From positions 1 through 38,420 of the forward strand of contig JAJZID010000004.1 of assembly GCA_021810705.1 (NCBI GenBank): a DNA stretch of 38,420 nucleotides. Reading direction: 5' to 3'. The notes beneath the pieces are model-generated. The model was given only the letters and a program-made list of their open reading frames with translations, was not told where the DNA came from and did not search any database. The position numbers were made by a program, and so were the translations under genes. Source of the DNA: Actinomycetes bacterium (GTDB taxonomy: Bacteria; Actinomycetota; Thermoleophilia; Solirubrobacterales; Solirubrobacteraceae). Position 1 is the stretch's first letter, and the number at the start of each line of letters is the position of its first letter. Of this stretch, positions 1 through 38,420 are shown one piece after another.

Positions 1-85
1 TGGCCCTTGGATGGCTCCTCCAGCGAGCTCGTCGGCTCTATTCACACGGGTCAAAGTCGCCATTTGCAGGGCGTTCCGAGTGTGA

Positions 86-127
<42 letters not shown>

Positions 128-536
128 GCTTGCCGAAGTGTCCCAGCAGTCCTCTCAACGACCCGAAAACGCTTGAAACACTGGGTTCACGGAGATTCCT
201 TCGGACACCGCTGGACTCGTGAACCCAACCTGATGGCCCCTAGATGGCCCCTCGGGGACCATCCCCTGCTCCAGCCGGCTGAACTGGGGCGCTACTGGGA
301 TTTTAAGTCGCGCGCGCGACTAATGTGACGGGCCGAAGATGCCGCCGCCCGAATCGACCAACCTCAGACCGTCGCCGGTACCACGATTGGACAGAGGGAC
401 GAGGCGGGCCTCCGGCGCCCGGCCGGCGCGCGCGTGGCTGGTGGCTGGCCACCACGTCCCGTCGCTGGCGTAGTGTTGCGCTGTGCAGGAGAACCTCACA
501 GCGACCAGAACCACGCGCGTGGGCGGTTGAATCCGG

Positions 537-1523
537 ATGGCTAACGCGAATCAACTCAAGGCGCTGGTCAAGAGCCACGCAGATGGCGACGACACCCGGT
601 TTTACTCCGTCGCGCTGCAGGTGGCGGCCGGCGCCGCGCGCAGCGGCCAGGCGCACTTCGCCCAGGATCTCCGGGATCTGATCGATGAGCTGCGCAAGAA
701 CAGCGAGCAGGGCGCCTCGAAGCGGGGTGGTCCGGTTCCGGTCGCGCAGCCGCGTGGAGACCTCGCGGGGCTTCTGTCGGTCTCCTATCCGTCGACCAGG
801 ATGGCGGATCTCGTACTCGATCCCGAGGTCCGCGCCTCCCTCGACCGGGTGATCGTCGAGCAACGTCAGCACGATCGGCTCCGCGCCAAAGGCTTCCGAC
901 CGTTGCGTCGCGTCCTGCTGACCGGGCCGCCTGGGACCGGCAAGACCATGTCCGCCAGCGCCCTGGCGGGAGAGCTCCGACTGCCGCTTTTCGTGATCCG
1001 ACTGGACGGGCTGATCACGAAGTTCATGGGCGAGACCGCCGCGAAGCTGCGCCTCGTCTTCGACGCGCTCGCCGAGACGCGCGGGGTGTATCTGTTCGAT
1101 GAGGTCGACGCACTCGGCGGCGAGCGCGGCCGCGATAACGACGTCGGCGAGATCCGCCGGGTGCTGAACTCGTTCCTGCAGTTCCTCGAACAAGACCAGT
1201 CAGACAGCCTGCTTGTCGCCGCTACCAACCACCCGCAGCTGCTCGACCGCGCGATGTTCCGACGCTTCGACGCGGTGATCGACTACCCGCTGCCGACCGC
1301 GCCAATCGCCCGCGACGTGATCCGCAACCGACTCGCGGGCGTCCGGCTGGGACGCGTCACTTGGACCCAGATCGACAAGGCGGCGGTCGGTTTGAGTCAC
1401 GGCGAGATCACGCTCGCCGCCGAACGGGCGGCAAAGGACACGATCCTCGCCGAGGACGAATCAGTCGGAACGGGCCGGCTGGTCGCAGCCCTGAGCGAGC
1501 GGCACTCGCGCACCAACTCGTAA
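537..1523 (+). CDS. ietA: AAA-family ATPase, IetA-like component of an IetAS-type system
   Basis: Walker A GPPGTGKT, Walker B VYLFDEVDAL, AAA C-terminal region; immediately followed (3-nt gap) by a subtilisin-like protease gene. Confidence 0.8.
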   Translation: MANANQLKALVKSHADGDDTRFYSVALQVAAGAARSGQAHFAQDLRDLIDELRKNSEQGASKRGGPVPVAQPRGDLAGLLSVSYPSTRMADLVLDPEVRASLDRVIVEQRQHDRLRAKGFRPLRRVLLTGPPGTGKTMSASALAGELRLPLFVIRLDGLITKFMGETAAKLRLVFDALAETRGVYLFDEVDALGGERGRDNDVGEIRRVLNSFLQFLEQDQSDSLLVAATNHPQLLDRAMFRRFDAVIDYPLPTAPIARDVIRNRLAGVRLGRVTWTQIDKAAVGLSHGEITLAAERAAKDTILAEDESVGTGRLVAALSERHSRTNS

Positions 1524-1526
1524 GCG

Positions 1527-3977
1527 ATGGCGGAGCGCGACCGGCCTCACATCCTCATCAGAGGAGGCGCCGAGACGGAGCCATACACCCGCCCGCCAGG
1601 TGGCGGCGATCGAGACCCGGTGACCCGGCCCGCGAACCCGGGTGCGCATGTCGCGGCCCTGATCGCCGAACTCAATGAGAGCGCCGACACGGCCACTGCG
1701 CTGAGAGGTGCGCTCTCCGACGACCTACCGAGGGCCGACGGGATCTTCATCACGTTTGAGTCGTTCCCGGAGGTCGAGCTCGCGCTTCAGTCGCTCGATC
1801 CTCAACGCGGCCGACACCACCCCGAACTGGTCGCCGTGCGCTCAATACAGACCCCAGAAGGGATCCGCCAGCAGGCGACCGTGTTCGTCCCAGACGGAAA
1901 GCTCGGCTACTTCCTGGATCGCCTGCAGGCATACGCGGACACCGTCGAGGAGCCGAAAACGAAGAACCGGAACCTCGTCGACAGGATCGCGTCGATCGGC
2001 GTCGCAGCGCTCGAGCAGCTCTGGACGGACGCTCCAGAGGACTTCCCTGAGCCCGAATCCGAGGTGTGGTGGGAGCTGTGGTTACGCCGCCGAGAGGGCG
2101 ACGAGCCGGTGCGGGTCAGGCAGTTCGCGGAGGCGATCGGCGCGCAAATGGGGGAGCTCACGCTCGCGTTTGCCGACCGGACCGTGATGCTGATTCGTAC
2201 CAGTGCGGCGCGACTGAGCGCCGCCCTGGGCGTGCTCGATGACCTCGCAGAGGTTCGGAAGCCCGCCGCTCCGGGCGTGTTGCTTTCGCTCGAGCCGCCG
2301 ACCGAGCAGCATGACTGGGTGCAGGATCTGGCTGCACGAACGACACCCGCCGCGCAGGACGCGCCCGCGGTGGCCGTTCTGGACACGGGCACTTACCGGG
2401 AACACCCACTCCTTGAGGGCTCGCTGGCCACGGCTGATTGCCATGCCGCCGACAGCGCGTGGGGCGTCGAGGACCACGATGGGCACGGGACTGAGATGGC
2501 CGGTCTTGCTCTATACGGCAGCGTCGACGACGCTGTCGTGAGCGGCGAACCGGTGCAGCTAGGCCACCGACTGGAGTCGGTCAAGATCGTGCCTGCGCCG
2601 CCGGACGAGACTCCACCGCACCTATATGGAGCAGTCACGGCCACCGCCGCAAGCGTGGTCGAGATCCAGGCGCCGGACCGGCAGAGGGTATTTTCGCTCG
2701 CGATAACGGCCGATTGGAACACCGTCCCGGCGGAGGCAGATCGTCAGCTTGGGCAGCCAACCTCGTGGTCAGCGTCGATCGACGCGCTCGCAGCCGGCCT
2801 TCAGATAGACGTCGACGACGACGGCCTGCTGTACCTCAACGAGGAGCAGTTGGCCGCTCGACGCCTGTTCCTGATCTCGGCAGGGAACGTCCTTGACTAT
2901 GAGGACGAGCACCTTGCCCGAAGCGACGTCGAGCCGATCGAAGACCCCGCCCAGGCGTGGAACGCACTGACGATCGGCGCACACACCGAGCTGACCGACG
3001 CGAGTAGTGGCCCCGGTTTCGGGGGCTGGACCCCACTGGCACCGGAGGGCGAGCTGTCGCCGTTCAGTCGAACAGCGGTTTTGTTCGAGCGGATCTGGCC
3101 GCACAAACCCGATGTCGTACTTGAGGGCGGCAACGTCGCCCGATCACCAGCCGGCACCGACTTCGACACGCCCGAGACGCTGCAACTGCTCACGACCAAG
3201 GCGCTGACGGGCCAGGATCAACGGCTGCTCACGGTCACAAACGCGACCAGCGCCGCAACCGCACAAGCCGGCTTCTTGGCCGGCTCGATCCTCGCTGACA
3301 TACCCGCCCTCTGGCCCGAGACGGTTCGCGCGCTGATCGTGCATTCCGCCGAATGGACTGCGGCGATGCAGGCCCGATTCGACGGCGCCCCAACACGAGC
3401 GCAGAAACGCGCGCTCTTCCGCCGCTACGGCATGGGCGTACCTGACCTGCGGCGCGCGACCCGCAGCGCGACCGACGCGCTGACTCTGATCGCCGAAGAG
3501 GTCATCCATCCCTTCGACGGGGATGGGAAGACCCGCGAGATGCACCTTCACGCGCTGCCCTGGCCAACCGATGCGCTGGCTGGCCTCGGCGATGCCGAGG
3601 TCCGGCTGCGTATCACGCTCTCCTACTTCATCGAACCGAACCCCGCGCGGCGTGGTTGGGCTCACCGGTACAGCTACGCCTCACACGGCCTCCGGTTCGC
3701 GGTACGCCAACCAACTGAGACGACCGAGGACTTCCGCAAGCGCGTCAACAAGCAAGCGCGCGCAGCGGATGAGGGAAGCCCGGACATCGACAGCGACGCC
3801 AACGAATGGTTCTTCGGCCCCGATCTGCGAACAGCCGGCTCGCTGCACACCGACATCTGGACGGGGACAGCAGCCGATCTCGCCGAGCGGAGCGTGATCG
3901 GCGTGTTCCCGGTCGGGGCTGGTGGAAGGAACGTAAGGACCGCGACCACAGCGGCCGCGGCGCGCGCTACGCCCTGA
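1527..3977 (+). CDS. ietS: Subtilisin-like (S8) serine protease, IetS-like; probably frameshifted near its 3' end (intact frame would run to 4066)
   Basis: Asp (VAVLDTGTY), His (DHDGHGTEMAG) and Ser (TNATSAATAQAG) catalytic motifs. A plausible C-terminus (GWWKERK...RYALIASIDTSDQTVDLWTPVAQQIG) lies in another frame. Confidence 0.82.
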   Translation: MAERDRPHILIRGGAETEPYTRPPGGGDRDPVTRPANPGAHVAALIAELNESADTATALRGALSDDLPRADGIFITFESFPEVELALQSLDPQRGRHHPELVAVRSIQTPEGIRQQATVFVPDGKLGYFLDRLQAYADTVEEPKTKNRNLVDRIASIGVAALEQLWTDAPEDFPEPESEVWWELWLRRREGDEPVRVRQFAEAIGAQMGELTLAFADRTVMLIRTSAARLSAALGVLDDLAEVRKPAAPGVLLSLEPPTEQHDWVQDLAARTTPAAQDAPAVAVLDTGTYREHPLLEGSLATADCHAADSAWGVEDHDGHGTEMAGLALYGSVDDAVVSGEPVQLGHRLESVKIVPAPPDETPPHLYGAVTATAASVVEIQAPDRQRVFSLAITADWNTVPAEADRQLGQPTSWSASIDALAAGLQIDVDDDGLLYLNEEQLAARRLFLISAGNVLDYEDEHLARSDVEPIEDPAQAWNALTIGAHTELTDASSGPGFGGWTPLAPEGELSPFSRTAVLFERIWPHKPDVVLEGGNVARSPAGTDFDTPETLQLLTTKALTGQDQRLLTVTNATSAATAQAGFLAGSILADIPALWPETVRALIVHSAEWTAAMQARFDGAPTRAQKRALFRRYGMGVPDLRRATRSATDALTLIAEEVIHPFDGDGKTREMHLHALPWPTDALAGLGDAEVRLRITLSYFIEPNPARRGWAHRYSYASHGLRFAVRQPTETTEDFRKRVNKQARAADEGSPDIDSDANEWFFGPDLRTAGSLHTDIWTGTAADLAERSVIGVFPVGAGGRNVRTATTAAAARATP

Positions 3978-4120
3978 TCGCGTCGATCGATACGTCCGAT
4001 CAGACGGTCGACCTCTGGACCCCGGTGGCACAACAGATCGGTGTTCAAATCGACATCGACATCTGACACGGCAGCGTCTGCGCCTGCCCGCGCTCACGGC
4101 AACGGGCGCTCCCACCGCCT

Positions 4121-5320
4121 TTAGGCAGCGGCCGTGATCGAAGATCGACGGGCTTTGAGGATGGCGTCGACGGCGGGCATTTGGGGCGCGTCTTCGAGTT
4201 CGTCTATGACGTGTCCGTAGGTGTCGAGGGTGAGGCGAGCGCCGTGACCGAGTTGCTTGGCGACGTAGTGAACAGAGCGGCCCTCGTGCAGCAGCAGTGA
4301 AGCGAAGCTGTGACGCAGCGCATACGGGTGGCTCTCTTCGATGCCGACGGCGTCGAGCATTCGCTTGAAGTTGCGGGCGCGCCAGTTATCCCAATCGTCC
4401 TTGGTCCAAGGCTGGCCCTCGTGATCGGGGAAGATCAGCGCGTTTGCACGCGGGCGTCCAGCGGCGAGCTTGAACTCGCGCAGGTCAGCGGCCAACGGTT
4501 CGAGGAGACGCACAGTCCGGGCATAGGTGTTCTTGGTGGACTTGATCTGACCGTCCGCGTCGGCGCGCTGGACTAGAAGCGTGTTCTCGCGGACGTCGAC
4601 CCACCGCAGCGCCAACGCCTCCTGTGGGCGCAGTCCTGAGTAGGCAAGGACCGAGATCATGGTCGCGTCGCGATGGCGGACGTAGGGGGTTCCGGGTGCC
4701 GGAACGGTGTAGGCACGGCGCCGGCGCCTCCCCGACTTGGACGCTGCGACCTCTGTGGGCGCGGGGTTTCTGGCGGCTTCGCGCAGCGCCTCGACTGTCG
4801 CTGGCGCCAGCGGGCGGACCTCCTCCTTGTGCGGCAGCTTCGCCTTGCGGACCGCTCGCGCCGGGTTGATCGTGAGGTGGCCGGCCTGAACTGCGGTCTG
4901 CAGGATCCCACTCAACAGCACTAGAGACTTGCGAATCGAGGTGGGACCAGCGCCGCTGCGCAGGCGCTCCGCCTGCCAGCGGGCGATGACCTCGACCGTG
5001 ATGTCGCGCAACGGGTGAGAGCCGAGGAAGGGCGAGAGGTGCTTGGCGTAGAGCTGGCGGTACGTCTTGCGGGTACTGACGGCCAAGTTGGCGGCATGCA
5101 CGGGCACCCAGGTCTGCGCCATGTACTCGTTGAGCGTGACCTTCCCGCTGTCGATCCCGGCCAGGTGTCCGAGCCGTTTGCGCAGCTGTAGGTCGGCGCC
5201 GAAGGTCTCGGCGTCACCTTTGGTGTCGAAGGTGCGGGTGCGTCGGTGGCCCTCGGGGTCGCGCCAGCGGACCCGGTAGACCGTCTTGCCTGCTTTGGTT
5301 GTGCGTCGCTCGATCTCCAT
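4121..5320 (-). CDS. int: Tyrosine recombinase / phage-type integrase
   Basis: 399 aa; LAYSGLRPQEALALRW and HPYALRHSFASLLLHEGRSVHYVAKQLGHGARLTLDTYGH (R..HxxR..H..Y) catalytic motifs. Confidence 0.95.
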   Translation of the reverse strand: MEIERRTTKAGKTVYRVRWRDPEGHRRTRTFDTKGDAETFGADLQLRKRLGHLAGIDSGKVTLNEYMAQTWVPVHAANLAVSTRKTYRQLYAKHLSPFLGSHPLRDITVEVIARWQAERLRSGAGPTSIRKSLVLLSGILQTAVQAGHLTINPARAVRKAKLPHKEEVRPLAPATVEALREAARNPAPTEVAASKSGRRRRRAYTVPAPGTPYVRHRDATMISVLAYSGLRPQEALALRWVDVRENTLLVQRADADGQIKSTKNTYARTVRLLEPLAADLREFKLAAGRPRANALIFPDHEGQPWTKDDWDNWRARNFKRMLDAVGIEESHPYALRHSFASLLLHEGRSVHYVAKQLGHGARLTLDTYGHVIDELEDAPQMPAVDAILKARRSSITAAA

Positions 5321-5324
5321 ACGA

Positions 5325-5375
5325 TCAGCCCGCGACGACGGCCTCGAGCATGGCCTGTTCGATGTGCATGTTCAC
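5325..5375 (-). CDS. 16-codon micro-ORF (MNMHIEQAMLEAVVAG) between the excisionase-like gene and int
   Basis: GTG start overlaps the upstream stop as GTGA; stop lies 4 nt before the int ATG. Short, so tentative. Confidence 0.35.
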   Translation of the reverse strand: MNMHIEQAMLEAVVAG

Positions 5376-5761
5376 TCCAGTTCGCTCCATGCGGCGTCGA
5401 CCGCGAGATTGGTTGATGTAGTGGCCGCCTCCCGTCGCGGCCGACGGGACGCTCGTCTCGCAGCGGGCCGGCGCTGGGCGAGCCAGTGGTCGATGTCCTC
5501 ACGGCACAGCCGCGGAGAGCGGCCGATATATCCGACGGTGGGAAGCTCTCCAGCGTGGATCGCTCGCTGGAGGGTCTTGGTCGCGGCCTGGGCGTAGTCC
5601 GCGGCATCTTTCACCGTCATCAGCGGCTCAGGCTCGGACAGCGCCTCAAGCGCGGCCAGTCGCGTGTCGAGCGCCTCCAGGTATCCCGCAAGCGCCACTA
5701 GCGGGTTCGCGGCGTCGAGCACAGGAAGTCTCGCTGTTATGGCCTCGGCGATCTGCGGCAT
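5372..5761 (-). CDS. Helix-turn-helix / excisionase-like DNA-binding protein
   Basis: LMTVKDAADYAQAATKTLQRAIHAGELPTVGYIGRSPRLCREDIDHWLAQ resembles excisionase-family HTH; directly upstream of int. Confidence 0.8.
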   Translation of the reverse strand: MPQIAEAITARLPVLDAANPLVALAGYLEALDTRLAALEALSEPEPLMTVKDAADYAQAATKTLQRAIHAGELPTVGYIGRSPRLCREDIDHWLAQRRPAARRASRRPRREAATTSTNLAVDAAWSELE

Positions 5762-6079
5762 CTACTCATCCGAGGGCCGGTGGTCCACTGCCACCGTCCG
5801 CCGCGGTTCAGTCGAGATGGAGACGGTTAGTCCAAGAGCGAGCTGCACGTTGGTGCGCTCGAAGCCGTCTGCCTCGAGTAGGGCGGCCGCGCCGATCTCG
5901 GTTGGGTCGAGGCTGTCGATGTGGGCGGCCATGTCAGCCAACCACAGCACCGCGCTCGCGCCGCTGCGATCGAGGTCAAAGAGGCAATGGCCACCGAGGT
6001 GTGAGATGCCGTGGTGGCAGAGCTTCCGAGCTGCTCGCCGCGCTGCGCTCTCGCGCTGGGGAACGCTGTAGCGAGTCAT
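5762..6079 (-). CDS. Hypothetical protein (105 aa) of the mobile element
   Basis: MTRYSVPQRESAARRAARKLCHHGISHLGGHCLFDLDRSG...; stop TAG abuts the ATG of the next gene and start overlaps the previous stop (ATGA). Confidence 0.6.
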   Translation of the reverse strand: MTRYSVPQRESAARRAARKLCHHGISHLGGHCLFDLDRSGASAVLWLADMAAHIDSLDPTEIGAAALLEADGFERTNVQLALGLTVSISTEPRRTVAVDHRPSDE

Positions 6080-6384
6080 CCCGGCTGCGCCGCCTCGCTG
6101 GTGGCACGTCGAGATCGGCCGGCTGTGAGCGTCGCGGCGCGGAGCCGGGTGCGTTCGGCGTCGTGCCGCATGGCCAGCAGCACGTCGCGTGGATCGACCG
6201 CGTGACCCAGCTCGAGCGCCTGCGCGATCACCTCGCTCTCCGGTCGAGGGCGAGCGCGTCCTGCGTTGCGGCGCAGCGCGCACGGCAGCCAAACGGCGCA
6301 GCGAGGAGTGTTGTGGGGACGGGACCGATCCAGCGTTGGCGCGCCGCACACCACGCACGGACGGGGCTTCAGCGGACGGGTCAT
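6076..6384 (-). CDS. Small protein with CxxC-type motif (CVVCGAP), hypothetical
   Basis: 102 aa, 4-nt overlaps with both neighbours. Confidence 0.6.
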   Translation of the reverse strand: MTRPLKPRPCVVCGAPTLDRSRPHNTPRCAVWLPCALRRNAGRARPRPESEVIAQALELGHAVDPRDVLLAMRHDAERTRLRAATLTAGRSRRATSEAAQPG

Positions 6385-7040
6385 GACGACGGTTCTTCCC
6401 AGGGCGCAGCGCAGCGGCCGAGGGCGACGTCGACGCCTGCACGCATGTAGCTGCTGTGGATGGGAACGAGGGTCAGGTCGCCGCCGAGCTCGAGGACCTC
6501 GCGCGCGATCTCTGCGATGAACCGGTCCGCACGCCAGGATCCGCGCACCGTCTGGTCCTTGCCGAGGAAGTCCGTCTCCCTGTAGACGCGACCGAAGTAG
6601 TCGAGGTGGTGATAGGCGTCGGCGAGGTCGCGGGCGCGCGCGATGCCCGGCTCGACGGAGCGCTGCGCGGCGAGTCCGGCGAGCAGTTGCGGCCAGGTCG
6701 CCTTCTGCGCAGAGAGCGGGACATTGCAGCCACGGCTGTTGATGTCGAGGCGGTACCCGTCACCGCAGATCCCACCGGTGATCTCGCGCGCGGGTTTGCG
6801 GGCGAGGTCCGGCACCGCACGGGTGGATGCCCAGCGGATTTGCTCCTCCGCATAGGCGAGCATCCGTAGCCACGTCCTGTCATGCCGGATTGCTGGCGGT
6901 CGTCGCGGGATGTGAGTGTGCGCGGGCCGGTCGACGCGAATGAACTGCTGGCCGCCGGCCTGGATCACCTTGACCGGCACGTCGAGCGCCTCGAAGGTCT
7001 GCCAGTCAAGCGATAGCTGGCCGTCGTTCAGAGCAGGCAC
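6381..7040 (-). CDS. Hypothetical protein (219 aa) of the mobile element
   Basis: Long coding-like ORF, overlaps neighbours at 6381-6384 and 7028-7040. Confidence 0.65.
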   Translation of the reverse strand: MPALNDGQLSLDWQTFEALDVPVKVIQAGGQQFIRVDRPAHTHIPRRPPAIRHDRTWLRMLAYAEEQIRWASTRAVPDLARKPAREITGGICGDGYRLDINSRGCNVPLSAQKATWPQLLAGLAAQRSVEPGIARARDLADAYHHLDYFGRVYRETDFLGKDQTVRGSWRADRFIAEIAREVLELGGDLTLVPIHSSYMRAGVDVALGRCAAPWEEPSS

Positions 7041-7672
7041 AGCTGACCTCCCGCGAGCTCGCGCACCTCCGGGTTGGCGGCGAGGTCGTAGCCGCCGCCG
7101 GGTGCGCGTCCCGGAACGTGACGGCCCGCGATCGGCGAGCGCGCGGTCCTGACCGGCCCTCCGCGGTCGAGCCAGCCTTCTGGCAGCAGATGGCCCCAGC
7201 GCTGGTACCAGCGAGCGACGAGTTGTTTGTGGGAGGTCGGGCTGTCCAGGCTGGGCGGCGCGCCGACGACAGGGATCTCGCGCCAGCCGGGGTGGGTGTG
7301 GTCGTGGGCGTCCTCGACCGCCAGGTTCTCCGCCTCACGGCCCCTTTGCGCCTGGTCGGAGACCCAGCCACACCCGAGGCAGGCACCGCGGTAGCCGAGG
7401 TGGTCCTTCATCGCCCGGTAGTCCTCACCGTCGACGGCGAGCCAGTGGCAGATCAGGATGGTCGGCTCGCACAGTCGTGCGTGTCCTGGCGCGGGGCGCT
7501 TGGCGTGGTGCTCCGAGAGGCCCGAGAGGCCGCCGGGGTGGGTGGTGGCGATCGACCAGGCGGCCGCCATCACCCGCCGGTCGTGCTCCTCCTTGCTTCC
7601 CTGCCACATCGAACGCAGCCGCGCGTGCTGATCGAGTAGATCCCACAAGACGATGCTCTCACTTGTAGACAT
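7028..7672 (-). CDS. Hypothetical protein (214 aa; possibly a DUF6349-like mobile-element protein)
   Basis: MSTSESIVLWDLLDQHARLRSMWQGSKEEHDRRVMAAAW...; start codon lies inside the 36-bp palindrome. Family assignment is a weak recollection only. Confidence 0.65.
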   Translation of the reverse strand: MSTSESIVLWDLLDQHARLRSMWQGSKEEHDRRVMAAAWSIATTHPGGLSGLSEHHAKRPAPGHARLCEPTILICHWLAVDGEDYRAMKDHLGYRGACLGCGWVSDQAQRGREAENLAVEDAHDHTHPGWREIPVVGAPPSLDSPTSHKQLVARWYQRWGHLLPEGWLDRGGPVRTARSPIAGRHVPGRAPGGGYDLAANPEVRELAGGQLCLL

Positions 7673-7697
7673 GCTAACATGTTAGCATGTCTACAAG
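7662..7697. promoter_or_regulatory. Perfect 36-bp palindrome containing both divergent start codons and mirrored TGCTAACAT extended -10 motifs
   Basis: CTTGTAGACATGCTAACA/TGTTAGCATGTCTACAAG, zero spacer and zero mismatches; checked base by base. Confidence 0.9.
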
Positions 7698-7941
7698 ACA
7701 ACATGCGACCGTAGAGACAGAGCGGGAGATGACTGATAGGCAGGCAGTTGAGTTGCTGACCCTGCTGGTCAGCTACGGCTCGATCGACGAGGTGCCATCA
7801 CCTGCGCTCGGCTTGCTGACAGTCCGAGAGCTGGTCGGCGAGCTGATCGACTCGTTACCCCGGACGGATCACTCGATCGGCTGGACACCACAGCTGCGCG
7901 AGCGCGTCGAGGCCCTCTACGGCCGAGGCGCGATGACCTGA
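7687..7941 (+). CDS. Small hypothetical protein (84 aa)
   Basis: ATG within the palindrome; MSTRQHATVETEREMTDRQAVELLTLLVSYGS... Confidence 0.6.
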   Translation: MSTRQHATVETEREMTDRQAVELLTLLVSYGSIDEVPSPALGLLTVRELVGELIDSLPRTDHSIGWTPQLRERVEALYGRGAMT

Positions 7942-7964
7942 CATCGCCCCGCTGAGTGGCGATG
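7942..7964 (+). terminator. Hairpin immediately after the 84-aa ORF stop (possible terminator, no U tract)
   Basis: CATCGCC-N9-GGCGATG, 7-bp perfect stem. Confidence 0.35.
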
Positions 7965-8041
7965 GACCAACCAGAGGCCATCAGTGGTTGCAGCCACTCG
8001 CGGCCTCCGACAAAACCACCACCATCCGGAGGTAACCCTTG

Positions 8042-8386
8042 ATGAGTACCCAGACAACCCAGCGACATACTGGACAGACCCGGACGGCGACACGCGAGCG
8101 GCGCCGCGGAACTCCCCCGGAGCGGACCAACGCCGACGCCGTTGACCGGACGATCCTCGAGGTCGTCGATCGCGGCGGCCTGCACATCACCGAGCACGAG
8201 CTCCGCTACCAGCTGCGTCGTCGCAACGTAGACCTGGTCGCCCTGCTGGAGCGAATGATGGAGCTGGAGCACCGCGGGCTCACGGAGAGCACCCTCTGCT
8301 TCCGCCTCACACGGGCCGGCATCGAGTCATTGCCCGATGGCCACGAGCGCCCGCTCGTGGCCGGCTACCGATCCGACTGGCGCTAA
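8042..8386 (+). CDS. Hypothetical protein (114 aa), winged-helix-like composition
   Basis: GGAGG Shine-Dalgarno about 9 nt upstream of ATG; coding-like sequence. Confidence 0.6.
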   Translation: MSTQTTQRHTGQTRTATRERRRGTPPERTNADAVDRTILEVVDRGGLHITEHELRYQLRRRNVDLVALLERMMELEHRGLTESTLCFRLTRAGIESLPDGHERPLVAGYRSDWR

Positions 8387-8619
8387 GCGGGAGAAGCCGA
8401 GCTGCGCTGTCCTTCGTGGCAGCGCAGCTCGACGGTGCGTCGTCCGCCCGGGATCGCCTTGCACCACGGTCCAGAACCTGTCGGCCAGCTCCCACTCAGC
8501 AGCACGACGAGACCCAGTGCCTCCTCAAGAGCCTGATGCGGAGGGCTCACGTAGTTCACGGCCGGGCTCTTCGTCAGTTGCTCGTTCCGTTCCTCGCTGA
8601 CCACAACGACCCAGCTCAC
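8383..8619 (-). CDS. Small hypothetical protein (78 aa)
   Basis: ATGA overlap with upstream ORF. Confidence 0.45.
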   Translation of the reverse strand: MSWVVVVSEERNEQLTKSPAVNYVSPPHQALEEALGLVVLLSGSWPTGSGPWCKAIPGGRRTVELRCHEGQRSSASPA

Positions 8620-8837
8620 GGCCGCGCCCCCCGCTGGTGTTCCACCTCACTGGACCGTCCGCCGGCCGCGAGCAGGTCCAGGCTCCGGGCGCATTCGCTG
8701 AAAGACAGGGTGCAAGTCCGCAGTGCCCGGTCGAGCAGCAACCGTTCAAAACTCACCGGCATCTCGGCAACAGCGCACTCCAGCTCCACGATCGCGCGCT
8801 GCAGGTGTGAGCAGACACGTTCACGCCAGCACATCAC
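8616..8837 (-). CDS. Small hypothetical protein (73 aa)
   Basis: GTGA overlap with upstream 47-aa ORF and ATGA overlap with downstream ORF; coding-like helical sequence. Confidence 0.5.
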   Translation of the reverse strand: MMCWRERVCSHLQRAIVELECAVAEMPVSFERLLLDRALRTCTLSFSECARSLDLLAAGGRSSEVEHQRGARP

Positions 8838-8977
8838 GTAAAGCAGTGGCCGCCGTCGCAGGTCACGTCACTTGCGAAGGTCAGCTGCTCGTGGGCGTGT
8901 AAAACGCGCAGCGTCGTGCCTTCACGAGCGCCCTGGTTGGTGAAGTACACGGCCCCGCATCCGATGTAGCGACTCAT
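8834..8977 (-). CDS. Small ORF (47 aa), MSRYIGCGAVYFTNQGAREGTTLRVLHAHEQLTFASDVTCDGGHCFT
   Basis: Read directly from the minus strand; ATGA overlap with upstream gene stop and GTGA overlap downstream. Below the ORF-track length cutoff. Confidence 0.5.
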   Translation of the reverse strand: MSRYIGCGAVYFTNQGAREGTTLRVLHAHEQLTFASDVTCDGGHCFT

Positions 8978-9345
8978 GCGGACGCGGCCCCCAGTGCGGC
9001 AGCCGGCACGTCGCTACTGTCGCTTCCGTCCTCCGGCACCGGGCTACGCTCCGTCGTCGCGCGGCCGCCAGGCGCGGTCGGCCGCGAGCTGCGCTTCCCG
9101 GTCTTTCCTCGGCCAGTGAGCTCTGCTGCCAGCCCGGTGCCGACTAGCCCGACGAGCGCCTGATACGCCGCGTCGGCGCCAGCCTGCGCGTCCCCGAGCG
9201 CCCTCTGTGCGACGGCGACATCGTGCTCGGCGTTGGTGACCTTCTCCTCGGCGTGGGCCAGTGCGACGAGCGCGTCGCGTTCCTGGTTGTAGAGATCCTT
9301 GAGCCGATCGAGCTGCTCGGCTGGGACTGCGACCTTGCGTGGCAT
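8974..9345 (-). CDS. Hypothetical coiled-coil protein (open frame extends upstream to 9636)
   Basis: MPRKVAVPAEQLDRLKDLYNQERDALVALAHAEEKVTNAEHDVAVAQRALGDAQ... heptad-like helical sequence. Confidence 0.55.
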   Translation of the reverse strand: MPRKVAVPAEQLDRLKDLYNQERDALVALAHAEEKVTNAEHDVAVAQRALGDAQAGADAAYQALVGLVGTGLAAELTGRGKTGKRSSRPTAPGGRATTERSPVPEDGSDSSDVPAAALGAASA

Positions 9346-9819
9346 GCGTACTCTGCTCCTGTGGGCGGGTTCCGCCGACGCGACCGTCGGCCTCACCCAT
9401 ACCTGGACACCTGGTCCGCTGCCACCTGGCGGCAGGGAATCGATCGCAGCCAGGTCGTTGAGGCATGCCGCAACGTCGCTACCGGCCGCTGGATTGCAAT
9501 TGGCCTCTTCGGCGGCGGCGTCGGTCAACCGTCCGGGCTGCGTTCCGGCCGGCAGCAGCAATACCTTCGGACGGCCTCGCGAATGTGCTGCGATCTCGCC
9601 AGTCCTGGGTTCCAGCACGTCGCGCGAGGTGGACACGCTGCCCAGCCCGACGCCTTGCTCAGGCCCTTGCGCTCCTGGTAGACGACCTCCACATCACTGT
9701 GAGGTTCTCGCGGTCACGGTCTGCGGACGATCCGGGGCAGCCTCTGACACCCGTCCATCGTCGCGCCCCAGATCCCACCAGACTCACGATCGCAGCCAAC
9801 AGCTCTGATGGGCTCGGGG

Positions 9820-10128
9820 TCAACTGCCAAAGATCTCGCTGAACTGATCTTGCGCGTCTTCGCTGCCGGTGACGGTGAGCGAGATTTCTTGTGTGTCGGC
9901 AGTGATGGTCATTGTGAGGAATGGGCAGCAGTCGGCCTCGAGCGCGACGAGTTCGTGTAGGGCATGTTCGAGTTGGGGGTCGGCGGTAAAGGTCAGCCGT
10001 CGGCCACCGTTGATGGATGTTCGTCTGTGCGGGTGGGTGCGCAAGAGTTCGCTGACGGTCGCTGTGCGTGCTGTCAGCGCAGCGGGCGAGAGACTGCACC
10101 GTGTTTGGCAGGTGTTCTCTTTGGTCAT
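9820..10128 (-). CDS. Small protein with DCCPF motif, probably metal-related
   Basis: ELVALEADCCPFLTMTITADTQEISLTVTG; located downstream of the BASS transporter. Confidence 0.55.
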   Translation of the reverse strand: MTKENTCQTRCSLSPAALTARTATVSELLRTHPHRRTSINGGRRLTFTADPQLEHALHELVALEADCCPFLTMTITADTQEISLTVTGSEDAQDQFSEIFGS

Positions 10129-10202
10129 GGGTCCTCGGCGGGTCTGGTGCTTGGGGTTTCGATCCAGTCCTTTGCCGCGGGTCGGCTTGAGGTCAAGTCC
10201 GC

Positions 10203-11144
10203 TCATACGAGTCGGGGATGGGGTGAGCGGCGGCGCATCCAGGTTGCTGCGAGTGCGCCGGCGAGGAGCATGAGCGCACCGTAGATGCCGCCGACGCTCG
10301 CGGCGGCGGGGCTGAATGCTTGGGTTGCGAGTGCGGCAGCGACGGCGAAGTCCCGCAGCCCGGTCGTGAACGCGACTGCGCCGGGGTCTAGCGCGTGTGT
10401 GCGTAGCCGCTGTGAGAGGAGCAGTCCGAGGGCGGCGGAGGCGATCATGAACGCGGCACTGCCGAGGATCTCCTGGGCGAGCCGGTGGCCGCCGTGGACG
10501 TTGCTGACTGCTGCGTAGAGCAACAGGCAGACGGTCACGGCCGCGAGTCCGTTCAGTGAGCCCTCTGCGCGCTTGAGCGCCGGTTGGCGGCCGCGGAGCA
10601 GCAGCCCGGCAGCCAGCGGTGCGAGCACCACCAGCGAGAAGCGGCCCAACAGGCTGAGGCTGCCGCCGGGACCGGTGGTGTGCGCGAGTAGCCCAGCGAG
10701 CACCGGGCCGAGGATTGCCGAGCAGATCAGCGACGCGGTCAGGATCCCGAGTCCGAGCACCGAGTCTCCGCCCGCCAAGCCGATCAGCCCGACGCTCGCG
10801 ACCTCGGTGGAGGCCAGACCGAGCGAGAGGATCCCGTCACGGACCTGCCCGTCGAACCCGCGACTGATCAGCCACGCCACCCCGGTCAACACCAGCACCA
10901 CGCTCAGTGCGATGACCGCGATCACGGGCATGCGACCGCGCAGCGCGTGCAGGTCTCGGGGGTTGATCTGTAGCGCGGTGAACAGCACCAGCGCGGCCAG
11001 CAGCAGATCGGAGCGGCGGGCGAGCGCATGCCACGGAACGAGCAGCGCCGCGATCACAGCTGCGATCGCTATCGGTGCGATGTGATCGGCGATCCACTCC
11101 CCAGCCTGCCCGACTCGACCGAGCGGACTCACCGCGCCGTCCAT
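10203..11144 (-). CDS. Bile acid:sodium symporter (BASS/BART superfamily)-like transporter
   Basis: About 10 hydrophobic segments, ALVLFTALQINPRDL and GLRDFAVAAALATQAFSP motifs. Confidence 0.7.
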   Translation of the reverse strand: MDGAVSPLGRVGQAGEWIADHIAPIAIAAVIAALLVPWHALARRSDLLLAALVLFTALQINPRDLHALRGRMPVIAVIALSVVLVLTGVAWLISRGFDGQVRDGILSLGLASTEVASVGLIGLAGGDSVLGLGILTASLICSAILGPVLAGLLAHTTGPGGSLSLLGRFSLVVLAPLAAGLLLRGRQPALKRAEGSLNGLAAVTVCLLLYAAVSNVHGGHRLAQEILGSAAFMIASAALGLLLSQRLRTHALDPGAVAFTTGLRDFAVAAALATQAFSPAAASVGGIYGALMLLAGALAATWMRRRSPHPRLV

Positions 11145-11190
11145 TTCCTCGGCGGGCGCAGGCGGGGAGGCGGCACGGTGTTAGCGTCCC

Positions 11191-11210
11191 ACCTCAACCC
11201 AGGTTGAGGT
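11191..11210. promoter_or_regulatory. MerR/SoxR-type operator (ACCTCAACC-CA-GGTTGAGGT)
   Basis: Perfect 9-2-9 inverted repeat between the divergent BASS transporter and MerR genes; adjacent TTGACC on the minus strand. Confidence 0.75.
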
Positions 11211-11221
11211 CAAGGAACGCA

Positions 11222-11686
11222 ATGAGCAGCGCCGATGAGAGCCTCGCGATTGGCGAGGTCGCCCGCCGAGCGGGAATGACCGTGTCGAGGATCCGGTTCT
11301 ATGAACAGACCGGCCTGCTCGCCGAGCCCGAACGACAGTCGGGCAAGCGATGCTATCGGTCCGAGGTGCTCACCCAGCTGGCGATCATCGACGCCGCTCA
11401 ACGCGTCGGATTCTCTCTCGATGAGATCCGCGACCTCGTCTGGGGTCGCGGCGATCCCGCTCACGAGCGGCTGCGGCAACTCGCGATCCGCAAGCTGCCC
11501 GAGATCGACGAACTGATCGAACGTGCGACCGCGGTTCGACACCTGCTCGCTGTCTGCAGCACCTGCCGATGCGCTCGGATCGAGGAGTGCCGTCTGCTGA
11601 CCGAGCCGGCCGGTCCGTCCCGCGATCAGCCCGCCGAGGCCGCGCTCAAGCGACGCATCACGGGAGACGCCAGCACCCGAACATAG
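11222..11686 (+). CDS. MerR-family transcriptional regulator
   Basis: LAIGEVARRAGMTVSRIRFYEQTGLLAEPERQSGKRCYRSEVLTQLAIIDAAQRVGFSLDEIRDL; C-terminal CSTCRCARIEEC. Confidence 0.93.
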   Translation: MSSADESLAIGEVARRAGMTVSRIRFYEQTGLLAEPERQSGKRCYRSEVLTQLAIIDAAQRVGFSLDEIRDLVWGRGDPAHERLRQLAIRKLPEIDELIERATAVRHLLAVCSTCRCARIEECRLLTEPAGPSRDQPAEAALKRRITGDASTRT

Positions 11687-11772
11687 GACTCGACAGCGCA
11701 GCCGTTCTCGTCGCGGTTCCGGCGGTCAGCCGTCGTTTGCGCTAACGATTCAATGGTTGTTAGGATGTTGGC

Positions 11773-12126
11773 GTGGCTAACGACCGCTGTGATCTGCTGT
11801 GCCTCGATCTCCCGCGTGCCGAGCGGTTGCGTTCGCAGCGACCGGACGTCGCCGTGGCCGAGCAGGCGGCGTCGCGGGCGAAAGCGCTCGGTGATCCCAC
11901 GCGGCTGACGATCGCGTTGGCGCTGCGTGATGGCGAGGAGCTGTGTGTCTGTGATCTGGCCTGGGTCGTTGAGCGCAGCGAGAACCTCGTCTCCCATCAC
12001 GTTCGGCTGCTGCGCAGCAGCGGGTTGGTGAGCTCGCGCCGGGATGGGAAGATGGTGCTGTACTCGCTCACCGACACCGGCCGGGCGCTGCTGAGCGCCG
12101 TCGTCCAGCAGGCATCGTTCGCATGA
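11773..12126 (+). CDS. ArsR/SmtB-family metalloregulator (CadC/CmtR-like)
   Basis: RAKALGDPTRLTIALALRDGEELCVCDLAWVVERSENLVSHHVRLLRSSGLVSSRRDG; GTG start. Confidence 0.92.
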   Translation: MANDRCDLLCLDLPRAERLRSQRPDVAVAEQAASRAKALGDPTRLTIALALRDGEELCVCDLAWVVERSENLVSHHVRLLRSSGLVSSRRDGKMVLYSLTDTGRALLSAVVQQASFA

Positions 12127-12860
12127 GCCCGGTCCAGCTGCCCGTGTTCACCAGCACCACCGACCTCGCCACCGATGGGCCGTGGACTCCGGACGAGTCG
12201 TGGTTGCGGGATTCGCGCCGGGCGCGAGCGTTGTCGTGGGCGTCCCTGGCGTGGATGACTGTTGAGGGGGTCGTTGGCCTGATCGCCGGGTTGGACGCCA
12301 ACGCGTTGAGCGTGGTCGTATGGGCCGCGTCGTCGTTTGTCGAGGGGCTCGCGTCGATGATTGTGATCTGGCGGTTCACCGGCTCAAGGACGATGAGCGC
12401 GCGCAGCGAACAGACCGCGCAACAACTCGTCGCTGGCACATTTCTTCTGCTCGTCCCGTTCTTCGTCTATGAGGCGATCCGTCGGCTGGTCGACGGCAGC
12501 GACACGACCACGAGCATCTTCGGGATCGCTGTCACGGCCTCAGCGATCGTGCTGATGCCGGCCCTCGGCCGCGCGAAGCTCAAGCTCGGCAGCCGGCTCG
12601 GTTCCGCGGCGACCGCGGGCGAGGGCGTCCAGAACCTGATGTGCGCGCTGCAAGCCACCGCCGCGCTGATTGCTCTGATCGGTGCTTCTGCCGGCGTGAG
12701 CGTGATCGACCCGATCGCCGCGCTCGTCGTCGCCGGGATCGCGGCCAAAGAGAGCGTCGAACTCTGGCAGGGGGAGGCCGACGATTGCTGCGCGCCAGTC
12801 GGCTTTAGTGATCGGGCTGGGGCTGGCTGCGGTTGTGCGGACGGCTGCGACTGCTGCTGA
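12123..12860 (+). CDS. CDF-like cation transporter with Cys-rich C-terminal tail
   Basis: Membrane segments of the CDF type; ends DDCCAPVGFSDRAGAGCGCADGCDCC; 4-nt overlap with the ArsR-like gene. Confidence 0.8.
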   Translation: MSPVQLPVFTSTTDLATDGPWTPDESWLRDSRRARALSWASLAWMTVEGVVGLIAGLDANALSVVVWAASSFVEGLASMIVIWRFTGSRTMSARSEQTAQQLVAGTFLLLVPFFVYEAIRRLVDGSDTTTSIFGIAVTASAIVLMPALGRAKLKLGSRLGSAATAGEGVQNLMCALQATAALIALIGASAGVSVIDPIAALVVAGIAAKESVELWQGEADDCCAPVGFSDRAGAGCGCADGCDCC

Positions 12861-12908
12861 CTCTCTGGAGGGGTCTCTTCTCGGAGCTGCGGGGTCGGTG
12901 TGTGAGGA

Positions 12909-13880
12909 TCATGGGGTGAGCAGCTCGCGGAGCTGCGCAGCGTTCTGGACGCCGTAGTCGCGGTAGCAGTTGTTCATCAGCAGGTGTGACTCGCTCGCCT
13001 GCTCGACGACTTGGCTGATCTCATTGGCCAGCCCCTCGAGCTCGTTCTCGGAGTAGAGGTACCGGAACCGCTCAGCGGCGGTCGTCGTGCGGCCTTTCCA
13101 GGTGTCGTTGGCGCGGCCGTGAAACCGCATCACGAACAGCTCGGGCGTGGTGATCTCCAGCAGCCGCGGCAACTCCGACGCCGAGGGCGCGTCGACGCAG
13201 ACGTAGGTGAGGTGCTGGTCGCGCAGCAGATCGAAGGTGCGCTCGCGATCACGGTCACTGGCGACCCACCGCGGGGAGCGCAGCTCAACACAGACCCGGT
13301 AATCGGGCATCCGTTCTCGCAGCGCCTCAAGCTCGACGCGGTGTTCTTTGCTGGGGTGAAACCACGGCGGGTACTGAAACAGCACCGCCCCGAGCCGGCC
13401 GCTGTCCTGCAGCGGTGCCAGCGCGGCGGTGAACCGTCGCCATGCCTCGTCGAGCGCGTCGGGCTCAAGGTGGGACACGTAGAGGCTGCGCTTCTCCCGC
13501 ACCTCCTCAGACAGCCCTTCGCGCAGATCCTTCCACAGACTCTGGGGCTTGGTCGGGTGACCGGTCAGCAACGAGTACGCCTTCACGTCAAAGCGAAACC
13601 CCTCGGGGGTGCGCTGCGCCCAGAGCCGCGCCTGCTGCTCCGCCGGCGGCGCGTAATAGGTCGAGTCGATCTCAGCGACCGGGAACCGGGAGGCGTAGAA
13701 CTGCAACCGCTCCTCCGCGCTCATCGTCCTGCGCGGATACCAATCGCTCTCCTGAAGAAGCGTCTTGTCCGTCCACGAGCACGTGCCACAGAACACCGTG
13801 TGGCCATCGAGTTCGAGTCGGGCACCGAGCTTGAGCGCGGCGCTATCTGGAGTCTCAGACGTTGAGCCGGCGGCGGACAT
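12909..13880 (-). CDS. DUF72 (YecE-like) family protein
   Basis: CGTCSWTDKTLL...FYASRFPVAEIDSTYYAPP...FRFDVKAY...LLMNNCYRDYGVQNAAQL. Confidence 0.9.
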   Translation of the reverse strand: MSAAGSTSETPDSAALKLGARLELDGHTVFCGTCSWTDKTLLQESDWYPRRTMSAEERLQFYASRFPVAEIDSTYYAPPAEQQARLWAQRTPEGFRFDVKAYSLLTGHPTKPQSLWKDLREGLSEEVREKRSLYVSHLEPDALDEAWRRFTAALAPLQDSGRLGAVLFQYPPWFHPSKEHRVELEALRERMPDYRVCVELRSPRWVASDRDRERTFDLLRDQHLTYVCVDAPSASELPRLLEITTPELFVMRFHGRANDTWKGRTTTAAERFRYLYSENELEGLANEISQVVEQASESHLLMNNCYRDYGVQNAAQLRELLTP

Positions 13881-13916
13881 ACCTGCAAACTACCCGCCTC
13901 GATGAGGAGCTTGCCG

Positions 13917-14696
13917 CTATGCAGCTTGCTGCAGATAGTGACCGCCGACGACGCTCGCGATTGCGCCAAGTAGCCGCCGCAGGGCGCGTTCGGGCAGGAG
14001 CGATTGCAAGCGCGCGCCGCAGTAGCTGCCGGCGAAGCCTCCTGCCCCGAGGCACGCGCCGAGGATCCATTCCGGAGCGATCGTGCCGCCATGCACCAGC
14101 TGCAGCACCTGGTAAGTCGCGATCCCCGCAATCGAAGTCAAGAACGTCGCCGCGAGAGTGGCGGGAGCGACCTCGTAAACGGAGTAGCCGAGCGCGATCA
14201 GGATCGGCGCGAGGATCGACCCACCACCGATCCCATAGAGCCCACCGATCACACCGACAGCGAGGGCAAGGAGCCAGGTGAGCTGCTGCTGCCGGCGGGT
14301 CGGCGTCGGCCGTTGACGCTCGACGGTCTGCCGGCCGAGCAAGATCCACAAGCCAAGCGGCAGCAGGACGAGTCCGGCGATCAGCGTGAAGGCGTGCTGT
14401 CCAGAGAGCACCTCAACGCGCAGCACTGAACCGGCGATCACGCCCGGCAAGGTCCCGGCGACGAGGACGCCGGTCAGCGGTCCGCGAAGCCTCTGTTCTC
14501 GTGCGAACCTCAATAGTCCGCCCGGCGTCGCGGCGACGTTGAACAGCAGGTTGGTCGGTGTGACGGCGGGGCTCGGGACGTGCAGCACGCTCAGCTGGAT
14601 CGGCAGCAACAGCACCGCCCCAGACACCCCAGCAGGAGTAGTCAGGACTGCGAGAAGGAACGCGAGACCGGCGCCGACCGGCCACTGCCAATGCAT
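13917..14696 (-). CDS. TauE/SafE-family (sulfite exporter-like) membrane protein
   Basis: GVSGAVLLLPIQLSVLHVPSPAVTPTNLLFNVAATPGGLLRF...GVIGGLYGIGGGSILAPILIALG. Confidence 0.9.
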   Translation of the reverse strand: MHWQWPVGAGLAFLLAVLTTPAGVSGAVLLLPIQLSVLHVPSPAVTPTNLLFNVAATPGGLLRFAREQRLRGPLTGVLVAGTLPGVIAGSVLRVEVLSGQHAFTLIAGLVLLPLGLWILLGRQTVERQRPTPTRRQQQLTWLLALAVGVIGGLYGIGGGSILAPILIALGYSVYEVAPATLAATFLTSIAGIATYQVLQLVHGGTIAPEWILGACLGAGGFAGSYCGARLQSLLPERALRRLLGAIASVVGGHYLQQAA

Positions 14697-14718
14697 CGCA
14701 GCAGACTAGCCGCGGAAC

Positions 14719-15168
14719 CTATCTGCTGCCGGGCTGATAAGGCGGTGCGACACCCCAGCCCCAGCGCGGGACAGGCGCGTGCTCGACAACCTCCGCACCC
14801 GGCTGTGAGTTGTGGACCGCCAGTCGCGTTCCCCATTCGGCGTAACCCATGAGCGCCGCGCGGAACTCCGGGTCATCGGGAAGGCCGACGTCGTCGGCAG
14901 CACAGCTGAGAAGGGTCACGAACTGCAGGCGCTGCTCGGCGGTGATCGCGAGGTTCTGGTGACGGCCCAGCATGTGCTCATAACCGCCGCGGTGCTCGGT
15001 GTAGGCGGCAGAGCCGCCCATCACCTCCACCCACCAATCCGTGACGTGATCGCGATGCTCCGCGCTGACACTGCCGCCGAACAGCGCGGCGATACTCGGC
15101 GACTCCGTCTCCACGAGGTCATAGAAACGATTGAGCCAACGCGCGAACGCCTCGCGTCCCCCGCCCCA
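14719..15168 (-). pseudogene. Truncated-haemoglobin-like (group II) globin; conserved N-terminus is in frame but no canonical start codon was found
   Basis: SIYEWGGGREAFARWLNRFYDLVETESPSIAALFGG...EHRDHVTDWWVEVMGG...GGYEHMLGRHQNLAIT; the in-frame region upstream to a TGA has no ATG/GTG/TTG. Confidence 0.6.
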
Positions 15169-15334
15169 CTCATAGATGCTCGGCGTCTCGGCGGCGATGC
15201 GAATGGACGCTGCCGCACGGCCAAGCCGCCGCTTGTGACGATCTATGGGTCACAGCTCGCTGAGGAACACGAGCAGGCGGTCCGGTGGTCGGTGTCTGCT
15301 GGGCACCGTGTCGGCGTCCTCCAGCGCTCTGAAG

Positions 15335-16756
15335 CTACTCCCGATCGCCGCTGGCGACGGTCGCGGCCGCGAGGAGCGGGTTCGCTTTGACCCAGGCTTG
15401 GGCGCCCATTTGGACCGTGTCCCAGGGCGACCCAAGTGGTGGCGTGTAAGCGAGGTCCAGGTCAGAGATCTGCTCGATCGTCATGCCGTTGTGGATGGCG
15501 GTCGCGGCGATGTCGACGCGCTTGGCGACTTCGGAGCCGAGATGTCCAAGGAGTTGGAGTCCGAGGAGGCGGCCGTCGCGGCGGTCGGCTGTGTAGCGCA
15601 TCTGGATCGGGTGGCCGCCGGGGTAGTAGGCCTTGTGGTCATCGGCTTGGGAGGCGACAGTGACAGGGTCGAAGTCGGCGTCTTGGGCTTCGTGGTCGCG
15701 CAGGCCGGTGCGAGCGATGACGATCTCGAAGACCTTGACGACCTGTGTGCCGAGGCTGCCGGCGTACTCGCGGTCGCGGCCGAGCGCGTTCTCAGCGGCG
15801 ATCCGTCCCTGCTTATGCGCGGTGGTGCCGAGCGGCAGGTAGGTGGTACCGAGCAGCTGGTGGTGAGTGGTGACGCAGTCGCCCGCGGCGAACACGTGCG
15901 GGAGGTTGGTACGCATCCGCCGGTCGACGGCAATCGCGCCCTTGAACCCCAGCTCGGCGCCGGCGCCGGCGGCCAGCTCGACGTCCGGCCGGACGCCGAC
16001 GACGACCAGGACGATGTCGGCGGGATAGGTGCGGTCGGTGCCGTCGGGAGCGGTGGCCTGGACTGCCAGCGGCGCGCCGGTGGCCGGGTCGGTCTGCTCG
16101 ATCGCGTTGACCTTCGTGCCGGTCGCGACCGTCACGCCGTTGCGTTCAAGCTCAGCGTGGACGAGCGCGCCGAGTTCTGGGTCGACGGTGGGAAGGACCT
16201 CGGGCAACTGTTCGATCTGGGTGACTTGTAGTCCCCGGCCGGTCAGGCCTTCGGCCATCTCCAGACCGATGTAGCCGGCGCCGACGATTACCGCACGCTT
16301 GATCCCCGCACGCTCGAGCGTGCGAGTCAGCGCGAAGGTGTCGTCCATCGAGTGCAGCAGGTGTACGCCCTCGTCGGGGCCGAGCCGGTCCAATCCGGTG
16401 ATCGGGGGGCGGACGGAGACCGCACCGGTGCCTACGACGAGCTCGTCGTAGGCAAGTTCCTCCTCGGTCCCGTCCTTGTCGACAACCAGTAGCTTGCGAC
16501 CCTCGACATTGATCTTCTTGGCCAGGGTGTCGAGGCGTAGCTGCATGCCGGTCGCTTCGAGGTCGGCGTAGGTGCGGTGGGCGAGGTTTCGCCAGTGCGT
16601 GACCTCTCCGGAGATGTAGTAGGGGATGCCGCAGATCGAGAAGTTCGGGTAGGCGTCGGCGACGACGACTGTGACTTCTGTGGTGGGGTCGAGTTCGCGG
16701 GCGCGTAGCGCGGCGCTGATGCCGGCGTCGCTGCCGCCGATCGCGATCAGATGCAT
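15335..16756 (-). CDS. FAD-dependent pyridine nucleotide-disulfide oxidoreductase (NADH oxidase / CoA-disulfide reductase-like)
   Basis: MHLIAIGGSDAGISAALRARE, NFSICGIPYYISGEV, AVIVGAGYIGLEMAEGL, HVFAAGDCV. Confidence 0.93.
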   Translation of the reverse strand: MHLIAIGGSDAGISAALRARELDPTTEVTVVVADAYPNFSICGIPYYISGEVTHWRNLAHRTYADLEATGMQLRLDTLAKKINVEGRKLLVVDKDGTEEELAYDELVVGTGAVSVRPPITGLDRLGPDEGVHLLHSMDDTFALTRTLERAGIKRAVIVGAGYIGLEMAEGLTGRGLQVTQIEQLPEVLPTVDPELGALVHAELERNGVTVATGTKVNAIEQTDPATGAPLAVQATAPDGTDRTYPADIVLVVVGVRPDVELAAGAGAELGFKGAIAVDRRMRTNLPHVFAAGDCVTTHHQLLGTTYLPLGTTAHKQGRIAAENALGRDREYAGSLGTQVVKVFEIVIARTGLRDHEAQDADFDPVTVASQADDHKAYYPGGHPIQMRYTADRRDGRLLGLQLLGHLGSEVAKRVDIAATAIHNGMTIEQISDLDLAYTPPLGSPWDTVQMGAQAWVKANPLLAAATVASGDRE

Positions 16757-16785
16757 CGAGCAGTGTCTCCTGGGGTTCGGTTTGG

Positions 16786-17546
16786 TTAGGCGCGCGCGGG
16801 TTCCGCGCGCTGGTTGGTGAACTCGCGGTCGCCGGTCCGGTCGTGCGGCATGATCGCCTCGGCTGCCTCCGCTGGCGTGATGTCCGGGTACAGCACACGG
16901 ATCACGCCTACCGCGAGTGCCCCGCCGACGAGTTGCGCGACGACGTAGGCGGGAACTGACGCCGGGGCGATCCCGGCGAACGTGTCGGAGAACATCCGGC
17001 CGATGCTGATCGCGGGGTTCGCGAAGCTCGTTGAGCTCGTGAACCAGTACGCAGCACCGATATACGCACCCACCGCGGCGGGTGCCATCGAAGAGCGGTG
17101 GCTGCGCGCGAGCGCAAAGATCACGAGGATTAACCCGAGCGTCGCGACGATCTCGCCAAGTAGGTGCGCCGGGCTGGCGCGGTGGTGCGCAGCGATCGTG
17201 ACCGCGCTCAGCCCGAACATCGCGTTGGCGACAACCGCGCCAAAGCTGCAACCGGCGATCTGAGCAGGGACGTAGGCCGCCGTGTCACGCCATGACAGTC
17301 CACCGAAGCTGGCGTCCACCAGGGAGACGACTGGGTTGACGTGTGCGCCGGAGACGGGGCCGAACATCAGGATGATCGCGAACAGCCCGACCGCGGTCGC
17401 GGCCGCGTTCTCAAACAGCTCCAGACCGACATCGTTGGAGAGAGCTGTACGGCGGCGATCCCGGAGCCGATCACCAGCGCGGCCAGGAACGCAGAGCCGA
17501 GGAACTCCGCGAACAGCCGCCGCCACAGCGACGCTTCGACGCTCAC
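16786..17546 (-). pseudogene. MIP/aquaporin-family channel with apparent frameshift near 17435-17446
   Basis: NPVVSL and NPAISIGRMFSD (two NPA-type boxes). N-terminus MSVEASLWRRLFAEFLGSAFLAALVIGSGIAAVQLSP is in a different frame; GTG overlaps the arsC stop (GTGA). Confidence 0.75.
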
Positions 17547-18226
17547 GCGCTCCCCACCGAATGTCGAGTACCCGCAGTGGCGCTGTCGGGTAGCAGATCG
17601 GTCAGCAGCTCATGGACGTGCTTGTCGAGCTCGTCGCGGATCGAGCGGACCTGCTCTATCGGTTGTCCCTCGGGGTCGCCGACGTCCCAGTCCTCGTAGT
17701 GCTTGCCGGGGTAGACCGGGCAGGCCTCGCCGCAGCCCATCGTCACGACGACGTCTGCGGCACGGACGACGATGTCGGTCAGCGGCTTGGGGAACTCGTG
17801 CGTGACGTCTAGGCCGACCTCGCTCATCGCCTCGATCACGACCGGGTAGATCCGCTCGCCCGGGTGTGAACCGGCGCATCGTACCCCGAGACGGTCGCCG
17901 CCGAGATGATGGGCAAGCGCTGCGGCCATCTGGCTGCGGCCGGCGTTGTGCTCGCACACGAACAAGACCTCTGGGACGGTCTTGGGCGCCAGGCCCTCGA
18001 CCTGCGCGGCAGCGCGTAGCTGGTCTTTGGCGAAGCGCTCGACCAGCGCGGGAAAGAACGGCGGCAGGACAGTCGCATGCTCGGTCAGTCGATCCCAGGC
18101 GTCATCGACGGCGCGCGCGACGGTCTCCGGTGAGAACACGCCGTGGTACTTGGTCGCGAGTCGCCCGACGATGCTCTCAAGCGTGCTGCTCATCGGGTCG
18201 CTTTTGTGGAACTGCTGGTCCTGCAT
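17543..18226 (-). CDS. arsC: Arsenate reductase ArsC (low-molecular-weight PTP type) with N-terminal helical domain
   Basis: VLFVCEHNAGRSQMAAALAHHLGG, VVVTMGCGEACPVYPGKHYEDWDVGDPEGQP; GGGAGG Shine-Dalgarno upstream of ATG 18226. Confidence 0.93.
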   Translation of the reverse strand: MQDQQFHKSDPMSSTLESIVGRLATKYHGVFSPETVARAVDDAWDRLTEHATVLPPFFPALVERFAKDQLRAAAQVEGLAPKTVPEVLFVCEHNAGRSQMAAALAHHLGGDRLGVRCAGSHPGERIYPVVIEAMSEVGLDVTHEFPKPLTDIVVRAADVVVTMGCGEACPVYPGKHYEDWDVGDPEGQPIEQVRSIRDELDKHVHELLTDLLPDSATAGTRHSVGSA

Positions 18227-18299
18227 GAGTGGCCTCCCGGTACGATTGGCCGCATCGTATCCATTGACAACCATCACTTCAATTGATATTTGTAGATTG
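18227..18299. promoter_or_regulatory. Divergent arsC/arsR control region; TTGACA (18264-18269), TCAATTGA palindrome (18279-18286)
   Basis: AT-rich 73-bp gap between divergent starts with -35-like box and small palindrome. Confidence 0.5.
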
Positions 18300-18662
18300 A
18301 TGAGCGTCGATCTGCCAGTCCTCGAACTGACCCCCAAGACAAAGCGCGCGGCCGGCGAGCCGTGCTGTGAGCCGGTCGTCTACCCCGATGTCCAACGCGA
18401 CCACGCGATCCGCATGGCCGAGGTCGCCAAAGCCCTCGGCGACCCGATCCGCCTACAGCTCGTTGACGTGCTCAGAAAGCACGCCGGCAAGGTCTGCGTC
18501 TGCGAGCTGGTACCGCTGTTCGACATCTCCCAGCCCACGCTCTCCCACCACCTCAAGAAGCTGCGCGCGGCCGGGATCGTCGACTCCGAGCGCCAGGGCC
18601 TTTGGGCCTACTACTACGTCATCCCCGACGCCCTCAAGGAGCTATCCGCATGGCTGAGCTGA
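18300..18662 (+). CDS. arsR: ArsR-family arsenic-responsive repressor
   Basis: AKALGDPIRLQLVDVLRKHAGKVCVCELVPLFDISQPTLSHHLKKLRAAGIVDSERQG. Confidence 0.95.
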   Translation: MSVDLPVLELTPKTKRAAGEPCCEPVVYPDVQRDHAIRMAEVAKALGDPIRLQLVDVLRKHAGKVCVCELVPLFDISQPTLSHHLKKLRAAGIVDSERQGLWAYYYVIPDALKELSAWLS

Positions 18663-19582
18663 CCACGCCCGAGACCACCACACCGCAGCCGGCGTCCTGT
18701 TGCGCCCCCGAGCAGCGGGCCGACTGCTGCGCACCCGGCGACAAGGCCGCATGCTGTGACCCGAGCCACGGCGACGGCTGCGGCTGCGCCGCCGGCCAGG
18801 GCACCGACCCGGCCGCCAGCGACATCCGCGAGCAAGTGCGCGAGCGCTACGCCGCCGCCGCGCTGCAGGTCACGACCACCGATCCGGGCGCCGGCTGCTG
18901 CGCGCCGAGCGACACCTTCGACGGCGGCAGTGAGGTCTTCGGCGCCGCGCTCTACGCCCTCGGTGACCGTGAGCAGATCCCGGACACCGCCGCGCTTGCC
19001 TCCCTCGGCTGCGGCAACCCGACAGCCGTCGCCGAGCTGCACGAGGGCGAGACCGTCCTCGACCTCGGGTCCGGTGGTGGGATCGACGTGCTGCTCTCAG
19101 CCAAGCGCGTCGGTGAGACCGGCCTGGCCTACGGCCTGGACATGACCGACGAGATGCTCGCGCTCGCACGCGAGAACCAGATCAAGGCCGGCGTGCAGAA
19201 CGTGCAATGGCTACGCGGCCACATCGAGCAGATCCCGCTGCCCGCAGACACCGTCGACGTCGTGATCTCCAACTGCGTGATCAACCTCTCTGGCGACAAG
19301 CCCCGCGTCATCGCCGAAGCCGCCCGTGTCCTGCGGCCCGGTGGCCGCTTCGCCGTCTCCGACGTGATCGCCGACGAGGACATGGCCGAAGCGACCCGCG
19401 CGGACATGCAGGCATACACCGGCTGCATCGCCGGCGCGCTCACCCGCGCTGAGTTCGAGCAGATCCTGACCAGCGCTGGGTTCGAGGACATCGAGATCCA
19501 AGAGACCCACCGCGTGCACCAGTACGCCGGCTCGGCGATCATCCGCGCGCGTGTGCCAGCAGGCGTCGCGGCCGGTAGCTAG
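18650..19582 (+). CDS. arsM: Arsenite methyltransferase ArsM with Cys-rich N-terminal extension
   Basis: LDLGSGGGIDVLLSAKRVG...GLDMTDEMLALARENQ...VISNCVINLSGDKPRVIAEAARVLRPGGRFAVSDV; overlaps arsR end by 13 nt. Confidence 0.94.
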   Translation: MAELTTPETTTPQPASCCAPEQRADCCAPGDKAACCDPSHGDGCGCAAGQGTDPAASDIREQVRERYAAAALQVTTTDPGAGCCAPSDTFDGGSEVFGAALYALGDREQIPDTAALASLGCGNPTAVAELHEGETVLDLGSGGGIDVLLSAKRVGETGLAYGLDMTDEMLALARENQIKAGVQNVQWLRGHIEQIPLPADTVDVVISNCVINLSGDKPRVIAEAARVLRPGGRFAVSDVIADEDMAEATRADMQAYTGCIAGALTRAEFEQILTSAGFEDIEIQETHRVHQYAGSAIIRARVPAGVAAGS

Positions 19583-19602
19583 TCGCGCCCCGGATCTGAC
19601 CG

Positions 19603-20868
19603 ATGATCGCGCGGCGCACAACGCGCGCCGCGCGGACCAGCCCGAAGCCAGCTCTCAGCCGAGCCTGGATCAGCACGCTCGGCCTAGTCACGATCGTCGC
19701 CTACGGAGTCGCGTACTACTCCTTCAGCGCGCTGATCGACCCGATCAAGCACAGCACCGGCTGGAGCACAACCGCGCTCGGCGCGACCTTCAGCGCCGTG
19801 CTCGTCATCGGCGGCATCGGCGGCCTATTCGGCGGCCGGCTCGTCGACCGAGTCGGTACCCGGCCGGCCTTCCTCGTCGCGGGCACCATCGGCGCCGCCG
19901 CCATCGCAGCCGCGTCGCTATGCAATGGACTAGTTGCGTTCGCTGCGCTCTACGCGCTCGGCGCGGGGGCGCTCTCCGCGCTCGGCTACTACCACGTCAC
20001 CCAACCCGCCGCGATCAGAGCCGCACCCGAATACCCCGAACGCGCCGTGGTCCACCTGACGATCTTCGGCGCGTTCGCCAGCCCCATCTTCCTTCCCCTC
20101 ACGACCTGGCTGATCCACGAAACCGGCTGGCGCAGCACACTACGCATCCAGGCGCTGCTCACCGCAGTCGTGTTCCTCATCGCAGCGACCGCACGCAGCG
20201 CCACCAGCAACAACGAACGCGCGGATGCGCGTCCTAGCCGATCGAATCACACGCGCCTGGCGCTCACGACGGCCTGGCGCAGCCAGGGCGTGCGCCGCTG
20301 GGTGCTCGCGTCAGTGATCAGCGGCGCCGCGATCGACGTCATCCTCACCTACCAGATCCCGATCATGGTCGCCGCCGGACTACCGGCCGGAGCCGCCGCA
20401 ACGATCGCCGGCATCCGCGGCTTCGCCCAGCTCGGCGGCCGCCTACCACTCACCCCGCTGCTCACGAGACTCGGCGCCCGGACGACCATCGTGATCGCCC
20501 TAGCGCTCGCCCTGGCCGGCGCTCTGCTGCTGCTCGCCAGCCGCCACCTCGTCCCGGCGATCGGCTACAGCCTCCTCGCTGGCGTCTCACTCGGCGCGAT
20601 CTCCACCCTCCAAGGGATCTACACGAACGAGCTCGTCGGCGACGAGAACCTCAGCCTGCTCATGGGCACCCAACAAGCGATCTTCGCGATCGGCAGCGCC
20701 GTGGGCCCGGTCATCGCCGGCGCGATCTACCAAGCCGACAACAGCTACACGCCCGTCGTGCTGATCACCGCCATCGGCCTCCTCGCCTCAGCCATCATCC
20801 TCGCCAGCGGACGACCAGCCCCAGCGCCCGACCGATTGCTAAGGAACCACCAACTCGCGCGCCCCTGA
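19603..20868 (+). CDS. MFS transporter
   Basis: 421 aa, ~12 TM segments, GGLFGGRLVDRVGTRP motif; follows arsM. Confidence 0.88.
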   Translation: MIARRTTRAARTSPKPALSRAWISTLGLVTIVAYGVAYYSFSALIDPIKHSTGWSTTALGATFSAVLVIGGIGGLFGGRLVDRVGTRPAFLVAGTIGAAAIAAASLCNGLVAFAALYALGAGALSALGYYHVTQPAAIRAAPEYPERAVVHLTIFGAFASPIFLPLTTWLIHETGWRSTLRIQALLTAVVFLIAATARSATSNNERADARPSRSNHTRLALTTAWRSQGVRRWVLASVISGAAIDVILTYQIPIMVAAGLPAGAAATIAGIRGFAQLGGRLPLTPLLTRLGARTTIVIALALALAGALLLLASRHLVPAIGYSLLAGVSLGAISTLQGIYTNELVGDENLSLLMGTQQAIFAIGSAVGPVIAGAIYQADNSYTPVVLITAIGLLASAIILASGRPAPAPDRLLRNHQLARP

Positions 20869-21057
20869 ATCGGCACCCCAATTATCCGAAACCGACCCTC
20901 CGCGAAACGTTGAACGGGACCACAGCATCACACTGCTGACGGATGGCTCCTCATCGAACCGGACGGCGGCCGCGATCCAGAACCGCAGCCACCGCCGGAG
21001 GCGCAGGTCAGCACCGGAGCGGTGAAGCAGGCCGACGGCTGGACGGTCCAGAGCTCG

Positions 21058-21525
21058 TCACCGTTCCGCACGACGGGCGAGCACCCGCAGCTCCGGGCGG
21101 CTCACACCGGTCAGGCTCGGCGCTTGGATCTCCCACGCTTCGAGCACGTCGCGGCTGGCGGCCGCCAGCGACCCATTGGCCTCCGCGAGCGCCTGCCCGA
21201 CCTCGATGAGCGTCGCCGCCCATCTGACCTCTGCAGCCTCGATCTGCTTACGCCGGTAGGTCCAGTTCACCACCACCTGCCGACCAGCTCGATCCCGCGG
21301 ACGCGACTCGTAGGAGGAGTGCCTCGCCGCCCAAGCCCTTTGGCGTGCGCTCAGCCCCCGGCTGACCCTGACGAGCTCTGCCTCACGCGCCTGCCGCCGC
21401 CGCTCCAGCCGCTCCTCGGCCTGCTCCACCAGACACCGCGCCCCATGCCAGCGCTCCAACGCCTCGACACGTCGCGCCCACATCCGCTCATGCCCAGCCA
21501 ACAGACTCTCTACATCCACCGCCAT
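21058..21525 (-). CDS. Coiled-coil protein divergent from the relaxase; possible mobilization accessory
   Basis: MAVDVESLLAGHERMWARRVEALERWHGARCLVEQAEERLERRRQAREAEL... Confidence 0.55.
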   Translation of the reverse strand: MAVDVESLLAGHERMWARRVEALERWHGARCLVEQAEERLERRRQAREAELVRVSRGLSARQRAWAARHSSYESRPRDRAGRQVVVNWTYRRKQIEAAEVRWAATLIEVGQALAEANGSLAAASRDVLEAWEIQAPSLTGVSRPELRVLARRAER

Positions 21526-21711
21526 GCCATCAGCCTAACGCCGCCGACAACCGACACGACCGCCCTCTACCTCCCGAGCGACAAGCCAACGACCAACGAC
21601 CGACCCACACGGCTGGCATTCGAGGACAGCCCAGCGCCGCCGAGACCCGACACGCGTCGTCGTCCGTCCAGCCTGAGTCGGGTGGCAGCGGACCAGCAGG
21701 CCCATAGAGGT

Positions 21712-24700
21712 GTGTTGACGATCCGTAGATTGACGCTCGGATCGGGCTACAAGTACCTCACCGAGTCGATCGCCGTCGGCGACGGGCCAGCGCCGAAGGA
21801 GACGCCCCTGACCCGCTATTACGAGGCAACCGGCACCCCTCCCGGCGTGTGGATGGGCGCCGGTCTCGGCGGTCTGGACGACGGCCGCGGCGTCCGATCC
21901 GGTAGCCAGGTCACCCCCGAGCAGCTCTACAACATGCTCGGCGTCTGCGTTGACCCCGTTTCCGGTGAGGCCTGCGGCCGTAAGCCAAACGCAGAGCCAG
22001 AGCCGCTTCAGACACGGATCGCCCGGCGCGTCGCACGCCTCTCAGACTCCCTGGATGAGACCGCCCGGACGGTGCAGGCGCTTGAGATCGAGGCCCAGGA
22101 ACGCGCCAGAACGGAGAGGTTCAGGCCGCCGGTCGCGGCGTTTGATCTCACGTTCTCGCCGCAGAAGTCCGTCAGCGTGGCGTGGGCGCTGGCGGATCGG
22201 GAGACGCAGGCGGCGATGTATGAATGCCATCGGCAGGCAATCGCCATCACCCTGAAGTACGCGGAGGCGAACACCTTCCACTCCCGCTCCGGCACCAACG
22301 GCATCCTTCAGGAGGAGCTCGACGGGATCATCGCCGCTGCTTTTACGCACTACGACAGCCGCTCCGGCGATCCTCAGCTCCACGATCACGTCATCGTTTG
22401 GAACCGCGCGCGTTCCCGGTCTGACGGGGCCTGGCGGACGCTCGATAGCCGTGGCCTCTACAAGCAGGTCGTAGCGCTCTCGGAAGTCTTCGACGGCGTG
22501 CTGGAGGATCTTCTGACCGACCAGCTCGGCGTTGGGTGGCAGCGGATGGAGACCCGCGGCGGGCAACTCAAGGTCGAGATCCAGGGTGTCGGCGAGCAGC
22601 TCCTGACCGAGTTCTCCCAGCGCCGCGGCGAGATGGACCTCGTCGAGGACAAGCTGACCAAGGCGTTCCTGGAGCGCAACGGGCATCTGCCCTCACCGGT
22701 CCAGCGCCGCCGGATCGCGCAGCAGGCGAACCTCCGAACCCGCCATCAGAAGCGACCCCGCAGCCTTGCGGAAATGTCGTTGGACTGGCGGGCGCGTGCG
22801 ACCCCGATGGTCGGCGAGACCGAGGCGTGGGTGCAGTCCCTCAAACACCGCAGCGACCTGCCGCCGCTACGAGCCGCCGATCTCGGGCAGGAGATCCTCG
22901 CCGACCTCGCCACGCTCGCACGCGATCACAGCACCGAACGGCGCGCGACATTCACCCGCGCGAACCTGCTCGCGGAGGTTCACCGCCAGCTCCGTGGAGT
23001 CCGCTTCGCCGATCACACCGAACGCCTCGCCGTCGCCGAGCGCGCAGTCGACATCGCGCTCCAAGAGACCGTGATGGTCTCAGCACCCGAGCTGCACCAC
23101 GTCCCGCACCGCTACCGGCGAGCCGACGGGACCACGATGCTGCGCCCCGCCGACCAGCTGCTCTACACCACCGAGACGCTGCTGGACGCCGAACAGCGAC
23201 TGCTTGACGCCGGGCGCAGCACCGGCGCGCCGACCGTGCCCGTCGCGACCGTGGCCGACGTCGCTGCCAAGAACCTTCCCGGCCGCGACTACGGCCTCAG
23301 CGTCGACCAGGCAGTCGCGGTACAGCAGATCGTCACCAGCGGTCGCCAGCTCGACCTACTGATCGGTCCCGCCGGGACCGGGAAGAGCACGACGATGGCG
23401 GGCCTGCGGGCCGCCTGGGAGCGTGAACACGGAGCCGGGTCGGTGCTCGGTCTCGCGCCCTCGGCAGCGGCCGCGGAGGTGCTCGCCCACGAACTCGGAA
23501 TCGACGCCGAGAACACCTCCAAATGGCTGTTCGAGCACCGCCGCAACGACCAACGCGAACACGAACTCGCCGCACTCGCATCTGCCTCAACCGACACGTC
23601 ACATCCGCGTCATGCCACCGCCACCAACGGTGCTCGGCAACGCGAGCTACGGGTCGCGCTCGACCGATGGTCGCTCAAGCCCGGCCAGATCGTGATCGTC
23701 GACGAAGCTTCGCTCGCCGGCACCTTCGCCCTCGAGGAGCTAACAAGCGCCGCCGAAGCCGCCGGCGCCAAGGTGCTGCTCGTCGGCGACCAGCACCAGC
23801 TCTCCGGGGTCGAAGCCGGCGGCATGTTCCGCGCACTGATCCACGACCGCGGCACGCACATCGCCGAACTGGAGGACGTACGCAGGTTCACCAACGACTG
23901 GGAAAAGGACGCCTCACTGCGGCTCCGCCGCGGACAAGACGACGTGATCGAGGTCTACGACGCTCACGGCAGGATCAGCTCCGGCACCCGCGAGGAACTG
24001 ATCGCCGAGCTGTACGGACGCTGGAAAGAGGACGTAGACGCCGGGCTGACATCCCTCATGATCGCCGAGAACGGCGAGACGGTCGCCGAACTCAACCGTC
24101 GCGCGCGCGCCGACCGAGTAGCCGCCGGGCACGTCCTCGCCAACGGCGTCGAGCTCAGCGGCGACCAGCGCGCCGGCGTCGGCGATGAGGTCGTAACCCG
24201 ACAGAACGAAAGACGCATCAGCACCCGACGCGGCTGGGTCAAGAACGGAGACCGCTGGACCGTGACCGCCACACATCCCGACGGTGGCCTGGCGGTGAAA
24301 CGTGCCAGCGGCCGGGGAAAGGTCGAACTACCGGCAGCCTATGTAGCCGAGCATGTCGAGCTCGCCTACGCCACCACCGCCCACCGTGCGCAAGGAAGAA
24401 CGGTCGACACCGCACACGCAATGATCGCCTCCGGCAGCAGCCGCGAGGCGCTCTACGTGGCCGTCACCCGAGGCCGCAACAGCAACCGGCTTTACGTCGA
24501 CGTCGCCTACGACCCGGACCCGGCGAGCGGTCATGGCGGCGCCATCGAAGAGGAAACCGCACACGCTGTCCTCTCCGGCGTGCTCGCCAATCAGGGCGCC
24601 GCCGTGGCCGCGCACGCACAGATCACGGCCAGCTGGGACAGCGCAGAATCGCTCGCACGACTACACGCTGAGTACCTCACGATCGCACGAGCCGCCCAAG

Positions 24701-25383
24701 CCAACCGCTGGGAAACCCTCGTCAAGAGCATCGGACTCACCGGCGACCAGGCCCAGCAAGCGATCAGGTCCGACGCTTACGGCCCGCTCGTGGCGGCCCT
24801 TCAAGACGCCGAAGCCCGCGGCCTTGACATTGACCGTGCCCTGCCGCAGCTAGTCAGAGCACGCGCGCTCGCCGATGCTGATGACATCGCTGCGGTTCTG
24901 CACTGGCGCGTGGACGCGTGGGTGGAGAAAGGCGCGAGCCGCCATCGCTTGCCTCCCCAGCTGATCGTCGGGCTCATCCCGCGCGCGCAACGCGTGGACG
25001 ATCTAGACCTACGACAAGCACTCGAGGAGCGGGCGGATGCAATGGAAAGCCGGGCAACGGCGCTCCTACAAGCGGCGCTCGGAACACAGGCCGGCTGGCT
25101 GCAGCAGCTCGGCACGCCGCCGGTCGACGAGGGCGCACGCGTTCAGTGGCTGCGCCAGGCCCGGATCGTAGTTGCCTACCGCGACCGCTGGGGCATCTGG
25201 TCCTCGGAGCCTGTAGGCGACTCAGCGCAAAGCATCGAACAGACGTCTCACCGCCGCCGCGCCGCAGCCGCATCCGCACGGGCGAAAGCGATCGCCGCGC
25301 GGACCCACCATGACCTCATGGATGCGCAAGCACGACAGATCACCCAGAGCGAGATCTCGCCAGCACCCGAGTTGGGTCGATGA
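21712..25383 (+). CDS. MOB_F (TrwC/TraA-like) conjugative relaxase with C-terminal helicase
   Basis: N-terminal GSGYKYLTESIAVGDG, AFDLTFSPQKSVSVAWALAD, DPQLHDHVIVWNRA; Walker A LIGPAGTGKSTT, VIVDEASLAG, AYATTAHRAQGRTVD. Confidence 0.95.
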   Translation: MLTIRRLTLGSGYKYLTESIAVGDGPAPKETPLTRYYEATGTPPGVWMGAGLGGLDDGRGVRSGSQVTPEQLYNMLGVCVDPVSGEACGRKPNAEPEPLQTRIARRVARLSDSLDETARTVQALEIEAQERARTERFRPPVAAFDLTFSPQKSVSVAWALADRETQAAMYECHRQAIAITLKYAEANTFHSRSGTNGILQEELDGIIAAAFTHYDSRSGDPQLHDHVIVWNRARSRSDGAWRTLDSRGLYKQVVALSEVFDGVLEDLLTDQLGVGWQRMETRGGQLKVEIQGVGEQLLTEFSQRRGEMDLVEDKLTKAFLERNGHLPSPVQRRRIAQQANLRTRHQKRPRSLAEMSLDWRARATPMVGETEAWVQSLKHRSDLPPLRAADLGQEILADLATLARDHSTERRATFTRANLLAEVHRQLRGVRFADHTERLAVAERAVDIALQETVMVSAPELHHVPHRYRRADGTTMLRPADQLLYTTETLLDAEQRLLDAGRSTGAPTVPVATVADVAAKNLPGRDYGLSVDQAVAVQQIVTSGRQLDLLIGPAGTGKSTTMAGLRAAWEREHGAGSVLGLAPSAAAAEVLAHELGIDAENTSKWLFEHRRNDQREHELAALASASTDTSHPRHATATNGARQRELRVALDRWSLKPGQIVIVDEASLAGTFALEELTSAAEAAGAKVLLVGDQHQLSGVEAGGMFRALIHDRGTHIAELEDVRRFTNDWEKDASLRLRRGQDDVIEVYDAHGRISSGTREELIAELYGRWKEDVDAGLTSLMIAENGETVAELNRRARADRVAAGHVLANGVELSGDQRAGVGDEVVTRQNERRISTRRGWVKNGDRWTVTATHPDGGLAVKRASGRGKVELPAAYVAEHVELAYATTAHRAQGRTVDTAHAMIASGSSREALYVAVTRGRNSNRLYVDVAYDPDPASGHGGAIEEETAHAVLSGVLANQGAAVAAHAQITASWDSAESLARLHAEYLTIARAAQANRWETLVKSIGLTGDQAQQAIRSDAYGPLVAALQDAEARGLDIDRALPQLVRARALADADDIAAVLHWRVDAWVEKGASRHRLPPQLIVGLIPRAQRVDDLDLRQALEERADAMESRATALLQAALGTQAGWLQQLGTPPVDEGARVQWLRQARIVVAYRDRWGIWSSEPVGDSAQSIEQTSHRRRAAAASARAKAIAARTHHDLMDAQARQITQSEISPAPELGR

Positions 25384-25551
25384 CCACCTACCGAGCAGTT
25401 GGGGCATCTGCGGTGAGCGCGCCTCCGGTCTCCCCTCGCATAAGCTCCGCTCTCCCCATTGCCGCCCGCCGCGGTTCCGGAGTTGGGCCATTGTCGAGTG
25501 ACAGGACGCCAAATCCCCGCTGCCGCGTTGATGCCGGCCCTCAACGTCGCT

Positions 25552-25944
25552 TCAGCCTGCGCCGTTGAGGGTCTCCCTCACCGCGATTCGCCAACCGTCG
25601 GGAGTGCATCGCATCGTCTGACGGATTCTCGCGACATGCAGTATTCGTGGCGGCCCGTTGGGGAGGACGACCAGCATCACGCTGTGGACGGTCGGGTCCT
25701 CCTCGCTGTCGTCGATCGTGGGGTTTAGCGTCAAGTGCAAGGTTCCGGACGGTTCCTCAAACCACGCGTACGCCACGGTCGCGGCGAGCTCCGCCCGACC
25801 AGCGGCGGTGCCCGTCGAGTCGGTCATGACGCCGTCCTCGGTGAACAGCTCGACGTATCCCTCCGCGTCTCGGGCGGAAGCGCATTCGTCAGCCTCGGTG
25901 ACGAGCTGCAGAATCGCGAGAGAGTCTTCTGCGCTGAGGCTCAC
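25552..25944 (-). CDS. SnoaL/NTF2-like protein
   Basis: LSAEDSLAILQLVTEADECASARDAEGYVELFTEDGVMTDSTGTAAGRAELAA...; GTG start preferred, frame open to 25992. Confidence 0.75.
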   Translation of the reverse strand: MSLSAEDSLAILQLVTEADECASARDAEGYVELFTEDGVMTDSTGTAAGRAELAATVAYAWFEEPSGTLHLTLNPTIDDSEEDPTVHSVMLVVLPNGPPRILHVARIRQTMRCTPDGWRIAVRETLNGAG

Positions 25945-26318
25945 TTGCCCTGCTCCCTGGACGCGTTGAACCGAGAGGTCGTCGAGAACCACCTGCGGAA
26001 CAATCCGGTCGAATCGACCGTGTCCGCGGTGACGTTGTCAAGCCTTGACTGCAGGGTGTATAGGGTGGTTTCCGGCATCTGGTTCCTTGGTCGGCGCAGC
26101 ACGTATCTGCGGTTGGTTGCCGGCCGCTCGCGCCTCCCGGTCGCCGCGCTCGGTCCCCATTCCATCTCCCGTAGAGGCGGGCTTTGTGTAAGGCCGGCTT
26201 GCAGGCGTGGTAGCCGTTGGTATTGCTTCTTGGCTGGATGAGTCCGATTTGAGTTCAGCGCGGTTCCGCAACGCAGCGACACTGCTGGATGGTCGGCCTC
26301 CTTGAACAGTTCAGTGGG

Positions 26319-28448
26319 TTACTCGGAGTCCTTTCCGAAGGTTGCGATCTCTTGCTTGTCTGTGGCCGATAGTTTTTCGGGCATCTCGCCGCGAGCGCGC
26401 TTCTCTGCTTGTACCTGGGTGCGAATCTGATCGACGATCTCGGGGTTAGCGAGCGTGCTGACGTCGCCGACTTCGGCGAAGTTTGAGATGCCCGCGATGA
26501 CGCGCCGCATGATCTTTCCGGAACGCGTCTTAGGCATGTCTGGGACGAGCCAGACGTTCTTGGGCCGGGCGATTTTTCCGATCTCTCGCTCGATCATCGC
26601 GCTCACCTTCTGCGAGATGGCGTCGGAGGGCTCCACGCCCTGCTTCAGCGCTACGTACATCTCTACGACCTTGCCGCGTACGTCATCGACTACGGGTACG
26701 GCAGCGGCTTCCGCGACCTCGTCCACCTGGATCGCGGCGGACTCGAGTTCCTTGGTACCGAGGCGGTGCCCGGCCACGTTGATGACGTCGTCGATCCGTC
26801 CCAGGATCCGGAAGTAGCCGTCCTGTGCTTGCACGGCTCCGTCGCCGCAGAGGAACGGCCAGTCACGCCAGTCCTTGCTGTTCGGGTCGCGGTTGTACCG
26901 GGCGTAGTAGGTGTCGATGAACCGCTGATCCTGCCCCCAGACGTTCAGCATGCGGCCCGGCCACGGGTTGCGGATGCAGATGTTCCCGGCCTTTCCGGAT
27001 CCTTTCGGCACGACGTCGCCGTTCTCGTCCAGGATCACGCCGTAGATGCCGAGGGCGGCGGGTCCGCAGCTCCCCGGCTTCATCGGTTGCAGCGCCGGGA
27101 GGGTCGCGCCCATGAAGCCGCCGGTTTCGGTCATCCACCAGGTGTCGGTGATCGCCGCTTCGCCCTTGCCGACCACGTCGTGATACCAGCGCCATACGTC
27201 CGGTTCGATCGGCTCACCGACCGTCGTCATCGACTTGAAGCGATAGTTGTGTTTGGCGGGCTCGTCGGGTCCGAGCTTGCGCAGCATCCGGATGGTTGTG
27301 GGGGCCGTGTGAAAGATGTTGACTCCAAGATCCTGTGCGATCTTCCACGGGCGACCCGCGTTCGGGTAGGTGGGCGCTCCTTCGTACATGACGCTTGTGG
27401 TTCCGAGCGCGAGAGGGCCGTAGACGATGTAGGAGTGCCCGGTGATCCAGCCGATGTCGGCGAAGCACCAGTAGGTGTCGTCGGGGTGGATGTCGAGGTA
27501 GTACTTGGACGTCCCGGCGACGTAGGACAGGTAGCCACCGATCGAGTGCTGAGCGCCCTTTGGCCGGCCGGTGGTGCCGCTGGTGTACATGATGAACAGG
27601 GTGTCGTCAGCTCGCATGGCGGCAGGTTTGATCTCCTCATCGGCGTATCTCGGGAGCAAGTCCGCGACGAAGTGGTCCCTGCCGGGCACAGTTGGACTTT
27701 CGGTGTGGATCTCTTCGCTGATGCGTTGCCAAATCAGCACCGTCTCCACGTGACCGCCGGCCTTTTGTGCCTCGGCGATCGCTTCGTCGGCCTTGCTTTT
27801 GTGGTCGATCAGCGCACCGCCGCGGTAATAGCTATCCATCGTTACCAGCACGGTGCTACCGGCGTCTGCCATTCGGTGGCCGCAAGCTGCGCCGCTGAAG
27901 CCCGCGAACACAACCGAATGGATCGCTCCGATCCGGGCGCATGCGAGCATCGCGATCGGGAGCGCTGGCACCATCGGCAGATGCAGCGTGACCCGGTCTC
28001 CGGACCTAACACCGAAGTCCAACAGCAGCGCGGCGAATTCGTTCACCCGCCTGTATAGGTCGGCGTAGGTGATCGGTTCGAGCTGCTCCTCTTCGCGTTC
28101 GGGGACCCAGATCAAGGCGGTTTTGTCCCCGCGTGCTTCTAGGTGCCGGTCGACGCAGTTCACGCAGGCGTTCAGGCGGCCCCCGACCCACCATTTGAAG
28201 AACGGCGGGTTGCTGTCCTCGAGGGTGGTATCCCATTTGCGGTCCCAGGACAGCAGCTCGGCGTACTCCTCGAAGCACTGTGGGAAGTGATCTTCCGCGA
28301 AGCGTTCAATGATCTCTGGATCGTTTGCGTTTGCGTGTCTTGCAAACCCAGGTGGGGGCGCGACCGTGTCTTCTTCTCGCCAGTGAACGGCGATGTCGTT
28401 CTCCGAGTATTGGTCTTGCTCATCTGTGTTGCGTGCCGCGTTGGCCAT
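26319..28448 (-). CDS. acs: Acetate--CoA ligase (acetyl-CoA synthetase)
   Basis: MYTSGTTGRPKGAQHS, YWCFADIGWITGHSYIVYGPLALG, GRIDDVINVAGHRLGTKELESA, PKTRSGKIMRRV. Confidence 0.96.
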   Translation of the reverse strand: MANAARNTDEQDQYSENDIAVHWREEDTVAPPPGFARHANANDPEIIERFAEDHFPQCFEEYAELLSWDRKWDTTLEDSNPPFFKWWVGGRLNACVNCVDRHLEARGDKTALIWVPEREEEQLEPITYADLYRRVNEFAALLLDFGVRSGDRVTLHLPMVPALPIAMLACARIGAIHSVVFAGFSGAACGHRMADAGSTVLVTMDSYYRGGALIDHKSKADEAIAEAQKAGGHVETVLIWQRISEEIHTESPTVPGRDHFVADLLPRYADEEIKPAAMRADDTLFIMYTSGTTGRPKGAQHSIGGYLSYVAGTSKYYLDIHPDDTYWCFADIGWITGHSYIVYGPLALGTTSVMYEGAPTYPNAGRPWKIAQDLGVNIFHTAPTTIRMLRKLGPDEPAKHNYRFKSMTTVGEPIEPDVWRWYHDVVGKGEAAITDTWWMTETGGFMGATLPALQPMKPGSCGPAALGIYGVILDENGDVVPKGSGKAGNICIRNPWPGRMLNVWGQDQRFIDTYYARYNRDPNSKDWRDWPFLCGDGAVQAQDGYFRILGRIDDVINVAGHRLGTKELESAAIQVDEVAEAAAVPVVDDVRGKVVEMYVALKQGVEPSDAISQKVSAMIEREIGKIARPKNVWLVPDMPKTRSGKIMRRVIAGISNFAEVGDVSTLANPEIVDQIRTQVQAEKRARGEMPEKLSATDKQEIATFGKDSE

Positions 28449-28463
28449 GGTTGGCCTCCTCTC

Positions 28464-28510
28464 CTTCGGGCTGCCGCTCAGGCGTGTCGACCGTGAGCGG
28501 CAGCCCGAAG
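28464..28510 (-). promoter_or_regulatory. 17-bp perfect stem-loop in the satP-acs gap, directly upstream of the acs ribosome-binding site
   Basis: CTTCGGGCTGCCGCTCA-N13-TGAGCGGCAGCCCGAAG, followed on the minus strand by GAGAGGAGG and ATG. Confidence 0.85.
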
Positions 28511-28549
28511 CCATTCAATGACGGGTGACGTGACTTTTAGACCCTCCGA

Positions 28550-29182
28550 TTACCCGGTGATCTTTCCGAGTGGCACCACCGCACGCTTGAACGTGAAATT
28601 GATCATGTCCCCGGCGGCGTGGTACCAGGCGATCACCGCAAACGCGAGCGTGACCCAACCGCCGGCCTTCTGCCAGAACACCACGCCTGTTTCGGCGTTG
28701 ATGGCGAGGAACGACAGCCCGATGAAGATCAGCACGAAGATCGCGACGAGCACCATGTCGGTCCGCAGCGAAGCGATGATGAAGAAGAACGTCACGACCG
28801 CAAACATCGCCAGGAACGCTGAGACCCCGGATCCGACCGACGCTGGCGTGGCGAGTTTCGCGAACCAGATCTCAATCGCCCCGTATATGACCCAGAACGG
28901 GCCGTACGTGCCGAATACGACGGCGCCGAACAGATTGCGGCGCCCGACTTCGAGCACGCCGACAATGATCTGGATCAGGCCCCCGTAGAAGAACGCAAAC
29001 GGGAACACGATCGGCAGGCTTCCACTGCCGAGTAGGTGCGTGTTGTACAGACCGAGGATGAACGACGTCGTCGCGAACGCGGTGACAGCCCATGGCCCTG
29101 GGTCGGCTAACGGGTTGGGTCCTGCAGCGGCGGGCGCCACTTGCTGTCGGGGGCCATCGTCTCCGTGCGCAATTGTGGCCAT
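28550..29182 (-). CDS. satP: Acetate uptake transporter (GPR1/FUN34/YaaH, SatP family)
   Basis: NPLADPGPWAVTAFATTSFILGLYNTHLL...YGGLIQIIVGVLEVGRRNLFGAVVFGTYGPFW. Confidence 0.92.
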   Translation of the reverse strand: MATIAHGDDGPRQQVAPAAAGPNPLADPGPWAVTAFATTSFILGLYNTHLLGSGSLPIVFPFAFFYGGLIQIIVGVLEVGRRNLFGAVVFGTYGPFWVIYGAIEIWFAKLATPASVGSGVSAFLAMFAVVTFFFIIASLRTDMVLVAIFVLIFIGLSFLAINAETGVVFWQKAGGWVTLAFAVIAWYHAAGDMINFTFKRAVVPLGKITG

Positions 29183-29383
29183 TGTCTCTCCTCCTTATGG
29201 GTGTGTTTAGTCCGCGCGGGAGTGACACCGCGGCTGCCCGCGGTGCTGACACGCTCAGATATGGCACCGTTAGGACAGTGCCTTGCTCCGCGGCGGCGGC
29301 GCATTTGACACGTCGTCGGCGAGGATTTAGAGATCAACAAGCTGTTTCCGCGATGTGGCCTCCTGACTCAATGAAGAGCTACA

Positions 29384-29610
29384 GGTAGAGGCCATCAGCG
29401 GAACGCGGTTCGAGGATGCTTGCGCACCTCCAGCGAGCCTCATCGCTTCGCCAGAAACGATACCCCATTTGACGGCGATCGTCACACTTATTACAGGTAG
29501 AGCGGCGCACAGTACGCAGGAATGACGCCTCGTCTACGCGACAGTGGGTATCCTCGGATGAGCAGAGGCGATGAGGCTCGCCTTCGATTGCGCCCACGGG
29601 CGCTGATGGC
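29384..29610. repeat. Nested imperfect inverted-repeat structure upstream of the MutS-like genes
   Basis: GTAGAgGCCATCAGCG/CGCTGATGGCtTCTAC, GCGAGCCTCATCGC/GCGATGAGGCTCGC and GATACCC/GGGTATC nested in order. Confidence 0.7.
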
Positions 29611-29656
29611 TTCTACCAACGACCCCCGCAACGCGGGATTCGAGGAAGCCATCGCG

Positions 29657-31312
29657 ATGTCAGCCGCCAACGTATCCCAGCCGTCGAGTCCGCGACCCGG
29701 TGGTCCCGCGCATGCGAAGGCCGACGTTGCCGCGCCTGGAACAGGACCCAACGACGCGGGGCGCCCGCTGTTTCGCAGCATCCTGTTCGGCGGCGTGGCG
29801 GCAGACTCCGCGTTGGAGCAGCGTGAGGAGCCCGACTTCTTCGGTGACCTTAATCTCGACCAGGTGGTTGGGGCGATCGTGGCGCGCACGGGGCCGTACG
29901 AACTCGCTCCGTTCTTCCGCACGCCGCTGGAGGATCTGGACACGGTCCGCTTTCGCCAGGAGATCTTTGAGGATCTGGAGCGACCCGAGATTCACGAGCT
30001 CGCGACCCGCTTCGCTCAGCAGGAGCTGGTGGCGCACTATCGCTCGCAGCAGCGCGCGATGCGCGAGGAGCACGGCGACTTCGGCCACTACCACCGCGCC
30101 CGCGTCTTCCTGAACACCGTCCTTGCCTACTGCGACGCGGTCGAGCGACTCTCCGCAGATCTCGACACGGCCGGGGTGCGGGCGCGCGGGTTCAGGGGGC
30201 TGAACGGCTATCTGGCCGGCTACTTGTCTGGTGACGCGTTTCGCACGCTTCGCGACCAGGCGCGGGGCCTGGATGCGGAGCTTGACCAGGTGCGCTACTC
30301 CTTCCTGCTCAAGGGGTCGCGGATCACCGTCGGCCCATACGACGAGGAGCAACCGGATTACAGCGCGCAGGTCAGCGGCACCTTCGAGCGATTCCAGCAG
30401 GGCACCGGTCGCAGCTACCTGCCGAAGTTCGACGAGTGGGAGACCTACTCGGCGATCGGGGTGCTGCACCTCGTCGCCAAGGTCTACCCCGAGCTGTTCG
30501 CCCGGCTGGACGCGTTCTGCCGGCAGCATGCCGACTATCTGGATCACACGGTCGCGGTGTTCGACCGGGAGCTGGAGTTCTACCTCGGGTACCTCGACTA
30601 CATCCGGCCGCTGCGGGAAGCGGGCCTCAGCCTCAGCTACCCGCAGGTATCTGCCGAGGACAAGTCGATGCAGGCGCTCGACACGTTCGATCTCGCGCTC
30701 GCTGCGCAGCGGGTGCGCGAGAACGCCAAGGTGATCTGCAACGACGTGTGTTTGGGCGGCGCAGAGCGGACTCTAGTCGTAACGGGGCCCAACAATGGCG
30801 GTAAGACGACGCTCGCGCGCACGGTCGGGCAGCTCCACTACCTCGCCAAGCTCGGGTGCGCGATCCCCGGACGCGACACGCGCGTTTTCATGTGCGATGA
30901 GATTTTCACGCGCTTTGAACGCCGCGAGGACATCGCGACGCTCTCGGGCAAGCTCCAGGACGAACTCAACCGGCTGCGCGACGCGCTGGACGTCGCCACG
31001 CCCAACAGCCTGTTCATCCTCAACGAGATGTTCAACTCGACGACCGCGCAGGACGCGCTGTTCCTCAGCCGCGAGATCCTCGCGCGCATCAGCGACCTTG
31101 ACGCCTTGTGCGTGTGCGTCACGTTCCTCGACGAGCTCGCGACCTTCAACGACAAGACGGTAAGCATGGTCACCGGCGTCGACCCCGCCGATCCCGCGGT
31201 GCGGACATACAAGATCGTGCGTCGTCCGGCCGACGGGCGCGCATACGCCCGCGCGCTGGCCGAGAAATACGGTCTGACCTACGAGCAGCTGATCGAGCGA
31301 GGCCAACAGTGA
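29657..31312 (+). CDS. MutS-like ATPase (first of tandem pair)
   Basis: Walker A VTGPNNGGKTTLART; FILNEMFNSTTAQDALFLSREIL; Shine-Dalgarno GAGGA upstream of ATG 29657. Confidence 0.85.
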   Translation: MSAANVSQPSSPRPGGPAHAKADVAAPGTGPNDAGRPLFRSILFGGVAADSALEQREEPDFFGDLNLDQVVGAIVARTGPYELAPFFRTPLEDLDTVRFRQEIFEDLERPEIHELATRFAQQELVAHYRSQQRAMREEHGDFGHYHRARVFLNTVLAYCDAVERLSADLDTAGVRARGFRGLNGYLAGYLSGDAFRTLRDQARGLDAELDQVRYSFLLKGSRITVGPYDEEQPDYSAQVSGTFERFQQGTGRSYLPKFDEWETYSAIGVLHLVAKVYPELFARLDAFCRQHADYLDHTVAVFDRELEFYLGYLDYIRPLREAGLSLSYPQVSAEDKSMQALDTFDLALAAQRVRENAKVICNDVCLGGAERTLVVTGPNNGGKTTLARTVGQLHYLAKLGCAIPGRDTRVFMCDEIFTRFERREDIATLSGKLQDELNRLRDALDVATPNSLFILNEMFNSTTAQDALFLSREILARISDLDALCVCVTFLDELATFNDKTVSMVTGVDPADPAVRTYKIVRRPADGRAYARALAEKYGLTYEQLIERGQQ

Positions 31313-32802
31313 GGGCACGCCTGATGTTCGCCGATGGCGACTTCCGCGCCGAGCGCACACCCCGCGTCGGGGAGGAGGACTTGATCGCCGACCTTGAGCT
31401 CAACACGCTGTGGCAGGCGATGGCGCAAGGCGACGAGGTCGTCTGGGACTCGGCTAGCACCGCGATCTTGGACGGCCTCGACGCCCCCGAGCAGATTCGT
31501 TACCGCCAGGCGGTGCTCGCGGACTGCCTCGCAAACCCCGGCGTCGTCAGGGAGATCTACGCGCTCGCGGTACAAGCCGTCGCTGATGAGAGGCAGATCT
31601 ATCGGGGGATGTACAGCAACCGCGGCGAGGCGCTCGTCCGCCGCTCGATCAACGTGCTCGAGCTTCACACCAACGCGCTCAAGCGGCTGCGGCAGCTCGC
31701 CGAACACAACGCCAGCGGGTTTCGGTCCGAAGGGTTTGTCAGGTTCTTTGAGACGATCCGCACCGAGCTCGACGACGATTACTTCCGCGAGATCGCCGAA
31801 CATCTGCGGACACTCCGCTTCCGTGACGGCGTGGTCGCGACCGCCCGCCTGGGCAAGCTCGGGCAGGGCGTCGACTACGTGCTTCGCTCGCCACGCCGCA
31901 GCCACCGACTCCTGCGGTTCCTGCCCCAGTCGATCGGACGACCATCGTTTAGCTGGACGATCCCGCCGCGTGACGATGCCGGCAGCCAGGCGATGGGCGC
32001 GCTGCGCGACCGCGTGCTCGCGCTCGTCGCCAATGCCGTCGGCCAATCAGCCGACCACGTCACCGCCTTCTTCACGGCGCTTCGCGTCGAACTCGGGTTC
32101 TACGTCGGCTGCCTGCACCTACACGAGCAGCTGTCCGCCAAGGGCGAGCCGCTGTCGATGCCAGACCCGCACGAGCCCGGCCGCCTGACCCGCAACGCGC
32201 GTGGTCTCTACGACCCGTGCCTCTCGCTGCGCATCGAGGCGCGCGTGCAGAGCAACGATCTGCGAGCCGACGGCAAGCCGCTGATCATCGTCACCGGCGC
32301 CAACCAGGGCGGCAAGTCAACGTTCCTGCGCAGCCTCGGGCTGGCGCAGCTGATGATGCAGGCCGGAATGTTCGTCGCCGCCGACCAATACGCGGCCGAG
32401 ATCGTCGGCGGTGTGTTCACGCACTACAAACGTGAGGAGGACGCGAGCATGGTGAGCGGCAAGTTCGACGAGGAACTCGCGCGCATGAGCCATCTGGCGA
32501 AGGCGATCACCGCAGGCGATCTCCTGCTGTGCAACGAATCGTTTGCCGCCACCAACGAACGCGAAGGATCAGAGATCGCCACCGAAGTCATCCGCGCCAT
32601 GACCGACAACGGCAACACCGTCGTATTCGTCACCCACCTCTACGAGCTCGCCTCCCGCTTCCACCGCCAGCACCCGGACACGACCTTGTTCCTACGAGCC
32701 GACCGCGACAACGCAGGCACGCGCTCCTTCCAACTCCAAGAGGCCGGGCCGCTGCCCACCAGTTACGGCGCGGACCTCTACCGCCAAACCTTCGCCGCCT
32801 AA
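31309..32802 (+). CDS. MutS-like ATPase (second of tandem pair)
   Basis: Walker A VTGANQGGKSTFLRSLG; LLLCNESFAATNEREGSEIA; GTG start overlaps previous stop (GTGA). Confidence 0.85.
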   Translation: MRARLMFADGDFRAERTPRVGEEDLIADLELNTLWQAMAQGDEVVWDSASTAILDGLDAPEQIRYRQAVLADCLANPGVVREIYALAVQAVADERQIYRGMYSNRGEALVRRSINVLELHTNALKRLRQLAEHNASGFRSEGFVRFFETIRTELDDDYFREIAEHLRTLRFRDGVVATARLGKLGQGVDYVLRSPRRSHRLLRFLPQSIGRPSFSWTIPPRDDAGSQAMGALRDRVLALVANAVGQSADHVTAFFTALRVELGFYVGCLHLHEQLSAKGEPLSMPDPHEPGRLTRNARGLYDPCLSLRIEARVQSNDLRADGKPLIIVTGANQGGKSTFLRSLGLAQLMMQAGMFVAADQYAAEIVGGVFTHYKREEDASMVSGKFDEELARMSHLAKAITAGDLLLCNESFAATNEREGSEIATEVIRAMTDNGNTVVFVTHLYELASRFHRQHPDTTLFLRADRDNAGTRSFQLQEAGPLPTSYGADLYRQTFAA

Positions 32803-32872
32803 ACGCCCCGCGGGGCAACAGCGAATCCCAGCCTCCAACAGGCCTGCCACGTATGCCGGCAGGCAATCGTGC

Positions 32873-33238
32873 CTATTTGGCTGCCACAGGCTCGTCGGCG
32901 GGCAGGCGGGTGCCGGAGCGGGCGGCCAATGTCGCATTGGCAAGCCGCAGCAACGTCTGCACGTCCGCTTTGGCTGCGCTCGCGGAGATGACCGGAAAGT
33001 GTCGCCACGTGAGTCGCGAGGCCGCGGATGCGTAGCGGTCCCACGCGCTCGCGAAACGATGCTCGGGGCCGTCCTCGACGATCTCAAAGCGATCGACTCC
33101 GGCGATGGTCATCGGGCAGCGGTGCCAGTGCCCGACCGTCACGCGCATGTCTGGGTCGGCCTCGAGCCGGTCTGTGAGCCGCTGGATAAGTTCGGCCGGC
33201 AACGCTTCGAGCGCCGTTTGGAGCTCTTGCGCTCTCAT
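32873..33238 (-). CDS. Hypothetical protein (121 aa)
   Basis: Coding-like ORF MRAQELQTALEALPAELIQRLTDRLEADPDMRVTVGHWHRCP... Confidence 0.55.
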   Translation of the reverse strand: MRAQELQTALEALPAELIQRLTDRLEADPDMRVTVGHWHRCPMTIAGVDRFEIVEDGPEHRFASAWDRYASAASRLTWRHFPVISASAAKADVQTLLRLANATLAARSGTRLPADEPVAAK

Positions 33239-33278
33239 CGTGCTTCGCCTCCTGTCTGCGATCGGGTTCGTTCCCGAG

Positions 33279-34358
33279 TCAAAACTGGTGTCTGGCGAGG
33301 CGTAGACCGCCGCGCGTTTCGGATTCGCTCATCGCCTGTGCTGCCGGCACCATCTCGCTGGTGACGAGACCGTGCTCGGAGGTGATCTCGTCGATGATTT
33401 GAAAGGAGTGGGCGATACGGTCGGGCCGGTCGATGACGATCGTGCAGACCGGTACGTGACGTCGAACCTGAAAGACCCGGTCACCGTGTGGTGCGTGATC
33501 GCCGTGGAAGCCCCAGATACCGCGCAGGACGGTCGCGCCGGCCGCCTCGGTCTCGCGCTGGAGGCGGTGGACGATCTCGAGGTGCAGCGGACGGCCATGC
33601 TGGCTGGCGCTGTGGGAGGTGTAGATCATCAGCTTCTGCCACATCGCCATCCCGTGCTCGTCGGTGCCGGGCAGCTCATGCGGCTCGGCGAGTAGCTCAC
33701 CGTCGCGCTTGCAGACACGCACGCGCTCGAGCGTCATCAGCGGCTCGTGCAGCAGCCCACCGAGCTCGGGCAGTACGGCGGCGATCTTGTCGCCGGCGCC
33801 GACGGCGATGACCATCATCGGAACGTCGGCGTTGCGCCCGAAGAATTTCGCGCGGAAGCGCCGGCCGCTGCGGGTTCCGTCGACGCCGAGCAGCACGCTC
33901 GCGCCGGCGATCCCGTGCCGGTAGAGCAGGTCGCAGATCGCCACGAATGCCGGTGTTCGGTAGACGCGCTGCTGCCGGCCGATGTAGATCGTGAGCTTCG
34001 TCGCTTCGCCGAGCTCTTCAGGTAGCTGCACCTGGCCGATCTCGCCTGAGAGCAGGCGGGCGCGTTCGAGCGTGATCAGGCCCCGGCGTTTGACCTGCAG
34101 CAGCAGTTCGAGCATCGATTCGATCCGTGCTCGCTCGTCGACGGCGATTGAGACGACCGGCAGATCCTCTGAAGAGGTGAGCTGCCGGTCGGTGTGGAGG
34201 TGGTGCAGGCGACCGAACCCTTCGGCGCCGCGCAGCATGATGCTCGCCGCCAGACGGTGGCCGCCGTAGATATTCATCAACTCGTCCGCGAGCAGACCGT
34301 CTTCGGTGCGGTCGCGCTCACCGAAATAGGTCGTGAGCTTGAGGCAGTCGTCGTTCAT
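33279..34358 (-). CDS. Protein with three DUF190-like domains
   Basis: Three repeats beginning LKLTTYFGERDR, TKLTIYIGRQQR and QKLMIYTSHSAS, each followed by a ...GA(S/T)(V/I)L.G..G segment; ATG overlaps the CrcB stop. Confidence 0.85.
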   Translation of the reverse strand: MNDDCLKLTTYFGERDRTEDGLLADELMNIYGGHRLAASIMLRGAEGFGRLHHLHTDRQLTSSEDLPVVSIAVDERARIESMLELLLQVKRRGLITLERARLLSGEIGQVQLPEELGEATKLTIYIGRQQRVYRTPAFVAICDLLYRHGIAGASVLLGVDGTRSGRRFRAKFFGRNADVPMMVIAVGAGDKIAAVLPELGGLLHEPLMTLERVRVCKRDGELLAEPHELPGTDEHGMAMWQKLMIYTSHSASQHGRPLHLEIVHRLQRETEAAGATVLRGIWGFHGDHAPHGDRVFQVRRHVPVCTIVIDRPDRIAHSFQIIDEITSEHGLVTSEMVPAAQAMSESETRGGLRLARHQF

Positions 34359-34720
34359 AGGTGTAGTCCGATCGTGCGGCCGAGCAGCGCCGCTCCGAAC
34401 CCGAGCAGCAGACTGATCACGGCATTGAGGATCGCCGGACGGAATTCCGCGTCTTCGGCGAGGCGGTAGGTCTCGAGCATCCAGGTTGAGAACGTCGTGT
34501 AGGTGCCGAGCGTTGCCGTGCCGGCGAGTAGGTACAGATTGCCTCCTGCACCTACGCCGACCAGCACGCCGAGCAGGAACGCCCCGGTGAGGTTGATCGC
34601 GAGCGTCCCGAGCGGAAAGTCGCGGCCGACACGGTCGGCGATCCGGGCGTCGACGACGAACCGGGCGATCGCGCCGACACCGCCGATCCCGGCAATCGCG
34701 AGCCACAGCCAGAACGTCAT
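34355..34720 (-). CDS. crcB: CrcB/FluC-type fluoride channel (subunit 1)
   Basis: GGVGAIARFVVDARI...FPLGTLAINLTGAFLLGVLVG...GTYTTFSTWMLETYRL. Confidence 0.93.
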   Translation of the reverse strand: MTFWLWLAIAGIGGVGAIARFVVDARIADRVGRDFPLGTLAINLTGAFLLGVLVGVGAGGNLYLLAGTATLGTYTTFSTWMLETYRLAEDAEFRPAILNAVISLLLGFGAALLGRTIGLHL

Positions 34721-35112
34721 GCGAGCCGAGCCCTCCGCACGATCGTCGTGGCCAACCAGATCGACAACAGACCAGCCGCGATGCTCGCGACGCCGTAGGC
34801 GACGGCAAGGCCGTAGCGGCCGCCCTCGACCATCTTGAGGATCTCGACCTCCATCGTCGAGAACGTGGTGTAGGCGCCGCACAGGCCGGTACCTAGAGCC
34901 GGCCGACGGTAGGTGGACTGTGGCAGCCGCTCCTGCAGGCGTGTGGCGAAATAGGCGAGCGCGAACGAGCCGCTGATGTTGATCGCGAAGATCGTCCACG
35001 GCCACGACGTGTCGCCTTGGGTGTAGCGCTGGCTGAGCCAGACCCGCGCGATCGCACCAATCGCGCCTCCGGCGAAGATCGCCGCGAGCTCCTGCCGATC
35101 GAACCGCCGCAT
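34717..35112 (-). CDS. crcB: CrcB/FluC-type fluoride channel (subunit 2)
   Basis: GGAIGAIARVWLSQRY...TIFAINISGSFALAYFA...GLCGAYTTFSTMEVEIL. Confidence 0.93.
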   Translation of the reverse strand: MRRFDRQELAAIFAGGAIGAIARVWLSQRYTQGDTSWPWTIFAINISGSFALAYFATRLQERLPQSTYRRPALGTGLCGAYTTFSTMEVEILKMVEGGRYGLAVAYGVASIAAGLLSIWLATTIVRRARLA

Positions 35113-35114
35113 GC

Positions 35115-35405
35115 TCAGCTGTTATCAGATCGGCGGGCACGTTGGACCAGCCTTTGGACGCGAGTGTTCAGGTATGCGGCCACGCACCCTGCGGCCCAGC
35201 CAAACAGGAAGAGAGACATCTCCCGCAGCGTGTAATTGGCAGTGAGTCTGAAGACGATGCCGATCACGGCGCAGCCGAGCGCAGTGGTCAGGCAGATACG
35301 CATGATTCGGCGACGTGTCTCTTCGATCTGCTCGGGCGTCTTCGACCGGCGTCTCATCTCAGCGTCGTGAGTAGCCGTCTGAAGCCTCTCTCGCAAGCCG
35401 GTCAT
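35115..35405 (-). CDS. Small membrane protein (2 TM segments), hypothetical
   Basis: LTTALGCAVIGIVFRLTA and MSLFLFGWAAGCVAAYL; ATGA overlap with uspA stop. Confidence 0.65.
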   Translation of the reverse strand: MTGLRERLQTATHDAEMRRRSKTPEQIEETRRRIMRICLTTALGCAVIGIVFRLTANYTLREMSLFLFGWAAGCVAAYLNTRVQRLVQRARRSDNS

Positions 35406-35833
35406 CGTGAGCCGTCGCTGACCACGAGGATTGGTGCGCCGTCCTCGATCAACTGCGGGGCAACGCCCTTGAGCAGCAGCCGGCCGGCGCGGCCTGAGCG
35501 ATGGTGGCCCGCGACGATCAGGTCAAACCCGTGCGCGTGGCAGTGCTCGAGCAGCGCCCGCGCGGGATCCTCGCCCTGGATGATCTCGTGGCTGACCTGC
35601 ACGCCGGCGCGACGTGCTCTGTCGGCGACCTCTTCAAACGATTGGCTGAGGTAGCGGTGTGCGGCTTGCGCTGTCTCCTCGCGGTCGGCGGCGGTCTCCG
35701 CATGCGCGGGGGAGTAGGCGACCGAGACGGCGACGAGCTCGGCGTCGTAGCGGCGGGTGAGATCGATGGCGGCATCAAAGGCGCGCAGCGCGACCTCGGA
35801 GCCGTCCCAGGCAAGCAGGATTCGTTGAAACAT
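35402..35833 (-). CDS. Universal stress protein (UspA family)
   Basis: MFQRILLAWDGSEVALRAFDAAIDL...FDLIVAGHHRSGRAGRLLLKGVAPQLIEDGAPILVV. Confidence 0.93.
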   Translation of the reverse strand: MFQRILLAWDGSEVALRAFDAAIDLTRRYDAELVAVSVAYSPAHAETAADREETAQAAHRYLSQSFEEVADRARRAGVQVSHEIIQGEDPARALLEHCHAHGFDLIVAGHHRSGRAGRLLLKGVAPQLIEDGAPILVVSDGSR

Positions 35834-37812
35834 CAGTGCAGGATGGGGATTAGGGACAGGGCAGCCAGCAATGCGACGAGCATGTACAGAAGGTAGGCGG
35901 ACAGACGCCCGGACTGGGTGGCGCGCACGAGCGCGGCCACGCGCAGAGCCAGGGTAGTGGCAGGCCGGTACAGGAAGCGGTCGATCGCCAGCACGACGCG
36001 CGTCTCGAGCACGTAGGACTCAATCGCCTCGTCCTCGCCCGCGGGCCGCAGCCGGCTGCGGAAGCCGAGCGGGCCGCGCAGGATCACGCGCATCGGGTTC
36101 GAGTAAGCCGACGGCCGGTACTGAACCGCGGCGAGCCGGGCGCCGCTGCCGGTGACCCACACCGGCGCCCGCCGCACGCGCCGACGGCGGTCGCCGCCAA
36201 AGGCGATCAGGGCCGCGAGCACCGCGTAGACGGGCAGCACCAGGCTGAGCCAGGTCGGGTCGAGCACCGCAAAGCCTGAGAACACCGGGGTCAGCACCAG
36301 CGGGCGGCTGATCGTGGTGGCGGCGAGGTTGAAGCCGATTAACGGCCGCAGGCCCGACCCGATCGCGTGGATCTCCCACGGCGCCACGGTGCCGAGGAAC
36401 AGGACGATGACCGCCAGCGCACCGGCCCCCAGCGGCCAGCGCGAGGGCTCGCGCAGGTGCGAGAGCCGCTCGCGCGCGCCGCCCAGGAAGATGAAGCTGT
36501 AGTACTTCGCGAAGGCGAGCAGACCGAACCCCGCGGTCAGCGCGAGCGTCGCCGCGGCGAGCGCGCAGAGCAGCCTGGAGAGCAGCGTCGGCATCCGGAA
36601 GGCCTGCAGCAGCGCCTGAAAGGTGAACCACTCGCTGACGAACCCGCCCAGCGGCGGGATCGCCGCCAGGGTCAGCGTCGCCAGCCCCAGCGACACAGCG
36701 CTGAACGGCATGCGGCGGGAGAGCCCGCCGAGCGGGTCGATCGTCCGCTCGCCGCTGGTGTAGCTGACGCGGTCGATGCTGATCAGCGCCAGCGTCTTTG
36801 AGAGGTTGTGCGCGCAGACGTGCAGCGTGCTGGCGAGCAGCCCGGCGGCGGCGAGCTTCGGCTGGTGCGCCGCGTGTCCGAGCAACGCCACCGCGAAGCC
36901 GACCAGTGCGACGCCGGCGTGTTCGACGGTCGAGTAGCCCAGGAACCTGCGCAGGTCGTCCTGGGCCAGCGCGTAGGTGATCCCGGTCACCGCGGTCACC
37001 GCGGCGACGATCAGCAGCGCGTCACCGCAACCGACCGGTAGCGGGCCGAGCACGTCGAACTCGAAGCGCCAGAGCCCATAGAACCCCGCACACAGCGCGA
37101 CCGACAGGGATGCCGCCCCGAGCCGGGGCGCCGAGCCATAGCCGGCGGGCAGCCCGCCCTGCAGCGGCAGCACGCCGACCTTGGTCGCGAAGCAGGTGAG
37201 GAACAGCGCGAACAGCACGTCGCGGGTGCCGGCCGAGAGCTGGGCGTGGCGCCACGCCTCCAGCGAGAAGCTGCCCGTGTGCGCGTACAACAGTCCGAAC
37301 GCGGCAAGCAACGCGGCGCCACCGAGCTTCGCCAGCCCGCCGGTGAGGTAGCCGCCGAGGAGATCCTCGCGGGTCTTGCTGGCGCTTGCGATGAGGTACA
37401 CGCAGAGCGTGATCGCCTCCCACGCGAGGAAGAACAGGAATCCGTTGTCGGAGCCGATCGCGACCGCGATGAACAGCACGAGCCCGCTGGCGAGGGTCGT
37501 GTGCCAGCGGCCTGCCGGCAACTCTGCGTAGGCGAGCGAGACCGCGGCGCCGGTGACCCCGGTGAGCGCCAGAAAGATGCCGGCAAGCCCGTCTGCCCGC
37601 AGGGCGCTGTGACCGAACCCGAGCCAGGCGCCGAGGTTCACGACCGGCTCGCTGCTGCCGATCGCGGCGGCGATGCCGACGATCACGAGCAGCACGCAGC
37701 CGAGCGCCGAGGACGAGGCGCCGAGGCGTTCGCGCCAGCGCGGCGGCCCGAGCCACGCCAATGGCACCGCCAACGCGAGCGCGCCCATCGCGATCGCGTA
37801 CAGAACACTCAT
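35833..37812 (-). CDS. Proton-conducting membrane subunit (NuoL/HyfB/Mrp-like)
   Basis: 659 aa polytopic; LFFLAWEAITLCVYLIAS, FLGYSTVEHAGVALVGF, AAIPPLGGFVSEWFTFQALL. Confidence 0.88.
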   Translation of the reverse strand: MSVLYAIAMGALALAVPLAWLGPPRWRERLGASSSALGCVLLVIVGIAAAIGSSEPVVNLGAWLGFGHSALRADGLAGIFLALTGVTGAAVSLAYAELPAGRWHTTLASGLVLFIAVAIGSDNGFLFFLAWEAITLCVYLIASASKTREDLLGGYLTGGLAKLGGAALLAAFGLLYAHTGSFSLEAWRHAQLSAGTRDVLFALFLTCFATKVGVLPLQGGLPAGYGSAPRLGAASLSVALCAGFYGLWRFEFDVLGPLPVGCGDALLIVAAVTAVTGITYALAQDDLRRFLGYSTVEHAGVALVGFAVALLGHAAHQPKLAAAGLLASTLHVCAHNLSKTLALISIDRVSYTSGERTIDPLGGLSRRMPFSAVSLGLATLTLAAIPPLGGFVSEWFTFQALLQAFRMPTLLSRLLCALAAATLALTAGFGLLAFAKYYSFIFLGGARERLSHLREPSRWPLGAGALAVIVLFLGTVAPWEIHAIGSGLRPLIGFNLAATTISRPLVLTPVFSGFAVLDPTWLSLVLPVYAVLAALIAFGGDRRRRVRRAPVWVTGSGARLAAVQYRPSAYSNPMRVILRGPLGFRSRLRPAGEDEAIESYVLETRVVLAIDRFLYRPATTLALRVAALVRATQSGRLSAYLLYMLVALLAALSLIPILH

Positions 37813-38420
37813 GGTGCCAGCTTCCCGTCAGGCTTGAGCAGCCCGACCGCGATCAGCAACCCGTCCATGATCGCGATCGGAGCGGGCGGCGACCCCGGCA
37901 CGTAGACATCGACCGGCAGTACTTGGTCGACCCCGCCCCAGCTATGCAGCCCGCCGCCGCACGCGTCGGTGCCGACCGCCACCAGTGCTTTGGGGTGCGG
38001 CATCACCTCCCAGGTGCGCTCGAGCGGCGCGCGCATCGGGCCGGTGACCGGCCCGGTCACAAGCAGCACGTCGGCGTGCCTTGGCGAGTTGGTGAGGAAG
38101 AAGCCGAGGCGCTGGATGTCGTAGTAGGGGTTCCAGAGCGCCTGGATCTCCCACTCCTCAGCCCCGTCGGAGCCGCAGTCGATGTGGCGCACATGGACCG
38201 AGCGGCGCAGCATCCCGGCCTGGTCTGCGAGCGCTCCGCGGTCCGGCTCGGCGGCGGCGCGGTCAGCGCCCGGGCCGGCGAGCAGCGCCTGCGGCGAGCG
38301 TGCGGCGGTCTCATACACGGAGGCGAACGCGAACACTGAGGGCAGCGCGCGGACGCACTCGCCACAGAGGATGCAGCGACCACGATCGAGCGACACGCGG
38401 CCGGCGCCGTCAACGGTGAT
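37809..38420 (-). CDS. NuoB/HyfI-like small subunit with N-terminal ferredoxin-like segment; 5' end lies outside the window
   Basis: CILCGECVRALP; HIDCGSDGAEEWEIQALWNPYYDIQRLGFFLTNSPRHADVLLVTGPVTGPM; VPGSPPAPIAIMDGLL. Frame open to 38420. Confidence 0.8.
   Translation of the reverse strand: MTVDGAGRVSLDRGRCILCGECVRALPSVFAFASVYETAARSPQALLAGPGADRAAAEPDRGALADQAGMLRRSVHVRHIDCGSDGAEEWEIQALWNPYYDIQRLGFFLTNSPRHADVLLVTGPVTGPMRAPLERTWEVMPHPKALVAVGTDACGGGLHSWGGVDQVLPVDVYVPGSPPAPIAIMDGLLIAVGLLKPDGKLAP

Follow-up and report, generated by a model that had tools for sequence, protein, structure and literature searches.

What an exact 36-bp palindrome does when it holds the predicted start codons of two divergent genes of an integrated mobile element is the question raised by positions 7662–7697 of the window analyzed here (i.e., the whole 38,420-nt stretch of DNA). 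This sequence (CTTGTAGACATGCTAACA/TGTTAGCATGTCTACAAG, no strand) consists of two 18-bp arms without a spacer, just as a previous sequence-only reading had described it, and is the longest perfect palindrome in the window, the runner-up having 13-bp arms. Given the base composition of the window, such a palindrome would be expected by chance ~4e-6 times in 38 kb and 2.5e-4 times in the 2.39-Mb assembly. Its interior also proved to be as described earlier: the minus-strand ATG (7672–7670) and the plus-strand ATG (7687–7689) are separated by 14 bp, and on each strand a TGC-TAACAT motif (i.e., an extended –10 element) ends 6 nt before the ATG. These two elements, located at 7672–7680 (plus strand, rightward transcription) and 7679–7687 (minus strand, leftward transcription), face each other, and their TAACAT hexamers (7675–7680 on the plus strand and 7684–7679 on the minus strand) overlap across the strands by 2 bp. 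Together with the flanking CAT and ATG they make up an inner 20-bp symmetric unit (CATGCTAACATGTTAGCATG, 7670–7689, no strand). No clear –35 element was found here on either strand. Moreover, the region from 3500 to 10500 yielded no Rfam match, and an RNA starting at either predicted transcriptional start site (TSS) would contain just one half of the palindrome.

The only close homologous locus found, with the same gene pair, is that of the congeneric metagenome-assembled genome (MAG) G312, and the conservation argument rests on these two sequences. In a gap-free alignment, the left arm is identical at 18/18 positions, the inner right arm at 8/9, and the outer right arm at 4/9, followed by 18/31 for the leader and 183/213 from position 7729 onward. 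The right arm as a whole is therefore identical at 12/18 positions, and the palindrome in G312 itself also pairs at 12/18. Both extended –10 elements nevertheless survive in G312 (identical rightward, TGCTAACAT, and as TGCTATCAT leftward), with both hexamers still conforming to TANNNT, whereas the adjoining leader has diverged to 58% identity. Since the left arm also encodes the start of the leftward gene, promoter conservation is confounded in that arm. The alignment further bears on whether the palindrome arose by chance or as an assembly artefact, which a single perfect copy on a MAG contig could suggest. Its flanks are colinear with G312 on both sides, gap-free through the palindrome, and its inner part is present in the contig of a different MAG; together with the expected number of 4e-6, this renders such an origin highly improbable. 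Elsewhere, positions 21067–31907 of the window match positions 3–10842 of G312 at 94.8% identity, with other blocks differing between these species by rearrangement or absence.

On the leftward side, the palindrome opens a gene for a 214-aa DUF6349 protein (7028–7672, minus strand; PF19876, E 6e-38) that is 84% identical to its G312 counterpart and is predicted to be leaderless. Its start is not preceded by a Shine-Dalgarno sequence (–0.3 kcal/mol), and the start itself, the N6 spacing after the –10 element, and the first five residues are all kept in G312, so that the leaderless hallmark of a TANNNT located 6–7 nt before a start devoid of a Shine-Dalgarno sequence is found in both genomes. 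This hallmark was also scored at the candidate starts of predicted genes in 20 contig pieces of the same genome plus the window, where 11 starts had a TANNNT ending 6 nt ahead of them and 9 had one ending 7 nt ahead, versus a background of 1.8 per spacing (Poisson p of 4e-6 and 1e-4). In 20 pieces of the congener G160, the corresponding counts were 14 and 22 versus roughly 2. The leaderless signal is thus genuine in this genus, in agreement with the signal published for Actinobacteria (PMC3160421; PMC3898074), of which M. tuberculosis is an established case, having TANNNT promoters and ~25% of its genes leaderless (PMC3898074). The palindrome resembles these actinobacterial leaderless promoters in having a TANNNT 6 nt before the ATG, no Shine-Dalgarno sequence, and no clear –35 element (PMC3898074, PMC3160421), but differs from them in that two such units face and overlap each other.

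The DUF6349 gene is the first of a tightly packed leftward run, in which it is followed by short genes without Pfam families, a gene for an excisionase-like HTH_17 protein (5372–5761, minus strand), and a gene for a tyrosine recombinase (integrase; 4121–5320, minus strand). Since the leftward reading frames overlap or almost abut, one transcript spanning DUF6349 to int is plausible. In G312 (L019:2674–4283), the same gene pair adjoins a different 495-aa recombinase-like frame without a Pfam match, beside a tRNA-Thr gene, and the module may therefore travel with different integration genes. DUF6349 proteins with 33–40% identity occur on actinobacterial plasmids, and no relative was found in phages.

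On the rightward side, the sequence-only reading had both proteins begin with M-S-T inside the palindrome. Although this is what the sequence spells, it was not confirmed that both are real starts, as protein conservation on this side begins at 7729. Specifically, the rightward frame counted from ATG 7687 comprises 84 codons and has no family assignment above threshold. However, this ATG, which should be conserved at the predicted TSS of a leaderless gene, is ATA in G312, where no in-frame start precedes the equivalent of 7729. Moreover, changes with respect to G312 are distributed over the three codon positions as 4/8/6 in 7687–7728 versus 12/2/16 from 7729 on (Fisher p = 0.003 for the second-position contrast), i.e., the former stretch bears no mark of coding constraint. 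The conserved rightward start is therefore 7729, giving a 70-aa protein with a helical model (7729–7941, plus strand), and 7687–7728 (plus strand) would be its leader or an optional 14-aa extension. Judging from this alignment, the M-S-T N-terminus of the rightward gene is specific to this genome. The modelled structure of the 84-aa protein resembles no PDB entry, and searching PDB by profile for clues to the rightward proteins likewise returned nothing significant. The next rightward gene (8042–8386, plus strand) encodes a 114-aa protein that has no family above threshold and a structure model too poor for use, and its homologues lie near ParA-like genes in G372 and G160.

Both genes could still be leaderless in this genome if ATG 7687 were the main rightward start and had been lost in G312. 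The TANNNT-N6-ATG arrangement is exact on both strands, and the Shine-Dalgarno match before the 7729 ATG (–7.7 kcal/mol here and –12.7 kcal/mol in G312) is weak and badly spaced here, abutting the ATG, so that 7729 is a weaker start in this genome than in G312. Divergent leaderless pairs are also known, as for prpD (Rv1130)/Rv1129c of M. tuberculosis, in which both TSSs were mapped to the start codon (PMC3898074); at the locus studied here the rightward start is doubtful, and an overlap of –10 elements is not described for the M. tuberculosis pair in the literature examined. Nevertheless, 11 of the first 14 codons are changed nonsynonymously, without a third-position bias in the changes, and this, along with the missing earlier start in G312, makes it unlikely that both genes are leaderless.

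On balance, the inner ~20–29 bp probably form a bidirectional promoter, with a leaderless leftward DUF6349 RNA and a rightward RNA carrying a ~42-nt leader up to 7729. This reading is supported by the sequence, by conservation in one relative, and by the genus-wide leaderless signal. Since the two opposite-strand extended –10 elements overlap by a shared AT (7679–7680), RNA polymerase would be able to load in either orientation, but never in both simultaneously. For the leftward RNA, the predicted first nucleotide is the A of the start codon of DUF6349 (7672), yielding a leaderless mRNA that probably extends along the tightly packed run as far as xis and int. The rightward RNA is predicted to begin near 7687 and would be translated mainly from ATG 7729, with ATG 7687 possibly supplying an extra leaderless start in this genome. 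It is the TSS positions, the mutual exclusion of polymerases, and the read-through along the operon that we infer here, and the predicted TSS spacing of 15 bp (7672 to 7687) derives from sequence only. The earlier interpretation of the locus was thus partly supported at the sequence level. Of its two mirrored leaderless-type promoters, the facing extended –10 elements and the leaderless-type DUF6349 start held, whereas ATG 7687 did not hold as a conserved start, and the proposed coupling of the two gene sets, those on the int/xis side and those running rightward, through a single promoter region was supported as well. That reading had also named a true rightward start at 7729 and a non-conserved palindrome as findings that would speak against it, which is what emerged for the rightward side and for the outer arms.

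Promoters that fire both ways from shared –10 elements have been established in E. coli, with reports from all prokaryotes, and polymerase occupies them in one orientation at a time (PMC12825309). The palindrome promoter looks like an exceptionally compact member of this known kind, with which it has in common the shared or overlapping –10 elements, the divergent RNAs, and a short pseudo-symmetric sequence. In contrast, its predicted TSSs have a spacing of 15 bp and its –10 elements overlap by 2 bp (the common TSS distances being 18, 10, and 23 bp, with small variations possible; PMC12825309), at least one of its RNAs is predicted to start on a start codon, and the full 36 bp are perfectly symmetric. 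Should the inner unit function in the proposed way, a divergent control region could hardly be smaller: one polymerase-binding site would choose between two mRNAs, at least one of them leaderless, and within the element the relative output of the int/xis side and the rightward genes would depend on it.

The inner geometry is also found elsewhere in the class. The pattern CATNNTANNATNNTANNATG (i.e., two facing TANNAT-N6-ATG units) occurred in 14/349 class genomes versus 2 for a control read backwards (p = 0.004 by a sign test that ignores relatedness, several of the genomes being congeneric). Among the matches in the 13 other genomes, 12 belong to one other family of the class and 11 lie at hisA, where the ATG of the pattern can start hisA in ten cases and the start is a few codons further in one. 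In five of these loci (L082–L085 and L092), the ATG within the 20-mer is the sole candidate hisA start. In seven of the hisA loci, the facing ATG is a possible start of a Trp-repressor-like gene, and Pfam assigned one such protein to Trp_repressor (E 9e-23) and two of the HisA proteins to His_biosynth. This shows that the CAT-N14-ATG arrangement is kept at a conserved gene, hisA, and the recurrence offers a metabolic gene at which the design could be put to the test. Where hisA faces the Trp-repressor-like gene (seven loci among L082–L092), the 14 bp between the ATGs lie in a near-symmetric sequence, e.g., CATGTTAATATGTTAACATG, and both ATGs have firmer support than those of the present locus. 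Tentatively, and with more doubt than conviction, we consider a recurrent near-symmetric 20-bp module of the class that would combine two overlapping –10 elements with the transcription starts and start codons of both genes (CAT-N14-ATG), and in which polymerase orientation, repressor binding, and leaderless initiation would compete, at Trp-repressor-like/hisA pairs and independently in the present mobile element.

In view of this inner geometry at the Trp-repressor-like/hisA pair, a single dimeric regulator is plausible in principle. The entire 36-bp palindrome might be an operator, bound by a regulator encoded in the element (dimeric or tandem) that would block the two promoters along with the two leaderless start codons. 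The perfect symmetry far exceeds chance, and the element encodes the HTH_17 protein as well as other small potential DNA binders. Moreover, the site between the Trp-repressor-like gene and hisA is a near-symmetric 20 bp in the same register, and TrpR/HisR operators are 20-bp palindromes at promoters (PMC9413887). Symmetry alone is no proof of an operator, however, because two facing TGnTAnnAT elements already make ~16 bp symmetric without any regulator. The likeness to TrpR/HisR operators is further limited by neither gene of the pair being a histidine gene, and the published HisR consensus differs from the present site. With no TrpR-family protein found in the genome itself (G000, 70% complete), G312, or G160, neither membership in a Trp-repressor regulon nor control by a host TrpR gained support. 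The HisR lineages mentioned in the passages of PMC9413887 consulted here do not include that of L082–L092.

An operator would also be expected to keep both arms in homologous loci. Because the outer right arm is not conserved (4/9 versus 18/31 in the adjacent leader, with the palindrome only 12/18 paired in G312), a 36-bp operator is disfavoured. The 24-bp core of the palindrome has no second site at ≤3 mismatches in the 2.39-Mb assembly, 399 class genomes showed no clear excess of a repeated operator over a reversed control at 3 mismatches, and a search of viral contigs returned nothing. The M. abscessus plasmid pGD21-1 does carry a long palindrome upstream of its DUF6349 gene, although a comparable one occurs at only this one of ten DUF6349 plasmid loci, and all in all we deem the operator improbable. 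The pGD21-1 palindrome (L015:2849–2891) is a near-perfect one of 43 bp, with 19-bp arms, a 5-bp spacer, and one mismatch, situated ~20 nt upstream of the DUF6349 gene, which also has a divergent neighbour. A general palindrome upstream of DUF6349 genes was rejected on the same count of 1/10, with one Brevibacterium hairpin being terminator-like.

The outer symmetry might instead be a mutational by-product, in which a template switch copied the first DUF6349 codons (ATGTCTACAAG) across and perfected an imperfect inner palindrome, the M-S-T of the rightward gene then being accidental. Within the palindrome, six positions differ from G312; all are in the right arm, none in the left, and at every one of them the present copy is the symmetric version. 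The stretch supposedly copied belongs to a coding sequence on the left, its right-hand counterpart in G312 being non-coding, and the facing TGnTAnnAT elements would have provided the initial ~16 bp of symmetry. Template-switch events that raise the arm identity of imperfect palindromes are known from E. coli and yeast (PMC7202029, PMC3820800). Against this, divergence from G312 is no greater in the outer right arm than in the neighbouring leader, which is not under constraint, and the two sequences fit both a gain by template switching here and decay of an ancestral perfect palindrome in G312. We give the template switch somewhat less than an even chance; it is compatible with the bidirectional-promoter explanation of the inner part. 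In the bidirectional-promoter reading, the outer arms completing the symmetry of the 36 bp are specific to this lineage, perhaps through template switching, and not required by the promoter.

Finally, the runner-up perfect palindrome of the window (TGCCTACGACGAGCTCGTCGTAGGCA, 16429–16454) lies within a long minus-strand frame (15335–17251) matching Pyr_redox_2, inside which ARAGORN also calls a 94-nt tRNA-Ala (16770–16863, plus strand) that is probably a false positive. A 20-bp inverted repeat with a 7-bp loop (28464–28510) is situated near the start of a 731-aa minus-strand frame (26319–28514).
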